Shown: positions 1-64,000 of the stretch, piece by piece | Layout: every line of letters begins with the position of its first letter | How positions within the stretch are numbered: position 1 is the stretch's first letter | Assembly (NCBI RefSeq): GCF_002368415.1 | Contig: NZ_AP018290.1 | Location: forward strand, 1,491,470-1,555,469 | Source: Calothrix sp. NIES-4105 | GTDB lineage: Bacteria > Cyanobacteriota > Cyanobacteriia > Cyanobacteriales > Nostocaceae | Direction of reading: 5' to 3' | DNA length: 64,000 nt | Made by a program: the position numbers and the translations under genes | Notes under the pieces: model-generated | Databases searched by the model: none | Seen by the model: the letters and a program-made list of their open reading frames with translations, nothing else | Told to the model about the DNA's origin: nothing

Positions 1-51
1 CATTAGAACGATTGGCTCGCCCTTTCCTTGTATTTCGTAATGTAAATCCAT
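1..51 (-). CDS. Alpha/beta hydrolase, N-terminal fragment cut by the window edge
   Basis: Only the first 17 codons are in view: MDLHYEIQGKGEPIVLM. This is the typical opening of an alpha/beta-fold hydrolase, where a first strand is followed by G-x-G-x-P-hydrophobic and then the oxyanion HG motif, which would fall just outside the window. The start at 51 is chosen because a GGAGG sequence sits about 8 bases upstream. An in-frame ATG at 66 would overlap that ribosome site and is less likely. The substrate cannot be guessed from this piece. Confidence 0.6.
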   Translation of the reverse strand, partial: MDLHYEIQGKGEPIVLM

Positions 52-66
52 TTTTGTGTCCTCCAT

Positions 67-469
67 AAAGTCAGGTAACACAGGCACATGCGAGAAATAA
101 CAGCCTAAATTTTATTACCTCACTATCTATTCTAATTTATGACTTAACATACAGTCAATTTAAAACCACAAGCTGCCTGTCGCTTTCGCTAGCTATGGTT
201 ACGGCGTTAGCGCACAGAGGAACGAAACCCAACAATACTAAGGGTTATGTTGGGTTCCGCTTTCGCCTCCACCCAACTTACAATTATCCAAAACCTACGC
301 AGTATTGGTATCGGTGCCATTGCTATTTAATGAAGTTTATGGCTGAACATACAGTTAATATAAAATTGATTAATTGATTTTGGACATCTAACCAACACCT
401 ACGATTGAACAACCATGCTGCCAACTATATATTCTCGCTTGATATTAGAATAATTGTTGCGATGATTCT
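67..469. other. Intergenic stretch with a GGTTGGGT-type hairpin repeat
   Basis: No convincing gene. Positions 226-256 form a hairpin with 9-base arms (AACCCAACA and TGTTGGGTT), followed by CCTCCACCCAACTT near 277-290. Related sequence recurs at 20198-20222 and 42026-42059, so this is a dispersed non-coding repeat. A 60-codon open frame at 195-377 runs through it and looks accidental. Confidence 0.5.
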
Positions 470-748
470 TTATATTTGGCGATGTACGGTTACTCGTTTC
501 TGAGGATTTTGTTTTTTAACCCAAGTAATAAATTTATGCATTCGTGGTTCACTTTTCAACGCTTCAACCGTATTTAGTTCTTTTGCCAGAACTTTATTAT
601 CAAACAGAGCATGAATCTGACGATGACAAGCTGAACAAATATCAATTGTCGAGCTTGTTTCTAGCTTCTTGCGTTTGGTATATTGTCTGGGAATCAAATG
701 ATGGAGAGTAAGGTCTTCCATCTCTCGTTCACATAATTCACATTTCAT
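470..748 (-). CDS. Small HNH endonuclease-family protein
   Basis: 92 residues. Two CxxC pairs (residues 3-6 CELC and 38-41 CSAC) would bind a structural zinc. Between and after them are LHHLIPRQY (the first His pair of the HNH site) and CHRQIHALF (the second His). These match the compact HNH nuclease fold that cuts DNA using one metal ion. The protein has no extra domain, so it could be a stand-alone nuclease, a remnant of a homing or restriction system, or a housekeeping HNH protein of the kind common in cyanobacteria. It sits alone next to a MITE-like element and a broken glycosyltransferase. Confidence 0.75.
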   Translation of the reverse strand: MKCELCEREMEDLTLHHLIPRQYTKRKKLETSSTIDICSACHRQIHALFDNKVLAKELNTVEALKSEPRMHKFITWVKKQNPQKRVTVHRQI

Positions 749-782
749 GCTTATTTTAGAAGTAGTCTTTATATAGTTATCT

Positions 783-976
783 GGCTCTTCCGTACATAGC
801 GTGCTAAATCTGTTGATAAATTAGCTTTAAACCCATGCTATGCTTATCTTACAGCTATTGTTACCTTTATAAATATAAAATTAATTAAATTTAAACTATA
901 AGTGCCTGTGAGCCTTGATTATAAAGGAAAATTCTCGATTTAAATTAAAATTTAGCACGCTATGTACGAAAGAACC
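783..976. mobile_element. MITE-like element with 27-base terminal inverted repeats
   Basis: Bases 783-809 and the reverse complement of 950-976 agree at 25 of 27 positions (core CGTACATAGCGTGCTAAAT). The 194-base interior is AT-rich and holds no gene. This is the form of a miniature inverted-repeat transposable element, moved in trans by a transposase elsewhere. No clear target-site duplication was found. The right end lies exactly where recognisable glycosyltransferase sequence begins. Confidence 0.6.
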
Positions 977-1622
977 CTTAATCTTAGCCTTATTTTCATC
1001 AGTAGTGGGTACTCCTCAACCAGACTGGCCGCCAAATGTTGTGACTACTGGCTTTACTTTTTACGATGGCAATACGGAACAACCAATTAATCCAGAACTT
1101 CAAACTTTTCTAGATTCCGGCGCCCCACCTTTAGTATTTACCTTGGGTACGTCAGGTGTGAATGCTGCTGGTAATTTTTATACCGAAAGCGCGCGGGCAG
1201 CCATAAAACTAAATCGTCGTGCTGTCTTACTAATAGGTAAAAATCCTCTACCCGAAAACCTACCAGATAGCATTTTTGTCTGCGACTATGCACCTTATTC
1301 GGCAATTTTTCTGCGTGCTTGTGCAATTGTTCATCAAGGTGGCATTGGTACCACTTCTCAAGCTTTGCGAGCAGGGCGCCCAATGTTAGTAATGCCTTAT
1401 AATAACGACCAACCCGATAATGCTGCTCGCTTAGAGCGTTTAGGTGTTTCTCGAACGATTCCGCGCAATCAGTACAAGTCTTCGCGCGTTGTTAAAGAAC
1501 TCCTTATTTTATTAGAAGATAAACGCTACAGTGCAAACGCGGCAGAAGTTAGGCAACTTGTCCAGGCAGAAGATGGTATAAATGTGGCATGTGACGCCAT
1601 TGAAAAACTGCTAACAAATTGA
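915..1622 (+). pseudogene. Glycosyltransferase family 1 (UGT-like), C-terminal half only
   Basis: The frame starts from TTG inside the MITE-like element, so its first ~18 residues are element-derived. From LILALFSS (about residue 20) the protein matches the C-terminal, nucleotide-sugar-binding half of GT1/MGT-type glycosyltransferases: PDWPPNVVTTGFTFYDG, then VFTLGTSG, then the donor-binding HQGGIGTTSQALRAGRPMLV and NDQPDNAARLERLGV. Full family members are around 400 residues with an acceptor-binding N-terminal Rossmann domain. That half is missing, and the DNA to the left is an unrelated gene on the other strand. It is probably non-functional; a natural stand-alone half is unlikely. Confidence 0.7.
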
Positions 1623-1645
1623 ACCAATGGTCAGCGCTCAATTAT

Positions 1646-2095
1646 ATGTTTACTCGATTCATTTTGTTTCTTCTAGTCGCGCTCGGTGGAGCAGGTCTTA
1701 CTGTTCAGACGGTTTGGAACGCGCGCTTGCGAGTGTCAACTGGTTCTCCGGTTCTCACAACTATTATTTCGGTTTGCTTAACTCTGGTTTCATTAGCTTT
1801 GTTATGGGTTAGCGGCGCCACACCCCGTGGTACTATTCCAGCATTTAATTCTCTTCCCCATTGGGCTTGGTTCGGTGGTGTCTTTGCTGCTTATTATCTT
1901 GTTGCATCTCTAATCGCAATTCCAAAACTAGGCGCCGCAGTAGTTTTTTCTTTAGTGATTACCGGACAGATGATTGCAGCAATTATCTTAGATTCGACTG
2001 GCGCCTTTGGTGTTACCCAAATTTCCCTTAACCTTTCTCGCGTCTTAGGAACAGTTTTATTACTTATTGGAGTAGTCCTCATTCAAAAACATTAA
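1646..2095 (+). CDS. DMT-superfamily membrane protein (DUF606/YdcZ-like)
   Basis: About 149 residues and almost entirely hydrophobic, with four to five membrane helices (FILFLLVALGGAGLTVQ, LTTIISVCLTLVSLALLWV, WAWFGGVFAAYYLVASLI, VVFSLVITGQMIAAIIL, LGTVLLLIGVVLI). Length, helix spacing and G-A-A-x-x-x-S-L-V-I-T-G-Q match the half-size DUF606 (YdcZ) group of the drug/metabolite transporter superfamily, which act as dimers or pairs. The ATG at 1646 is preferred over a TTG at 1619 that overlaps the preceding stop. The substrate is unknown. It sits directly behind the glycosyltransferase remnant and may once have shared its transcript. Confidence 0.7.
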   Translation: MFTRFILFLLVALGGAGLTVQTVWNARLRVSTGSPVLTTIISVCLTLVSLALLWVSGATPRGTIPAFNSLPHWAWFGGVFAAYYLVASLIAIPKLGAAVVFSLVITGQMIAAIILDSTGAFGVTQISLNLSRVLGTVLLLIGVVLIQKH

Positions 2096-2218
2096 ACAAG
2101 AAGCGTACTTTTATTTGTCCGAGGGAGAATTTTAAGAATATAGATATAAAAGGCATAGACAAATTGCCAGCTTGGTAATAAACGCTACTTTAAAGCTATT
2201 ATTCCCAAGCAATTATTT

Positions 2219-3001
2219 TCATTCTACTTCTTCAGGATTTATTCCTAACTGGCGCAATTTTTCCGCAAGTTTTTCCGCTCTTATTTTGGCTTCGACAGCT
2301 TCTTGTTTGGCTGAATTTGCTTCCTCTTCAGGAGAAAGAATCAATTCCCCTTCGAGAGTAAACCATCGTAACCATAACTTCTCAATACCTCGAAATAGTC
2401 CTTGCCATAATCCCAAACTTAAACCTAGTTCTGGTATTAGTATGCGTCTATCGCTGGTAATATTAACTGCTTCGTAATGACCACCAACAAGATGATATGG
2501 CTTGAACTCGTTAGTATAGCGACTAAATACTACATAGTAGGGAACTCGCAAAATCTCTTCGTATACTTTCCATTTTGTTGGAGGTTTATTTTCTTCTTGT
2601 TCGGTTTCTCCTAAATCTTCTCCTTCTGTACCTGGAGACAATAACTCAACTACGACAAAAGGGTCTACTTTTTCTTGCCAAGTTACATAACTTAACCTTA
2701 AATCCTGTCCTTGGTATAATTTTCCAACTCCGACCACACCAAACCAATCTGGGCGCTTGTACCACTGTGGATGGGTAATATCATAGTAGAGATTAAGGTC
2801 AGCAGCGCTGTAAACTAAGTCAGGATTCCAGTTAGTTGGCTGAAAAGTTAAATATAATAGCAAAGGTTGTAAAAAATGGAAATCGTCTGGCAATCCAGGT
2901 TCCTCCGGGTTATCACTAGGTAAATCATACATTGTTGGGAGGGTTAAGTGAGGAGGAAGCGGTGGGTCTGATTGAGGAAGATAGTTAAAAATAGAAGTCA
3001 T
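2219..3001 (-). CDS. Uma2-family (DUF820) PD-(D/E)XK nuclease-like protein
   Basis: 260 residues. The middle has the Uma2 pattern: PDLVYSAADLNLYYD, then DPFVVVELLSPGTEGEDLG, then PTKWKVYEEILRVPYYVVFSR, in which the D...E-x-x...K residues form a PD-(D/E)XK-type core. The C-terminus is a Glu/Lys-rich helix (EEANSAKQEAVEAKIRAEK) ending LRQLGINPEEVE, a layout very common in cyanobacterial Uma2 proteins. These occur in dozens of copies per genome, and their biological role is not settled. The gene is monocistronic, with a short tandem repeat just upstream at 3011-3040. A paralogue lies at 8438-9310. Confidence 0.8.
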   Translation of the reverse strand: MTSIFNYLPQSDPPLPPHLTLPTMYDLPSDNPEEPGLPDDFHFLQPLLLYLTFQPTNWNPDLVYSAADLNLYYDITHPQWYKRPDWFGVVGVGKLYQGQDLRLSYVTWQEKVDPFVVVELLSPGTEGEDLGETEQEENKPPTKWKVYEEILRVPYYVVFSRYTNEFKPYHLVGGHYEAVNITSDRRILIPELGLSLGLWQGLFRGIEKLWLRWFTLEGELILSPEEEANSAKQEAVEAKIRAEKLAEKLRQLGINPEEVE

Positions 3002-3010
3002 AGTAATTTT

Positions 3011-3040
3011 TGCAACGGATGTAACGGATGTAACGGATGG
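3011..3040. repeat. Short tandem repeat, unit GTAACGGAT
   Basis: About three copies of a 9-base unit (GCAACGGAT then GTAACGGAT twice). Matching arrays are at 20151-20180 and, in the opposite orientation, at 24072-24100. All three are intergenic. They look like the STRR class of short tandem repeats known from filamentous cyanobacteria. Confidence 0.7.
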
Positions 3041-3143
3041 TTTTTATAAAGAGTGATTATTAAGTACGCCTCGGTATGAGATACGACTAATCTTGTGACT
3101 ATATCTGAATGATTCTATAGTACAGTATTGACAAATAAAATAA

Positions 3144-3155
3144 GTGCATATACAC
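3144..3155. promoter_or_regulatory. Probable MarR operator before marR
   Basis: GTGCATATACAC, 8 bases before the marR start codon. It differs at one position from the perfect palindrome GTGTATATACAC at 3642-3653. Its position over the start region suggests autorepression (inference). Confidence 0.5.
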
Positions 3156-3162
3156 TGAATTC

Positions 3163-3624
3163 ATGAAAAACCAAGTTCAACAAATTGATGAAGCCACCTT
3201 AAACAAAGTCGGCGCCAGTTGTACCTGCTTTAGTCTAAGAAAAGCAGCACGGGTTGTGACGCAGCTTTTTGATGAACAAATGGCGCCAAGTGGTTTACTA
3301 GTTACGCAGTTCTCTATTTTGGGAGTGATTGCGACGATGAAAGAAAGCACTATGAATCAGCTTGCTCAATACTTGGTGATGGATAGAACAACACTAACAC
3401 GCAATCTCAAACCCTTGGAACGCTCTGGATTAATTCAAATTAACCCAGGCAAAGACAAGCGGACTCGTTTGATTTCGCTTACATCTGAAGGTGTTGAAGC
3501 GTTACAGAAGGCTTTACCACTTTGGGAGCAAGCGCAAGCATCAATGGTATCCCAGTTAGGGAAAGAACGATGGGAAAGTTTGATGTCGCATTTATCGGAT
3601 ACAACTCATTTATTAAGCCATTAA
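3163..3624 (+). CDS. MarR-family transcriptional regulator
   Basis: 153 residues with the MarR winged-helix layout: a dimerisation helix (LRKAARVVTQLFDEQMAPSG), LLVTQFSILGVIA, the recognition region STMNQLAQYLVMDRTTLTRNLKPLERSGLI, then the wing INPGKDKRTRLISLTSEG. MarR proteins are repressors released by small ligands or by thiol oxidation. A C-T-C pair near residues 20-22 (ASCTCF) could act as a redox switch, which is inference. The gene stands 57 bases ahead of devB, and near-identical palindromes precede both genes. It therefore probably represses itself and the exporter operon 3682-6815. Confidence 0.85.
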   Translation: MKNQVQQIDEATLNKVGASCTCFSLRKAARVVTQLFDEQMAPSGLLVTQFSILGVIATMKESTMNQLAQYLVMDRTTLTRNLKPLERSGLIQINPGKDKRTRLISLTSEGVEALQKALPLWEQAQASMVSQLGKERWESLMSHLSDTTHLLSH

Positions 3625-3641
3625 TTTTTTTTACAAAAAAG

Positions 3642-3653
3642 GTGTATATACAC
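3642..3653. promoter_or_regulatory. Probable MarR operator before the devBCA operon
   Basis: GTGTATATACAC, a perfect 12-base palindrome in the 57-base gap between marR and devB, 28 bases before the devB start. A one-mismatch copy precedes marR itself. The two together support a MarR-controlled locus. Confidence 0.55.
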
Positions 3654-3681
3654 TTTTATTTTAATTTGAGGAAGAGTATGT

Positions 3682-4854
3682 ATGAGCGAATCAGTATTAA
3701 AAGGATTGCCGAAGCGGTTTAAGGGATTGTCGAGGTTTATGTTTGTGATGATTGCTGGTATCGGCGCCGTCATTACATCACAATTATTACGTACATCACC
3801 ACCTCCAACAGTGGCGCCACCACCAATACAAGCTGTGACTGCGTTAGGAAGATTAGAGCCAAAGGGGGAAGTTATTCAACTTTCGGCGCCAAATCAAGGA
3901 AGTCGGGTTGGGCAACTTTTGGTAAAGGTGGGTGACAGAGTGCGAAAGGGGCAAGTAATGGCTTATTTAGATACACGCGACCGTGCAGCTGCATCTGTAG
4001 AACAAGCGCTTGAACAGGTGAAGGTGCAACAGACTCGCTTGGCAATTGTAAAAGCAGGCGCCAAGACAGGAGAAATTCAGGCGCAATCTGCTACTGTTGA
4101 GCGGGTGAGGGCACAATTGCAAGAAGAATTAGCTGCTCGTGATGCGACTATTTCGCGTATTCAAGCAGAATTGCAAAATGCGGCCAGAGAATATAAACGG
4201 TATCAATTTCTGCAAATAGAAGGTGCGGTGTCTGCGTCGCTGCGAGATGATAAAAAACTAGCTTTGGATGTAGCCCAGCAAAGGCTTAACGAAGCTAAAG
4301 CGAATCGGCGCCAGACAGAGGAAACTTTAGTAAAACAAATTAAAGAAGCGCGTTCGACATTAAGTAAAATTGCGGAAGTTAGACCTGTTGATGTTATGGC
4401 TGCTCAAGCGGAAGTTGACAGAGCGAAGGCAGCAGTTAAACAAGCGCGTGCAGAACTTGATTTAGCTGTTATTAAGGCGCCTAGAGATGGGCAAATATTA
4501 AGGGTTAATACTTGGGCTGGGGAAATTATTGATACTAAGAAGGGCGTAGTTTCGTTGGGAGAAACAAGCCAAATGTATGCTGTTGCAGAAGTCTATGAAA
4601 CAGATTTACCAAGGATTCGTGCTGGTCAAAAAGCAACTATTAGCAGCGTTAGCGGTGGTGTTTTAACGGAACCAATAGCAGGGGTAGTTGATGAAATTGG
4701 TTTGGAGGTGATGAAGAAAGATGTTCTCAATACTGACCCTGCTGCTGAAATTGATGCACGGGTTGTAGAAGTGAAAATTCGTCTCAATGCTGCTGATAGT
4801 CAGAAAGTCGCAGGGTTTAGCAACATGAAGCTGAAGGTGGCAATTAACTTATGA
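3682..4854 (+). CDS. devB: DevB-type membrane fusion (periplasmic adaptor) protein
   Basis: 390 residues. One N-terminal membrane helix (about 12-32) is followed by the DevB-family signature ALGRLEPKGEVIQLSAP (about 54-70), a biotinyl-lipoyl half (VGDRVRKGQVMAYLDTRDR), a long coiled-coil hairpin (about 105-260, rich in Gln/Glu/Ala), the second lipoyl half (APRDGQIL) and a beta-barrel C-terminus. In heterocyst formers DevB joins DevC/DevA and a TolC-like channel to export envelope glycolipids. This genome carries at least two sets, so this one may serve another substrate. It overlaps devC by 4 bases (translational coupling). The MarR neighbour suggests inducible export. Confidence 0.85.
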   Translation: MSESVLKGLPKRFKGLSRFMFVMIAGIGAVITSQLLRTSPPPTVAPPPIQAVTALGRLEPKGEVIQLSAPNQGSRVGQLLVKVGDRVRKGQVMAYLDTRDRAAASVEQALEQVKVQQTRLAIVKAGAKTGEIQAQSATVERVRAQLQEELAARDATISRIQAELQNAAREYKRYQFLQIEGAVSASLRDDKKLALDVAQQRLNEAKANRRQTEETLVKQIKEARSTLSKIAEVRPVDVMAAQAEVDRAKAAVKQARAELDLAVIKAPRDGQILRVNTWAGEIIDTKKGVVSLGETSQMYAVAEVYETDLPRIRAGQKATISSVSGGVLTEPIAGVVDEIGLEVMKKDVLNTDPAAEIDARVVEVKIRLNAADSQKVAGFSNMKLKVAINL

Positions 4855-6014
4855 AAATGAAACGTAAACTCCCTATTGCTTGGCTACAACTTAAAAAGGA
4901 AAAGTCAAGAATGTTTGTAGCGATAGCAGGTATAGCTTTTGCTGATGTGCTGATGTTTTTGCAAATGGGCTTTCGCAGTGCGCTTTTTAACGGCGCCGTA
5001 CAAATTCACAATGTATTAGATGGTGAAATATTTTTAGTAAGTCGTCGCTACAAGTCGCTTATTTCCCTTGATAGGTTTAGTGAAAGGCGTCTGTATCAAG
5101 CTCTTGGTTATACTGGTGTAAAATCTGTAAGTCCGATTTATCTTAGCCCTGTACAGTGGAAGAATCCTGAAAATAAACAAATCTGGAATCTTTACGCTAT
5201 TGGTTTTAATCCTAATGATAGAACATTGAAATTGCCAGGAGTGCAAGCCAATTTAGAGCAATTAAAACGTCCAGATACTGTGATGTTTGATGCGGGTGCA
5301 AGGCGTGAGTTTGGTGATATTCCCAAGTTATTTAAAGAACAAGGTGTATTTTCTACCGAAGTTGAAAACCGCCGAGTTGATGTGATTGGATTATTTAAAT
5401 TAGGTACATCTTTTGGTATTAACGGGCACTTAGTTACTAGCGATATTAATTTTCTACGGCTGTTTGGGGAACGGCGCCAAAAGGGATTAATTGACATGGG
5501 TGTAATAAAATTAGAACCAACGGCTAATACTGCTTGGGTTTTAGCCAATTTGCGAGCGAGATTACCTTCGGACGTGTTGGTAATATCTAAGCAAGAATTT
5601 TTAGATAAAGAGAAAGGGTTTTGGAATAGTAGCACCCCTGTTGGTTATGTTTTTGATTTAGGCGCCGTAATTGGCTTTATGGTTGGCGCCGTCATAGTTT
5701 ATCAAATTTTGTACAGCGATGTTTCCGACCATTTGGCAGAGTATGCAACTTTAAAAGCAATCGGATTTCGCGACCGTTATTTATTATCGGTGGTTTTTAC
5801 TGAAGCAATGATTTTAGCGGCAATGGGTTTTATTCCTGGGTTAGGTATTTCTCTGGGTTTTTATTCTATTACTCGACAAGCAACGCTTTTACCAATGGTG
5901 ATGACGGTAGGAAGAGCTATTTTTGTACTAACGCTAACAGGTTTGATGTGTGGTATTTCTGCGGCAATAGCAATTCGTAAGCTTCAATCTGCTGACCCTG
6001 CGGATATTTTTTAG
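4851..6014 (+). CDS. devC: DevC-type ABC exporter permease
   Basis: 387 residues of the FtsX-like permease superfamily. Layout: an N-terminal helix after the Lys-rich start (IAWLQLKKEKSRMFVAIAGIAFADVLMFLQMGF), a large periplasmic domain (about 45-260), then three membrane helices near the C-terminus (FDLGAVIGFMVGAVIVYQIL, LLSVVFTEAMILAAMGFIPG, AIFVLTLTGLMCGISAAIAI), ending KLQSADPADIF. The last residues are shared with the second DevC at 27657-28826, which is about the same size. It pairs with the DevA ATPase to form the MacB-like inner-membrane pump. Confidence 0.88.
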   Translation: MKMKRKLPIAWLQLKKEKSRMFVAIAGIAFADVLMFLQMGFRSALFNGAVQIHNVLDGEIFLVSRRYKSLISLDRFSERRLYQALGYTGVKSVSPIYLSPVQWKNPENKQIWNLYAIGFNPNDRTLKLPGVQANLEQLKRPDTVMFDAGARREFGDIPKLFKEQGVFSTEVENRRVDVIGLFKLGTSFGINGHLVTSDINFLRLFGERRQKGLIDMGVIKLEPTANTAWVLANLRARLPSDVLVISKQEFLDKEKGFWNSSTPVGYVFDLGAVIGFMVGAVIVYQILYSDVSDHLAEYATLKAIGFRDRYLLSVVFTEAMILAAMGFIPGLGISLGFYSITRQATLLPMVMTVGRAIFVLTLTGLMCGISAAIAIRKLQSADPADIF

Positions 6015-6054
6015 GTGAAGTGCTAAACCCGACGTAAAATTTAGTTGAAATTAA

Positions 6055-6118
6055 CGAACCACAAAGGCACAAAGGACACAAAGAAAGAAAAGAAAGAAAA
6101 GAAAGAAAAGAAAGAAGA
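6055..6118. repeat. CACAAAGG-type repeat with an AAAGA tract
   Basis: Begins GAACCACAAAGGCACAAAGG and continues into a run of AAAGAAAG units. It fills most of the 132-base gap between devC and devA. Related sequence occurs at 7838-7870, 13341-13400, 25398-25440 and 63827-63880, so it is a dispersed repeat family. Confidence 0.6.
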
Positions 6119-6146
6119 AGTTCTATAACCCATATAGGATTGCTAT

Positions 6147-6815
6147 ATGTATACTGCAATTACAATTTGTAATCTCAATCATTATTACGGACAAGGTGAT
6201 TTACAGAAACAAGTTTTATTCGACATTAACTTAGAAATTAAAACCGGAGAAATTATTATTCTCACTGGCCCATCAGGTTCTGGTAAAACAACGCTGTTAA
6301 GCTTGATTGGTGGATTGCGTTCACCACAATTTGGTAGTCTCATAATATTAGAACAAGAAATGTGTGGCGCCAGTAATTTTGAACGAGTTGAAACACGCAG
6401 GAAGCTTGGTTATATTTTCCAGGCACATAACTTACTCGAATTTTTGACCGCACAGCAAAACGTCATGATGCCATTAGAACTGCAAGATGTTAGTTATTCC
6501 AAATCTATGCAAAAAGCTGAAACCATGCTTCAATCTGTAGGTTTAGAAAATCGCATAAATTACTATCCAGAAAACCTTTCTGGAGGACAAAAACAACGGG
6601 TAGCAATTGCGCGCGCGTTAGTGACGAATCCGCAAATCGTCCTTGCAGATGAACCTACTGCTGCACTAGATAAACAATCTGGTCGTGATGTTGTAGAACT
6701 TATGCAAAAACTAGCCAAAGAACAAAATTGTACAATTGTTCTAGTTACCCACGATAACCGCATTCTAGATATAGCTGACCGCATCATCAACATGGAAGAC
6801 GGGCGCCTGGTTTGA
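6147..6815 (+). CDS. devA: DevA-type ABC exporter ATPase
   Basis: 222 residues and a complete nucleotide-binding domain of the LolD/MacB type: Walker A GPSGSGKT (about 46-53), Q-loop FQAHNL, signature LSGGQKQR (about 142-149), Walker B VLADEPTAALD (about 162-172) and switch His in VTHDNR. It powers the DevB/DevC pump. Unlike the devB-devC pair it is separated from devC by 132 bases containing a repeat, but it has the same orientation and no terminator is evident, so co-transcription is likely. It is very similar to the second DevA at 29795-30502. Confidence 0.9.
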   Translation: MYTAITICNLNHYYGQGDLQKQVLFDINLEIKTGEIIILTGPSGSGKTTLLSLIGGLRSPQFGSLIILEQEMCGASNFERVETRRKLGYIFQAHNLLEFLTAQQNVMMPLELQDVSYSKSMQKAETMLQSVGLENRINYYPENLSGGQKQRVAIARALVTNPQIVLADEPTAALDKQSGRDVVELMQKLAKEQNCTIVLVTHDNRILDIADRIINMEDGRLV

Positions 6816-6849
6816 TTAAAATATTAATACCCCAAAACACCAAGCCCAA

Positions 6850-7641
6850 ATGAACACCCAAACACGCGACAATTATCCAGATATTTACTCAATTTTGAGT
6901 CAAACTCAACGCTTGCGAGTTCGCGATGGAGAAATTAAGCCCGTTTTAGATGGTTGCTCGAATGCTTCACAGTTGCTCGTACTTCTTTGGTCGCAGTTGG
7001 GAGATTTTGATAATTTGGAATATGCTTGGTGGTTGCGAAGAGAAAAAGAAAAGCTTGCTTCAAAAGGAATTACAATTCGTGCAATTGGAATTGGAAACCG
7101 TAATTCCGGTATCAAGTTTTGTGAATATACAGGATTTCCTCAAGAATGGTTGTTTGTAGATGAGATAGCTGAAATACATACTCTTTTAGAACTTTATCGC
7201 GGTTTAACTCTACAAGTTCCATTGCTATCAACATCACAAAAAGCTTGGCTGAATTTAATGTTAATGTGTGCTGGCATTGGCAGTCCCGGAACTTTGAAGG
7301 AAGTTTTTCGAGGTTATAAAGGTGACAAAAAAGCTCCTCAGTTAATTGCTGACGAGGAAGTTGTAAAAGAGACACCTTTACCACCAATAAAAGGTTCGTT
7401 TTTCAAAGTTGCCGGAGGTAAAGGTTTTCAGCGTCCTTTTGAATTGGCTACTTTGCGTCTACGCAACATGACCGAAGTTTTGAGTAATTGGAATACTTAC
7501 GTCCCAGATTCATCTTATTTGACACAACGGGGAGGAACTTTTCTATTTGACTCCCAAGGTAAATTAATTTACGAACATCGCGACCGTGGTATTCTTGGTT
7601 TTGCCGAAAATATGAGCAATCCTTTATCTTTTCTGAATTAA
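6850..7641 (+). CDS. Peroxiredoxin-like (AhpC/TSA, PRXL2-type) family protein
   Basis: 263 residues. It resembles the cyanobacterial AhpC/TSA-like family: KPVLDGCSNASQLLVLLWSQLGDFDNLEYAWWLRREKEKL, ITIRAIGIGNRNSGIKFCEYTGFP, and the C-terminal RGGTFLFDSQGKLIYEHRDRGILGFAENM, in which a thioredoxin-fold strand precedes the DSQGKLIYEHRD turn. A canonical peroxidatic PxxxT-C motif is not obvious, so peroxidase activity is uncertain. It follows devA after 34 bases on the same strand and may belong to the MarR-controlled operon, hinting at an oxidative or lipid-stress theme (inference). Confidence 0.65.
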   Translation: MNTQTRDNYPDIYSILSQTQRLRVRDGEIKPVLDGCSNASQLLVLLWSQLGDFDNLEYAWWLRREKEKLASKGITIRAIGIGNRNSGIKFCEYTGFPQEWLFVDEIAEIHTLLELYRGLTLQVPLLSTSQKAWLNLMLMCAGIGSPGTLKEVFRGYKGDKKAPQLIADEEVVKETPLPPIKGSFFKVAGGKGFQRPFELATLRLRNMTEVLSNWNTYVPDSSYLTQRGGTFLFDSQGKLIYEHRDRGILGFAENMSNPLSFLN

Positions 7642-7693
7642 TGGTTTATGGACTAGATTGTTTCTACGCTTAGTAAAACAAAAACGTTTACCC

Positions 7694-7967
7694 TCATGCA
7701 TTCTCTTGCTTTTTCGCTGCGGGTAGAAGTTCAGATAAAGTTTGAGCAGCTTCGTGTGCGTCATAAGAAGACCACACAACAGCTTTACTTCGATGCTACT
7801 CCCTTCGCGGTAGAAGATTACCTATAAATTCTTCCTCTCCCTTTGCGTTCTTTGCGTCTTTGCGGTTCGTTATTCTTTAAGCGTGAAGGGAGTAATTGCT
7901 TTAGTAACAGCTTTTCTTCTGGAAGTTTTTCAATTTCAGCTACAACTTTACGAAGTAATTCAGTCAT
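7694..7967 (-). pseudogene. Remnant of a small cyanobacterial gene or gene pair, interrupted by a repeat
   Basis: The minus strand reads MTELLRKVVAEIEKLPEEK from 7967, a common start of small antitoxin-like cyanobacterial proteins. The frame then runs into a CTTTGCG-type repeat at 7838-7870. Further down, ending at 7694, a frame reads VVWSSYDAHEAAQTLSELL before a stop. No intact frame joins the two. I treat them as decayed remains of one or two small genes; the function is unknown. Confidence 0.4.
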
Positions 7968-7988
7968 ATATTTTGTTAACCCACGCTC

Positions 7989-8229
7989 CTAGCAGTTGTT
8001 TTCAGTTTCTGTAGATGTTTGGCGCGCTTGCATTTGCATTAATAACCGTAATGCTTTATTAACAGAGTCAGCAGTAGGAAAAGCCTTTGCTACATCAGGC
8101 TCAAGCAATACGAGATTAGTTCCTGCTTTGTAGCTTTCTACGTACTTTCCCTTAATACCCTGTCATTTTAGAAAAGTCGTATTCAGAAAATAGTTCATCT
8201 TCCAACTCGTTTTCATTCTCCTTCTTCAT
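7989..8229 (-). pseudogene. Decayed antitoxin gene (BrnA-like), frameshifted
   Basis: From ATG at 8229 the frame reads acidic residues then LFSEYDFSKMTG and hits a stop. One frame over it continues GKYVESYKAGTNLVLLEPD and VAKAFPTADSVNKALRLL to a stop at 7989. The YDFS...GK(Y)...GTN-(L/I)VLL-x-PDVA-x-x-F pattern is that of widespread cyanobacterial antitoxins paired with DUF497/BrnT toxins. A net frameshift at the usual GG(V/I)-x-GKY segment breaks it. Its ATG lies inside the end of the toxin remnant, the normal overlapped arrangement of such pairs. Confidence 0.6.
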
Positions 8230-8371
8230 AAAACCTCCGTTCATGCTTTGTTGCTTCCCGCGCGCTGATAATCCGATACAGCCATCTCGGTCGGTATGAG
8301 TTATAACACTCGACCACAGCATGAATCAGCATTTCAAAGTACACAATACGTGTCAAAACAATATCCGTCAC
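8213..8371 (-). pseudogene. C-terminal remnant of a BrnT-type (DUF497) toxin
   Basis: The minus-strand frame ends RIISAREATKHERRFYEEGE and then a stop, which is the conserved C-terminus of BrnT ribonuclease toxins (RIISARxAT-x-x-E-x-x-x-YE). The N-terminal WDxxK region is missing upstream, so only about 50 codons remain. It overlaps the start of the frameshifted antitoxin, so both halves of one module have decayed together. Confidence 0.55.
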
Positions 8372-8437
8372 AAGCAATTAGGGTTTGCAATACAATTATA
8401 TTAATTTGAGAATAATGGAAAAACGGAGAAAAACACT

Positions 8438-9310
8438 ATGACTACAAGCATTGAGTGCGAGCTACCACTCTCCCCTTTCCCAGACCATACTCAATTACCA
8501 GATTCAGATGGAACTTTTACAAACAATTTTTATAAGCATCCCCAAAGTCTCATTTTAACAGACTCAATTGGCCCGGTTTTAGAAAAAATTCATCCTGATG
8601 GTCAATATGCTATCGGGCAAGATTGTGGAATTTACTGGAGAGAAACTGATCCCCCAGAAAAAGGTGCTGAGGCGCCTGATTGGTTTTATGTTGGTAATGT
8701 GCCTCCAACTTTAGATGGGCAAATTCGACGCTCCTATGTACTTCGACGAGAATATATTTCTCCTTTGATAGCATTAGAGTTTGCGAGTGGAGATGGTTCA
8801 GAAGAAAGAGACGCAACTCCTTTGTCTTTCAGCGACGAAGGCAAAAAAATTAAACCAGGCAAGTTTTGGGTTTATGAACGTATTATCCATATTACTTATT
8901 ATGGTATCTATGAAATCGCAACTGGTAAACTCGAAGTTTATAACTTGATTAACGGTTCCTATCATAAAATGCAACCAAACGCACAAGGGCGTTATTTGAT
9001 TGAGCAATTGGGAGTAGAATTAGGTTTATGGCATGGAACTTATCAAAATCAAACTCAGCTTTGGCTACGTTGGTGGGATACAGAAGGTAATTTATTACTG
9101 ATTGGTAGCGAGCGTGCCGAAATTGAGCGTGAGCGTGCCGAAATTGAGCGTGAGCGTGCTGAAACTGAGCGTGAGCGTGCCGAAATTGCAGAAAAAGCAC
9201 AGCGAGATGCAATTCCCCGACTACTTGGGTTGGGCTTAACTATTGAACAAGTTGCATCCACGCTCTCTTTGCCTGTCCAAGAAGTTAGGTCATTTTGCGA
9301 CAATTTATAA
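8438..9310 (+). CDS. Uma2-family (DUF820) protein with an E-R-E-R-A repeat tail
   Basis: 290 residues. The Uma2 core runs from about 50 to 215 (DCGIYWRETDPPEKGAEAPDWFYVG, ISPLIALEFASGDG, GKFWVYERIIHITYYGIYE). It is followed by a charged helix made of four near-perfect heptads of the type RAEIERE (about 226-250), encoded by tandem 21-base repeats, and a short C-terminal helix (IPRLLGLGLTIEQVASTLSLPVQEVRSF). Such tails often mimic the end of Rpn/PDDEXK proteins. The role is unknown. ATG at 8438 is preceded by GGAGAAAAACACT. Confidence 0.8.
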   Translation: MTTSIECELPLSPFPDHTQLPDSDGTFTNNFYKHPQSLILTDSIGPVLEKIHPDGQYAIGQDCGIYWRETDPPEKGAEAPDWFYVGNVPPTLDGQIRRSYVLRREYISPLIALEFASGDGSEERDATPLSFSDEGKKIKPGKFWVYERIIHITYYGIYEIATGKLEVYNLINGSYHKMQPNAQGRYLIEQLGVELGLWHGTYQNQTQLWLRWWDTEGNLLLIGSERAEIERERAEIERERAETERERAEIAEKAQRDAIPRLLGLGLTIEQVASTLSLPVQEVRSFCDNL

Positions 9311-9391
9311 TACAAAACTCCCTAGGTGTCTCGCCTGTGCTATTGTCAGATGAGACACCGTGAGCTTACGGTTTTCCTGCTTGAAAGGGAT

Positions 9392-10090
9392 TTATCGTTT
9401 CACTGTGGTAGCAGATTGATTAAATAATAAATCGCGCGCAAGTTCTGGAGCAATTTGCTGATTACCAAATGCTTCGGCTTTTTCATAAGCTCGAATAGTT
9501 GCTGGGCGCCCTTTTATTGCTTCAAACCAGCGTTGCAGGTTGGGAAAGTTTTCCAGTTTCTGCCCTTGACGTTCGTAAGGTACAATCCAGGGATAGCTGG
9601 CAATATCCGCAATTGAGTAATCTCCCGCTAAAAATTCGCGGTTGCTCAGTCGCTTATCCATAACAGCATATAAACGTCCTGTTTCATTGACATAGCGATT
9701 TACTGCATAAGGAATTTTTTCAGGAGCATATAGGCTGAAATGATGATTTTGCCCTGCCATTGGTCCGAGTCCTCCCATTTGCCAAAATAGCCATTGCAGG
9801 ACTTCCGCGCGACCTCGAATATCTGCTGGAATTAATTTCCCGGTTTTGTCTGCTAAATACTCTAAAATTGCACCAGACTCGAAAATCGAAATAGGTTCGC
9901 CACCATCAGCTGGTTCGCGGTCAACAATTGCAGGTATACGATTGTTAGGAGCTATTTCTAAAAATTCTGGTTTAAACTGTTCCCCTTTACCTATATTGAC
10001 GGGAATGAGATTATAGGGTAATTCAACTTCTTCTAAGAATATAGTAATTTTGTGTCCGTTGGGCGTAGTCCAATAGTAAAGGTCAATCAT
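9392..10090 (-). CDS. Nu-class glutathione S-transferase (YfcG/YghU-like)
   Basis: 232 residues. The N-terminal thioredoxin fold begins MIDLYYWTTPNGHKITIFLEE, where the T-x-N-G-x-K segment (residues 9-14) is the glutathione site of Nu-class enzymes such as E. coli YfcG. It continues with cis-Pro IPAIV (about 55) and ES(G)AI (about 73). The helical C-terminal domain holds FLAGDYSIADIASYPWI (the N-capping box typical of GSTs). Known Nu-class members act as disulfide-bond reductases or organic peroxide reductases using glutathione. It is monocistronic and divergent from the catalase-like gene to its right, which fits a shared redox theme. Confidence 0.85.
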   Translation of the reverse strand: MIDLYYWTTPNGHKITIFLEEVELPYNLIPVNIGKGEQFKPEFLEIAPNNRIPAIVDREPADGGEPISIFESGAILEYLADKTGKLIPADIRGRAEVLQWLFWQMGGLGPMAGQNHHFSLYAPEKIPYAVNRYVNETGRLYAVMDKRLSNREFLAGDYSIADIASYPWIVPYERQGQKLENFPNLQRWFEAIKGRPATIRAYEKAEAFGNQQIAPELARDLLFNQSATTVKR

Positions 10091-10271
10091 GAATATTTAC
10101 CCTGTATATTTTAGGTTCAGTAATTGAGTGTTTAAAGTCAATGATTAATGATGTTTAACTAATAATCAATCAAAATATCTCTACCCACAGATACAATTCG
10201 ACTGCCGCTCGTATTTTCGCTTATGGTAGGGTAAGGGTGTTTGGTATTTTTAACAAACAAGGAAGATCACC

Positions 10272-11255
10272 ATGAGTAATTTACCTAGTAACGAAGTTAT
10301 TGACCAAATTATTGAAGGCGCCGTTACTGAACAAGCTACGAAGGCGCCGGGGTTGCGGCAAGTACACGCTAAAAGTCATGGGTGTGTATGGGGAGAATTT
10401 ACAATTGCTGATGATATTCCAGAAAACCTGCAAATTGGTATTTTTAGCACCGTCAAGACCTACCCAATCTGGGCACGGTTTTCTAATGCATCTAGTCCCT
10501 TAAGTCAGGGAGGGTTACAATCGGACACAATCCCCGATGTTAAAGGTTTCGCGATTAAACTTATGCAGGTGGAGGGAAAGAAGGTACTGGAGGATGAACC
10601 AAGCACTCAGGACTTTGTAATGATTAACCATCCCGTTTTCTTTGTGCGGGAAGCTGAGGGTTATATTCGTCTGGCAGAAATCGGTGCAGGCAAACTTCCA
10701 CCTGAATCTATGGCATATGAGTTTGGAATTATCCAACAGATGAAAGCGAAGAAAATCCTTAATCCTCTTTTCATTCAGTATTGGAGTGCCACCCCATACC
10801 GTCTTGGAACAAATGTAATTAGATATTCTGCTAAACCGCAGGGTGTAGATGCTGCTGATGCGCCAATCCCTGATTCTGATCATTATTTACGCGAAGCGCT
10901 GAAAAATACTCTTACCATTGAGAAACAGGATATAAATTTTGATTTTTTGATTCAATTTCAACCCGATAATGACCCGAAATGGGTTGATGATCCTACGCTC
11001 CCGTGGGATGAAACGATTTCTCCATATATTAAAGTGGCAACTATAAAAATTCCAGCCCAGGAATTTGATACCCGTGAGCGCAAACAGTTCGATGAAAGTC
11101 TTTCTTTCACACCTTGGCACACTCTGCCACAACACGAGCCATTAGGTAGCGTTAATGCACCTCGATTGAAGTTATATCAAACTATTGCTAGAAATCGCAG
11201 GGAGCATAATCATCAGGCAATTACTGAGCCGCAACCTTGGGTAAGTTCGTCTTAA
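10272..11255 (+). CDS. Small catalase-related heme protein
   Basis: 327 residues against about 480 for a true catalase. The distal-heme segment RQVHAKSHGCVWGEFTIADD carries the catalytic His, and FSTVKTYPIWARFSNASS and DVKGFAIKLMQ follow the catalase core order. TQDFVMINHPVFFVREAEGY matches the substrate-channel strand. Short catalase-like proteins of this type occur in cyanobacteria and are often linked to lipid hydroperoxide metabolism, but the substrate here is not known. It has a good ribosome site (AAGGAAG) before the ATG at 10272. Its last 35 bases overlap the convergent MFS gene. Confidence 0.75.
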   Translation: MSNLPSNEVIDQIIEGAVTEQATKAPGLRQVHAKSHGCVWGEFTIADDIPENLQIGIFSTVKTYPIWARFSNASSPLSQGGLQSDTIPDVKGFAIKLMQVEGKKVLEDEPSTQDFVMINHPVFFVREAEGYIRLAEIGAGKLPPESMAYEFGIIQQMKAKKILNPLFIQYWSATPYRLGTNVIRYSAKPQGVDAADAPIPDSDHYLREALKNTLTIEKQDINFDFLIQFQPDNDPKWVDDPTLPWDETISPYIKVATIKIPAQEFDTRERKQFDESLSFTPWHTLPQHEPLGSVNAPRLKLYQTIARNRREHNHQAITEPQPWVSSS

Positions 11256-12495
11256 TCTTAATCCAGCTTGTCAAAAGTGGTAACTGTCGAGCAAACCAAA
11301 TTGATTCTAAAAGGCAAATAATACCACTGGCAATTACTGTATTTGGGGCGCCGATATATTGTGCTAAACTACCAGCGATCAAACTACTTAAGGGTAGCGT
11401 ACCAATTATAGATAGAGAATAAAGACTCATTACTCTACCCCGCTTATCGTCTTCAACTAAGGTTTGGACGATGGTGTTACCGCAAGATACCAAAAGCATT
11501 CCGGCGCCACCAATTATTACTAGAATTAATAACGAAAGCCAGACTTGTCTAGATAGTGCAAAAGCAATTAACCCAATTCCGCTTATAGCTGGACACAATG
11601 CCATCAACTTTTCTAAACCCAATACTTGCCGACGCAGGCTAAGATAAAGACAGCCAACAACTGAACCTACAGAACCTGCTGCACTCAAAAAACCCATTGT
11701 ATCTCCACCACCTTTGAGAATATCAGATGCAAAGATGGGAAATAACGCCACGTGGGCAACACCTACTAAACCATTTAACGCCAACAGTAACAAGATGGCA
11801 CGAATTGGCAAAACATTATATATATAGCTGAATCCTTCTTGCAATTTTTGCCAAGTATTGCTCCCTGATACATCTAACTTTGCAGTCGGCGCCAGTCTCA
11901 TTAAAATGAGCGTTAATAATGCCACAACGTAACTCAAACTATCATAAAGAAAGCAGTAGTTGGCGCCCAACTTGGCAAGTAATAAACCTCCAATTGCAGG
12001 CCCGATTAACATAGAACTACTAAGCATGGCAGAATAAAGGGCGATAGCGTTGTTTAGATGGTCACGATTATCAACTGTTTCAATTACAATCGCATACCTC
12101 ACAGGCATATCTAAACCCTTTAACAATCCTCCCCAGATACTGAAAGTCATCAGCCACCAAAAATTTACCAATTGTAAAAAGGATAGTGTCGTTAAAATTA
12201 GGGAAGCGACCGTTCCTAGCACTTGCACCACTATCAGCAAGTCGCGCTTACTCCAACGGTCACTCAAAACCCCTGAAAACGGCGCAAGAATTAATGTAGG
12301 CAAAAATTGTAGAAACCCGTTTAAACCAAGCAACCAAGCAGAACCCGTCAGGGTATAAATTAACCAGGAAATCGTTACCTGGGTCATAAACGTGCCTGAC
12401 AGCGACAGTGTTTGTCCACTAAAGAAGAGTCGAAAGTTACGCGATTGGAATGCAGGTAGATATAAATAAATATTATTTTTTAGCCAGCGTCTCAA
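11221..12495 (-). CDS. MFS transporter (EntS/MFS_3-like)
   Basis: 424 residues with 12 predicted membrane segments. The start NFRLFFSGQTLSLSGTFMTQVTISWLIYTLTGSAW and the loop 2-3 motif GVLSDRWSKRDLL are typical of the MFS_3/EntS branch, which includes siderophore and multidrug exporters. The second half-domain carries the equivalent loop DDKRGRVMSLYSL. The substrate is unknown. It is convergent with the catalase-like gene, overlapping by 35 bases, so the two transcripts are antisense at their ends. Confidence 0.85.
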   Translation of the reverse strand: MRRWLKNNIYLYLPAFQSRNFRLFFSGQTLSLSGTFMTQVTISWLIYTLTGSAWLLGLNGFLQFLPTLILAPFSGVLSDRWSKRDLLIVVQVLGTVASLILTTLSFLQLVNFWWLMTFSIWGGLLKGLDMPVRYAIVIETVDNRDHLNNAIALYSAMLSSSMLIGPAIGGLLLAKLGANYCFLYDSLSYVVALLTLILMRLAPTAKLDVSGSNTWQKLQEGFSYIYNVLPIRAILLLLALNGLVGVAHVALFPIFASDILKGGGDTMGFLSAAGSVGSVVGCLYLSLRRQVLGLEKLMALCPAISGIGLIAFALSRQVWLSLLILVIIGGAGMLLVSCGNTIVQTLVEDDKRGRVMSLYSLSIIGTLPLSSLIAGSLAQYIGAPNTVIASGIICLLESIWFARQLPLLTSWIKIKTNLPKVAAQ

Positions 12496-13082
12496 TTGTG
12501 GATGCCTCCAAGCGTATAATCCGTCACCTTCAGTATGCCCTATCTCATTTAATAATGCTTCAACCTAACTTAGAAACGATTCCAAAGTTATAAACATTGT
12601 TATTTCTATCTCAAACTTTAGTATGACTCTTTTCTATAGAGAGAATATCATCTTTATTCCCAATGCATGGTGTAAGCAGGCAAGGATGCCCACCTCACAA
12701 GATAAAGGGCTTTATAAGGCTATAGTATAAATTGTAAAAAATTAGTTAAATTTGACCAGATTTGGGCAATAATATCTGGCAACAAAGTATTGTTGGTGAT
12801 ATAATATATATATCAAGTTTCCAAGATATCATGAACAATCTCATCAATGCAAATTCAGCTTTTTGACCTGGTGACGAAAGCGGATATAGGGAATGCTAAT
12901 CGTCCTAAATCTGGCTGGCTTTATAAGTATTAGATAAATTGCATAACTCAAATCTGTGAAAATATACGTTTTACAAAAGAAATTTCATCTTTTGTAAGAG
13001 TTTTGTGCAATTATTCAACAGATTTTCGGGCTTTATGCCGGAATTGAAAGTGAATACTGTAGTATCTCCATCATACAAAATT
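12496..13082. other. Intergenic stretch without a clear gene
   Basis: AT-rich. A short frame at 12848-12934 encodes MQIQLFDLVTKADIGNANRP and ends GWLYKY; it could be a leftover of a larger gene but has no recognised relative. Otherwise nothing is supported. Confidence 0.35.
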
Positions 13083-13331
13083 ATGAACACTATTACAATC
13101 CAATTCGCTGGCTTTTGCGCTCAATCTCCAAAATATACATTTAACTCGCGCGTTGCAATGAAAAGTAATTGTAAACCGAGTAAGTGGGCTATCGGTCGAG
13201 TTACAGGATTACGCATTGATGATGATAATAATTGGAATTATACGATAGTTTTCGATTATCCACAAGGTTATAGCGACGAGCTAAGAGAAGATGAATTAGC
13301 AAGCGAAGATGAGTTAGTTTGTTTAAATTAA
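13083..13331 (+). CDS. Hypothetical protein, small beta-rich
   Basis: 82 residues from the ATG at 13083; a longer version could begin at a GTG at 13005. The sequence ITIQFAGFCAQSPKYTFNSR followed by WAIGRVTGLRIDDDNNWNYTI and an acidic tail (ELREDELASEDEL) suggests a small SH3-like beta barrel of the sort seen in uncharacterised cyanobacterial proteins. I do not recognise a family with confidence. No operon partners. A CTTTGTG-type dispersed repeat follows directly. Confidence 0.45.
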   Translation: MNTITIQFAGFCAQSPKYTFNSRVAMKSNCKPSKWAIGRVTGLRIDDDNNWNYTIVFDYPQGYSDELREDELASEDELVCLN

Positions 13332-13340
13332 GCTTATTCT

Positions 13341-13400
13341 GTTTCTTTGTGCCCTTTGTGCCTTTGTGGTTTATTTAATGAACCACAAAGAAGACAAAAG
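13341..13400. repeat. CACAAAGG-type dispersed repeat pair (convergent)
   Basis: TTTGTGCCCTTTGTG and CCTTTGTGG are followed by the opposite-orientation copy GAACCACAAAGAAG. It lies between two convergent genes and could act as a terminator-like hairpin: CCACAAAG pairs with CTTTGTGG. Confidence 0.5.
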
Positions 13401-13408
13401 GGAATACA

Positions 13409-14446
13409 CTAAGGCGCCTGCTGTCCAATAAACTCAAGGCTTCCCAGATTCCATGTATACTCTTTCATATCGCTAGGCCAAGGAACTTCATTAACTTTGG
13501 CTATTTCTAAGGTGTTTTGGTAAATTTTGTTGTACAAAGCTGGAAAATCACCTATTTGAATATTGTTTTTAATGAAGGTTTGACGCAGCAGTTGTGTTGT
13601 GTACATCATATTATGAGCTTCAAAGCTGCCTTCGGGAAATATTCGGTCGAATATTAAAAACTTTATATCTTCTCGATGAAGTTTAATTGCTTTTTGCGGT
13701 GTAATTCCAAAGTTATTAGGTACAACATCTCCATCAATGTAAACCATAATATAACTTGGTCCTTTCACCCAGTTTAAATAACCGTTTCCAAAAGCAAAAA
13801 TATTTATCAACTGCGAAGCGCGCTTTTCCCACTTCTTCTCTTGAAGTCGGCGCCCTTTAAAGTCAAATATCCCCGCACGCGCATCTACATACTTCCTTTT
13901 TGCAACTCTAAGACCTCTTGCTAGTAAAATAGTACCATGACTATCTCCTGATATATTAAGAATTGTGTTAGAGGTAATGGCATAATTAGTTAAAATAGCC
14001 GTATTGCTAATCACTGGACTGCCAGATAAATTCAAACGGTCTAATCCTGCATTTATCCAATCAAGCTTTTTATTAATAAAAGAAATAATCGGATGCATCT
14101 TTAGATAAGATGAGTTGTTTAAATTTGCAATACCTGTTTCAAGCGTATGTGCATATCTACGACTTCGCTTTGAAGACTCGCTTTCGCGTTGCCCTAAGCC
14201 AGAAATAAATACTGCATACAACTCGCGCTTATCGTTTTCCGGATAATAAACTATTTGGTTTGTAATTACACCAAAAGGATTTCCAGACGCAATTACGGTG
14301 TTAAAGTCGAAAACCTGCTCTGTCTCAGGATTTTGCAACTGTCCGTCAAATTTTTTATCAGGAAATATAGCTTCTAGAGGCCAGCGCCACCATCTTGAGT
14401 CAACTTGTTCTGCTTTTCCTTCGTTCATATATACTGAAGTTTTCAA
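13409..14446 (-). CDS. Hypothetical protein with a possible alpha/beta-hydrolase elbow
   Basis: 345 residues, soluble. The central segment ILNISGDSHGTILLARGLRVA resembles a strand-elbow-helix with G-D-S-H-G in the place of the serine-hydrolase G-x-S-x-G. The N-terminal part contains YYPENDKRELYAVFISGLGQ. I do not recognise a named family, and catalytic Asp/His partners cannot be assigned. It is a single gene on the minus strand. If it is a hydrolase, possible substrates include lipids or peptides, but this is only a structural guess. Confidence 0.5.
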   Translation of the reverse strand: MKTSVYMNEGKAEQVDSRWWRWPLEAIFPDKKFDGQLQNPETEQVFDFNTVIASGNPFGVITNQIVYYPENDKRELYAVFISGLGQRESESSKRSRRYAHTLETGIANLNNSSYLKMHPIISFINKKLDWINAGLDRLNLSGSPVISNTAILTNYAITSNTILNISGDSHGTILLARGLRVAKRKYVDARAGIFDFKGRRLQEKKWEKRASQLINIFAFGNGYLNWVKGPSYIMVYIDGDVVPNNFGITPQKAIKLHREDIKFLIFDRIFPEGSFEAHNMMYTTQLLRQTFIKNNIQIGDFPALYNKIYQNTLEIAKVNEVPWPSDMKEYTWNLGSLEFIGQQAP

Positions 14447-14665
14447 TTATACTATTTTTATTTTAAGTACGATTTTACAAAATTCTATAACGTGCATAGT
14501 ATCGCGTTTCAGCGCACGATACTGAAAAATACAAACTTGTTCATGCTTTTCCGGAATTGGTTGTTTAATCATTGGTTACATAAATAACGACAACGAGCTT
14601 ACCTGCACAAATATTAAAGGTAGGCATCTATATATAAATCAACCAAAGTAACTAAGGAAATTATT

Positions 14666-15016
14666 ATGTCTGACTTAACAAATTCTTTAACATCACAAAA
14701 TCAACCTGACTCAACAAATTCTTCAACACCACCACAAAATCAACCTGACTCAACAAATCCTTTAACACCACCACCCATTCAACCTCAAAGCGCTACACCT
14801 AAATTTAACCTTAAGAATGCAATTGTCAAAAACTGGAAGACTACTACTGTTGGTGTAGTTATCTCTTTCACTGGGTTTGTCTCTTTTTCACCTGATACCT
14901 TCGGTGGAGAGAAGGCGCCTTTTGTACAGGTATGTAAGTATGTAACCTCCGGTGGACTTGCAGCATTAGGTATTAGCTCGAAAGACTATAACGTTACAGG
15001 TGGTAATGGTAGTTAA
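14666..15016 (+). CDS. Small membrane protein with Pro/Gln/Asn repeats (holin-like?)
   Basis: 116 residues. Residues 1-48 are low-complexity, built from imperfect repeats of the type NQPDSTN-x-x-TPP encoded by tandem 36- to 39-base DNA repeats. Then IVKNWKTTTVGVVISFTGFV begins a hydrophobic segment, followed by VCKYVTSGGLAALGISSKDYNVTGG. W-K-T-T before a membrane helix and a KD-x-NVTGG ending resemble small phage or prophage membrane proteins of holin type, but no other phage gene is nearby. A ribosome site (AAGGAAA) precedes the ATG. Confidence 0.5.
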   Translation: MSDLTNSLTSQNQPDSTNSSTPPQNQPDSTNPLTPPPIQPQSATPKFNLKNAIVKNWKTTTVGVVISFTGFVSFSPDTFGGEKAPFVQVCKYVTSGGLAALGISSKDYNVTGGNGS

Positions 15017-15118
15017 ATGAAACCACTCTTCAAAAAATGCCTTTTTCGGTTCTGTGCTGCCGAGCGTGGAAACGAAAATGTGCAAAAATTGAAGTACTTA
15101 GTTTCGATTTGAAGTAAA

Positions 15119-15781
15119 ATGGCAAATTATTTAGTCACAGGCGCCAATCGAGGTATTGGTTTAGAGTACTGCCGTCAACTAAAAGAGCGAGGAGACACTG
15201 TAATTGCTATTTGTCGTTCTGCTTGTGATGAGTTAAAAAATCTGGGTGTGCAAATTGAATCAAATATAGATATTACGGACGATGCATCGGTGAATGATTT
15301 AGTTCATAGATTAAAGGGTTTGCATCTTGATGTTTTGATTAACAACGCTGGTATTATAGAAGAACGATCTAGTATTGACAATTTAAACTTTGAAAGCATT
15401 CGGCGCCAGTTTGAAGTTAATGCTTTGGGAACTCTCAGAGTTACAGGTGCCTTGCTACCGAATTTGAAGAATGGCTCGAAAATAATAATCATGACAAGCC
15501 GTATGGGTTCTATCGAAGATAACACTTCGGGAGGTTCATACGGCTATCGCATGTCGAAAGTAGCAGTATCAATGGCAGGAAAATCTTTATCTCTTGATTT
15601 AAAACCAAAAGGTATTGCGGTTGCTATCCTACATCCCGGACTTGTACAAACTCGCATGACTGGTTTTAGCGGTATCACTACAAGTGAGTCAGTTCAAGGA
15701 CTGCTAAAACGTATTGATGAATTAAATTTAGATAATACAGGCACCTTCTGGCATAGTAACGGCGAAATATTACCTTGGTAA
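15119..15781 (+). CDS. Short-chain dehydrogenase/reductase (SDR)
   Basis: 220 residues with the classical SDR signature: the cofactor loop TGANRGIG (7-14), NNAG (about 75-78), catalytic Ser in IIMTSRMGS (about 124-130) and the YGYRMSK active-site Tyr/Lys (about 141-147). LHPGLVQTRM follows, as in many SDRs. The substrate is not predictable; related small SDRs include C-factor-like and carbonyl reductases. It follows a 100-base gap after the small membrane protein, and a hairpin lies just behind its stop. Confidence 0.85.
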   Translation: MANYLVTGANRGIGLEYCRQLKERGDTVIAICRSACDELKNLGVQIESNIDITDDASVNDLVHRLKGLHLDVLINNAGIIEERSSIDNLNFESIRRQFEVNALGTLRVTGALLPNLKNGSKIIIMTSRMGSIEDNTSGGSYGYRMSKVAVSMAGKSLSLDLKPKGIAVAILHPGLVQTRMTGFSGITTSESVQGLLKRIDELNLDNTGTFWHSNGEILPW

Positions 15782-16241
15782 ATAAAAAAGCCGCGAAAAC
15801 AAAGCTTCGCGACTTTCGGTGTGGTGTGAGGAGTTTAACTATCCATTATCATAAAGGTTCATCTGAGGGGTGACATACCTCGTAACAGTTTTGGTAACAA
15901 GATTTTTTCTGAAATTTGGCGCCATATCTATATATATAAATGTAGAGACGCGATATATCGCGTCTCCGGTAAACCACGTCTCTTACATTTTTTGTTTAGA
16001 ACAATAAAGTTCTTGAGCGTCAACCAAAAATCACCTTAGTGGTGAATGTGTGTGTACCCCAAAAGTAAAAACCGTGGCTTTTGGGAGGGGTCCACGGCCT
16101 TTGGGGTAATGTGAGAAGCATAACTAGAATTCATAATAAACTTATAAATTAGAGCAACGGCGCCGGTAACAGTTTTGGTAACGGAGACTCAAAAACACCT
16201 CTAAAGTGTATAAACCTATCCTTTACAATAGTTTACATGAA
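15782..16241. other. Structured intergenic region with two repeated hairpin units
   Basis: Three structures are visible. A hairpin at 15788-15815 has arms AAGCCGCGAA and TTCGCGACTT. A perfect 22-base palindrome lies at 15945-15966 (GAGACGCGATA plus its complement). A nested hairpin at 16056-16107 has an outer stem ACCCCAAA/TTTGGGGT and an inner stem CCGTGG/CCACGG, preceded by a small TCACC/GGTGA hairpin at 16031-16045. The first and third are each followed by GTGAG(G/A)AG and, 70-80 bases later, by GTAACAGTTTTGGTAAC (near 15881 and 16164). The region looks duplicated. No gene is seen. Confidence 0.5.
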
Positions 16242-17228
16242 CTAAATCAGCGCTCCAGAACAACTCGAACCACTTCCAGCAGTACAGCCATAACAGTAAG
16301 CTGCTGTTTGAACTTCGTTTATCAAGTCTAAGTTGTTTGTCTCAAGTAACTTAGCAACTGTCACAGCTTCCCCATCCTTGGTTTTTGCGGGGAGATTCAT
16401 CATTTGGTTAAAGTCGCAATCGTAAATATTACCCTTATAATCAATAGATATTTCGTCACGACACATCAAGTTTCCTACTGTGTCTGAGTTATAATGTAAT
16501 TCCATAAATTCTAAGTAGGGTGTGTATAGCTTTTTACGCTCTAAATGTAATTTTGTTCTCCCGACTGGTAAGTTTGTGATTGTAAATAAATTATTGAAGA
16601 CAATATTAAAATTGTTTTTCAAAAAAACTTTGTAATCATTTTCGAGACTTGCTTGGTTAGGCGCCAGGGAAAATTTTTCTGTGTTAGGTAGCAGAGGGTT
16701 ATACACTAAATCTAAGATTAAGTCAGGTGTCGAAGAGTAACCAAGTCGGTTTAGCCATTGTAGTGCTTGAATAGAAGCGTCAAAAACACCGTTCCCCCGC
16801 ATTTTATCTACATTGTCTGCCATGTAACAGGGTAGTGATGCAACGACTCTAACGTTGTTGTCAACGAAGTATTGAGGAAGGTAGTCAAAACCTGGTTCAA
16901 AATAAATAGTCAAATTTGACCTGACTATGACAGATTTATCGTTTTTTCTAGCTGCTTGAACAAGTTGCTGAAAACCATAATTCATTTCCGGCGCCCCACC
17001 TGTCAAGTCAACGATTTTGATTTGTGGGAATTTTTCAATTAATTCAACTAAAGATTCGCAAATTTCAGGTGATAACTCCTCGGTTCGCTTCGGTCCTGCT
17101 TCAACATGACAATGCGAACAAGCCAAATTACAGCGTTTACCTAAATTAATTTGCAAAACAGTGATTTTCTGCTTTGTTAGAGGTGATTTTAGTTTTTCTT
17201 TGAAGGGTGTGATTTTTGAAGTAATCAT
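16242..17228 (-). CDS. arsS: Arsenosugar biosynthesis radical SAM protein ArsS
   Basis: 328 residues from the ATG at 17228 (a longer frame opens at 17312 but would run over the end of arsM). The radical-SAM cluster motif is CNLACSHCH (C-x3-C-x2-C, about residues 33-40). It is followed by EAGPKRTEELS and the SAM-binding DLTGGAPEMN. The C-terminus has a Cys-rich end (MCRDEIS, YDCDFNQMMNLP, AYCYGCTAGSGSSCSG) that matches ArsS/DUF3641-type proteins. ArsS is thought to attach the SAM-derived 5'-deoxyadenosyl group to dimethylarsenite on the way to arsenosugars. It lies immediately downstream of arsM, forming the usual pair. Confidence 0.88.
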   Translation of the reverse strand: MITSKITPFKEKLKSPLTKQKITVLQINLGKRCNLACSHCHVEAGPKRTEELSPEICESLVELIEKFPQIKIVDLTGGAPEMNYGFQQLVQAARKNDKSVIVRSNLTIYFEPGFDYLPQYFVDNNVRVVASLPCYMADNVDKMRGNGVFDASIQALQWLNRLGYSSTPDLILDLVYNPLLPNTEKFSLAPNQASLENDYKVFLKNNFNIVFNNLFTITNLPVGRTKLHLERKKLYTPYLEFMELHYNSDTVGNLMCRDEISIDYKGNIYDCDFNQMMNLPAKTKDGEAVTVAKLLETNNLDLINEVQTAAYCYGCTAGSGSSCSGALI

Positions 17229-17292
17229 TTTTATTTTAATATAAAATACAAGGTCGCGTTGAAAGGGCTGGGTGGGCAGTGCCCACCTTACT

Positions 17293-18258
17293 TTAGCAGC
17301 ATCCACCACCAACGTAATGCCACGTTGAATCAGTAACTATGATATCTTTTGGAAGTTTGGATAAATTATTCGCTGTTTTATCGCATACAGATAAAGGAAC
17401 TCCTGGTTGGAAGATATGACCGTTATTGTCATCAAAATATTCTTCTGCCCCACTATATATAGCTGTCTTACCAGTAAACACACAAGCTCCATCTTCAGGA
17501 ATAGGCACTTTGAAAGATACTGAGTCTAGACTTTCTAAAAGCAGGTGTTCTGATAAATTGTAATTACGTGCGTCTAACAAACGATATGGGCGCCGTGCCC
17601 GAATTTCTACTTGCCCAAAACCTACGTCAATGATGCGCCCAATGTATTCATCATAAGTTAATGCTCCTGATAAACACATCGCACGTAAACGTTCATCGCG
17701 TTGTAAATGCTCTGGTATTGGACGTGTGGCGATAGGGTCACTCATTTGCAGGCGCCCACGTGGTTTTAAAACTCGATACGCTTCACGTAACGCGCGGGTT
17801 AAGTCGGATGGCTCAAAAATATTAAATAAACAGTTTTGCGCGACTATATCTACTGAAGCATCTTCAACAGGTAAATTAAAAGCATCACCTTCTCTAATTT
17901 CAACAAAGTTGGTATCAAACCAAGAATTTTGTTTTGCCGCAGCTTCTAAATTAATAAAGGCAGCTTCGCGCATTGCTGCTACAGGGTCAACAGCGATAAC
18001 CCCACGTGGACGACGTGAAAAGTAAGCAAACTGTAAAGCTTCGAGTCCACCACCGACACCCACATATAACACAGTGGGCTGGTTACTTAATTCTGTAGGA
18101 TGTACCGTAGTTCCACAACCATAGTTCATGTCCTGCATCTTACACGGAATTTTTAAGTCCGGTAACTGTAAAGGTGAACTTTGAACACAGCAAAGTCCTA
18201 CTTGTGGAGTTTGAGCAACATCACTGTAAAATTGTGCTGCGGTTTCTAGGTAAGTCAT
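17293..18258 (-). CDS. arsM: Arsenite methyltransferase ArsM, arsenosugar-pathway type
   Basis: 321 residues with a class I SAM methyltransferase core: VLYVGVGGGLEALQFAYFS (motif I, about 70-88), AVDP acidic end of strand 2, and GDAFNLPVEDASVDIVAQNC. Arsenic-binding cysteines are visible: GLCCVQ near residue 23, the NYGCGTTVHP Cys, AMCLSGALTY, and the terminal GGGCC. This pattern and length are characteristic of the cyanobacterial ArsM coupled to ArsS rather than of stand-alone ArsM. It would methylate As(III) to dimethylarsenic for arsenosugar synthesis or detoxification. A triple 46-base tandem repeat sits in its upstream region. Confidence 0.88.
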   Translation of the reverse strand: MTYLETAAQFYSDVAQTPQVGLCCVQSSPLQLPDLKIPCKMQDMNYGCGTTVHPTELSNQPTVLYVGVGGGLEALQFAYFSRRPRGVIAVDPVAAMREAAFINLEAAAKQNSWFDTNFVEIREGDAFNLPVEDASVDIVAQNCLFNIFEPSDLTRALREAYRVLKPRGRLQMSDPIATRPIPEHLQRDERLRAMCLSGALTYDEYIGRIIDVGFGQVEIRARRPYRLLDARNYNLSEHLLLESLDSVSFKVPIPEDGACVFTGKTAIYSGAEEYFDDNNGHIFQPGVPLSVCDKTANNLSKLPKDIIVTDSTWHYVGGGCC

Positions 18259-18310
18259 GGTGATTTTGGATTTTAGATTTGGTATGGGTGGGTTTACAAT
18301 TGGGGCGGGT

Positions 18311-18448
18311 TTACAAATATTTTTCGTTTATGACTAGGATATCTGTTAACCCGCCCTTACAAATATTTTTCGTTTATGACTAGGATATCTGTTAACCCGG
18401 CCTTACAAGTATTTTTCGTTTATGACTAGGATATCTGTTAACCCGCCC
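18311..18448. repeat. Three tandem copies of a 46-base repeat
   Basis: Units begin at 18311, 18357 and 18403 with TTACAAATATTTTTCG and end in GTTAACCCGCCC; the copies differ by one or two bases. The array lies within 60-190 bases upstream of the arsM start, in promoter territory. Confidence 0.85.
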
Positions 18449-18511
18449 TTACTACTCTTTTATTCTGCCATTTTGTTGCCTATTTTACTTTTACATATTT
18501 TTAAGCTAAAA

Positions 18512-18538
18512 ATTCCCGAACAAAAAAAATTCGGGAAT
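18512..18538 (-). terminator. Rho-independent terminator of the response regulator gene
   Basis: A perfect 9-base stem (ATTCCCGAA / TTCGGGAAT) with an 9-base A/T loop. On the minus strand the stem is followed by a run of T. It lies 41 bases after the stop at 18579. Confidence 0.7.
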
Positions 18539-18578
18539 CTTTAAGGAAATATTTAATTATTCACGCAGCTACTAGATT

Positions 18579-19253
18579 TTACTCACGTAAAACATAACCA
18601 ACACCACGCACTGTGTGTATTAATCGTTTTTCTTGTTCTGCTTCAAGCTTGATACGTAAATAGCGAATATACACTTCGATAATATTAGAATCACCCATAA
18701 ATGTATATCCCCAGACAGATTCTAAAATTCTATCCCGTGATATTACTTGTCGCGGATGTGATATTAGATATTCAAGCAAATCAAATTCTTTCGTTGTTAA
18801 TTCTATATTTCTTTCCTGACGCTTCACTTGTCTTGTTTTTCGATGCAAGCTCAAATCTTCAAATTGTAATAAGTCTGGGTCTAGTACTTCTCCCTTTCGT
18901 ACATGCGCGCGTACTCGTGCAAGTAAGTCATCTGCACTGAAGGGTTTAACGACATAATCATCAGCTCCTGCATCCATTCCAGCTACTCGGTCGCTAACTT
19001 CATCTTTTGCCGTTAACAAGATTACTGGTACTTGGTCACCTGTCGTTCGTAAACGTCGGCAAATTTCTAACCCTGATAACCCAGGCAACATCCAATCTAC
19101 TATCACCAAGTCAGGTTGTGACTCGCGCGCTACATTCAAGCCTGAAACTCCATCATGCTCGACTGTCACTTTATACCCTAGATATCCAAGTTCCATCTCC
19201 ACGAAACGCGCGAGTTTAACTTCGTCCTCTACTAGCAATATATGGGTTGTCAT
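18579..19253 (-). CDS. OmpR/PhoB-family response regulator, NrrA-like
   Basis: 224 residues from MTTHILLVEDE (ATG at 19253; a longer start at 19280 is possible). The receiver has the acidic pair ED, phosphoacceptor Asp in LVIVDWMLPG (about 52) and the switch Lys in VVKPF. The C-terminal winged helix carries LTTKEFDLLEYLISHPRQVISRDRILESVWGY and YIRYLRIKLE. The wording is very close to cyanobacterial NrrA, an NtcA-dependent regulator of glycogen and heterocyst genes in Anabaena, but a paralogue cannot be excluded. No partner kinase is adjacent; a histidine kinase lies at 30994. Confidence 0.8.
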   Translation of the reverse strand: MTTHILLVEDEVKLARFVEMELGYLGYKVTVEHDGVSGLNVARESQPDLVIVDWMLPGLSGLEICRRLRTTGDQVPVILLTAKDEVSDRVAGMDAGADDYVVKPFSADDLLARVRAHVRKGEVLDPDLLQFEDLSLHRKTRQVKRQERNIELTTKEFDLLEYLISHPRQVISRDRILESVWGYTFMGDSNIIEVYIRYLRIKLEAEQEKRLIHTVRGVGYVLRE

Positions 19254-19465
19254 CGATTTTTTCACAATTATTTTCTTCAATTAACAAAACAGACTTATCC
19301 GAATCAGCAACATTTTTTACATTTGTTTGGCTTTACATTGCATTTTGGTGTGTTATAATTTACATACTACTGTAAACATTAATATTCCAGATTATACAAG
19401 CATAAACTGAAATGAATTGATAAGAATTGTTTCAATATAATGTTATTTTACTCATTTATGCTTAA

Positions 19466-19500
19466 AGATTCCCAACGTGCGTAAAGCAAGTCGGGAATCT
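19466..19500. other. Hairpin between two minus-strand genes
   Basis: Arms AGATTCCC and GGGAATCT (8 bases, perfect) with a 19-base loop. There is no strong T-run, so a terminator for the gene at 19701 (200 bases upstream of it on the minus strand) is possible but not certain. The rest of 19254-19700 shows no gene. Confidence 0.4.
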
Positions 19501-19700
19501 GATGTTTCAAATATGATTCCGGTATAAATTACACCACAAAATATAAGTGGGTGAGGTAAAGATATAAAATTATTAAAATACTTTAAGTGTATAGCTGGTG
19601 CGCGCGCAAGGTATAGCTTGTAGAGGTGCTGTAGGCTTTAATCAAATTCAATACTAAATCCAAAATTACAATCAAAGTCAAAAGTTAAAATAACTAACAA

Positions 19701-19988
19701 TTAACAGTAAGCGCTTACATCTTCGCCGCAGACATCAGCTAGGTAGCATAATGCTTTGAAGCGTAAATAAACGACTTGTTCATAAAAAGGATTTAGCTTA
19801 CACATTGGCGGAATATGGAATAACTTCTTGCCAAATACTACAACATCACGTTCAAAAGGACATTGAGAAGGAATAAACTTACATAGAGAGTGTGCAAACT
19901 TAGAGTTTTTAACTTCGATAGATTCCAACCATTGGCGGATAGGAAAGAGTATATCGTTTTGGCGTTGGACTTGTGTAAAGGATGTCAT
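19701..19988 (-). CDS. Mo-dependent nitrogenase C-terminal-family protein
   Basis: 95 residues. WLESIEVKNSKFAHSLCKFIPSQCPFERDVVVFGKKLFHIPPMCKLNPFYEQVVYLRFKALCYLADVCGED matches the Mo-nitro_C family that follows nitrogenase genes or stands alone in cyanobacteria. Conserved features are the CPFERD segment, the IPPMCKLNP loop and several Cys residues that might hold a metal. The molecular role of this family is not established. Its presence fits a diazotrophic organism. It is an isolated gene here. Confidence 0.8.
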   Translation of the reverse strand: MTSFTQVQRQNDILFPIRQWLESIEVKNSKFAHSLCKFIPSQCPFERDVVVFGKKLFHIPPMCKLNPFYEQVVYLRFKALCYLADVCGEDVSAYC

Positions 19989-20150
19989 AATGGTTCTCCT
20001 GATGTTTTGGTTGTCTTTGGTAGTCGGGTTGTGTACCCTTCTATTACTTATATATGTCTGTGTTTTTCAACTTATGCATTTTGTTCCTTGTTTTAGGAAC
20101 ATCTCTTACTACAGTTACCAAATTTGACTTTCCGGACAGTACGGGAAAAT

Positions 20151-20180
20151 TTGCAACGGATGCAACGGATGTAACGGATA
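20151..20180. repeat. Short tandem repeat, unit GCAACGGAT/GTAACGGAT
   Basis: Three copies of the 9-base unit, as at 3011-3040 and 24072-24100. It is followed at 20198-20222 by a GGTTGGGTGGAGG...AACCCAAC hairpin repeat. Confidence 0.65.
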
Positions 20181-20350
20181 GCTTGCTTTCATAGTAGGTT
20201 GGGTGGAGGAACGGAACCCAACAGATTTATATACCGCTGCCATTTAAAGACGCGGCACCATGCCCAGGCATGATTATTCTTAACCAAAGAATATTGGTGT
20301 ACGTAGGTAACTTGTGGCTGGTAAGATTCCCGAATTAATGACCTAGACCC

Positions 20351-20470
20351 TCACTTAATATTTTTGCCTTGCTCGATACCTTCCTCTTTACCTTGCTCAA
20401 TACCACGTTCCAATCCTCGACGTTCGGTAGCTTCTTCCCATTCGGCATATGCTTTTGATACTATCATCAT
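20351..20470 (-). pseudogene. C-terminal remnant of an Rpn/PD-(D/E)XK transposase-like nuclease
   Basis: The minus-strand frame ends AYAEWEEATERRGLERGIEQ and then GKEEGIEQGK. This is the Glu/Arg/Gly-rich tail with which Rpn-family (DUF4351/PDDEXK_2) proteins end. No catalytic domain is found upstream. It is a fragment. Confidence 0.45.
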
Positions 20471-20784
20471 GAACTCCAAATTTATTCAGGCGCCGTAGTA
20501 GTGCAAATTATATTAATTAAGCTATTCGAGCGTTGGAAAATAGCATACTCAGCAGCTTTAAGTTGGTGCCTACTTCAAGAAAGCGCTGTTTTTTCATTAG
20601 ATACTTTTTATACTTAATGTCCTCTGTCGAATAGTTGTACTAACTATATCTTGTATTAATTAATATTTTTCTATATTCACAAAAAATTTATAAAACAAAT
20701 CTACTGCGTAGTTGCTACCCGGAATTGGTTCTAAACATTTATTCAATAAATTACAAAATTTTAAGAATTAAAAGTTTATGAGAA

Positions 20785-20919
20785 TTACGGCGCCCACAAT
20801 TTGATGGTGCCGTCCGAACTAGCAGAAGCTAAAATTTTGCCGTTGGAACTAAATGCGGCGCTCCTGACCGAAGATTCATGCCTCCGCAACTGATTGCGTA
20901 TTTTAATACTATATGACCC
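20785..20919 (-). pseudogene. C-terminal WD40-repeat fragment
   Basis: The minus strand reads RRHESSVRSAAFSSNGKILA followed by SASSDGTIKLWAP and a stop. That is exactly one WD40 blade. It is on the opposite strand to the intact WD40 gene 21289-22176 and is all that remains of another WD40 protein. Confidence 0.7.
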
Positions 20920-20934
20920 TGACTCTATTAAAAT

Positions 20935-21009
20935 TTATAACCAATATTCTGTTTCTCTTTCTTCCTTCAAAACAATTTCTAGCTTATGAAGAAAATCTTT
21001 ATCTGATTC
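20935..21009 (-). pseudogene. C-terminal fragment of a four-helix-bundle (S23-type) protein
   Basis: The minus-strand frame reads DFLHKLEIVLKEERETEYWL and then a stop. KEExxETxYWL is a hallmark near the end of 23S rRNA-intervening-sequence/four-helix-bundle proteins. It is short, so the assignment is tentative. Confidence 0.4.
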
Positions 21010-21192
21010 TTATCGTACTAGTATGAAAATTGACTACGACTCTAGGCGCCCTTTAGAAGTAAAAGCAATTTTTGGGAACCTTTACGAAAAGTGCATTCTA
21101 CGGGTGTGGATTTACCGCAGATTAGTTGTATATACCAACAGATGAAGTTTTTAGATGATATTAGAAGAATGGATACTCATCAAAGTGCATAG
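21002..21192 (+). pseudogene. C-terminal fragment of ketopantoate reductase (PanE-like), frameshifted
   Basis: The plus strand reads SDSYRTSMKIDYDSRRPLEV then KAIFGN. After a one-base loss near 21076 it continues PLRKVHSTGVDLPQISC and YQQMKFLD. This matches the substrate-binding end of 2-dehydropantoate 2-reductases (TSM...D...RPLEVEAIFGNPLR...G-x-x-x-P-x-I-x-x-x-Y-x-x-(L/M)K). The N-terminal NADPH domain is absent. Confidence 0.6.
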
Positions 21193-21288
21193 TTGCCCCT
21201 ATTTTTATCCTATATATATGTAGCTTTCTTTAGCCAAATTAATAGAAGGCGCCAATATAATCGCTATTTATATAAAAGAGATACAGGC

Positions 21289-22176
21289 ATGATTAAAAGC
21301 GTAATTTTTTCACCCGATGGTAAAACAGTCGCTTCTGCAAGTAATGATGGTACGGTTATACTATGGAATGCAATTACTTTTAGAGTAATTAAAACACTTA
21401 CTGGACATACAGACTCAGTTACAAGCGTAATTTTCTCTCCCGACGGCAAAACAATTGCTTCTGCAAGTGATGATGGTACGGTCATACTGTGGGATGCAGC
21501 TACTTTTAGAGAAATTAAAACACTTACCGGACATATATACCCAGTTGAAAGTGTAACTTTCTCACCCAATAGCAAAATAGTTGCTTCTGCTAGTTGGGAC
21601 AAAACGGTGAAACTGTGGGATGCAAATACTTCTAGAGAAATTTATACGCTCAAGGGACATATAGACTCAGTTACAAGTGTGAATTTCTCACCCGATGGTA
21701 AAACTCTAGCTTCTGCAAGTTTTGACAAAACGGTGAAACTGTGGGACGCAACTACTTTTAGAGAAATTAATACGCTCATTGGACATACAAGCATAATTGA
21801 GAGCGTTGTCTTCTCACCCGATGGCAAAACTCTAGCTTCTGGTAGTTTTGACAAAAAGGTGAAACTGTGGAATCCAATTACTTTTAGAGAAATTAATACA
21901 CTGACTGGACATACAGACTCAGTTACAAGCGTTATGTTCTCACCCGATGGCAAAACTCTAGCTTCTGGAAGTTTTGACAAAACGGTTAAACTGTGGAATG
22001 CAACTACTTTACGAGAAATTAATACACTGACTGGACATACAGATTCAGTTACAAGCGTTATTTTCTCACCCGATGGTAAAACTCTAGCTTCAGCAAGTGA
22101 TGACAAAACAGTGATTTTGTGGAACTTAGATTTAGATAAGCAGGGCAAACGCATCTTAAACTACCAAGAATTTTGA
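21289..22176 (+). CDS. WD40-repeat protein, single seven-bladed propeller
   Basis: About 295 residues. Seven consecutive 42-residue WD40 units are visible, each with VxSVxFSPDGKTxASxSxDxTVxLW, then an (N/D)-A-x-T-F-R-E-I-x-T-L-x-GH linker. The DNA copies (126 bases) are strongly alike, so they expanded recently. The frame can be extended to a TTG at 21193, but residues before GMIKSVIFSPDG do not look like a real domain. ATG at 21289 leaves blade one starting at its first residue. Many cyanobacterial WD40 propellers are the C-terminal part of NACHT, TIR or kinase proteins, so this may be a broken-off tail. Function: a protein-binding scaffold. Confidence 0.65.
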   Translation: MIKSVIFSPDGKTVASASNDGTVILWNAITFRVIKTLTGHTDSVTSVIFSPDGKTIASASDDGTVILWDAATFREIKTLTGHIYPVESVTFSPNSKIVASASWDKTVKLWDANTSREIYTLKGHIDSVTSVNFSPDGKTLASASFDKTVKLWDATTFREINTLIGHTSIIESVVFSPDGKTLASGSFDKKVKLWNPITFREINTLTGHTDSVTSVMFSPDGKTLASGSFDKTVKLWNATTLREINTLTGHTDSVTSVIFSPDGKTLASASDDKTVILWNLDLDKQGKRILNYQEF

Positions 22177-22600
22177 TGCATAGTCAAAAATGTGTGTTCC
22201 TGACACCGCGCGAAAAATCGCCACACAGGATTGGTGCCTCATTTACGGCTAAATAAATGCAATTATTATTACTAAATTTATTTTCAACTACGCATTTATC
22301 GCAAAAAAAGCGCTATTTTATAGAAAAAATGTGCGTGTTTAGTGTAATTTTGATACAGCTTTACAAGTAAGATGTTGAACTATAGTCAGGTGGACACTGC
22401 TACAACCAAGTGCGTTAAATTTAAAAAATTTGAGTATTTAATCAACGCTCGATGGCGCCCAATACCCGCAACGCCTCTTTTTAGTTAATTGAATGGAAAC
22501 TTGATTTAGTATTTAATATTACTTACGTGCGATTGTCTCCTCACTCGCTGAGGAAATTAATTGACTGGAAACTGACAACACCGCCTGGGAAATCCGCGCG
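22177..22600. other. AT-rich intergenic stretch before the GC-rich block
   Basis: No supported gene. Base composition changes abruptly from AT-rich to GC-rich at roughly 22570-22600. Confidence 0.4.
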
Positions 22601-22622
22601 GGAGCAAGGAGAGAAGACTCTA

Positions 22623-23333
22623 ATGGTGGAGATACTGTTCGTGCATGGCGCACTCGTCCGGGATGGCGCATGGTGGTGGCAGCGGGTCGCCGAGCGAATC
22701 CATGAGCGAATCGGCACGGTGAGCCGGGCGGTCGAACTGCCGTCCTGCGGCGAGGGCGCTATGCCCGGCGCCGCCTCACTGCTCGAAGACGCTCAGGCCC
22801 TTCGGGACGCACTCGACTTGGTGGACGAGGCAATAGTCGTCGGGCACTCCTACGGCGGCACGGTCATCGCGGAGGGCGCCGACCACCCTGCCACTCGCCA
22901 CCTGGTGTACATCACCTCGTACCTGCCGGACGTGGGGCAGTCGCAGGCCGACATCATGAGCGGCGAGCAGGACCCAGTCTCTTTTGCACCGGGCGACGAC
23001 GGCACAGTCCGCATCGCCGGCTACACCGCCTCGTCGTTCGGCGACCGCTTCTGGCAAGACCTGACAGACTCAGAGATCCGAACCGAGGCCTGGAACCGTC
23101 TCACCGCGCAATCGGTAGGTGCCTTCGGAACGCCAACGACCCAAGCGGCGTGGCGGGGCAAGCCCTCGACGTACCTCGTCTGCACGGAGGACCGTAGCAC
23201 CTCAGAAGCCCTGCAGCGCTTCCACGCCGACCGGGCCACCCGCTCAATCGACCTTGCTGCCGGCCACCACCCGTTTCTGTCCCGCCCCGACCTCGTAGCC
23301 GAAGAGATCATTCGAGTGCTACGAACCGATTGA
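22623..23333 (+). CDS. Alpha/beta-fold hydrolase in a GC-rich foreign block
   Basis: 236 residues from ATG at 22623, preceded by AGGAGAGAAG; a longer frame opens at 22527. It starts MVEILFVHGALVRDGAWWW (oxyanion HG). The nucleophile elbow is VVGHSYGGTVIAEGA (Ser about 78), and the catalytic His is in AAGHHPFLSRPDLVAEEI. Thus the full Ser-His triad frame of small EstP/YqiA-like hydrolases is present. The codons are strongly G/C-ending, unlike every neighbour, and the GC-rich DNA continues to about 23385. This points to recent acquisition, perhaps from an actinobacterium (inference). The substrate is unknown. Confidence 0.8.
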   Translation: MVEILFVHGALVRDGAWWWQRVAERIHERIGTVSRAVELPSCGEGAMPGAASLLEDAQALRDALDLVDEAIVVGHSYGGTVIAEGADHPATRHLVYITSYLPDVGQSQADIMSGEQDPVSFAPGDDGTVRIAGYTASSFGDRFWQDLTDSEIRTEAWNRLTAQSVGAFGTPTTQAAWRGKPSTYLVCTEDRSTSEALQRFHADRATRSIDLAAGHHPFLSRPDLVAEEIIRVLRTD

Positions 23334-24071
23334 CGGCACGACGATCGGCGAGCCAGCGACCGACGCCAGAGCGCTTCGTCGGGTTTATTGTACGCGAGCG
23401 TAATTTCTGTAAGTCTTAAAACCCTTGCCGTACAATCATTTCAGCTAACTAGAATTTGTATTCTTTGTTCTCAAGGAGTGCGGCGAGCGTTTATGTGTGT
23501 TGTAGAGACAAAGGTTCAACGCTTGTTTCTATAAAGTTAAAATTTATACATATCACTTAACCTAATTCCAAAGTAGTTACACACATTGGAAACACTATCC
23601 ATTATCTTTACTTTCACCACTACTTAATTATTCTAGGTATACAGACATTTTCATTAATATTTCATTTTCTGAAGGATGCTTTTGGTGAGGCTGTTTATGT
23701 TTAATTGGAGGACATAAGTAATCAAAAGAATTGTTGGTATGCTCTAATAGCAAATTTACAGATGAATTTAAAGCTATAAGCGCATCTCCCATTTTTTCAC
23801 AAGAGCAGGGAGACTAATAAAATCGCGACTTGAGGGTTGGCGCTGTTCAAATGAAGTAAAAGCTATTGTATTTAAGATTTGTCAAGCAAAGGATTGCAGG
23901 TCAAAATCATTCGTTGGCATTATACACTGCACTGGTTAATTGCATAGAAATTATGTTCTCATATTTTGTATCGCTTGTAATTGTAAAAAGGCGCCTATAT
24001 TAATGTTGGTTTTTTTTAGTCTCCAACGCCACTCTCCTTAACGGAGGGAGGTGGCTCTCCAACCTCCCATC

Positions 24072-24100
24072 TATCCGTTATATCCGTTGTATCCGTTGCC
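24072..24100. repeat. Short tandem repeat, unit ATCCGTTAT/ATCCGTTGT
   Basis: Reverse-orientation copy of the GTAACGGAT array found at 3011-3040 and 20151-20180; three units. Confidence 0.65.
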
Positions 24101-24138
24101 AGCTTGACTCCAGGGCAAACTTCAAGTTATATTATTTT

Positions 24139-24156
24139 ATAACGAGCGTTTGATAT
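24139..24156. promoter_or_regulatory. Probable TetR operator before tetR
   Basis: ATAACGAGCGTTTGATAT, an imperfect palindrome 25 bases before the tetR start. Closely matching sequences at 26994-27011 and 29707-29724 precede the other two transcription units of this locus. Consensus ATAACRARYGTTYGWTAT. Confidence 0.6.
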
Positions 24157-24180
24157 AAATTTAATTAGAACATATATATT

Positions 24181-24774
24181 ATGCCGAAGATAGTAGACCA
24201 TGATTTGTATCGCAAAGAGTTACTGAGTAAGTGTTTTGATTTGTTTGCAGAAAAGGGGTATGCGTCGATAACGATGCGTAAAATTGCTGAGGAATTAAAA
24301 GTTTCGACAGGAACTTTGTATCATTATTTTCCACACAAGAAGGCATTGTTCGAGCATTTGGTGGAAGATATGGTTCAAAATGAGCTTACTATTGCAACTG
24401 CGGAGTGGAAGACGCTGAAGACTCGGCAAGAGCGCGCGGAAGCTTTGGGCAGATATTTGCAAGGTAATCTTGATTATCACATCAAAAGTAGTTATTTGAT
24501 GATTGATTTTTCGCAGCATCAAGATTCTGAAGGTTATATAAATAGTGATTTTTGGCGCCGTTTATGTGAGCGTTATCAAGGTGCTATTTATGAGTTTTTG
24601 GGTGTGGAAGACCGCGCGCTTGCTGATTTTATTATGTGTTTTGTCGATGGGGTTATTTTAGAACGGTTGCTTGGTGTAACTACGATTGATGTTGTTGAGC
24701 AATGCACGTTAATGGGCAAGATGGTGACAGCTTATTTAGAAAAATATGGTTTTAATTCACAGGATAATTTATGA
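24181..24774 (+). CDS. TetR-family transcriptional regulator
   Basis: 197 residues. The N-terminal helix-turn-helix is unmistakable: LLSKCFDLFAEKGYASITMRKIAEELKVSTGTLYHYFPHKKALFEHL (residues 14-60, in sections). The rest is the helical ligand and dimer domain, of the TetR_C type. The stop overlaps the next gene's start by 4 bases (ATGA), so the two are co-translated. A palindrome lies just upstream, and copies stand before the GNAT-devC and devA units. The simplest reading is an autoregulated repressor of the whole 24-30.5 kb exporter locus, relieved by a hydrophobic ligand. Confidence 0.88.
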   Translation: MPKIVDHDLYRKELLSKCFDLFAEKGYASITMRKIAEELKVSTGTLYHYFPHKKALFEHLVEDMVQNELTIATAEWKTLKTRQERAEALGRYLQGNLDYHIKSSYLMIDFSQHQDSEGYINSDFWRRLCERYQGAIYEFLGVEDRALADFIMCFVDGVILERLLGVTTIDVVEQCTLMGKMVTAYLEKYGFNSQDNL

Positions 24775-25487
24775 TAATTCATGAAATTGATAAAGAATAT
24801 AAATCTACTAACATGATTCGTCATCTTGCTCGTTTAAGCGATTGCATTTTCGCTTTTGCTATGGCTTTAATGGTTGCTGGGTTTGATTTTCCGGATGCTA
24901 AAGATATGACGGATGCTCAAATAAATTCTTTTTTGATGGGGCAATTAAAGCCTTTGGGTACTTATGTAATTACGTTTGTTTTGGTGGCTGTATACTGGAT
25001 TGCTCATTCTCAACAGGTAAGTTATTATAGGCGGACTGATGAGACGCATCTTTGGATTGGTGTTGTTTATTTGATGTGTCTTTTTATTGTTCCTTTGTCT
25101 AATGATTTATTGATGAGTTTTCCTAAAAGTTTCATGGTGAAGGTTTGGTTTAGTGTTAATATATTTTTAATTGGTATTTTGTCGTTTGTTAGTTGGACTT
25201 ATGCAACTTATAATCATCGGCTTGTTGATTTAAGTTTGGATAAAAGGGTTATTTGGAGTACTAGGGTTAAGGCTTTAATTGAACCTGTTTTCGCTTTGGT
25301 TTCTATTGCGGTGGCTTTTTTAAATCAGGGTTTATGGGATTATGTTTGGTTAGTAATTCCGATTGTTTATTTTTTAGTGGAACGGTTTTTTAAAGAGGAA
25401 CGAACCGCAAAGGTCGCAAAGGTCGCAAAGGTCGCAAAGCAAGAGATACAGAGTAGGGTGCGTGAAAGCCATCACAGTCTACACTAA
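24771..25487 (+). CDS. TMEM175-family (DUF1211) membrane protein, putative ion channel
   Basis: 238 residues, six membrane helices. Helix 1 carries RLSDCIFAFAMALM, the R-x-x-D...F-S/A-F-A-M-T-L pore signature of bacterial TMEM175-type K+ channels. Helix 4 to 6 segments are VWFSVNIFLIGILSFVSW, ALIEPVFALVSIAVAFL and YVWLVIPIVYFLVERFF. The tail after residue 212 (ERTAKVAKVAKVAKQ) is encoded by a CGCAAAGGT dispersed repeat that has been absorbed into the reading frame. It is translationally coupled to tetR. The physiological role in an exporter locus is unclear; it may respond to membrane stress. Confidence 0.8.
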   Translation: MIIHEIDKEYKSTNMIRHLARLSDCIFAFAMALMVAGFDFPDAKDMTDAQINSFLMGQLKPLGTYVITFVLVAVYWIAHSQQVSYYRRTDETHLWIGVVYLMCLFIVPLSNDLLMSFPKSFMVKVWFSVNIFLIGILSFVSWTYATYNHRLVDLSLDKRVIWSTRVKALIEPVFALVSIAVAFLNQGLWDYVWLVIPIVYFLVERFFKEERTAKVAKVAKVAKQEIQSRVRESHHSLH

Positions 25488-25516
25488 GAATTTAAGATAA
25501 AGTGCTTTCACGCACC
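25457..25516. repeat. Inverted repeat with 13-base arms, GGTGCGTG family
   Basis: Arms GGTGCGTGAAAGC and GCTTTCACGCACC are perfect. A relative with 12-base arms (GGTGCGTGACGC) is at 42156-42214. The left arm lies inside the end of the preceding coding frame. This looks like a small dispersed hairpin element that may also end the tetR transcript. Confidence 0.6.
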
Positions 25517-25577
25517 ATCACTATATTGCATTTTTTGGGAATTATACATACAGCATCTATATATATAGAGGAGAAGT

Positions 25578-26969
25578 ATGAGTTTTAAGATATCTCTCAA
25601 GTCCGTTAATGGTTGGATGGTTGGGTTGGTAGTTACTGCTACTGCTGTTACTGGTGGTGTATTATATTTTGGCGCCCAGCAGTTTGGTCTAGCTGGTAAA
25701 CCTGTTGAAACTGTTGAAGTATTACCTCCTGTTACTAAAGTTACTGCTTTGGGGCGCCTAGAACCTGAAGCTGAAATAATTAAGTTGTCGGCGCCTATTC
25801 CTTTGGATGGTGATAGGGTAAGTAAGGTGTTGGTAAAGGAAGGTGATAGCGTTAAAGCTGGTCAGGTTGTAGCTGTTTTAGATTCGAGAGCAAGATTACA
25901 GGATGCTTTACTTGTTGCCCAAAAGCAAGTCGCAATGGCTAAAGCTAAACTCGCACAGGTACAAGCTGGTGCTAAAACTGGACAAATTCAAGCTCAAAAA
26001 GCTACGGTGGCACGATTACAGGCACAATCTGTTGGTGATAAAGTTGGACAGCAAGAAACTATTGCCCGGTTAGAAGCGCAATGGTTAGGTGATAAACAAG
26101 CACAGTTAGAGAATATCGCGCGGTTGGAAGCACAAGCTCAAGGTGATAGACAAGCGCAACTTGCTAGTATTGGTAGGTTGGAAGCACAGTTGAATAATGC
26201 TAACGCTGAATATGGACGTTATCAGCAACTATATAATGAAGGTGCTATATCTATTTCGCTGTATGATGGAAAGCGGTTAAGTGTGGAGACTGCAAAACAG
26301 CAACTTAGTGAAGCTAAAGCTGTGTTGAAACGTATTGATACTACTTCCCAAAGGCAAATAAGCGAAGCTAAAGCTGTGTTGCGACGTATTGATGCAACTA
26401 ATAGTAAGCTTCTTAGTGAAGCAAGAGTTGCACTTTCACGCATAAATGCTACTGGTGATAAACAAGTTAGTGAGGCTCAAGCTACATTAAATAGTATCGC
26501 CGAAGTTCGTTCTGTTGATGTTCAAGCTGCACAAACTGAAGTTGATAATGCTATTGCAACTGCTACAGCTAGGGAAACTGAACTTGAACAATCTTACATT
26601 CGGGCGCCGCTGAGTGGACAAATTCTCAAAATTCATACTCGTCCTGGTGAGAAGATAAGTGATGACGGTGTTGCTTCTTTGGCACAAACTAGTCAAATGG
26701 TAGCCGTTGCTGAAGTTTATCAAAGCGATATTGGTAAAATTAAACTTGGACAAGCTGCTAGAGTGACAGGACAAGCTATCAACGGTGAAGTCAAAGGTAC
26801 CGTATCGCAAATTGGTTTGCAAGTTAATCGTCAAAATGTTTTTGCTAACCAACCTGGAGAAAACCTTGACCGTCGTGTTGTCGAAGTCAAAATTCGTATC
26901 AACCCCCAAGATAACTCGCGCGTCTCTGGGTTAACTAATTTACAAGTTCAAACTTCGATTGATTTGTAA
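25578..26969 (+). CDS. devB: DevB-type membrane fusion protein (second copy)
   Basis: 463 residues, longer than the first DevB (390). An N-terminal membrane helix (about 10-32) is followed by ALGRLEPEAEIIKLSAP (about 53-69) and the lipoyl half (VKEGDSVKAGQVVAVLDSRAR). A much extended coiled coil (about 110-330) contains tandem motifs such as ARLEAQ and SEAKAVLRRID, clear internal duplications. The second lipoyl half is IRAPLSGQILKIHTRPGEKIS. Extra coiled coil would lengthen the adaptor hairpin that reaches the outer-membrane channel. GGAG lies 8 bases before the ATG. It works with DevC (27657) and DevA (29795). Confidence 0.85.
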   Translation: MSFKISLKSVNGWMVGLVVTATAVTGGVLYFGAQQFGLAGKPVETVEVLPPVTKVTALGRLEPEAEIIKLSAPIPLDGDRVSKVLVKEGDSVKAGQVVAVLDSRARLQDALLVAQKQVAMAKAKLAQVQAGAKTGQIQAQKATVARLQAQSVGDKVGQQETIARLEAQWLGDKQAQLENIARLEAQAQGDRQAQLASIGRLEAQLNNANAEYGRYQQLYNEGAISISLYDGKRLSVETAKQQLSEAKAVLKRIDTTSQRQISEAKAVLRRIDATNSKLLSEARVALSRINATGDKQVSEAQATLNSIAEVRSVDVQAAQTEVDNAIATATARETELEQSYIRAPLSGQILKIHTRPGEKISDDGVASLAQTSQMVAVAEVYQSDIGKIKLGQAARVTGQAINGEVKGTVSQIGLQVNRQNVFANQPGENLDRRVVEVKIRINPQDNSRVSGLTNLQVQTSIDL

Positions 26970-26993
26970 TGTAAATTTTTATTGCCGTAAACC

Positions 26994-27011
26994 ATAACGA
27001 ATGTTCGTTAT
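26994..27011. promoter_or_regulatory. Probable TetR operator before the GNAT-devC unit
   Basis: ATAACGAATGTTCGTTAT, an almost perfect palindrome 22 bases before the GNAT start codon. It matches the palindromes before tetR and devA. Confidence 0.6.
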
Positions 27012-27032
27012 AAATTTGAAGGAAGTGAAAAT

Positions 27033-27644
27033 ATGCAGGCAACAATAACCAAGCTTGATAGATCACAAGTTAATCAAGCTGTCTCTGTTCTCGAACAAGC
27101 TTTTAGTACTGACCCTATCTTTCAATACTTGTTACCCCAACATCATACTCTTGATGCTCTAAATTGCTTGCTTCGGGTTGCTTTGGGATATAGCCATTCT
27201 TACGACCATACTTATATAAGTACTACAACCACAGGAGATTTACAGGGTGTTGCATCTTGGATACCTCCTCAAGGTTCTGGTGGTAGTGTTACACGTGTAT
27301 TACAAGCAGGTGCCTTGATGTTACCATTCAAACTTGGAATATCAAAGTTTGCGCGTGTGCTTTCTTGGTCTTGGGCAATAGAGGAACTGCATAAACGCAC
27401 TATACAAAAACCGCATTGGTATTTATCGTTTTTAGGTGTTGCACCTACAAGTCAAGGATGTGGAATAGGTGGTGTGTTAATTGAACCAATACTGAAACAA
27501 GCTTCTTGTGACGGGTTGCCTTGTTATTTGGAAACTTCAACCGAGAAAGCTGTGCGGTTTTATCAAAAGCATGGGTTTAAGGTTGTTTGGGGTGACTCAT
27601 TGTTAAAAGGCGCCCCTTATTTATGGGCTATGGTACGTGAGTGA
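27033..27644 (+). CDS. GNAT-family N-acetyltransferase
   Basis: 203 residues. The acetyl-CoA site is WYLSFLGVAPTSQGCGIGGVLIEPILKQA (about 126-155), with the Q/R-x-x-G-x-G/A pattern as QGCGIGG. It is followed by CYLETSTEKAVRFYQKHGFKVV, typical of the GNAT C-terminal half. The acceptor substrate is unknown. It lies between devB and devC, 12 bases before the latter, so it is co-transcribed with devC. Acetylation of the exported molecule or drug detoxification are possible roles (inference). It has its own upstream palindrome shared with tetR and devA. Confidence 0.82.
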   Translation: MQATITKLDRSQVNQAVSVLEQAFSTDPIFQYLLPQHHTLDALNCLLRVALGYSHSYDHTYISTTTTGDLQGVASWIPPQGSGGSVTRVLQAGALMLPFKLGISKFARVLSWSWAIEELHKRTIQKPHWYLSFLGVAPTSQGCGIGGVLIEPILKQASCDGLPCYLETSTEKAVRFYQKHGFKVVWGDSLLKGAPYLWAMVRE

Positions 27645-27656
27645 GGTAAAATAACG

Positions 27657-28826
27657 ATGAAATTATTTAGAAAGAACAAAAAAACTCCGCTTGCTTGGCG
27701 CCAGTTGATGAAGGAAAAAACTCGTCTTGCCATTGCGGTGGCAGGTATTGCGTTTGCTGATATATTAATGTTAATTCAGATGGGGTTTGAAGGCGCCTTA
27801 TATGATGCTTCGATATTACCGCATCGGAATTTAGAAGCTGATTTGGTTTTGATTGACCCGCAAATGCAGACTTTGTTTTCGGTTAAAGATTTTGCGCGCG
27901 AAAGGTTATATCAAACTTTGGCGTATGATGGTGTAAAATCGGTAACTCCAGTTTACATTGCCACTGGACAATGGCGTAATCCTCAAACTCGTTTGGAAAG
28001 GGCTATTTTGGTATGGGGTGTTGACCCGACTAGACCAACCTTTAAAATGCCAGAGGTGAATAAGCAACTCGAAAGTATTAAACCGCTTAACAGTGTGTTA
28101 TTTGATATTGCTGGTCGTCCTGACTATGGTGTTAATAGTGATGAGTTTAAGAAAACTAACAAGTTTGAAACCGAGTTAAACGGTAAAGCTGTAAACGTTA
28201 CAGGTTTGTTTGTAAACGGCGCCTCGTTTGCTGCAGATGGTAATGTAATTACGAGTGAATCTACATTTATGCAGTTATTTCCAAGCAGCAAACCAGAGAA
28301 AATAGCTGTTGGTCTGATTAATTTGAAGGATAATGCAAATGTTCTTAGGGTACAAAAACAGCTTGCTGCGTCTTTACCTAAAGATGTTTCTGTGCTAACG
28401 ACAGAAGAATTTGCCCAAATAGAGAAGAAATATTGGGCAGAAGGTACTGCGATAGGGTTTATCTTCGGTTTAGGTGTTGGTGTTGGGTTTATTGTGGGAA
28501 TTGTGATTGTATATCAAATCCTTTATTCTGATGTTTCAGAACATTTACCTGAGTACGCAACGCTCAAAGCGATGGGTTATACTGATGGTTTTCTACTGCG
28601 AGTTCTAATTCAAGAATCGCTGCTTCTAGCTATTTTAGGTTATATACCCAGCTTTATCGCTGCTATTGGATTATATAGTCTCGCTGCTGGCGCCACAATG
28701 TTACCGATTGCGATGACGGTTGAACGTGCAATTCATGTATTCGTTTTAACCGTCGTTATGTGTAGTATTTCGGGTGCTATTGCGATGCGAAAGCTTCAAT
28801 CTGCTGACCCCGCTGATATTTTTTAG
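27657..28826 (+). CDS. devC: DevC-type ABC exporter permease (second copy)
   Basis: 389 residues. It has the same plan as the first DevC: an N-terminal membrane helix (LAIAVAGIAFADILMLIQMGF), a periplasmic domain, then three C-terminal helices (GFIFGLGVGVGFIVGIVIVYQIL, LLLAILGYIPSFIAAIGLYSL, AIHVFVLTVVMCSISGAIAM) and the shared ending MRKLQSADPADIF. It follows the GNAT gene after 12 bases. It is followed by a gene on the other strand, which separates it from its DevA ATPase by about 970 bases. Confidence 0.88.
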   Translation: MKLFRKNKKTPLAWRQLMKEKTRLAIAVAGIAFADILMLIQMGFEGALYDASILPHRNLEADLVLIDPQMQTLFSVKDFARERLYQTLAYDGVKSVTPVYIATGQWRNPQTRLERAILVWGVDPTRPTFKMPEVNKQLESIKPLNSVLFDIAGRPDYGVNSDEFKKTNKFETELNGKAVNVTGLFVNGASFAADGNVITSESTFMQLFPSSKPEKIAVGLINLKDNANVLRVQKQLAASLPKDVSVLTTEEFAQIEKKYWAEGTAIGFIFGLGVGVGFIVGIVIVYQILYSDVSEHLPEYATLKAMGYTDGFLLRVLIQESLLLAILGYIPSFIAAIGLYSLAAGATMLPIAMTVERAIHVFVLTVVMCSISGAIAMRKLQSADPADIF

Positions 28827-28836
28827 TATGCTAATT

Positions 28837-29514
28837 CTAGGTTTTTTGAATGGATGCTAGCCGAAAATTAATTCGTTTGCCAGTAACTTGGTAATTATAA
28901 GTCATTAAAAATGATTGATTGTATGTTCTTGAGTTAGGAACATACAATGTTGCAAGCAAAGTGAGTTGATTACTGCTAATTTTAAGTAAGTATTGATTTC
29001 TAAAAAAATCAACTGCTAATTTATCTCGGTATTTTAAAAAAAGCAAGTCACAGGAGTCTATGAGATATCCAGTTATATCAGATTGAATTTGATTATATAT
29101 ATTAATTTGGGCGCCATTAACACTGACTAAACAGGCATCACGCGGCTCCCATCTACCATTATAAGTGATTAATGCCACCTGAGAATCAGCTCGCCAATTT
29201 GTAGATATATTACCATCTTGAGAATTTCCACGACACGAATGTAACCTGACAATAGGCTTTTCGGCTCGAATATCATACAAATAGTTTCTGATTCTATTAG
29301 AGTACCTATTTTGACCCCATACTACTGTATATCTTTTATTTGGAGATATTAAATATTCTCTATATGAGTCAAATACATAATATTTTGTAGACGCGCGCGT
29401 AAGTCTACGTGCAAAAGTTGACGCATTTCTTGCTTCAGCTTTTGCATTGGTATTAAATCCTATAGCAGCACAAAATAAGAAACTCAAAAAAACTTTAAGT
29501 ACTATCTGCAACAT
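28837..29514 (-). CDS. Secreted hypothetical protein
   Basis: 225 residues. A signal peptide is evident (VLKVFLSFLFCAAIGFNTNAKA, cut near residue 26). The mature part is rich in Tyr/Asn/Arg, with segments ISPNKRYTVVWGQNRYSNRI, TNWRADSQVALITYNGRWEPRDACLV and NRTYNQSF-like strands, which resemble beta-propeller or lipocalin-like strands. Four Cys suggest disulfides. No family is recognised. It interrupts the exporter locus on the opposite strand, convergent with devC (10 bases between stops). Confidence 0.6.
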   Translation of the reverse strand: MLQIVLKVFLSFLFCAAIGFNTNAKAEARNASTFARRLTRASTKYYVFDSYREYLISPNKRYTVVWGQNRYSNRIRNYLYDIRAEKPIVRLHSCRGNSQDGNISTNWRADSQVALITYNGRWEPRDACLVSVNGAQINIYNQIQSDITGYLIDSCDLLFLKYRDKLAVDFFRNQYLLKISSNQLTLLATLYVPNSRTYNQSFLMTYNYQVTGKRINFRLASIQKT

Positions 29515-29706
29515 TTTTATTCTTAGTAATATTTGCTCAAAACCTTAACTTAATCGTCTTTTTAGTTTAAACGTTTTTTTTTAGGGATTAAGTGATGTAT
29601 CAAACAATATCCGTATACGTTAATTAATCAATAAAATTATTATTAAAAATATTTATCACCCTTGCCAGCTATTGACACTCCTAACTATAATAAGTAAAAA
29701 TGATTT

Positions 29707-29724
29707 ATAACAAACGTTCGATAT
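29707..29724. promoter_or_regulatory. Probable TetR operator before devA
   Basis: ATAACAAACGTTCGATAT. This third copy of the palindrome lies about 88 bases before the preferred devA start. It lets the separated ATPase gene share control with tetR and GNAT-devC. Confidence 0.6.
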
Positions 29725-29794
29725 AATTTATTTGAGGTGTAAGTAAAATTATATGCAGGCATTAAATTACTCAGAGTCAAATCAGCCTTATTAT

Positions 29795-30502
29795 ATGAGT
29801 GAGAGTGTCATATCGATACAGAATTTAAACCATTATTTTGGGGAAGGCGCCTTGCGTAAGCAAGCTTTGTTTGATATTAATTTAGGAATTAACAAAGGTG
29901 AGATTATCATCATGACTGGTCCTTCTGGTTCTGGAAAGACTACGTTGTTAACGTTGATGGGTGGTTTGCGTTCTGCACAGTCGGGAAGCTTGAAGATTTT
30001 GAACCAAGAGATATGCGGCGCCAGTAAAAAGCAATTAACTTCCTTACGTCGTAATATTGGCTATATATTCCAAGCGCATAATCTAATGACATTTTTAACA
30101 GCGAGAGAAAACGTGCGAATGTCATTAGAGTTACACAATAAGTACTTAGACCAAGATATCGATGCTTTAGCTGTTAATATGTTAGAAACAGTAGGTTTAG
30201 GTAATCGTGTAGATTATTACCCAGAAAGTTTATCAGGGGGACAAAAGCAGCGTGTAGCAATCGCGCGGGCGTTAGCAAGTCATCCTAAAATAGTCTTAGC
30301 AGACGAACCAACAGCGGCATTAGATAAGAAATCAGGACGTGACGTAGTAGAACTGATGCAAAAACTCGCTAAAGAGCAGGGCTGTACAATTTTGTTAGTT
30401 ACCCACGATAACCGTATTTTAGATATAGCGGACAGAATAGTATATATGGAAGACGGTAGACTAGTCAGCGATGGTATAGATGTTGCAGCCAAAGTTAAAT
30501 AA
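29795..30502 (+). CDS. devA: DevA-type ABC exporter ATPase (second copy)
   Basis: 235 residues from MSESVISIQNLNHYF; an upstream ATG at 29753 would add 14 residues. Full nucleotide-binding domain: Walker A GPSGSGKT, Q-loop FQAHNL, signature LSGGQKQR, Walker B VLADEPTAALD, switch VTHDNR. The sequence is nearly the same as the first DevA through the C-terminal half. It is unusual in being detached from devB-devC by a reverse-strand gene, but the common palindrome upstream suggests it is still part of the same regulon. Confidence 0.9.
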   Translation: MSESVISIQNLNHYFGEGALRKQALFDINLGINKGEIIIMTGPSGSGKTTLLTLMGGLRSAQSGSLKILNQEICGASKKQLTSLRRNIGYIFQAHNLMTFLTARENVRMSLELHNKYLDQDIDALAVNMLETVGLGNRVDYYPESLSGGQKQRVAIARALASHPKIVLADEPTAALDKKSGRDVVELMQKLAKEQGCTILLVTHDNRILDIADRIVYMEDGRLVSDGIDVAAKVK

Positions 30503-30560
30503 TACTTTTTACTTGTCTTGTAGAATAAGCTGTGCTATCCTTAATGAGTTGCAAAAATTT

Positions 30561-30634
30561 GGACGTATAGCTCAGTTGGTTAGAGTACATCCTTGACATG
30601 GATGGGGTCACTGGTTCGAATCCAGTTACGTCCA
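30561..30634 (+). tRNA. tRNA-Val (anticodon GAC)
   Basis: A 74-base cloverleaf. The acceptor stem is GGACGTA / TACGTCC with discriminator A. The D-arm GCTCAGTTGGTTAGAGT, anticodon loop CTTGACATG giving GAC, and T-arm GGTTCGAATCC are all present. CCA is not encoded. It lies 59 bases after devA on the same strand. Confidence 0.92.
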
Positions 30635-30993
30635 TAAAAATATAAGTATTAATATTGTTCTTAGTGTCATTTAAAGTGTACATTAACTAATTATTTGTAA
30701 GTCTTGAGAAATTAATGTCTCTAAACTTGCCGCTAAATTTAGCTATTTATAAGCAGTTAAATCTCTTGCTGCTTGTTAAAAATAACTTATCCACCACATC
30801 AAAATCTACAAGTATGTTGAAACAAATATGCTGTGATACTGTAGGTACGATAAAAATACTCCTTAAGCGATATGCTTCCCAGTTACCATTACCCATATAA
30901 TTCGTAATTAATTTGTATGCTCTATTTCTAAATAGTACTTTTGTATAGTAAGGAATGTAATGCAAGTTACAAAAATTCGCTCTTGATTGGAGG

Positions 30994-32181
30994 GTGTCTG
31001 TGAGCCGAATTTTACTGCTGCTGGATAATAAAAAAAACAGGCGGCTGTTTTTACGGTATTTAGTACAAAGCCATGAAATAGTGGCGCCAGACGGATTATC
31101 AGGTAAGGAATTAGAAAAGTTAATACAACAACCGTTTGATTTGTGCATTTTGTGTAGTGTTATGCTCAAACGCTATCGTCAAGTACTGCACGCGCGTAAA
31201 GAAACTGAGTATCCTGTTGTTTTACCATATTTACTTGTGATCGGGCGGCAACATGTTGGAATGATAAATTGTAATATGCAGCATAGTATTGACGAACTAA
31301 TTACTATACCTGTAGAAAAACGCGAGCTACAAATAAGAGTGGAAGTTCTGTTAAGGTCACGGGTGCTATCGCAGCATATGCATACTACGAATAGAAAGCT
31401 GTTAATGGAAATTGAGCAAAGACGATGTTTAGAAGCAGATATTCGTTCTTCTTTAGAACGTGAACGCGAGATGAATGAATTAAAGTCTCGGTTTGTGTCG
31501 ATGGTGTCGCACGAGTTTCGCTCACCCCTACAGGTTATTTTATCTTCTTCACAAATAATTGAGCAATATGGTTCGCAACTTTCGCTTGAAAAAAGGCAGC
31601 AGTTTTTTCAGCATATTAAAGCTAACGTCAAAAAGATGAACAAGTTGTTGAATGATGTTTTAACTATTGGTGAGATTGACTTTAAAAGGTTTAAACCTGA
31701 TATTAAACCTATAAACTTAGCTGATTTTTCACATGATTTAATTGAAGAGATTTGCTTGACTTCAGGACAACATCACAAAATTAGCTTCAAGTTTTACAGT
31801 AATTACAACTATGTGTACGTTGATGAAAATTTGATTCGCTATATTCTTACTAATTTACTTTCTAATGCGGTTAAATATTCATCACCTCAGCATATTATTA
31901 ATTTTACATTACGTTGTCAAGATGATGAGGCAATCTTTACAATTCAAGATAAAGGTATTGGTATTCCTCCTGAAGATAAAGCAAAGTTATTTGGATTATT
32001 TCAACGTGCTAGTAATGCAAAAAATATTCCTGGTACTGGGTTGGGGCTTGCGATTGTTAAAAAATGTGTCGATTTATATGCTGGTTCAATTGAACTACAA
32101 AGCGAAGTTGGCGCCGGAACAACAATAACAGTAAAATTACCGATACCTCAACCTGCACTCATTGTCGATAGGCGCCATTAA
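30994..32181 (+). CDS. Histidine kinase with degenerate receiver-like N-terminus
   Basis: 395 residues starting at GTG. Residues 1-115 look like a receiver domain (SRILLLLDNKKNRRLFLRYL) but the phosphoacceptor Asp position reads FDLCILCSVML, with Cys in place of Asp, so it should not be phosphorylated in the usual way. Then come a coiled coil (about 125-165) and the kinase core: H-box FVSMVSHEFRSPLQVI (His about 172), N-box NLLSNAVKYSS, G1 DKGIGIP, G2 GTGLGLAIV. There is no membrane segment, so it is cytosolic. A response regulator partner is not adjacent. Such receiver-first kinases often act in cyanobacterial phosphorelays. Confidence 0.82.
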   Translation: MSVSRILLLLDNKKNRRLFLRYLVQSHEIVAPDGLSGKELEKLIQQPFDLCILCSVMLKRYRQVLHARKETEYPVVLPYLLVIGRQHVGMINCNMQHSIDELITIPVEKRELQIRVEVLLRSRVLSQHMHTTNRKLLMEIEQRRCLEADIRSSLEREREMNELKSRFVSMVSHEFRSPLQVILSSSQIIEQYGSQLSLEKRQQFFQHIKANVKKMNKLLNDVLTIGEIDFKRFKPDIKPINLADFSHDLIEEICLTSGQHHKISFKFYSNYNYVYVDENLIRYILTNLLSNAVKYSSPQHIINFTLRCQDDEAIFTIQDKGIGIPPEDKAKLFGLFQRASNAKNIPGTGLGLAIVKKCVDLYAGSIELQSEVGAGTTITVKLPIPQPALIVDRRH

Positions 32182-32202
32182 AGAACTTTCCTAAGTAGGA
32201 AT

Positions 32203-32544
32203 TTATTGAGGTTCGATAAGTTTAAAGCCCCAAGGTTTAATAACAGTCATGGCTATTTCTCTATCAATACCTTCGTAAACCTCCCATTCGGAGTTTTTAT
32301 CTTTGGGATGTCCCTCACCAACATGTCCAGCAACTTTGATTATTGGCAAACCCCCCAAGCGGTTGCGTTCCATTTCTTTTGTAAGTGGTAGTTTAATTAT
32401 GTGACCTCTAAACTTTGAGGTACTCTCTTTAGCTACAACTTCACGGACTAGACAAATATCACCAGCTGTTCCCCAAGTAGTTTCATAAACATAAAGGAAC
32501 GATATATAGGTTTTTGGTTTAATGGCTCTTTTGAGAACTTCCAT
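32203..32544 (-). CDS. Hypothetical protein
   Basis: 113 residues, soluble and without a signal. It includes YISFLYVYETTWGTAGDICLVREVVAKES, RGHIIKLPLTKEMERNRLGGLPIIKV, and EVYEGIDREIAMTVIKPWGFKLIEP. No family is recognised. It lies downstream of gyrB on the same strand with 119 bases between, including a 22-base palindrome (32617-32638), so it is probably a separate transcript. It is convergent with the histidine kinase, with 21 bases between the stops. Confidence 0.5.
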   Translation of the reverse strand: MEVLKRAIKPKTYISFLYVYETTWGTAGDICLVREVVAKESTSKFRGHIIKLPLTKEMERNRLGGLPIIKVAGHVGEGHPKDKNSEWEVYEGIDREIAMTVIKPWGFKLIEPQ

Positions 32545-32616
32545 TATATATAATCCTTAAACAAGTCACGAAATATCACTTTCATCCTAAATACTAGCAG
32601 ATTAATATTCAATGTA

Positions 32617-32638
32617 GAGACGTTACATGTAACGTCTC
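32617..32638. repeat. 22-base perfect palindrome, TGTAGAGACG family
   Basis: GAGACGTTACA followed by its reverse complement, directly preceded by TGTA. The same layout with a different centre occurs at 15945-15966 (GAGACGCGATA). Both would form hairpins in RNA. A role as terminator for gyrB is possible here. Confidence 0.6.
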
Positions 32639-32663
32639 CACCAATGTTAATGATTAGATGTGA

Positions 32664-36674
<4,011 letters not shown>

Positions 36675-37577
36675 ATGAGCAAATTTAAATTAATAGTTAT
36701 ATGTGGTGCAACGGCAACAGGGAAATCTGGCTTGGCGTTAGAACTGGCTGTGCGACTCAATACTATAATTATTAGTGCAGATTCGCGCTTAGTTTACCGT
36801 GAATTTAATATCGGTACCGCCAAACCCACACCATCCGAACTTGCAATAGTTCCCCACTACATGATAGATATCTGCAACCCAGAAGACACGATGACAGTTG
36901 CAGATTACCAAGACCAAGTTTACAGCTTGATACAAAACAGAACTCACACAACCCCTCTGTTAGTAGGAGGCACAGGTTTATATATAAAATCAATCGTACA
37001 GGGTATGAAAATACCAAGAGTGGCGCCAGACAATAACTTAAGAACCCAGCTAGTTGAAACATTTACTCAAAGTCAACTATATGCAATACTGCAACAAGTA
37101 GATTCAATTGCTGCATCAAGAATACATCCTAACGACCCAGTACGAACGCTAAGAGCATTAGAAGTATATTATATTACAGGAATACCAATATCTGAACAGC
37201 AGGGAGAAAATCCTCCTTCATACCCCATATTACAAATAGGTTTAGACTCAGACCCTACACATTTACAACAACGCATTGCCCAGCGTACCGAAAAGATGAT
37301 AGAAGATGGGTTTATCGCAGAAGTTCAATATTTATCTCATAAATACGGCGCCGACCTACCTTTACTAAATACACTAGGTTATCAAGAAATTCGCCAATAC
37401 TTAGCAGGCGAAATATCTCTAGAAAAAGCCAAAGAACTAACAGTACTGCACACCCGACAATTTGCAAAAAGACAACGGACGTGGTTTCACGCATATCCAC
37501 AAATTGAATGGTTCGACATTCAATCACCTAATTTATTAAACCAAATATGGCATAGGGTGCAGGAATTCTTATTTTAA
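36675..37577 (+). CDS. miaA: tRNA dimethylallyltransferase MiaA
   Basis: 300 residues. P-loop GATATGKSGLA (11-21), ISADSRLVYREFNIGTAKPT (substrate and tRNA base loop, Asp in SADS), VPHYMIDICNPEDTMTVADYQ, LVGGTGLYIKS and TRQFAKRQRTWF near the C-terminus all match MiaA. It adds a dimethylallyl group to A37 of tRNAs that read UNN codons. Length is normal. It is divergent from gyrB. Confidence 0.95.
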   Translation: MSKFKLIVICGATATGKSGLALELAVRLNTIIISADSRLVYREFNIGTAKPTPSELAIVPHYMIDICNPEDTMTVADYQDQVYSLIQNRTHTTPLLVGGTGLYIKSIVQGMKIPRVAPDNNLRTQLVETFTQSQLYAILQQVDSIAASRIHPNDPVRTLRALEVYYITGIPISEQQGENPPSYPILQIGLDSDPTHLQQRIAQRTEKMIEDGFIAEVQYLSHKYGADLPLLNTLGYQEIRQYLAGEISLEKAKELTVLHTRQFAKRQRTWFHAYPQIEWFDIQSPNLLNQIWHRVQEFLF

Positions 37578-37927
37578 TGCAGTTACGATGCCCTAGGACA
37601 AGTATTTGTTGCTCTGGTGGCTTTGTGAGCTTTTACCATTGCGATGAGACTATGGTAAATTCTTCTAAAGGTTTACTGGCAACATTATCTCTAGGACATA
37701 TTTATGCTACTTGGTTAATTGCATCTATAACTTGTCCAGCTAGTTCTATTATTCCTTATAACAGATTACTATTAATTTAGTATTACAGAATTAATATTAG
37801 ATTTTGTAAATTATATAACTCAATAGCTATTTTGGCAAAAAGTCAAAATTTGTAGAGGATTTACAATCTGTTTACGTCATATAGCAGTTGTATAAAAGCG
37901 AGTGTGTTAAGGAGTACAGGAGTAATT

Positions 37928-38662
37928 ATGAAGATTTTAATATTTATCTCTACTAGTCTCAACTTGCTAGTGTTTATATTAGTTTGTGTATTGACTATTA
38001 AAAACGGAGGTTTTACTTATTGGCGCCAAAAAATATTCAGTTTAAACATCTTTAGTAAAAAAGCCAATATATTTGATATATATAATCCACCATATTACAT
38101 TCATAAGACGAGCCAATTTGAACTATTACCAATAAAACTTAATACAATTATCTTTCTTGGGGACAGTATAACCGACGAAGGAGAATGGACAGAACTGTTG
38201 CAAAACTTCAATATTCAAAACCGTGGTATCTCTGGTGACACCACAGAAAGAATATTAAGGCGCCTGGATGTAATAATCAAAAATCATCCCAAACAAATAT
38301 TTCTCATGGTTGGTATAAATGACCTACACATGCTCAATAAATCAGTAGAAGCAACGCTTTTGGGATACAAACAAATTTTAATGCAGTTTCAGGAGAAATT
38401 ACCTAACACTGAAGTATTCATCCAAAGCGTCTTACCTGTCAACAATAACATCTATATATATTGGACAGACAACCAGAAAGTAATAGACCTAAACGGCAAA
38501 CTACAAGACCTAGCAACACAATATAAGTATAAATATATAGATATATATTCTCACCTTCTCGACACGCAAGAACAACTCAGCGCCGAATATACGAGTGACG
38601 GACTACACTTAAATGGCAAGGCATACTTAATCTGGAAACAAATTATAGCAAGCTACTGCTGA
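37928..38662 (+). CDS. SGNH/GDSL-family hydrolase, membrane-anchored
   Basis: 244 residues from ATG 37928 (AGGAG 6 bases upstream; a GTG at 37904 also opens the frame). N-terminal membrane helix IFISTSLNLLVFILVCVLTI. SGNH blocks: I IIFLGDSITDEGEW (Ser nucleophile), II NRGISGDTTERILRRL (Gly), III MVGINDL (Asn), V SDGLHLNGKAYLIW (Asp/His). The layout matches the lysophospholipase/PAF-acetylhydrolase-like branch. It probably acts in the periplasm on lipid or acetylated glycan esters. Confidence 0.85.
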   Translation: MKILIFISTSLNLLVFILVCVLTIKNGGFTYWRQKIFSLNIFSKKANIFDIYNPPYYIHKTSQFELLPIKLNTIIFLGDSITDEGEWTELLQNFNIQNRGISGDTTERILRRLDVIIKNHPKQIFLMVGINDLHMLNKSVEATLLGYKQILMQFQEKLPNTEVFIQSVLPVNNNIYIYWTDNQKVIDLNGKLQDLATQYKYKYIDIYSHLLDTQEQLSAEYTSDGLHLNGKAYLIWKQIIASYC

Positions 38663-38667
38663 TGATA

Positions 38668-38692
38668 TTTTGTGCGCCAATGGCGCACAAAA
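38668..38692 (+). terminator. Hairpin downstream of the GDSL hydrolase
   Basis: TTTTGTGCGCCA then TGGCGCACAAAA: a 12-base perfect stem with almost no loop, flanked by T and A runs. It could terminate from both sides, although the next gene starts at 38765. Confidence 0.6.
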
Positions 38693-38764
38693 ACATCATA
38701 TATATTAGAACGGAAGAGCGCGATATTTCTCTATAATCTGGAGATAGACTTATTTATTGCTAGT

Positions 38765-39046
38765 ATGACTCGTAGATTCTATGTGGTTCAACTTGGTTCT
38801 TACTGGAGCTTGACAAAGCACGAATACCTAAAGCTATTGCAGCATGGCGCCGTACAAAACCTTACTAGTATAGATTTAAACACATATCAAGCACGAGTAG
38901 TAAAAAAACCACCATTAAATGCCAAACCTATTGACTTGTCAGGTTTTGAGGTTGAACATTTCCAAATGGAACTCGAACACTTTATGAAAACTGGTGAGCA
39001 AACAGGATTTGACGCAGAAAAGTATATTAATATATTTTTTGAATAG
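38765..39046 (+). CDS. Hypothetical protein
   Basis: 93 residues from MTRRFYVVQLGSYWSLTKHE (ATG 38765; an earlier start at 38672 would run through the terminator hairpin). The second half is LNAKPIDLSGFEVEHFQMELEHFMKTG then GFDAEKYINIFFE. Soluble. It looks like one of the small uncharacterised proteins found beside M67/JAMM peptidases in cyanobacteria, but no name is known to me. It is convergent with the peptidase gene, overlapping by 20 bases. Confidence 0.55.
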   Translation: MTRRFYVVQLGSYWSLTKHEYLKLLQHGAVQNLTSIDLNTYQARVVKKPPLNAKPIDLSGFEVEHFQMELEHFMKTGEQTGFDAEKYINIFFE

Positions 39047-39494
39047 TCTCTTCTTGGAATTGATCAGTTTCGTCTAAACACCAGCTTCTTACATCAGCAG
39101 CTTTTCCTTTTTGAACAGAAACTATAATATATGAGTACTCTTGCCAAGCATACTCACGGTCAAACTCAGAAGGAATAGCTAGATTGTCAGTGTGCGAATG
39201 AAATATACCAATGATATTTAACGAAGCTTCGCGCGCGCGCTTTTGTGCTTGCATTAAATCTTTGGGTGCTATTGTATACCTTCGGTTACGACTAGTTTCT
39301 TGACTGTAGTCTTGATGAGTAAATAAATCAGGTGTTTCTTGCGTATTCCAAGCGTTTTCTGTAGCAATAACTTTTATACATTGTTTCTCATGACCTGATG
39401 TTACACCAAGTAAAATACCACAGCACTCTTCAGGATACGCACGTTCTGCGTTTTGGTAAATGATTTGTAAGTGTGAGTCAGTAAGTTGTATCAT
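39027..39494 (-). CDS. JAMM/M67-family metallopeptidase
   Basis: 155 residues. The JAMM zinc site is complete: Glu in AYPEECCGILLG (about 22-23), then HSHTDNLAIPSEFD (H-x-H-x7-S-x2-D, about 100-113). Prokaryotic single-domain JAMM proteins of this length cut ubiquitin-like sulfur-carrier proteins from their partners (for example Mec+ on CysO). A pathway cannot be assigned here because no thiS-, moaD- or cysM-like gene is adjacent. It is 25 bases downstream of the four-helix-bundle gene on the same strand. Confidence 0.85.
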   Translation of the reverse strand: MIQLTDSHLQIIYQNAERAYPEECCGILLGVTSGHEKQCIKVIATENAWNTQETPDLFTHQDYSQETSRNRRYTIAPKDLMQAQKRAREASLNIIGIFHSHTDNLAIPSEFDREYAWQEYSYIIVSVQKGKAADVRSWCLDETDQFQEETIQKIY

Positions 39495-39519
39495 TGAATT
39501 ATTAAGGAATCATCACAGC

Positions 39520-39879
39520 CTAAAACTTCTTGTTTAGCTTTTCAATTAACTCATCTATCGCTTGTTTAACCTCTACTGCCTTACTTACTAAGCGGTCATA
39601 CTCATCAATAGGTAACATTTGTAACTCGTAACTGAGAAGGAGAAAGTATTTAACTTCTGTGGCATTATCACTTGCTAACTCCAGATAATTAATCTTTTCT
39701 TCATTATCTTCCCTATCGTATCCCTGAGCAATCTTGATTGGAATCGCTGAACACGCTAAACGAATTTGCTGTGTCAACCCTAAAATTTCCACTTCTGGAA
39801 ATTCTTGCGTAGCTAAATAGACGGCAACTGTTAATTCATGGGCTTTTTCCCATTCTTTGATTTCTCGAAAGTCTGTCAT
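39520..39879 (-). CDS. Four-helix-bundle protein (23S rRNA-intervening-sequence family)
   Basis: 119 residues from MTDFREIKEWEKAHELTVAVY (ATG 39879). It continues FPEVEILGLTQQIRLACSAIPIKIAQGYDRE, then NYLELASDNATEVKYFLLLSYEL, the family pattern with W...A-H-x-L-x-x-x-(I/V)Y and R-x-(A/S)-x-S-I-P-x-N/K-IAEG. Members form pentameric helical bundles; their role is unknown. It is upstream of the JAMM peptidase with a 25-base gap, so probably one operon. Confidence 0.82.
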   Translation of the reverse strand: MTDFREIKEWEKAHELTVAVYLATQEFPEVEILGLTQQIRLACSAIPIKIAQGYDREDNEEKINYLELASDNATEVKYFLLLSYELQMLPIDEYDRLVSKAVEVKQAIDELIEKLNKKF

Positions 39880-40110
39880 GTTGCTTATATACAAAGAAGG
39901 ATGCTGATTTAGAGTATTAAACAGAATTAAGTATTTTATTTAATTTGTTATGAAATCATAATAAATATTTACATAAAAGTTAACATTTAGTACTTTTCAA
40001 AAACCACATAACAACTTTATAAAAAAATTATAAAACTGAAGTTTACTAAAAACTGTATAAATAGCTTTTAATTTTATTTTATTTTAAGATTTTACGGTGT
40101 CATCGGCTGC

Positions 40111-41802
40111 TCACCGTTGCCTAGAAGACAAAGGTGAACCATTGAGTGCTTGCTGCAATTGTTTTGGAGTAATACTTTGCACTAAACTTAGAGGTAATTG
40201 AGTTTGGCTAATAGTACTAGCATAGCCAGCATTTAAGTAGCGAGTATAACTTCGTTGTCCAGCAACGTAAGTTTGGAAAAAGGGAACGCTTAAAGCATTA
40301 ATATAAAAACGCGCGCTTTCAGGACTTTGGCCTATTGCTTGTTCTGGAACTGGAACAACACTACCTTTTGATTCTGCGATGGTTGAGAAGTGGGTTCCAC
40401 CGTTGATTAAAGCTAAATATTTATTTGGAGTTGTCAACCAAGTAAAAGGTTGAATTTGTTCTGGAAGCGCAGGAGCAACGGTATCAGCACTACCAGCAAC
40501 AATCATTACTGGTATATTGATTTCGCTTAGTCCAGCTTGTCCTAAGATACTGCTACTTACAGGGTTAATCGCGATTACAGCTTTTATTCTTGGGTCAGAT
40601 AGATTATATTGATTCTGTGGTAAAGTTGCAGCCAAACATTGAAGCAATTGTGAAACATTTAGAGAACTTTTTAATGCTGGGCAGTCTTTTCCTAATTGTT
40701 CATAATTTATTTTGGCGCCAGCTAAAGTCAAAGCAGTGTAACCACCAAAAGATTGCCCGACTACACCGACTTGTTGTAAATTCAAGCGTCCTCGTAAAGC
40801 CGTATTTGAATCTTGTCTGCGAGTCAGTTCATCTAATAAAAACTTTATATCTAAAGGACGGTCTATAAATTCTCTGGGGTTAGTAACTGTATCTGCTCTA
40901 CCATCTAATAAAGCTTGTAATTGTTGAGCATTACTACCAGGATGTTCAGGAACTGCGACAACAAAACCTGACTGAGCAAGATATTGAGCTAGATACGCAA
41001 AACTTGTGCGGTCAGAACCTAGTCCGTGAGAAATAACAATTACTGGGCGCCTATTTATCGTTGCTGGTAAATAAATATCAGTATTAATTATCCGGTTGCG
41101 AGATTGGTCAATAAGAGGGAGAGTTAACTTTTGTGTTTGAAAGCGTCTTGTTTGCAGTAATGTTGCAGCAGGTACAGGAGTGGTAGTTGTTTCAATTCTT
41201 GACTCTTGGTTAATCAAGGAAACTGCATTTTGAGTCTGATTTATTATAGTCTGGATTGCTTGGACAATTTCTTGAGTACGAGATAAATTAATTGAGATTG
41301 CATTTGATGAATAATTACGTAGTACATCTAGTAATGTAAATCTCTCTTTTTGCGCTGCCGAAATAATTAGTGCTGATCTAATTGCATAAAAACCATTTTG
41401 CCCAGACTCTAATTGGATAATTTCTCCCAGACGTTCTAATAATGTTTGACCAATAGGTGAATATAAAAATTGCGAAACTGCAACAGCATTAAGAGGAATT
41501 GGAGCAAGTAAAACTCGTCTTAACTGCGGTAATTCCTTTTCATCTACATACTGAGCATAAGCTGCAAAATCACTATCTATTTTACCTGTTCTAGCATATA
41601 ACTCCAACGATGTAATTGGAATAGACCTTTGTAATATGCCATAAGAAAGATTTATTCTATCGGCGCCCAAAGCTGGACGAGTGAATAAATTAGGCATGAA
41701 GTTAACGCCAACAGTTAACAATGATATTATTATTGACAGTGAAGACTTAAATAAACTTTGAGTATTAGGATATAACATCAACTTCTGTAATAAGTATTTC
41801 AT
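40111..41802 (-). CDS. Alpha/beta hydrolase with N-terminal DUF1400
   Basis: 563 residues. There is a signal or membrane segment near the N-terminus (SLSIIISLLTVGVNFMPNLF). DUF1400 (about 45-190: ADRINLSYGILQRSIPITSLELYARTGKI, LPQLRRVLL, GQTLLERLGEIIQ) precedes a PAF-acetylhydrolase/dienelactone-hydrolase-like domain: VISHGLGSDRTSFAYLAQYLA, nucleophile VGQSFGGYTAL, MIVAGSADTVAP (Asp) and NGGTHFS (His). This domain pair is a cyanobacterial speciality. It is exported, and likely substrates are esters or lipids. Single gene. Confidence 0.88.
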   Translation of the reverse strand: MKYLLQKLMLYPNTQSLFKSSLSIIISLLTVGVNFMPNLFTRPALGADRINLSYGILQRSIPITSLELYARTGKIDSDFAAYAQYVDEKELPQLRRVLLAPIPLNAVAVSQFLYSPIGQTLLERLGEIIQLESGQNGFYAIRSALIISAAQKERFTLLDVLRNYSSNAISINLSRTQEIVQAIQTIINQTQNAVSLINQESRIETTTTPVPAATLLQTRRFQTQKLTLPLIDQSRNRIINTDIYLPATINRRPVIVISHGLGSDRTSFAYLAQYLAQSGFVVAVPEHPGSNAQQLQALLDGRADTVTNPREFIDRPLDIKFLLDELTRRQDSNTALRGRLNLQQVGVVGQSFGGYTALTLAGAKINYEQLGKDCPALKSSLNVSQLLQCLAATLPQNQYNLSDPRIKAVIAINPVSSSILGQAGLSEINIPVMIVAGSADTVAPALPEQIQPFTWLTTPNKYLALINGGTHFSTIAESKGSVVPVPEQAIGQSPESARFYINALSVPFFQTYVAGQRSYTRYLNAGYASTISQTQLPLSLVQSITPKQLQQALNGSPLSSRQR

Positions 41803-42314
41803 AATCTTTTTTTATTAGGATTTACGCACCTACAACTTTCTTCAAATTATGGGAATATCATAAATTATGTTTAGATAAAATATAGCCTTTGTGCGATAAT
41901 TGAAGGTAGATACAATCACTAAATAATACAAGTTTAACCGTAAATAATTATTTATATCTCTATCAATGGTACTGTTTATATAAAATTAATATACTTAAAA
42001 AGTAGTATACCTTCTCTTACAGACTGTAGGTTGGGTGGAGGCTAGAAAGGAACCCAACATAAACATTTATAGTTTGTTGGATTACACAAGCGGAATAACC
42101 TCGTTAACAGGTCAACTTTAAATATATTCATACTTTTATAAAAATTTCAAACAATGGTGCGTGACGCTATTAGATTGTCGTAATGTTGTTTATTTGTTGA
42201 TGGCGTCACGCACCCTACATTTATGTGGGAGACGTTTGTCTGAGAGTAACAGAAAATTGATACCAAAAAATTCAAAATATTAAGTATTTGCTGTTGCTTG
42301 AGTGAACGCATGTT
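41803..42314. other. Intergenic region upstream of nifJ with two hairpin repeats
   Basis: 42026-42059 carries GGTTGGGTGGAGG...GGAACCCAAC, a family also at 226-290 and 20198. 42156-42214 is an inverted repeat with perfect 12-base arms (GGTGCGTGACGC), related to 25457-25516. The nifJ promoter must lie between these and 42315. No gene is seen. Confidence 0.55.
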
Positions 42315-43487
42315 ATGAGTAAATTTGCCACTATTGATGGAAATGAAGCGGTTGCTCGTGTTGCTTACCGTTTGAATGAAGTTATTGCTATTTATCCAAT
42401 AACACCTTCTTCTGCTATCGGGGAATGGGCAGATGCTTGGTCTGCTGCTTCCCTTGGGAATTTATGGGGTACTGTTCCTAGTGTTATTGAAATGCAAAGC
42501 GAAGGAGGTGCTGTTGCTGCTGCTCATGGCGCCTTACAAGCTGGTTCACTAACAACAACTTTTACTTCATCACAAGGGTTGTTGTTGATGATACCTAATT
42601 TGTATAAGATTGCTGGGGAACTTACAAGTGCTGTAATTCACGTTGCCGCACGCGCGCTTGCGACTCATGCACTATCAATATTTGGCGACCATAGTGATGT
42701 AATGGCAGCACGTGCGACTGGGTTTGTGATGTTATGTTCAGCTTCGGTACAGGAAGCACATGATTTTGCTTTGATAGCTCAAGCTGCAACTCTCAAAGCA
42801 CGAGTTAGCTTTATGCATTTCTTCGATGGTTTCCGTACTTCTCATGAAGTGCAGAAGGTAGAGTTATTACAAGATAATGATTTAAAAGCGCTTATAGATG
42901 AAGATTTAATTATTGCACACCGTGCGCGCGCTCTCACTCCTGACCGTCCTGTGTTACGGGGAACAGCTCAAAACCCCGATGTATATTTTCAATCTAGAGA
43001 AGGCGCCAATCCTTATTACCAAGCTTGTCCAGATATAGTTCAGCAAGTAATGGATGATTTTGGACAGCGTACAGGTAGACATTACAAGATATATGAATAT
43101 CACGGTGCCAAGTCAGCCCAGAAAGTTATCGTTATTATGGGGTCGGGATGTGAAACAGTACACGAAACAGTAGATTATTTAAATGCGCGCGGTGAAAAAG
43201 TCGGTGTTGTGAAAGTGCGGTTATATCGTCCCTTCGATGTAAAAAAATTTGTAGATGTATTACCCAGTACCGTAAAATCAATAGCTGTTCTCGACCGTAC
43301 CAAAGAACCTGGAAGTGCTGGAGAACCACTTTATTTAGATGTAGTCACCGCTATTCACGAAGCTTGGTCACAAACTTCCAACTCCCCACTCAGCACTCAG
43401 CACTCAGCACTCAGCACTCCTAAAATAGTTGGTGGTCGTTACGGGTTGTCATCTAAAGAATGCTATACAATTCAGAGTACATTCTAA
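42315..43487 (+). CDS. nifJ: Pyruvate:ferredoxin (flavodoxin) oxidoreductase, 5' part only, cut at a recombinase junction
   Basis: 390 residues against about 1190 for full NifJ. Domain I is intact: SKFATIDGNEAVARVAYRLNEVIAIYPITPSS, MQSEGGAVAAAHGALQAGS, TTFTSSQGLLLMIPNLYKIAGE, and domain II RPFDVKKFVDVLP, LDRTKEPGSAGEPLY. Near the end, a heptamer repeat (43386-43420, encoding SPLSTQHSALSTP) is inserted in frame. The conserved KIVGGRYGLSSKE is followed not by F-T-P but by CYTIQSTF and a stop, so homology breaks near 43461. The [4Fe-4S] and TPP domains are missing. The recombinase ATG touches the stop codon. NifJ feeds electrons to nitrogenase. Confidence 0.9.
   Translation: MSKFATIDGNEAVARVAYRLNEVIAIYPITPSSAIGEWADAWSAASLGNLWGTVPSVIEMQSEGGAVAAAHGALQAGSLTTTFTSSQGLLLMIPNLYKIAGELTSAVIHVAARALATHALSIFGDHSDVMAARATGFVMLCSASVQEAHDFALIAQAATLKARVSFMHFFDGFRTSHEVQKVELLQDNDLKALIDEDLIIAHRARALTPDRPVLRGTAQNPDVYFQSREGANPYYQACPDIVQQVMDDFGQRTGRHYKIYEYHGAKSAQKVIVIMGSGCETVHETVDYLNARGEKVGVVKVRLYRPFDVKKFVDVLPSTVKSIAVLDRTKEPGSAGEPLYLDVVTAIHEAWSQTSNSPLSTQHSALSTPKIVGGRYGLSSKECYTIQSTF
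43386..43420. repeat. Heptamer STRR (CACTCAG) inside nifJ
   Basis: Four to five tandem CACTCAG units in coding sequence, which keep the reading frame and add a Ser/Thr-rich loop. Confidence 0.8.
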
Positions 43488-44942
43488 ATGTCGCGAAAAA
43501 CAATGATTGTAGGATACGCGCGTGTTAGCTCAAAACATCAAGCTGATACAAATGCATTAGAACAGCAAGTCGAGCGTCTGAAAAATGCGGGCGCTGAAAA
43601 GTTATATATAGATATTGAGTCAGGTTACAAAGGTAATCGCCGCGAAGAACTAGAGCGCTTACTTGAGGACGTTAGAGCGAGGCGAGTAACTAAAGTTGTA
43701 GTAACACGGGTTGACCGATTGTCGCGGCGTGGTAAGCAGTGGTTTACTTTGGTCGAAGATTTTATCAAAAGTGAAGTTCAGCTTGTGGTGTTGGACGAAC
43801 CAATCGACTTAACAACAGCAGCGGGTAAAATGCAAGCGGGTATTGTCGCTATACTTGCTCAACATCACAGCGACCAAAAAAGTGAATCGATACGTCACGG
43901 GTGGGAACATTTACGGAATAAAGGGGCTGCGACCAAGGCGCCGTTTGGCTTAATAAAAGTGGGAGAGAAGCTTGAGAGAGATAAGCGCCCGTTCTTATGT
44001 TTGATAAATCAAAAATCTGAATTATCGTCCTGCGGACAAACTTCGTTAACGCGCTACCAAATAGCGATTGATATTAAATCAACATTTCTTGAACAACGAA
44101 GTATCAGGCGATGTTTACAAGGGATTAATCAAAAATATGGCATTTGGATAAAGTCGCATCATAATAAATGGGCTGGACGTATTGCGCTTGATATGTTTAG
44201 ATTTTCGGCACCTGGTCTTCGCTATTGGCTCAACTCACCCGTGTTACGTGGGCACACTCGCTACAGACAAGCTTCGGGGCAGTACGAAGAGCAAATAATT
44301 TATAACACCCACCCTGAAGAAATAATTATCACTGAAAGCGAATATTTAGAGATTAAGCAAATATTGGAGTGGAATAGAAACACGCGCGGTTTCGGTTCAA
44401 CACGCCAGTCACACCCACTCTCAGGACTAGTCATTTGCGCTGAGTGTAACAGTACGTGTTACAAAGGTTCTGGTTCATCAAAAAAACCATACTATCAATG
44501 TAAAAATTGGGCTACTCGCAGCTGTAGTCAACAAAAAATGGCACCTGCTTCTCTTATTGATAAAGCTGTAGTTGAAGCATTAGCGCAAAGAGCAGAACAG
44601 GTTGCTAACTATTCGTTAGACAAGACGGACGAATTAATTGAACCCGAAAACATTCGCGATTTACGCTCTGAGATTAGTAACCTCGAAGCACTAGGCAGTA
44701 ACAACCCAGCTGTTAAAGGCGCCATTGCTGAACTCAATAGTCAATTGCGGGTATTACTTGCTCAGGACAAGAGTTCAAGCACGCTCGACCGATACAAGTA
44801 TCAAATCCTGCGCGATACTTTCGGCGACACTGAATACTGGCAATTTTTAACAGATGAACAGAAAATTCCAATATACCGAGCTTTAATTAGCAAAATACTC
44901 GTTCGCGACGGGAAGCCTGTTTCGATTGAACTAAACGTGTAG
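43488..44942 (+). CDS. Large serine recombinase, XisF-like, at the nifJ junction
   Basis: 484 residues. The resolvase domain starts MIVGYARVSSKHQADTNALEQQVE (catalytic Ser about residue 14), with VVTRVDRLSRRGKQW and AGKMQAGIVAILAQ. The recombinase domain is about 185-300. A zinc ribbon, LVICAECNSTCYK...YYQCKNW...RSCSQQ (about 305-345), is followed by a coiled coil and the C-terminal tail. Length and order match XisF, which removes the fdxN element in differentiating heterocysts of Anabaena. The start (ATG 43488, or 43503) abuts the truncated nifJ stop and has no strong ribosome site, so it may be read from the nifJ promoter. Confidence 0.85.
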   Translation: MSRKTMIVGYARVSSKHQADTNALEQQVERLKNAGAEKLYIDIESGYKGNRREELERLLEDVRARRVTKVVVTRVDRLSRRGKQWFTLVEDFIKSEVQLVVLDEPIDLTTAAGKMQAGIVAILAQHHSDQKSESIRHGWEHLRNKGAATKAPFGLIKVGEKLERDKRPFLCLINQKSELSSCGQTSLTRYQIAIDIKSTFLEQRSIRRCLQGINQKYGIWIKSHHNKWAGRIALDMFRFSAPGLRYWLNSPVLRGHTRYRQASGQYEEQIIYNTHPEEIIITESEYLEIKQILEWNRNTRGFGSTRQSHPLSGLVICAECNSTCYKGSGSSKKPYYQCKNWATRSCSQQKMAPASLIDKAVVEALAQRAEQVANYSLDKTDELIEPENIRDLRSEISNLEALGSNNPAVKGAIAELNSQLRVLLAQDKSSSTLDRYKYQILRDTFGDTEYWQFLTDEQKIPIYRALISKILVRDGKPVSIELNV

Positions 44943-45375
44943 CTGGTAGAGGCGCCTCCTTCGTCATTGAAAAGTTTCAGAAAACACTGTTAATTAGCAA
45001 TTAGGTTCTAACTTATCATTAATCAGCCTTGACCCGGGTAGCATAAGCACAAACTAATATTGCTTGCAACGACAAAAAGGGGCGAATTGTTCAAGTATGA
45101 ACGTTTTGGGTAGTGGCGCCACTCTGTGCGGAATGTGGGTTTTAACTGTCTTAACTGTCTAACTATCTTCCCATTAATTTTTTAAGTGTCTTAAATGTCC
45201 TTGTACGCATATTTAATTATTGATATGATTTTAAATGGATAAAACAACTTTTAGCAAAGGAAAAATAGCAATGTCTACAAAAACTGGTTTCTCAAGAGGT
45301 AATTCCTAAACAGCAGAAATTGTAAATGATGTATGTGAATGGTAATATATTCGTAAGTACCTTTAAATAAACAAT
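44943..45375. other. Intergenic stretch with a possible tiny reading frame
   Basis: AT-rich. At 45271 an ATG with AAGGA 12 bases upstream opens MSTKTGFSRGNS, then a stop, after which the same frame reads TAEIVNDVCEW to a second stop. Either it is a 12-residue peptide or a decayed small gene. Nothing else is seen. Confidence 0.3.
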
Positions 45376-45777
45376 ATGAATTTATCTGATACTGACATAG
45401 AAATTTTGCTTTTTGGCAAATGGCGTTTTGATATAGATTTGGAAAAAAATGCTATTGAATTTAAGGATAATATGACTTATGAACGAACTACAATTCAAAC
45501 ATTTATTTTATCTAAACCTAAAGAATTAATAACAGGTAATAAATTTACTGGGGTATGGTATGTAGACGACGGCAGACTGTGTTTAATTGTTAAGACTGTT
45601 CCTAAATCTGTTTTTAATCTACAATTACCTATATTACCTAGGGTTTCTCTTGCAGATGGAGTCGCTGCTATAACTTCTTTATTTGTAACAGAACAATATA
45701 AAGTTATAGAAATTAATAATTCTCAATTTATTATGAGTGATAAAAACAAATCCTTTGTAGGGGTTAAAACAAATTAG
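45376..45777 (+). CDS. Hypothetical protein
   Basis: 133 residues. FGKWRFDIDLEKNAIEFKDNMTYERTTIQTF then GNKFTGVWYVDDGRLCLIVKTVP suggests a lipocalin-like or DUF-type small beta barrel, with the G-x-W and F-x-G-x-W-x-V-D-x-G pattern of small lipocalin-like proteins. The middle is hydrophobic (SLADGVAAITSLFV) and may associate with membrane. It is alone on the plus strand, convergent with the 847-residue gene (55 bases between stops). Confidence 0.5.
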   Translation: MNLSDTDIEILLFGKWRFDIDLEKNAIEFKDNMTYERTTIQTFILSKPKELITGNKFTGVWYVDDGRLCLIVKTVPKSVFNLQLPILPRVSLADGVAAITSLFVTEQYKVIEINNSQFIMSDKNKSFVGVKTN

Positions 45778-45832
45778 TAAAGGATGATACTAACACAAAC
45801 CTAAATATGGGTTTAACTGAAATTAGCCTTCG

Positions 45833-48376
45833 TTACTTTACCGACGTTTTTTTAACTTGACTAGTGTTTCCACTAACTTTTATTCCTAAAACTTTTAAAA
45901 TGTGACTGTTACTATTAGCAGCAATTGATGTCAACTCTTGACCCAAGATATAAAAACTCCCCGCAATACTAGCCCTATTGTAGAGTCCATTTTTTGCTTT
46001 TTTAATCGTTATCGTCGCATTTTTATTTTTGTTAACTCCTTTAAGGATAAAAATTCCACCAAAATTAAAGCTTCCAAATGCAGTTAATTTGCTGCTATTA
46101 ACACTAGCAATGATATTGGCAAAAGTATAACCTAAAAACTTTAAGTTTCCCGCAATACTGGCAGAATTATTAATATTACCATTAGCTGTGCTAAGTGTAA
46201 CTGTGGCGCCATTGAAAGCTAAAATACCGAAATTAAAATTACTTGCAGCTTGAAACCCACTGTTATTGATGCTGATACCTAACGAAGTGAACTTTTTACC
46301 AAGAAGAGTAACATCGCCAATACCATAAATCTTTTTATTCGTTAAATCAAGGTTGAAATTAGGAACACTCAGCTTCACTATATTTACTAAATTGATAACT
46401 GCATTGTTAATGGCGGTTTCGGAAGTGTTAAATGATAAAGTGCCGCTACCCAAAGATTGATTAAAAGCACTAATATCTGCTATCCCCATTGCACTTTGAT
46501 TTATCAAGTTAACTGTGAGGATGGGAATACTAACAGTTAAAAACCCTGCTAAACTGAGCTTGCTATTCTTCAATAACAAACTATTGTTAGTAATATCAAA
46601 GGTAATTCCTGCTAGGGTATTTCCTAGAACTGAAACCGTTCCTATACCACTACCACTACCAGATTTCATATCGACACTTAGAGCATCAACATCGATACTT
46701 AAAAAATTAGCAAAATTCAAATCAAAGTTTTTAAAGATAGCATTCGTAGGTGTAATTTTAAATTCAACATTGGCAATTTTATTGTTGAAAATTTCTACAC
46801 AACCATCACCGATGAAATATTGCTCAGTATCTGTCACTTTTAGTGCTAAATCTAAACTATTGTCATCCATTCCTCCAATTTTCACAAATCCCAAATTAAT
46901 TTCAGTAACTTTTAACGAACCTTCAATATTTCTAAAAGTTTTGTCTCCCTGAAGGATGAAAATTGCTTTATGACCCCAAGCTGTAATTATGCCATTAATT
47001 TCTAATCCTTCAGGTATCGGTTTCCCTGCAATTGTCGTAGGGAAGGGAGCATATTTAATTAAGGGTTTTTTTCCTTCTCCACCTCCATCTGTATTAATTG
47101 ATTCGATGTTTAAATCCACAAACTTGTCTAAAAAACCTAATGCTTTGTTCACTAAATCAGTTTGAGTAGCTTGTTTGAGAACGAAAGAATTAATTGGCCC
47201 CCGCCACAAATCTACTAAACCAACTACTTGATTGGTATTTAAAAGTAAAGCTAATTTTTCAGGGTCATTTGTATCAATGAGGAATGCCACGTTTAGGTAT
47301 ATTTGTTCCCATTTCAAATCACCGATGAAACCAAAGTTATCGAAGTAGGGAGGTAAATAAGTTCCGCCACCCTGAAAACCGATATTGCGAAATTCAGTTC
47401 CCACCAGTCCATAGGGATTAGACCAAGAATTTTCATCTTGTTGACAGAAGAATGCGGTTAAAGATTCGGGTTCGAGGGTGAGATTACCAGAGAGACATAA
47501 CGGATGTTCGTCTTTTTGTGTGGGGTCATAGCCTTGAAGAATAAGATTGCCAGTTAATCCGAAGTTTGGTTCTAAATCAGATTCAATATTTAACTTTATA
47601 AGCAGATTACTAAAAGTAGCACTAAATTTTTGAACAGAAAATAGCTGAATACTGCTAGGAATATTACCTGTTAGATTAACCTGTCCTATAGGATTAAAGC
47701 TAATAAGAGTACCTAAACAGTCAATTTTCAATTGATTATGAATAAAATTGCCAAAATTTGTCTTGATATTGCTAAAATTAATATCTCCGATAAAGTTAAA
47801 TCCTCTACTTAAATTAATTTGCCCTAGCTTTGAATGGGCATAGCAGTAGGTAATATTAGTTATAATTAATTCTGGATTGATTAAATTTAATTCGTTGAGA
47901 ATGGGAATTTGGTTTGTTAAACTGCTAAAATTAATGTCATTAGGTAATTGATATTTTAATGTAGTTTGCTTACTAAATACCAATTTAATATTTTGGCTAT
48001 TGAATAAGCCTTGAAGCCTTAATTCAATTTCTTGAATATTTTTAAAAATACCTAACTTTGGCGCCGATAATATAAATTCAGAACTGCCAAAAGTTCCGGC
48101 AATAATCTTATCAAGCGCCATATCCATGTATGGCACTGTACTAGAAGTGTCAAAAATATCGTCTAAATTTAATCGCAAATCATCAGCAAATTTCAAGTAA
48201 ATTTCTGAAGTTGACAATACTAAATCTATATTCTCTAAAGATTCAAGCTTTAATTTGATTGCTTCAGGTAGGGTAGTTCCTGCTAAATCGCTGAATAAGT
48301 TAATAATATATTTTGGATTTCTATTTGTTTCTAAATCAATAAATAACTCGTCCCAAGATTGAAAAGTATTAGACAT
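45833..48376 (-). CDS. Large unrecognised beta-rich protein, last gene of the NRPS operon
   Basis: 847 residues with no signal peptide. The second half (about 480-847) is built of repeating strands of the type G-x-(G/A)-x-V-x-(L/I)-L-G-x-x-(L/F)-x-x-(I/L) separated by Asn/Ser-rich turns (IGTVSVLGNTLAGITFDITN, YGIGDVTLLGKKFTSLGISI, AGNLKFLGYTFANIIA, AGSFYILGQELTSIA). This suggests a beta-solenoid or an elongated lipid-carrying fold of AsmA-like type (inference). The first half has similar but weaker strands. It starts 22 bases after the 556-residue gene, in the same direction as the NRPS genes. Its function is unknown. Confidence 0.6.
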   Translation of the reverse strand: MSNTFQSWDELFIDLETNRNPKYIINLFSDLAGTTLPEAIKLKLESLENIDLVLSTSEIYLKFADDLRLNLDDIFDTSSTVPYMDMALDKIIAGTFGSSEFILSAPKLGIFKNIQEIELRLQGLFNSQNIKLVFSKQTTLKYQLPNDINFSSLTNQIPILNELNLINPELIITNITYCYAHSKLGQINLSRGFNFIGDINFSNIKTNFGNFIHNQLKIDCLGTLISFNPIGQVNLTGNIPSSIQLFSVQKFSATFSNLLIKLNIESDLEPNFGLTGNLILQGYDPTQKDEHPLCLSGNLTLEPESLTAFFCQQDENSWSNPYGLVGTEFRNIGFQGGGTYLPPYFDNFGFIGDLKWEQIYLNVAFLIDTNDPEKLALLLNTNQVVGLVDLWRGPINSFVLKQATQTDLVNKALGFLDKFVDLNIESINTDGGGEGKKPLIKYAPFPTTIAGKPIPEGLEINGIITAWGHKAIFILQGDKTFRNIEGSLKVTEINLGFVKIGGMDDNSLDLALKVTDTEQYFIGDGCVEIFNNKIANVEFKITPTNAIFKNFDLNFANFLSIDVDALSVDMKSGSGSGIGTVSVLGNTLAGITFDITNNSLLLKNSKLSLAGFLTVSIPILTVNLINQSAMGIADISAFNQSLGSGTLSFNTSETAINNAVINLVNIVKLSVPNFNLDLTNKKIYGIGDVTLLGKKFTSLGISINNSGFQAASNFNFGILAFNGATVTLSTANGNINNSASIAGNLKFLGYTFANIIASVNSSKLTAFGSFNFGGIFILKGVNKNKNATITIKKAKNGLYNRASIAGSFYILGQELTSIAANSNSHILKVLGIKVSGNTSQVKKTSVK

Positions 48377-48397
48377 AAGTAAATTAGTATAAATAAT

Positions 48398-50068
48398 TTA
48401 TTCTACTACTAAATCATCGTTACAAATTTTTATCCGATAAAAGAATAAGTGCATTTGCCAAACTAACCAAGAACCTACACGCCATGCTCCCATTGAAAGG
48501 TGTTCAGCAGATGATGGCGATAAGCCAAAAGTATCTTGATCATACTGTAACCATTGCGCGGGTAAATGTCCTATCGGTGTTGTAGGGGATAATTCAAAAG
48601 TTAACTGATTGTAATTTAACCAGTTTCCCTGTTTTCGCCAGCCAAGGCGATCGCCTAGCCTCTTTTCTGCTTCATAGTCTACTTGACAACCCATTTCGCT
48701 CCAAATACTTTGCTGAACACTGAAACCGAAGTAACCCTGGCTGTATTCTTTCCACAATTTATCAATGGTTTGGAGGTCTTGACAAGAAAATTTATCAATA
48801 TCTTCCTTATAAACTTCATTCCAATAACTCTTGCCTATGACTTTTAGCATTAATTTAGTGGTTTCAATATCAGCTTCTTTCCAGTTATGCTCTTGCAGGA
48901 GGTCTTGCAGTTTGCTATAATCAATGTTCGTTTTAAATTCTTTGGTGAAAGTAGCATTACTATTAGCCTGTCTTTTTAATCTAGTTTGAGCATCAGAGAG
49001 AGGCGCCACAGAAACAGAATTTGTTTGGGGTATTCCTATCTCTTTTGTTTGAACGGTAAGTTCTTTAGAGATATGATTCGATATTGATTCAATTTCTTTG
49101 TCTACAGAAAAGAGATTATCGGCTAAGTCAAAATTCTGGCGCCAGTCTAATAATTGGCACTGAATTAAAGCATCTTTTAATCTTTCTTTCTTTTCATTAG
49201 TCGATACCATAAAATCTAAAAAAGTCTCAGAAATACTATGATTTTCTTTGGTTATTAAAAAATTTGACTGATACTTTAAAATATTATCTGCTAAATTTTT
49301 GATGTCTCCAACAGTTACGCAAAAATCCTCATCTACTTTTACTACTGCATCTATTAAAGATTGAAAGGGACTAAAGTAATCTTGTAAATAATTTTCAAAA
49401 TTAATTGCTGTTTCGGCTATTTCTACTATTTCTTGACGAACTTTTTGGGCTTTTCTTTGATATTCGTAAATTTCTTGATATACTTCCAACTCTTTAGCTA
49501 CTTGTTGAACGATTTGCTTTTGATTTTTAGTATCTTCTGCCAGTGTTTTAAGTCCTTCACTAAGCAATTTGATTTTTTCTAACATCAAAAAACTAGCATT
49601 GCTTAATAGCAAAAGTGATTTAAAGTTTTCTTGTTTTTCCAATTTTAATTCATCGAGTACTTTTTGATTTTGATAATTTTTAATCTCTAGCTTTTTTATT
49701 TCATCATTCAAACTTTTTATTTCTAAGTATTTTTGGATGAACAACTTTCTCAAATCATCAGTCAGCTTCGACAAAAAAATTTGATAACTTTCCTTATAAG
49801 TCTCTAGAAAATCGATAAGGTGACTGTAATCTTTGATTAAAATTTGACTTTCGTCCAAAATTCTCTCTTGAGTAATTTCTTCTTTCCACTTAATTATTCC
49901 CCATATCTGATAATAACAAACGCCTTCTTTAATTAATCTTCGACGTTCTTTGATTTTTTTTTGAATAGCTTTTAATCTGGCATTTTTTAGGACAGGTAAT
50001 TTGTAGGTCCGTTCATAAATCGTAATCTTTTTGTAAGTAACTAGTTGCCTTTGCTGTATAGTAAGCAT
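48398..50068 (-). CDS. Unrecognised coiled-coil protein in the NRPS operon
   Basis: 556 residues with no membrane segment. Residues about 20-330 are predominantly charged helices with coiled-coil periodicity (FIQKYLEIKSLNDEIKKLEIK, QNQKVLDELKLEKQENFKSLL, EVYQEIYEYQRKAQKVRQEIVE). The C-terminal part is globular and Trp-rich (SYWNEVYKEDIDKFSCQDLQTIDKLWKEY, then RLGDRLGWRKQGNWLNYNQ, MGAWRVGSWLVWQMHLFFYR). No family is recognised. It lies 8 bases after the ABC transporter stop, so co-translation is likely. A role tied to peptide export or storage can only be guessed from its place. Confidence 0.6.
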   Translation of the reverse strand: MLTIQQRQLVTYKKITIYERTYKLPVLKNARLKAIQKKIKERRRLIKEGVCYYQIWGIIKWKEEITQERILDESQILIKDYSHLIDFLETYKESYQIFLSKLTDDLRKLFIQKYLEIKSLNDEIKKLEIKNYQNQKVLDELKLEKQENFKSLLLLSNASFLMLEKIKLLSEGLKTLAEDTKNQKQIVQQVAKELEVYQEIYEYQRKAQKVRQEIVEIAETAINFENYLQDYFSPFQSLIDAVVKVDEDFCVTVGDIKNLADNILKYQSNFLITKENHSISETFLDFMVSTNEKKERLKDALIQCQLLDWRQNFDLADNLFSVDKEIESISNHISKELTVQTKEIGIPQTNSVSVAPLSDAQTRLKRQANSNATFTKEFKTNIDYSKLQDLLQEHNWKEADIETTKLMLKVIGKSYWNEVYKEDIDKFSCQDLQTIDKLWKEYSQGYFGFSVQQSIWSEMGCQVDYEAEKRLGDRLGWRKQGNWLNYNQLTFELSPTTPIGHLPAQWLQYDQDTFGLSPSSAEHLSMGAWRVGSWLVWQMHLFFYRIKICNDDLVVE

Positions 50069-50075
50069 GATGAGG

Positions 50076-51893
50076 TTAATTTATTGTAATTTGATTATTT
50101 TGGGGAGGATTATTAATAATTTCGTTGGCTTTTTGATGGCGATAATCCTCCACTGACAAGAGTTGCCAACTGGAATTTTGTGAAAGTTCCACAACCCATT
50201 GATGATAATTAAATAAACTCTCTCGATGCCCAACACTTATATATGTTGTTTTCGTTTGTTGTAACTGTTGATATAAATTCGCTTCATTTTTTAAATCTAA
50301 AGCACTGGTTGCTTCATCTAAGATAGTAAAGCTAGGATGAGTAATTAACAGTCGCGCGAAAGCAAGGCGTTGTTGTTCTCCCAACGATAATATATTTTCC
50401 CAAGGAACTTCAGTATCAAAGCCTTCAACTCGACTTAGCAAGTTTTGCAGGTTTACTTGTTGCAAAACTTCTTTGAGTTCTGCATCTGTCATTTGACGAT
50501 TAGTATTAGGATAAAGTAACTGTTCGCGCAAAGTTCCCAAAATGATATAAGGACGTTGGGGCAAAAACAGCACTTCTTCTAGGGGAGGTCGCACCAGACG
50601 ACCAGTTCCCGCATTCCATAAGCCAGCTATCGCTCTCAATAGAGAACTTTTCCCTCGACCACTTGGGCCAACAATTAGTAAACCTTCTCCCCTTTGAACA
50701 GAAAGTGACAAATCTTCGACGATCACCTGCTCATAATTAGGCGTTTGTAAAGTAACATGCTCAAAAGCGAGATGGTTTTCTTCTATTGTTTTAATTGTGT
50801 TCACATTTTCAGGTTGCTTAGTAACTTCTTCTAAAGCATTTGAAAACTCAGTTAAACGTTCAACGTAACTGGAAAATCTTCCGGAATTTGCAAATTCTCT
50901 GATTATTTCTGCCATTGCAGAGGCAAACTGATTACACGCTAGACTGGCTTGGGCAATTAGTCCAAAATCAATTTCACCTCTAATCTGTAAAGGACCGAAT
51001 ACTATAAATGGAAATATTTGGATAACGGCCTGATATCCTCTGTTAAAAATATCCTGACTTCTCTCCCAGTCAATCTTGCGTTTAGTACTTTGAATAATCT
51101 GATAAAATTTTCGCTGAATTATATTTAATTCTTGGTTCTCTCCCCGAAAAAAAGCTATTGATTCAGCATGATTACGAACATGAGTGATACTGTAAGTATA
51201 GTCTGCTTGAGATTCTAGTTCCTCTTGTTTAATCTTATTCAATTCTTGAGCTAAGTAAACAGCAATTAAATTGCCGATAATGGTATAACCAATCAATGCA
51301 ATTGCAACAAATTTAGATAGTGACCATATAATTACTAAAAAAGTTAACATTTCCAGCACTTTTTCTAGGAAAGTAGCCGAAAAACTGAGAGCATTGTTGG
51401 TAAGAGGTTCGATTTGCTGGGCTATTCGTTGATCTGGATTATTAACATCTGATTTAAAGTTTATTTTATAATAAGCACGATTGCTCAAATATTTTTCTAA
51501 AATCTGATTATTTAGCCATTGATACCAATCAAGAGCAATTTTTTTTCTAACAAATTTAGAAAATCCTATTAAGAGCGTTACGCAGGCAAGAGCGCCACCG
51601 TAAACCCATAAAATCTGAACAAGTTTAGTAATATCTCTTTCTTCAACAAAAACATCAAGTAAATAGCGGTTAACGAAGCTATTCAAGGCAGTTACAGCCA
51701 CGAGCATGACGATTAACAATATCAGGAGAATGAGCATTCCCCATGAACGAATCACATCTGAAAATGCTCTTCCTTTTGCATCTGTTGGATACCAGTAAGG
51801 TCCAGCGATAGCTCTGACATTCTCCCAAAATTGATTAAAGCCTGGAGAAGAATCATTCGTTGAGGTTTTATTAATAAAAGTTGTAGATTGCAT
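50076..51893 (-). CDS. aptE: ABC exporter, fused permease-ATPase (YddA/SbmA-like), AptE candidate
   Basis: 605 residues. The membrane domain (about 50-330) is of the ABCD/SbmA type: six helices including MLILLILLIVMLVAVTAL and FLVIIWSLSKFVAIALIGY, with the conserved WYQWLN, NPDQRIAQQI and YSYTYSITHVRNHAE-like segments (TYSITHVRNHAESIAFFRG). The ATPase has Walker A GPSGRGKSSLL (about 410-420), signature LSLGEQQRLA and Walker B FTILDEATSALD. In anabaenopeptin clusters a transporter of this kind (AptE) follows aptD. It lies 52 bases after the aptD stop on the same strand and would export the peptide across the inner membrane. Confidence 0.75.
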   Translation of the reverse strand: MQSTTFINKTSTNDSSPGFNQFWENVRAIAGPYWYPTDAKGRAFSDVIRSWGMLILLILLIVMLVAVTALNSFVNRYLLDVFVEERDITKLVQILWVYGGALACVTLLIGFSKFVRKKIALDWYQWLNNQILEKYLSNRAYYKINFKSDVNNPDQRIAQQIEPLTNNALSFSATFLEKVLEMLTFLVIIWSLSKFVAIALIGYTIIGNLIAVYLAQELNKIKQEELESQADYTYSITHVRNHAESIAFFRGENQELNIIQRKFYQIIQSTKRKIDWERSQDIFNRGYQAVIQIFPFIVFGPLQIRGEIDFGLIAQASLACNQFASAMAEIIREFANSGRFSSYVERLTEFSNALEEVTKQPENVNTIKTIEENHLAFEHVTLQTPNYEQVIVEDLSLSVQRGEGLLIVGPSGRGKSSLLRAIAGLWNAGTGRLVRPPLEEVLFLPQRPYIILGTLREQLLYPNTNRQMTDAELKEVLQQVNLQNLLSRVEGFDTEVPWENILSLGEQQRLAFARLLITHPSFTILDEATSALDLKNEANLYQQLQQTKTTYISVGHRESLFNYHQWVVELSQNSSWQLLSVEDYRHQKANEIINNPPQNNQITIN

Positions 51894-51945
51894 AAATTAA
51901 AAATTAGTTTAATGACACCATTTTCCCATAACTCATAGCTATTTT

Positions 51946-54900
51946 CTACATAGCTAGATTTACCATCGCCACCTTTAATTCTGTAGCTAAGATTTTTACA
52001 TCGGGTTCATAAAGCATTCGACCGTGGTTACCAGGTACAGATATTACTTTAACAGGTTTTTGAGTATAAGCTTGCCATCCCCAATCCGGTAGATCGTAAT
52101 CGGAAATAGCTTGGAGTTCTTGTAAAACAATATCATGAACTTCTTGAGCGCGGAATAAAATAATAGGGGCAGAAATTGAATGATGAGGCTGATAATTTGC
52201 GTAATTAAGTGTCAGCACTTTCATCGCTCTCATATTCGTTTTGAGTAAAGAAAGGGTTGAGTGTTCTGGTAATATATTATAACGGTATAAATACTCAGCA
52301 GCTAGATACCAACGGGCTTGGTCATCGGGTTCTGCGGCTAAATCATCGTATTTCAAACCTAAAGAAACTCCCTTTAAGACTTCAGTCCGTTGAATTAATT
52401 GCCAAATCCAATCAAGATCTGCTAATTGGGTTATATACTCAGGGCGAGAAACTAGTCCGGCATCAAAAATAGCCAGCAAACCCACCTTTTCACCTTGCTG
52501 TTCCAGTTGGGCAGCCATTTCAAAAGCAACTGCACAACCTGAAGAGTATCCTGCTAGTATGTATGGACTCTTGGTTTTCTGTTGGCGCAATACCGTTAGA
52601 AGTTGACTTGCATGGGCTGCTACTGAGTCAGGGAGTTTACTCAGTCCGTCTCGTCCGGGAGTTTCAAGTCCATACACTGGTCGGTCAGTTCCTAAATTGA
52701 TTGCCAAATCTCGAAAATAGAAGCCATGTCCGTTGGCGCCAGGAATACAAAATAGAGGCGCCGCATCTGGGTTATGTTGGAATAATAGTAAATCGGGATG
52801 GGATTGAAATTCAGTATGACATAATTGTTGTGCCAATTGAGCAATAGTAGGATTTTGAAATAAACTGCTTAAAGGAAGTTGTTGCCCAAACACCTGTTGA
52901 ATATTATTAAGCAATTTGACCGCCAATAAAGAATGACCGCCCAGGTCGAAAAAGTTATCATGAATCCCAATTTCTTGAAGTTCGAGTACAGCAGACCATA
53001 CCTCTGCTAGTTGTTTTTCAACTTCGTTGCGTGGGGCTTCATATGAACCTTCAACCCCATTATTGGGAGCAGGTAAAGCTTTACGATCAATTTTGCTATT
53101 GGGACTTAAAGGCAATTTATCCAGTGTTACGATCTGAGCAGGTATCATGTAATCAGGTAGACGGGATTTAAGATAATTTTTTAATTCGATAGACTTTGCA
53201 GTCGTAATTCCCGTTACATAAGCAATTAAACTCTGGTTGCTCTCATTATATAAGGTAACAATTGCTTCTTTAACTAATGGATGTTGTAACAAAATTGACT
53301 CAATCTCACCGAGTTCAATTCTAAAGCCCCTTAGTTTAATTTGCTCGTCAATACGACCCAAGTATTCTAAGTTACCGTCGAGCAGCCATCGTGCCAAGTC
53401 GCCTGTTTTATAAATTCGCTCAGTTTGTCCAAATAATTCAACTTCAAGAAATTTTTCGGCTGTAGTATCAGGACGGTTGAGATAGCCTCTGGCTAAAGCG
53501 GCGCCAGCAATACACAATTCTCCTGGTATTCCTGGGGGTAATGGTTGATTGTATGCATCTAAAATATAGATGCGAACATTGGGTAAGGGTTGACCGATGG
53601 TTGGTTTTTTAGCGTTAGGTTCACAAAGAGCGATACTTGCACAAACCGTAGATTCCGTTGGTCCGTAGGCATTAAAAAAACGCTGTCCTTTTGCCCACTG
53701 GGTAACTAATTCTGTTGGGCAAGCTTCACCTGCAGTAACTAAGACTTGCAAATCAGGTAACGTTGCTTGAGGTAATAGGGATAAGACTGAAGGAGGTAAC
53801 GTGACATGGGAAATTTTGTGATAATCTAAGAAGTTCACTAAGTAAAGACTTGGTAACAATGTTTCTTTTTTAGCAAGATATAAACAGGCGCCTACAGAGA
53901 GAGTAGTAGCAATTTCCCAAATTGAGGCATCGAAGCTTATTGAAGCAAACTGAAGCAAACGGCTTTGGGGTTGAATTTGCAATACTTGGTTAACTGCCAA
54001 AGTCATATTGACCAGTCCTCGATGCTCAATCATCACCCCTTTGGGTCTTCCCGTCGAACCAGAGGTATAAATCACATAAGCCAAATTTAATGGTGTACTT
54101 TGAGGACTGGGGTTATCTGTTAATTCGGCAATTTCCCGATCTAAACAAATAATGTTAGGCGGGTTTTCCAGTTCAGTTATTGGTAATTGGTCTAGTAGGG
54201 AACTTTGGGTCAGCAACACCGATGTCTTAGAATCTTGTAGCATGAACTCAATACGCTCAGGTGGATAATTGGGATCAATCGGCACATAAGCAGCACCCGC
54301 TTTGAGGATACCAAGTACACCAATAATCATCTCAATAGAGCGATCTATACAGATACTAATTAAGGTATCTGGCTGAATTTGGTGATTTTGAATGAGATAA
54401 TGAGCGAGTTGGTTGGCTTTTTGATTCAGTTGCTGGTAAGTTAGGCTTTGTGATTCAAACACCAAAGCAAGATGATTAGGGTTTTTAGCAACAGTAGCTT
54501 CAAACAGGTCAACAAAAGTTTTATCGTGGGGATAATCTGTTTGTGTTTGATTCCAGCATTGAAGTTGTAGACGTTCCGCCTCTGTCATTAAAGGCAGAGT
54601 ACTAATAGGTTGGTTTGGGTTATCAATAATTCCCTTAAGTAAAACTTCAAATTGTTCTGCCATCCTTTGTATAGTACTCTTCTCGAAGAGGTCGGTAGCA
54701 TATTCCCAAAAGCAACTTAACTGATTGTCTGATTCTATGACCAGAAGCGTTAGGTCAAACTTAGCAAACGGACAACTTAAATCGAACCATTGAGTCTCTA
54801 GTCCTCCTAAACTCAGATCGGGACTTTCATTATTTTCCAGTGCTAACATCACCTGGAATAAAGGATTATGACTCATGCTGCGCTCTGGTTGTAACTTTTC

Positions 54901-56121
54901 TACCAAAAGCTCAAAGGGGATGTCTTGGTGAGCATAGGCATCTAAACAAGAGGAGCGAGTTTGTTGCAGGAACTCGATAAAACTTTGCTCAGGCTTTATT
55001 TGACTACGCAACACAAGGGTATTGACAAAAAAGCCGATTAACCCTTCGGTCTGGCTATGGGTACGGTTGGCAACGGGAGAACCAATACACAAATCGTTGT
55101 GGCGACTGTAACGAGAAAGTAGAATACTCAAAGCCGCCAACAAGGTCATAAATAGGCTTGCCCCAAGTTGAAGACTGAAGGTTTTAACGGCAGCGGTTAA
55201 TTCTTTAGTGAGAGAGTAGATACAGCGCGCGCCTCGGTAGCTTTGCTGTGCTGGGCGAGGATAATCGGTAGGCAATTCCACTAATGGGGAAGCATCCTTA
55301 AGTTGATGTTTCCAATAGTTGATCTGGTTTTCTAATACCTGCCCTTGTAAGCAGTTTCGTTGCCAGTTTGCATAGTCACTGTATTGAATGGGTAGGGGCG
55401 CCAGGTTTGGCGATTGACCTTGGGTAAAGGCGGTATAAGCTTGGCATAACTCACCAACAAATACTCCCATTGACCAGCCATCACTGATAATATGGTGCAT
55501 ATTAATTAGCAACACATATTTCTGCTGTTGCAATTGTAGTAGTTTGGCTTTAAACAAAAGGCCAGTATTTAAGTCAAACGTTTCTTGAGCATGAGCATTG
55601 ATTAAACGCTTGATAGTTGACGAGTGGGGATGTTGATCTTCGTTTTGCCAGTCTAGTACTGTTAGAATTTCGATTTCGTCTAAATTTTGGATAACAACTT
55701 GAGGCTGTCCTGCCACTGTAGGAAAATACATCCTAAGACTAGCATGACGGTTCAGCAGATAAGCCAAACTAGAGCGCAGGGCATCAATATTAAGGGCGCC
55801 ATCCAGTTGTAAAGCCATCGGCATATTGTAGGTAGGTGACGACCCAGTGAGTTGTGCTAACAGCCAGAGGCGTTGTTGAGCAAAGGAAAGGAGTTTTGGG
55901 GTTTCCTCTCCTAAAGCAGGAATTTTCTCTGTGATGATTGTGGTAGTAGCATTTAAGAATGCTAATATATCCGCTTTATTGGTTTGAATTTCCTGCTTCA
56001 ACTCAGAAGTGAGGGCGTTTTTGCTAGTGCGAATTCGTAACTTATCATCTTCAGCCCAAATTCGGCAGCCCATGTTCTGCAAACGAAGCATTAAAGAAAC
56101 TACGTGTTCTTTTTGTGTCAT
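51946..56121 (-). CDS. aptD: Nonribosomal peptide synthetase AptD-like: TubC-C-A-T-TE (Phe, release)
   Basis: 1391 residues. TubC docking domain (1-55), condensation domain (MHHIISDGWS about 209), adenylation domain (YTSGSTGRPKGV about 689; GELCIAGAALARGY), carrier domain (NFFDLGGHSLLA, Ser about 1062) and thioesterase (AGYSSG about 1192, VPGNHG His about 1370). Pocket residues aligned to GrsA are D-A-W-T-V-A-A-V-C, a Phe code. One module plus TE and Phe equals AptD of anabaenopeptin clusters, whose TE closes the ring on a Lys side chain. It overlaps the aptC stop by 4 bases. Confidence 0.82.
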   Translation of the reverse strand: MTQKEHVVSLMLRLQNMGCRIWAEDDKLRIRTSKNALTSELKQEIQTNKADILAFLNATTTIITEKIPALGEETPKLLSFAQQRLWLLAQLTGSSPTYNMPMALQLDGALNIDALRSSLAYLLNRHASLRMYFPTVAGQPQVVIQNLDEIEILTVLDWQNEDQHPHSSTIKRLINAHAQETFDLNTGLLFKAKLLQLQQQKYVLLINMHHIISDGWSMGVFVGELCQAYTAFTQGQSPNLAPLPIQYSDYANWQRNCLQGQVLENQINYWKHQLKDASPLVELPTDYPRPAQQSYRGARCIYSLTKELTAAVKTFSLQLGASLFMTLLAALSILLSRYSRHNDLCIGSPVANRTHSQTEGLIGFFVNTLVLRSQIKPEQSFIEFLQQTRSSCLDAYAHQDIPFELLVEKLQPERSMSHNPLFQVMLALENNESPDLSLGGLETQWFDLSCPFAKFDLTLLVIESDNQLSCFWEYATDLFEKSTIQRMAEQFEVLLKGIIDNPNQPISTLPLMTEAERLQLQCWNQTQTDYPHDKTFVDLFEATVAKNPNHLALVFESQSLTYQQLNQKANQLAHYLIQNHQIQPDTLISICIDRSIEMIIGVLGILKAGAAYVPIDPNYPPERIEFMLQDSKTSVLLTQSSLLDQLPITELENPPNIICLDREIAELTDNPSPQSTPLNLAYVIYTSGSTGRPKGVMIEHRGLVNMTLAVNQVLQIQPQSRLLQFASISFDASIWEIATTLSVGACLYLAKKETLLPSLYLVNFLDYHKISHVTLPPSVLSLLPQATLPDLQVLVTAGEACPTELVTQWAKGQRFFNAYGPTESTVCASIALCEPNAKKPTIGQPLPNVRIYILDAYNQPLPPGIPGELCIAGAALARGYLNRPDTTAEKFLEVELFGQTERIYKTGDLARWLLDGNLEYLGRIDEQIKLRGFRIELGEIESILLQHPLVKEAIVTLYNESNQSLIAYVTGITTAKSIELKNYLKSRLPDYMIPAQIVTLDKLPLSPNSKIDRKALPAPNNGVEGSYEAPRNEVEKQLAEVWSAVLELQEIGIHDNFFDLGGHSLLAVKLLNNIQQVFGQQLPLSSLFQNPTIAQLAQQLCHTEFQSHPDLLLFQHNPDAAPLFCIPGANGHGFYFRDLAINLGTDRPVYGLETPGRDGLSKLPDSVAAHASQLLTVLRQQKTKSPYILAGYSSGCAVAFEMAAQLEQQGEKVGLLAIFDAGLVSRPEYITQLADLDWIWQLIQRTEVLKGVSLGLKYDDLAAEPDDQARWYLAAEYLYRYNILPEHSTLSLLKTNMRAMKVLTLNYANYQPHHSISAPIILFRAQEVHDIVLQELQAISDYDLPDWGWQAYTQKPVKVISVPGNHGRMLYEPDVKILATELKVAMVNLAM

Positions 56122-59100
56122 AGTTCAATTTCCTCTTCGTCTGAGTTTAAAGGTTGCATATCGACAGCGGAATTAACCCAAATGCAGGTATCTATATAAT
56201 TCGCCAATTCATTGAGGGTGGGGTACTCAAATACAGAGCGCAGCGGCAGTTCTACTTTGAAGGTGTCACGGATGCGCGCGCACAGTTGGGTGGCTAATAG
56301 GGAATGTCCCCCCAAGTTGAAGAAGTTATCCTGGCGGGAAATAGCCTCATATTTAAGTAGCTTCGCCCATACTTCAGCAAGTAATTTTTCTGTCGATGTT
56401 ACAGGTAATTCAATGTCTGTTAACGAAACTGCTTCATAAGGCGCCTTTAATGCTAAACGATCTACTTTTCCATTTGGTGTCAGTGGCAGTTTTTCTAAAA
56501 CAATGAAATGGCTAGGAATCATATACTCAGGTAGAGATTTGCCTAGAAAATCCTGCCATTCGGCGAACATTGCTGGATCAACTTCATTGGCGCCATATTG
56601 TAACGGTTGATTTGCGTAATTTTGCCAGGGTTTCAGTCGCAAATTTTGCTTTTGATTAAATCGTGGTATTTTCTCCCATTCAGGAATATTTTTCTGAAAA
56701 ACAACATCGTAATAGGCACCTGTGGAACTATATTGTATAAAAGGTGTATAAGGTAAATCTCGCGCTAAAGTTCGGAATACTTCTGGTTCTATACCTGATT
56801 TAAGTGCAACTGCCGCTTTTAAATCCGCAACAGTACCATTTAATTGAGCAATTTGTTCTAACAGCGCCATTTCTGAAGTCAGACGCGCGTTAGGAATATT
56901 TTTAATACCTAACAATTCCGGTTGCTGAGATGTTAAAATTTTCTCGATTTCCAGTAGTTGATCGTGCCAATCTAACCATTGAGGTTCTGCTATGGGAGTC
57001 TCTACCGGATCCAAATGTAAAATAACGTTATAACGAAAACGGCTCATTTCCGTTTGAGCATAACCCCGTTGCAATTGAATTTGCACATGACTAATTCGAG
57101 GAATTCGTTGTTTGAGGGCGATAAAGAAATCAGGATCAATCAGTAATTCGCCTTCGCTACGGATACTTTTTTGAATCTTTTGCCGCAAGTCCTTGATTGA
57201 TAACTTATCGGAGGCGCCATAAAACTCAACTGCCGTGTGGAAAGCTTCCAGCAGATGGAGATTTCGTACATCCCCAATAAAAATAGCTCCTTGAGTTGTC
57301 ACAGCGTTAACAGCCCCCTCCAAAACTTCCAAAAAGTAATCCAAGGAGGGAAAATACTGGATGACGGAATTCATAATTACTAAGTCGTAAGCACTTGTTT
57401 CAATACCGTCAAACTCATTAGCTACACACTGTTTTAAGGTAATATTATTAAGAGACTGCTGTTTGAGATGTTGTTTAATATAATGCAATGCTTCAGGTGA
57501 AAAATCTGTACCTAGATAATCCTGACAATGAGGCGCAATTGTAAATAATAACATCCCTGTACCGCAACCAATTTCCCAAACTCGTTTTGGTTTAAGTTCC
57601 AGAATTTGATCGACTATTGTATCTCTCCATTCTTGCATCGCCACTTTAGAATACGGTTGCCCTGTATATCTATCAGTCCAGCCAGCTAAATTGAGAGTTG
57701 GATCATCTGATGAATTGTAGTTAAAGTAAGCATCATCGAATACTTGCTGCCAAAGATGTACCTGTTGACCTTGGAGATCATCATTTTCTGTTTGTGTTAG
57801 AACAATATAAGCCACTAGACGTTGATCGAAATCAGTGTCCTGCCGTACAATGGCAACAGCTTCCTTAATTTTTGGATGTTTGACTAATGACGCTTCAATC
57901 TCACCTAATTCAATCCGAAAACCACGAAGTTTGACCTGATGATCAATGCGACCTAAGTATTGCAGATTGCCATCAGGTAGCCAACGGGCTAAATCACCCG
58001 TTTTATAAACCCGCTCATTGTCGAACAAATTGAGGTTAATAAATTTTTCAGCGCTAAGATCGGGACGATTTAAGTAACCCTGTGCTAAACCTGCACCTGC
58101 AATACAGAGTTCGCCAGGAATACCAGGGGCAAGTAGTTGGTTGTAGCTATCTAGAATATAGACACGGGTGTTGCTTATTGGCTTGCCGATAGTTGGTTCA
58201 TGTTGAGCATTTTTGGCAACTTTCGTAAAAGTAGAGTAAGTTGTGTCTTCAGAAGGACCATAAAGATTATAAACTTCTGTTACAAATGTGTTTTTATATA
58301 AAGCCTGTACCAAACTATTTTTTAATGGTTCGCCAGCTAAATTGATAACTTGAACACTTGCCGGAATGGCATTCATATTGAGCAGTTCAGCAGCAGCACT
58401 CGGTACAGTATTAATTAATGTAATCGGTACAATACTTTTACGTGCTTGCTCAATGTAAAGTGCATTTTCAACCACAATGACACTACCACCTAGAGTCAGG
58501 GGGACAAAAATTTCAAAAATGGAGAGATCGAAACAAATTGAGGTTGATGCTAAGACACCTGCTAGTTGTTCTGCACTATAGACTGAATGCGCCCACTTGA
58601 GCAGAACTACTGGACTATAGTGTGCAATGGCAACACCTTTAGGGCGCCCAGTGGAACCGGAAGTATAAATAACATAAGCCAAATCATCAGGACTACTTCG
58701 TAAGTTAGGATTGTCCGTTGGCTGATCAGTCCATGTTTCTCGCTCCAGAAACACTACTTGACAGGAATTTTGCAGTTTTTCTAGGGAAAGTTGCTTTTTG
58801 ATCTGGTTGGTTGTAAGTAATACAGAAGCATTACTATCTTCGAGGATTAAATTAATGCGTTCTTGGGGATAACGCGGATCGATTGGCACATAAGCCCCAC
58901 CTGCTTTGAGGATAGCAAATATACCGATGATCATTTCCAGTGAGCGCTCTACACAAATTCCGATTAATGGGTTATTAGGTAACTTTTGTTCTCTTTTTAG
59001 TTGCAATAGGTAATAGGCAAGCTGATTAGCTTTTTGGTTTAGTTGTTGATAACTTAGGCTGCAATCTTCAAACACTACCGCAATGTTATTAGGTGTTTTT

Positions 59101-62100
59101 GCTACCTGTTGTTCAAACAAAGTCACCAGAGTCTGTTCTTGAGGATAATTAATATTGGTTTGATTCCATTGCAGTTGTTGGATTTCTGCTGCTGTGATTA
59201 AGGGTAGCTTACTGATGGACTGTTGGGGATTTTGGACAATAGCGAGGAGCAAGACTTCAAAGTGTCCTGCCATGCGCTTAATCGTTTCAGCCTCAAATAG
59301 ATCGGTGGCATATTCCCACATACAGTGCAGTTGGGCGCCGCTTTCGTAAAGATATAGTGTCAAATCAAACTTGGCAAATGGATAATTTTGCTCTAAGTAT
59401 TGAATATTAAGTCCTGGTAAAATAACATTCGTCCCTGCACTTTCTGTGTTTTGCAACACCATCATGGCTTGGAATAAGGGGTTATGGCTTAGGCTGCGTT
59501 TTGGTTGCAATTGTTCTACCAAATACTCAAAAGGGATATCTTGATGAGCATAAGCATCTAAGCAAGTTTGGCGGGTTTGTTGAAGTAACTCGCTAAATCC
59601 TTGCTCAGGATTAATTTTGCTACGCAATACCAAAGTATTGACAAAAAAGCCAATCAACCCTTCTGTGTAGCTGTGGGTGCGGTTAGCGATTGCAGTACCA
59701 ACACATAAATCATCTTGGCGGCTGTAACGAGATAGTAAAATATTAAAAGCCGCTAATAGGGTCATAAACAAAGTAACCCCATGTTTTTGACTTACTATTT
59801 TAAGTTTCTGAGTTAGTTCATTACTCAAAGAATATGATTCGCGGGCGCCGAGGTAACTTTGCAAGGCAGGACGAGGATGGTCAGTGGGCAACGTAAGCAA
59901 CGGGGGACTATCGCTTAGTTGTTGAAACCAGTAATTTTCTTGGTTTGCTAAAATATCTCCTTGTAACCAGCTGCGCTGCCAAGCTGCATAATCACTATAC
60001 TGAATCGGTAACTCCTCCCAATTCGGGGCTTGACCTTGAGCGAAAGCACAGTAAGCTTGTTGCCATTCCCGCTTAAATACACCCATTGACCAACCGTCGC
60101 TGATAATGTGATGCATATTAATAAGCAGCACATATTTCTGTTGTTTAAGTTGCAGCAGTTTTGCCTTGAACAGGGGGCCTGTATTTAAGTCAATGGGTTC
60201 TTGGGCATGGCTATCAGCTAACCTAAGTACTGTTTCTGCTTGAGTGTGGCTATCGAGTTCTTGTAAGTCTGTAATCGCCAGTACTGACATATCCTCTAGA
60301 TTGTGGACGACTACTTGCGGTTCTGCCTCCAAGACTGGGAAATATGTGCGTAAACTGGCATGGCGCCTGAGCAAATACGCGAAACTTGCGCGCAACGCCT
60401 CTATATTCAAATTGCCTTCAAGTTGCAGAGCCATTGACATATTGTAGGTAGCCGAGGCGCCAGTACCTTCAAGCTGGTCTAAAAACCAAAGTCTTGATTG
60501 GGCAAAGGATAGAAATTTGGGATCATTCTCTGATTGTACTGTGATGGGAGGTAAGGCGATCCCGGAAGCGGCTTTGTCAATAACTGTAGCCAACTCAGAC
60601 AAAACGCTCTGCTCAAATACCTTGCGGACAGGTAATTCTACCCCAAAACTGTCACGAATACGGGCAACTAATTGGGTAGCTAATAGAGAATGTCCACCCA
60701 GTTCAAAGAAGTTGTCTCGACGACCAACAAATTTAACTTGTAACAGAGCTTGCCATAAAGTGGCCAGCAGTTCTTCTGTTGGAGTTACTGGCATTTCCCG
60801 CTCGGTGGACGTAGCTTCTGGTGCTGGCAAACATCGCCGATCTAGCTTACCATTAGGGCTAAGGGGCAACCTATCCAGTACCATAATTTGGCTAGGAACC
60901 ATATAATTTGGCAGACGAGTTTTGAGGTAGTCCTTGAGTTGACCCCCTTTTAACAATATGGATTTTTCTTTTGCCGTGACATATGCCACTAACCGAGAAT
61001 TATTATTAGCTTCATATAAAATGACGACAGCTTCTTTAATTGATGGATGATGCAATAATAGCGATTCAATTTCACCCAATTCGATGCGGAAGCCCCGCAA
61101 TTTTACTTGGTTGTCAATCCGACCTAAGTATTCTAAGTTACCGTCAGTCAACCATCGTGCCAAGTCGCCTGTTTTGTAAATTCGCTCAGTTTTACCGAAT
61201 AATTCAACTTCAAGAAATTTTTCGGCGGTAATATCAGGACGATTGAGATAGCCTCTTGCCAAAGCAACACCAGCGATACACAATTCCCCAGGAATACCTG
61301 GCGGTAATAGTTGATTATGTGCATCTAAAATATAGATGCGGACATTGGGCAAGGGTTGACCGATAGGTGGTTTTTCGCCGTTGGGTTGACAATTAGCGAC
61401 CGCTGCTTTTACTGTAGATTCCGTCGGGCCGTAGCAATTGAAGAAACGCCGTCCCTGTGCCCACTTGGTAACTAATTCTGCAGGACTTGCCTCACCACCA
61501 ACGCCTATAGTTTGCAAATGGGGTAAGGTAGCTTCAGGTAACACAGATAAGACCGAAGAAGGTAAAAAGCTGTGAGTAATTTTGTGTTCCGCCAAGAAGT
61601 CAACTAAGGTTTGACTGGGTAACAAGGTTTCTTTTTTAGCAAGATACAAGCAGGCGCCAGTAACGAGGGTAGTAGCAATTTCCGCAATAGACAAATCAAA
61701 ACTAAAAGACCCAAACTGAAGTAAACGGCTTTGGGGTTGAAATTGAAAAGTTTTAGCACAAACCAAGCTAAGATTGACCAGCGCTCGATGCTCAATCATT
61801 ACCCCTTTAGGTCGTCCGGTGGAACCAGAAGTATAGATCACATAAGCCAAATCATGAGGCGTACTTTTTGGACTGGGATTATCTGTTGATTCAGAAGCAA
61901 AAGTTTCCTTATCCAAATAAATTACTTGAGGTGGGTATTCCAGGCGCGCGCTAAGTAATTGGTCAGTGAGGAAACTTTGGGTTAACAACACCGAAGTTCC
62001 ACTATCTTGCAACATCCACTGAATACGCTCTGGTGGATAATTGGGGTCAATCGGCACATAAGCAGCACCTGCTTTGAGGACACCGAGTACACCAATAATC

Positions 62101-63791
62101 ATCTCCAACGAACGTTCAACACAGATACCAATTAAAGTGTCTGGTTGAATTTGATAATTTTGAATTAAATAATGAGCGAGTTGGTTTGCTTTTTGATTCA
62201 GTTGCTGGTAAGTTAGGCTTTGGGATTCAAAAACCAAAGCAAGATTATTAGGGTTTTTTTCAACAGTAGCTTCAAACAGGTTAACTAAAGTTTGATTGAG
62301 GGGATAATCAGTTTGAGTTTGATTCCAGAAAAGCAGTTGCCCTAGTTCAGCTTCTGTGAGTAACGGTAAATAATTAATAGGTTGTTGAGGGTTATCAACA
62401 ATTCCCTCAAGCAGAACTTTAAAATGTCCTGCCATCCGTTGAATAGTTTTAGCTTCAAACAAATCTGTCGCATATTCCCATTCTCCTATCAATCCCTGAT
62501 GAGTTTCTCGAAAAATCAGCGACAAATCCAACAGCGTCGTCGTGTTTTCCCACTCAAAACGGGTAAAATTTAATCCATTAGTTTCCAGTTTCTGCTCTTG
62601 TTGATTTTGCAAGCTAAAAGCTACTTGAAACAAGGGGTGATGAGAAAGCGAGCGCTCCAAACCCAGTTCATCGACTAGTTTCTCAAAGGGTAAGTCTTGA
62701 TGGTCATAAGCATCCAAGGTAACTTGTCTTACCCGTTTAAGTAATTCTAGGAAGGTTGGATTCCCTTGCAGGTTGGTACGCAAAGCTAGTGTATTGACAA
62801 AAAAACCAATCAGTGGTTCAATTTCACGACGGTTACGATTGGCAATCGCAGAACCAACAACAATATCCTCTTGTCTACTGTAGCGCGACAGCAAGAGTGT
62901 AAATGCTGCCAGTAGAGTCATAAACAAGGTGGTTCCTGACTGCTGACTCAAACGCTTCAACTTCTGTGTTAAATGTTGATTAAGTTTTAAGAAGATACTA
63001 CGCCCCTTGAAACTTTGCGCTTTCTGGCGGGGTCGATCTGTAGGTAATTCTAATAGTGGCGGGACTGCTGTTAATTGTCTTTGCCAGTAGTTGAGTTGGG
63101 TTTGGAGTATTTCTCCCTGTAGCCATTGTCTTTGCCATTGGGCGAAATCGGCATATTGTAACGATAATTCAGGTAAGGGAGAGGGTTTTCCAGCGCAAAA
63201 TGCAGTATATAAGGTGAATAATTCACGGCGAAATATGTCCATTGACCAGCCATCACAAACGATATGATGGATGACAAGCAACAGCAAATGGGATTGGTCG
63301 CCTAGTTGCAACAACTTTACTCGCAGCAAAGGCGGTTTTGATAAGTCAAAAGGTTGTTGTAATTCTTCCGTGGCTAATTGATGTGCTTGGCGTAACTGGT
63401 TTTCTTCTGTCAATTGGCGCCAGTCTAGCACTTGCATTGTCAGTTGGGGATGAGCGTGAATTATTTGTATTAGTGAATCATCGACAACTGAGAAGGTGGT
63501 GCGTAACACTTCATGACGTTGAATAATTTCTCTAATAGCTTGTTCTAAGACACTTGTATTAAGAAATCCATGTAGTTGCCAGAAAAATGGGACATTGTAT
63601 ACACAGTTTTCACCTTCTAGTTGGTTAATAAACCATAGTCTTTGTTGGGCAAAGGAGAGGGGAAGGGGTTGTGCGCGCGATACGGGTGTTGGGGGAGTAT
63701 TTTGTGGGGATTGTTGTTTTTTCAGTTTTTGTAGTACTAATTCTCGCTTTTCTGGTGAAAGGGTTTCAAGATGTTTTAGTATATCGCTCAT
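56118..63791 (-). CDS. aptC: Nonribosomal peptide synthetase AptC-like: C-A-T-C-A-MT-T (Hty/Hph, N-MeAla)
   Basis: 2557 residues from MSDILKHLETLSPEKREL (ATG 63791; a start at 63833 is also open). C1 HHIVCDGWS about 176; A1 YTSGSTGRPKGV about 655; T1 GGHSLLA about 1034; C2 MHHIISDGWS about 1228; A2 YTSGSTGRPKGV about 1712; N-methyltransferase VWEIGCGTGMLL about 2074; T2 GGHSLLA about 2495. Pocket residues are A1 D-L-A-F-G-G-C-V-K, close to codes I recall for homotyrosine/homophenylalanine, and A2 D-L-F-N-N-A-L-T-Y, an Ala code. With the methyltransferase, module 2 makes N-methyl-Ala. This is AptC's exact domain order. The acidic tail SDEEEIEL probably docks to AptD's TubC domain. Confidence 0.82.
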   Translation of the reverse strand: MSDILKHLETLSPEKRELVLQKLKKQQSPQNTPPTPVSRAQPLPLSFAQQRLWFINQLEGENCVYNVPFFWQLHGFLNTSVLEQAIREIIQRHEVLRTTFSVVDDSLIQIIHAHPQLTMQVLDWRQLTEENQLRQAHQLATEELQQPFDLSKPPLLRVKLLQLGDQSHLLLLVIHHIVCDGWSMDIFRRELFTLYTAFCAGKPSPLPELSLQYADFAQWQRQWLQGEILQTQLNYWQRQLTAVPPLLELPTDRPRQKAQSFKGRSIFLKLNQHLTQKLKRLSQQSGTTLFMTLLAAFTLLLSRYSRQEDIVVGSAIANRNRREIEPLIGFFVNTLALRTNLQGNPTFLELLKRVRQVTLDAYDHQDLPFEKLVDELGLERSLSHHPLFQVAFSLQNQQEQKLETNGLNFTRFEWENTTTLLDLSLIFRETHQGLIGEWEYATDLFEAKTIQRMAGHFKVLLEGIVDNPQQPINYLPLLTEAELGQLLFWNQTQTDYPLNQTLVNLFEATVEKNPNNLALVFESQSLTYQQLNQKANQLAHYLIQNYQIQPDTLIGICVERSLEMIIGVLGVLKAGAAYVPIDPNYPPERIQWMLQDSGTSVLLTQSFLTDQLLSARLEYPPQVIYLDKETFASESTDNPSPKSTPHDLAYVIYTSGSTGRPKGVMIEHRALVNLSLVCAKTFQFQPQSRLLQFGSFSFDLSIAEIATTLVTGACLYLAKKETLLPSQTLVDFLAEHKITHSFLPSSVLSVLPEATLPHLQTIGVGGEASPAELVTKWAQGRRFFNCYGPTESTVKAAVANCQPNGEKPPIGQPLPNVRIYILDAHNQLLPPGIPGELCIAGVALARGYLNRPDITAEKFLEVELFGKTERIYKTGDLARWLTDGNLEYLGRIDNQVKLRGFRIELGEIESLLLHHPSIKEAVVILYEANNNSRLVAYVTAKEKSILLKGGQLKDYLKTRLPNYMVPSQIMVLDRLPLSPNGKLDRRCLPAPEATSTEREMPVTPTEELLATLWQALLQVKFVGRRDNFFELGGHSLLATQLVARIRDSFGVELPVRKVFEQSVLSELATVIDKAASGIALPPITVQSENDPKFLSFAQSRLWFLDQLEGTGASATYNMSMALQLEGNLNIEALRASFAYLLRRHASLRTYFPVLEAEPQVVVHNLEDMSVLAITDLQELDSHTQAETVLRLADSHAQEPIDLNTGPLFKAKLLQLKQQKYVLLINMHHIISDGWSMGVFKREWQQAYCAFAQGQAPNWEELPIQYSDYAAWQRSWLQGDILANQENYWFQQLSDSPPLLTLPTDHPRPALQSYLGARESYSLSNELTQKLKIVSQKHGVTLFMTLLAAFNILLSRYSRQDDLCVGTAIANRTHSYTEGLIGFFVNTLVLRSKINPEQGFSELLQQTRQTCLDAYAHQDIPFEYLVEQLQPKRSLSHNPLFQAMMVLQNTESAGTNVILPGLNIQYLEQNYPFAKFDLTLYLYESGAQLHCMWEYATDLFEAETIKRMAGHFEVLLLAIVQNPQQSISKLPLITAAEIQQLQWNQTNINYPQEQTLVTLFEQQVAKTPNNIAVVFEDCSLSYQQLNQKANQLAYYLLQLKREQKLPNNPLIGICVERSLEMIIGIFAILKAGGAYVPIDPRYPQERINLILEDSNASVLLTTNQIKKQLSLEKLQNSCQVVFLERETWTDQPTDNPNLRSSPDDLAYVIYTSGSTGRPKGVAIAHYSPVVLLKWAHSVYSAEQLAGVLASTSICFDLSIFEIFVPLTLGGSVIVVENALYIEQARKSIVPITLINTVPSAAAELLNMNAIPASVQVINLAGEPLKNSLVQALYKNTFVTEVYNLYGPSEDTTYSTFTKVAKNAQHEPTIGKPISNTRVYILDSYNQLLAPGIPGELCIAGAGLAQGYLNRPDLSAEKFINLNLFDNERVYKTGDLARWLPDGNLQYLGRIDHQVKLRGFRIELGEIEASLVKHPKIKEAVAIVRQDTDFDQRLVAYIVLTQTENDDLQGQQVHLWQQVFDDAYFNYNSSDDPTLNLAGWTDRYTGQPYSKVAMQEWRDTIVDQILELKPKRVWEIGCGTGMLLFTIAPHCQDYLGTDFSPEALHYIKQHLKQQSLNNITLKQCVANEFDGIETSAYDLVIMNSVIQYFPSLDYFLEVLEGAVNAVTTQGAIFIGDVRNLHLLEAFHTAVEFYGASDKLSIKDLRQKIQKSIRSEGELLIDPDFFIALKQRIPRISHVQIQLQRGYAQTEMSRFRYNVILHLDPVETPIAEPQWLDWHDQLLEIEKILTSQQPELLGIKNIPNARLTSEMALLEQIAQLNGTVADLKAAVALKSGIEPEVFRTLARDLPYTPFIQYSSTGAYYDVVFQKNIPEWEKIPRFNQKQNLRLKPWQNYANQPLQYGANEVDPAMFAEWQDFLGKSLPEYMIPSHFIVLEKLPLTPNGKVDRLALKAPYEAVSLTDIELPVTSTEKLLAEVWAKLLKYEAISRQDNFFNLGGHSLLATQLCARIRDTFKVELPLRSVFEYPTLNELANYIDTCIWVNSAVDMQPLNSDEEEIEL

Positions 63792-63826
63792 AATAGTTAT
63801 TATTGAAATATAGATTTTTTTGAATA

Positions 63827-63880
63827 TAACCACAAAGACACATAATCCGGAGGATTTCCCGCAGGGTAGAACACAAAGAA
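63827..63880. repeat. CACAAAGA dispersed repeat between NRPS genes
   Basis: AACCACAAAGACACA is followed by TAATCCGGAGGATTTCCCGC and AACACAAAGAAAG: a member of the CACAAAGG family interrupted by an imperfect palindromic insert (TCCGGAGGA). It sits in the aptB-aptC gap. Confidence 0.5.
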
Positions 63881-63902
63881 AGATTTACAAGTGATTTAAT
63901 TA

Positions 63903-64000
63903 TCAAAGAAGTAATTGCTGTGTCACTTCTTCTTCTGATAACTGATTGACTTCGCTTAAAATCTGTGCTAATGCATCATTTTCTGCTTGCTCAATCTGTT
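63903..64000 (-). CDS. C-terminal tail of an upstream NRPS (probably AptB), cut by the window edge
   Basis: The last 31 residues are visible: a helical stretch with IEQAENDALAQILSEVNQLS followed by EEEVTQQLLL and a stop. A (L/I)-x-x-(V/I)-x-x-L-S-(E/D)-E-E-V/A tail is the usual C-terminal docking helix of cyanobacterial NRPS and PKS proteins. In anabaenopeptin clusters the gene before aptC is aptB (Val/Ile module). It is 111 bases upstream of aptC on the same strand. Confidence 0.55.
   Translation of the reverse strand, partial: QIEQAENDALAQILSEVNQLSEEEVTQQLLL

Follow-up and report, generated by a model that had tools for sequence, protein, structure and literature searches.

A putative developmentally excised element in nifJ of Calothrix sp. 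NIES-4105, with an XisF-like recombinase at its left edge and a candidate small partner at its right

The 64,000-nucleotide stretch of DNA analysed here (the window, C1:1491470-1555469) very probably contains the left edge of an element that interrupts nifJ and is excised during development. The element is 126,823 bp long (C1:1534924-1661746), so most of it lies beyond the window. A broader reading of its two ends can be offered tentatively, at a little short of an even chance. The XisF-like recombinases of nifJ elements, together with others found next to coxA and nifH pieces, would use a hitherto undescribed family of ~50-aa partners (core pattern LLRxAxLYxKIKHL) instead of XisH/XisI; the partner would be a directionality factor that makes heterocyst excision one-way; and recombinase, partner and att sites would form a mobile cassette that repeatedly invades the same codon, carrying interchangeable cargo (for example, natural-product clusters or CRISPR-Cas) that is lost from the heterocyst.

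The split nifJ gene and the left edge

The initial annotation proposed that nifJ is interrupted near base 43461, directly in front of an XisF-like recombinase at the edge of an element of more than 20.5 kb, and the measured length and the following features bear this out. The 5' part of nifJ is the ORF at 42315-43487, which encodes the first ~382 NifJ residues (TIGR02176 positions 1-367, E 1.3e-187 in a profile search); NifJ homology is lost after GGRYGLSSKE, at base 43460-43461. The same strand carries the 3' part 127 kb downstream, at C1:1661741-1664158, where it covers positions 362-1166 of the same model and begins with KEFTPAM; it is the same-orientation fragment, starting with a sequence like F-T-P-A-M, that had been predicted to the right of base 64000. 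The concern that this copy is simply truncated beside an intact second nifJ is answered by a whole-genome profile search, which gave three matches, the third a 98-aa frame (E 1.6e-4), and found no second intact gene. The only nifJ found is thus in two parts, and when the flanks are joined at the core repeat, an in-frame NifJ of 1192 aa is computed. The features at this edge are as follows.

42315..43461, + strand: nifJ 5' part (pyruvate:ferredoxin/flavodoxin oxidoreductase), codons 1 to ~382; TIGR02176, with POR_N and PFOR_II (Pfam)
43455..64000, + strand: portion of the element inside the window; joining of the flanks gives the 1192-aa NifJ
43455..43461, + strand: left core repeat AAAGAAT; the exact right copy is outside the window, at C1:1661747-1661753
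43462..43484, + strand: residues CYTIQSTF, which the element adds to the end of the truncated nifJ frame, and left inner arm CTATACAATTCAGAG, inverted relative to the right inner arm CTCTGTATTGTAAAG
43488..44942, + strand: xis, XisF-family large serine recombinase of 484 aa, motif YARVS; NF041201, with Resolvase and Zn_ribbon_recom (Pfam)

An element occupies the same nifJ codon in four of the seven genomes of the genus, and the four measure 6, 34, 79 and 127 kb. The other three carriers are Dulcicalothrix desertica PCC 7102, Calothrix sp. PCC 7103 and the metagenome-assembled genome Calothrix sp. FI2-JRJ7. (In the comparisons below, G000 is the genome under study, and G339, G340 and G343 are the other element-bearing genomes.) In the remaining three genomes nifJ is uninterrupted, and the junction reads SSKEFTPAM or SSKEFTPTM.

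A short direct repeat had been expected around 43450-43470; AAAGAAT is found at both edges, preceded by TCT at the left copy and by TCA at the right, and the suggested core TCTAAAGAAT was right to within one base. The exact core is short: it measures 7 bp in this element and 5 bp in FI2-JRJ7, where no repeat of at least 7 was found, and the five bases AAAGA are common to both ends of all four elements. Crossover is predicted at the AA of 43455-43456. The junction of the excised circle would be an imperfect palindrome centred on the core (16/22 here, 14-18/22 across the four elements). The locus has three features of a heterocyst interruption element: a gene split on one strand, a recombinase at the edge and a short direct repeat that restores the frame.

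The product of xis passes the NCBI XisF model NF041201 with 435 bits against a cut-off of 375, and its YARVS motif is presumably catalytic. Its ATG touches the stop of the nifJ fragment on the same strand, and the left core begins 33 bp ahead of this frame. This contact between stop and ATG is seen in all four elements; in G343, the ATG at this contact is not in frame, and the recombinase is read from 16 bases further on. The coupling of xis expression to nifJ transcription that the initial annotation proposed is compatible with this arrangement, less so in G343. Because a pattern scan of viral contigs found no close relatives of the recombinase, a phage origin of the element is disfavoured.

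From this arrangement a course of events can be proposed. In vegetative cells NifJ would not be made. As a heterocyst differentiates, transcription of the nifJ fragment would run into xis, and the recombinase, enabled by the ~50-aa protein encoded at the right edge (a step with moderate support), would join attL and attR at AAAGA. nifJ would be restored and a 127-kb circle released, which would also separate xis from the nifJ promoter. The HetR C-terminal domain is matched once in the genome, and genes for nitrogenase components (nif) are present; a point against is that, within 500 bp upstream of nifJ, the NtcA-type box GTAN8TAC is absent in all seven genomes of the genus.

The small right-edge ORF and known excision systems

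At the right end of all four nifJ elements there is an ORF of 49-56 aa, retained at the att end opposite xis despite cargo that is otherwise largely different. A search of 217 genomes of the family located its relatives at 46 places (E<=1e-6), of which 40 adjoin an XisF-like recombinase, 5 are at the far ends of nifJ elements and 1 is at a contig edge. Beside most recombinases the small ORF overlaps xis in antisense. As would be the case for a directionality factor, one element encodes both the small protein and a large serine recombinase, and the two are conserved together. With moderate support from these sequence comparisons, the small protein may be an accessory or directionality factor that enables excision by the recombinase.

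It has very nearly an even chance of being a linked gene of another kind, such as a regulator, an antitoxin-like gene or a phage remnant, with no part in recombination. None of the four nifJ-type ORFs matches a Pfam family above cut-off, the family has no match among solved structures (best E 0.053), and the antisense overlap with xis could itself be regulatory. Against this stand its linkage to XisF-like recombinases at 45 of the 46 places (the one exception is the contig edge) and its retention at the att end opposite xis through changes of cargo. At the nifK recombinase, inspection by eye found no convincing small ORF at the 3' end, and there was no profile match. In the genome under study, an insert of 524 bp, accompanied by a 10-bp target duplication and occupying 59-582 bp from the right edge, alters the C-terminal residues of the ORF.

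The recombinase family (NF041201) is that of the fdxN element of Anabaena/Nostoc PCC 7120, and both elements would be excised precisely so as to restore a nitrogen-fixation gene. Excision of fdxN, as far as the accessible text of Hilton 2016 (PMC4874684) goes, is reported to need XisH and XisI, whose roles are stated to be unclear. Unlike the fdxN element, the nifJ element lacks XisH (0 of 27 genomic XisH places fall inside C1:1534924-1661746) and has the ~50-aa ORF of unnamed family at its far edge; XisI has no match among the 53 of 67 element ORFs scanned with Pfam.

Two more distant systems resemble it by description. In Bacillus subtilis, the SPbeta prophage in spsM has the recombinase SprA and the 58-aa SprB (PMC4191935, in the portion available): a large serine recombinase with a tiny protein lacking characterised relatives, and a gene restored in a terminal cell line. 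Unlike SPbeta, the nifJ element has no phage structural gene named among the same 53 ORFs, and the role of its small protein is putative. The skin element of Clostridioides difficile, with the recombinase CD1231 and the directionality factor CD1234 (PMC5025042, likewise in part), also restores a gene in a terminal cell, and its excision is controlled by a small element-encoded factor; it belongs to another lineage and interrupts another gene. As a gene that accompanies one branch of XisF-like recombinases, the tiny partner is a concrete candidate for the direction or confinement of heterocyst excision.

Elements at the same codon and their history

Since nifJ interruption elements are already in print (two elements and one variant in the accessible text of Hilton, Meeks and Zehr 2016, PMC4874684, alike in gene and recombinase type), an element of this kind is known. 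The two are presumably those of PCC 7102 and PCC 7103, strains named in that text, in which case they measure 6.2 and 33.6 kb; the present element differs in strain, in size (126.8 kb) and in its NRPS and graspetide cargo. New here are the same-codon elements with differing interiors, the discordance between xis and host, the NRPS/graspetide cargo and the family of small right-edge ORFs. The open-access literature, to the extent available, yielded no report of a natural-product cluster inside an interruption element, of xisF transfer between species or of the ~50-aa family.

The four elements share little besides their two ends: among the 67 ORFs of 90 aa or more in the present element only the recombinase matches theirs, and the recombinases of the other three carriers are 98, 96 and 83% identical to xis. 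Comparison of the genomes supports a recombinase history that does not follow the host. Synonymous divergence (dS) of xis against nifJ is 0.087 vs 0.528 in one genome pair and 0.663 vs 0.221 in another. The xis tree contains a G000+G339+G340 clade (98/97 support), which the nifJ data reject (p-AU 6.4e-11). In flanking 100-bp bins, identity jumps across the core from 76 to 97% (G339) and from 68 to 95% (G340), the low bins containing length differences; the remaining nifJ 5' part is 83-95% identical in these two genomes. Divergence of the right-edge ORF resembles that of xis, with G000-G339 nearest and G343 farthest, over only ~29 synonymous sites; the recombinase protein tree pairs G000 with G340, not G339. 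Taken together, these comparisons support the view that the ends of the element (xis and the right-edge ORF) moved between species into the same codon and that the interior is replaceable cargo.

An alternative is a single ancestral insertion, inherited vertically with later turnover of cargo, the high identity of xis arising from gene conversion or unusual constraint. The codon is identical in all four, the three element-free genomes could be losses, dynamic content within a variant has been described (Hilton 2016, PMC4874684, accessible text), and, taken alone, the xis data speak only weakly against the host-like grouping in the reverse AU test (p 0.038). This alternative is nevertheless improbable: the two dS comparisons would need constraint in opposite directions, identity rises at the core itself, the right-edge ORF shares the pattern of xis, and 5 of 6 relatives have, at a similar distance upstream of nifJ, the same gene with 76-78% identity. 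It is distinctly more unlikely that the element is dead or stranded, with xis having lost the ability to excise and nifJ reduced to a pseudogene in this strain: because NifJ is required for nitrogen fixation under iron limitation (Hilton 2016, PMC4874684, accessible text), its loss might be tolerated when iron is sufficient, and the 524-bp insert alters the end of the right-edge ORF, but both nifJ parts and xis are open frames without stops, dN/dS among the four genomes is about 0.08-0.10 (nifJ) and 0.10-0.16 (xis), and cores and arms are intact in all four elements. Four elements at one site that share a recombinase yet differ in most of their cargo suggest live mobile islands rather than frozen remnants.

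An order-wide search matched nifJ in 158 of 291 genomes. Among the matches listed, open frames shorter than 1180 aa occur in G000 (393), G217 (394), G272 (400), G214 (622) and G197 (1007). G217 and G272 were left out as interrupted at this codon because each is located at the edge of a contig and, judged by eye, continues through the junction.

Cargo of the element

The following cargo genes in the window were identified by family scans.

48398..50068, - strand: GUN4-domain protein
50076..51893, - strand: ABC exporter-like protein
51946..56121, - strand: NRPS with TubC_N, condensation, AMP-binding, carrier and thioesterase domains
56118..63833, - strand: NRPS with two condensation, two AMP-binding, two carrier and one methyltransferase domain

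This NRPS cluster extends past the window to about C1:1565431, and the cargo of the element as a whole includes two groups of NRPS genes and a graspetide cluster of the microviridin type. Natural-product genes thus sit where a nitrogen-fixing cell would discard them. (The Pfam scans took in 53 of the 67 element ORFs of at least 90 aa; 2 of the other 14 were scanned with NCBIfam only.) An 80-kb nifH element of Anabaena sp. 90 is reported to contain a prophage remnant (PMC3542288, in the portion available).

That the cargo is native chromosome moved between distant att sites is disfavoured by the one piece tested, a 20-kb piece of the element (L022), which looks accessory because its matches in the other six genomes of the genus are piecemeal; the longest are 3.4 kb at 79% (G344) and 0.9 kb at 90% (G340).

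The split nifJ gene and its element

The nifJ gene of Calothrix sp. NIES-4105 (genome size 12.04 Mb, in 8 contigs) is split by an element predicted to be excised in heterocysts, as the initial annotation had proposed from the left edge. The 5' part, on the + strand of the window, corresponds to TIGR02176 positions 1-367, and the 3' part, at C1:1661741-1664158 on the + strand (C1 being contig NZ_AP018290.1, of which the window is C1:1491470-1555469), to positions 362-1166; beyond these two parts, a TIGR02176 search of the genome found only a 98-aa frame (E 1.6e-4). The left edge (window positions) reads as follows.

42315-43487, + strand: nifJ 5' part, with homology lost after SSKE at 43460-43461 and the frame closing at 43487
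43488, + strand: ATG of xis, the gene of a XisF-family large serine recombinase

The product of xis scores 435 bits against the NCBI XisF model (cut-off 375). A core repeat, AAAGAAT, is common to both edges (window 43455-43461 and C1:1661747-1661753); the element measures 126,823 bp, and joining its flanks in silico gives a NifJ of 1192 aa. The element-side arms are mutually inverted, so that the circle junction forms an imperfect palindrome with the core at its centre. In NIES-4105 this palindrome has 16 of 22 pairs, a value reached by 7 of 2000 shuffles; across four elements the circle scores 14-18 of 22 and the restored nifJ 7-8. Such geometry would fit a large serine recombinase whose crossover falls at the AA within the core. 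No tRNA genes were found within the element. XisH matches occur at 27 places in the genome (9 with internal stops), none of them inside the element; XisH seems here to be a widespread, partly decaying family and not an fdxN accessory alone.

In 217 genomes of the GTDB family (taken as Nostocaceae), relatives of xis at E <= 1e-80 are present in 10, four of which, NIES-4105 included, belong to the same genus (83-100% identity). Among seven genomes of the genus, nifJ is split at this same codon in four and intact in three. The other elements measure 6,208 bp in Dulcicalothrix desertica PCC 7102, 33,629 bp in Calothrix sp. PCC 7103, and 79,116 bp in the metagenome-assembled Calothrix sp. FI2-JRJ7. 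Table 1 of Hilton 2016 (PMC4874684) counts two nifJ elements and one variant; the element of NIES-4105 is one more, larger case of an already published kind.

Shared ends and their history

When the four elements are compared as DNA (matches of at least 150 bp, E 1e-10), about 1.5 kb at the left end, containing xis, is common to all six pairs. A right-end block is shared by NIES-4105 and PCC 7102 (243 bp, 94%), PCC 7102 and PCC 7103 (205 bp), PCC 7102 and FI2-JRJ7 (193 bp), and PCC 7103 and FI2-JRJ7 (267 bp); at these thresholds it was not found between NIES-4105 and either PCC 7103 or FI2-JRJ7. PCC 7102 and PCC 7103 also share 686 bp, inverted, which is an AbrB-like regulator gene (L082:8451-8981 and L083:6783-7313 in the respective pieces); about 210 bp of it is present in FI2-JRJ7, and the same thresholds gave no match in the NIES-4105 element. 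NIES-4105 and FI2-JRJ7 share a further 260 bp at 95%. At 1e-15, xis is the sole match among 67 ORFs (at least 90 aa) of the NIES-4105 element against 81 ORFs of the other three. Beyond the ends, then, the four same-codon elements have little in common; high variability of gene content within a variant is already stated in Hilton 2016 (PMC4874684).

Synonymous divergence (dS) of xis versus nifJ
NIES-4105 and PCC 7102: 0.087 versus 0.528
NIES-4105 and PCC 7103: 0.181 versus 0.495
PCC 7102 and PCC 7103: 0.177 versus 0.242
NIES-4105 and FI2-JRJ7: 0.617 versus 0.465
PCC 7102 and FI2-JRJ7: 0.663 versus 0.221
PCC 7103 and FI2-JRJ7: 0.699 versus 0.235

In the nifJ tree, rooted on genome G342, NIES-4105 lies outside the other five (support 100/100), and the nifJ data reject a clade of NIES-4105, PCC 7102 and PCC 7103 (p-AU 6.4e-11). 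The xis tree has precisely this clade, set against FI2-JRJ7 (support 98/97), although the reverse test, of the host-like grouping on xis data, is weaker (p-AU 0.038); the best xis pair is not NIES-4105 with PCC 7102. Between these two strains, identity left of the core is 83-95% per 100-bp nifJ bin and 76% in the last bin, which contains length differences within a repeat-like stretch; right of the core, over xis, it is 95-100%. The nifJ locus itself is in place, because the gene upstream of it is 76-78% identical to that of five of the six relatives. We conclude from these comparisons that the element ends would have arrived at this codon on more than one occasion, probably within complete elements that exchanged their cargo afterwards. 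Titles and abstract openings searched in an open-access collection yielded no report of an xis tree conflicting with the host tree at one codon.

The small ORF at the far edge

At the edge opposite xis lies a small ORF of 49-56 aa that reads towards the core, ending 34-51 bp before it in the three relatives. Its features in NIES-4105 are the following.

C1:1661016: start of the small ORF
C1:1661164-1661687: MITE-like insert of 524 bp, with ends CTGAC...GTCAG and a 10-bp target duplication, GATAAAGAAC, on both flanks

Lying at the 3' end of the ORF, the insert alters its last residues and displaces it from the core. Over few sites, dS and dN are 2.22 and 0.20 for NIES-4105 and FI2-JRJ7, 1.22 and 0.16 for PCC 7102 and FI2-JRJ7, and 0.20 and 0.04 for NIES-4105 and PCC 7102; silent change per site thus exceeds non-silent. 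The ORF has no Pfam match above cut-off, the 26 homologues found are unnamed or hypothetical except for one that is oddly labelled, and titles and abstract openings searched in an open-access collection gave no report of the family. (The record P0015, with the 56-aa form as in NIES-4105, has a longest contig of 11,064,963 bp versus 11,062,175 bp for C1; a sister strain carrying the same element may exist.)

A profile of nine small ORFs, searched in seven genomes of the genus, gave 15 strong places (E <= 8.1e-10), 10 beside a XisF-like recombinase and 5 at far edges of nifJ elements; all six places outside the building set are beside a recombinase. The six weak places (E 0.008-0.41) include one with a recombinase nearby and five without. 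With a cut-off of E <= 1e-6, a second profile (31 rows, 22 chosen by sequence regardless of context) hit 46 places, spread over 31 of the 217 genomes; these are raw counts, and the places, being partly profile rows, are not all independent. At 40 of the 46 a recombinase lies alongside on the opposite strand: in 38 the two frames overlap at their 3' ends, by 17-113 bp, and in the other two these ends are separated by 217 bp and 2.7 kb. Five more are far edges of nifJ elements: the four same-codon elements supply one each and a second nifJ element of FI2-JRJ7 the fifth. The last (genome G321) is at a contig edge. In NIES-4105, pairs of small ORF and recombinase adjoin pieces that by eye resemble coxA (two loci) and nifH; the recombinase in a split nifK-like gene and an XisH-adjacent one at C1:3848k have no small-ORF partner among the strong places.

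Large serine recombinases often need a directionality factor for excision and not for integration, and the known factors are mostly small and mutually without significant similarity (PMC5025042), although certain ones are about 250 aa and Anabaena XisI is among those published (PMC5311408); SprB, of 58 aa, is required for SPbeta excision and determines its timing (PMC4191935). The small ORF would fit such a role in its size, its linkage to recombinases and its position at the att end opposite xis in nifJ elements, and its product may act as the directionality factor of the nifJ-element recombinase. It is about as likely that the ORF is instead a linked regulator or a remnant.

Cargo and other interrupted genes

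A Pfam scan covered 53 of the 67 element ORFs, and NCBIfam was run on ten proteins, eight of them from the NIES-4105 element. The cargo includes the following.

NRPS group 1, - strand: ORFs of 2191, 1105, 2571 and 1391 aa (Pfam), totalling 6 AMP-binding and 6 condensation-type domains, one methyltransferase and a final thioesterase; ABC exporter alongside
NRPS group 2, + strand: UbiC-like lyase, AMP ligase, 2602-aa protein with methyltransferase and 6171-aa protein with terminal thioesterase; exporters alongside
ATP-grasp ligases of the MvdC and MvdD families, both exceeding NCBI cut-offs, directly behind an ORF containing TIKYPSD
AMP-ligase-carrier-thioesterase protein, cyanovirin-N-domain protein, MATE and channel proteins
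TrwB/TraD-like coupling protein near the right element end

We take TIKYPSD to be a motif of microviridin-type clusters; the two ligases and the preceding ORF therefore indicate such a cluster. Natural-product cargo in interruption elements was not found in titles and abstract openings searched in an open-access collection. Sampling of the relatives' elements gave, for PCC 7103, an amine oxidase together with a VioB-like protein (917 bits, below the cut-off of 1250) and, for FI2-JRJ7, Cas1, Cas2, Cas10-, RAMP- and Cas3-type proteins.

In FI2-JRJ7, a second element of about 36.5 kb splits nifJ between PITPSS and AIGEW (L086-L088, G343:C80:~5060-41590); it has an apparent core TCAG and, by eye, 12-bp inverted inner arms, CAACGTGAGGTT. 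Its right end carries a serine recombinase and its left end a member of the new small-ORF family. Hilton 2016 tabulates a single nifJ variant. Elsewhere in NIES-4105, a PF00148 gene at C1:3744348-3775626, which its place suggests is nifK, is split by about 30 kb (PF00148 positions 1-338 and 324-398), and a frame for a serine recombinase occupies C1:3744753-3746276. Further serine recombinases at L003, L004 and L007 (C1:3692-3697k, 3072-3076k and 3837-3840k) abut, by eye, coxA-like pieces (two loci) and an internal nifH piece, which suggests that NIES-4105 carries several interruption elements. A lone nitrogenase-component-like fragment at C1:1106112-1106288 (PF00148 positions 1-58) may mark one flank of a further interrupted gene.
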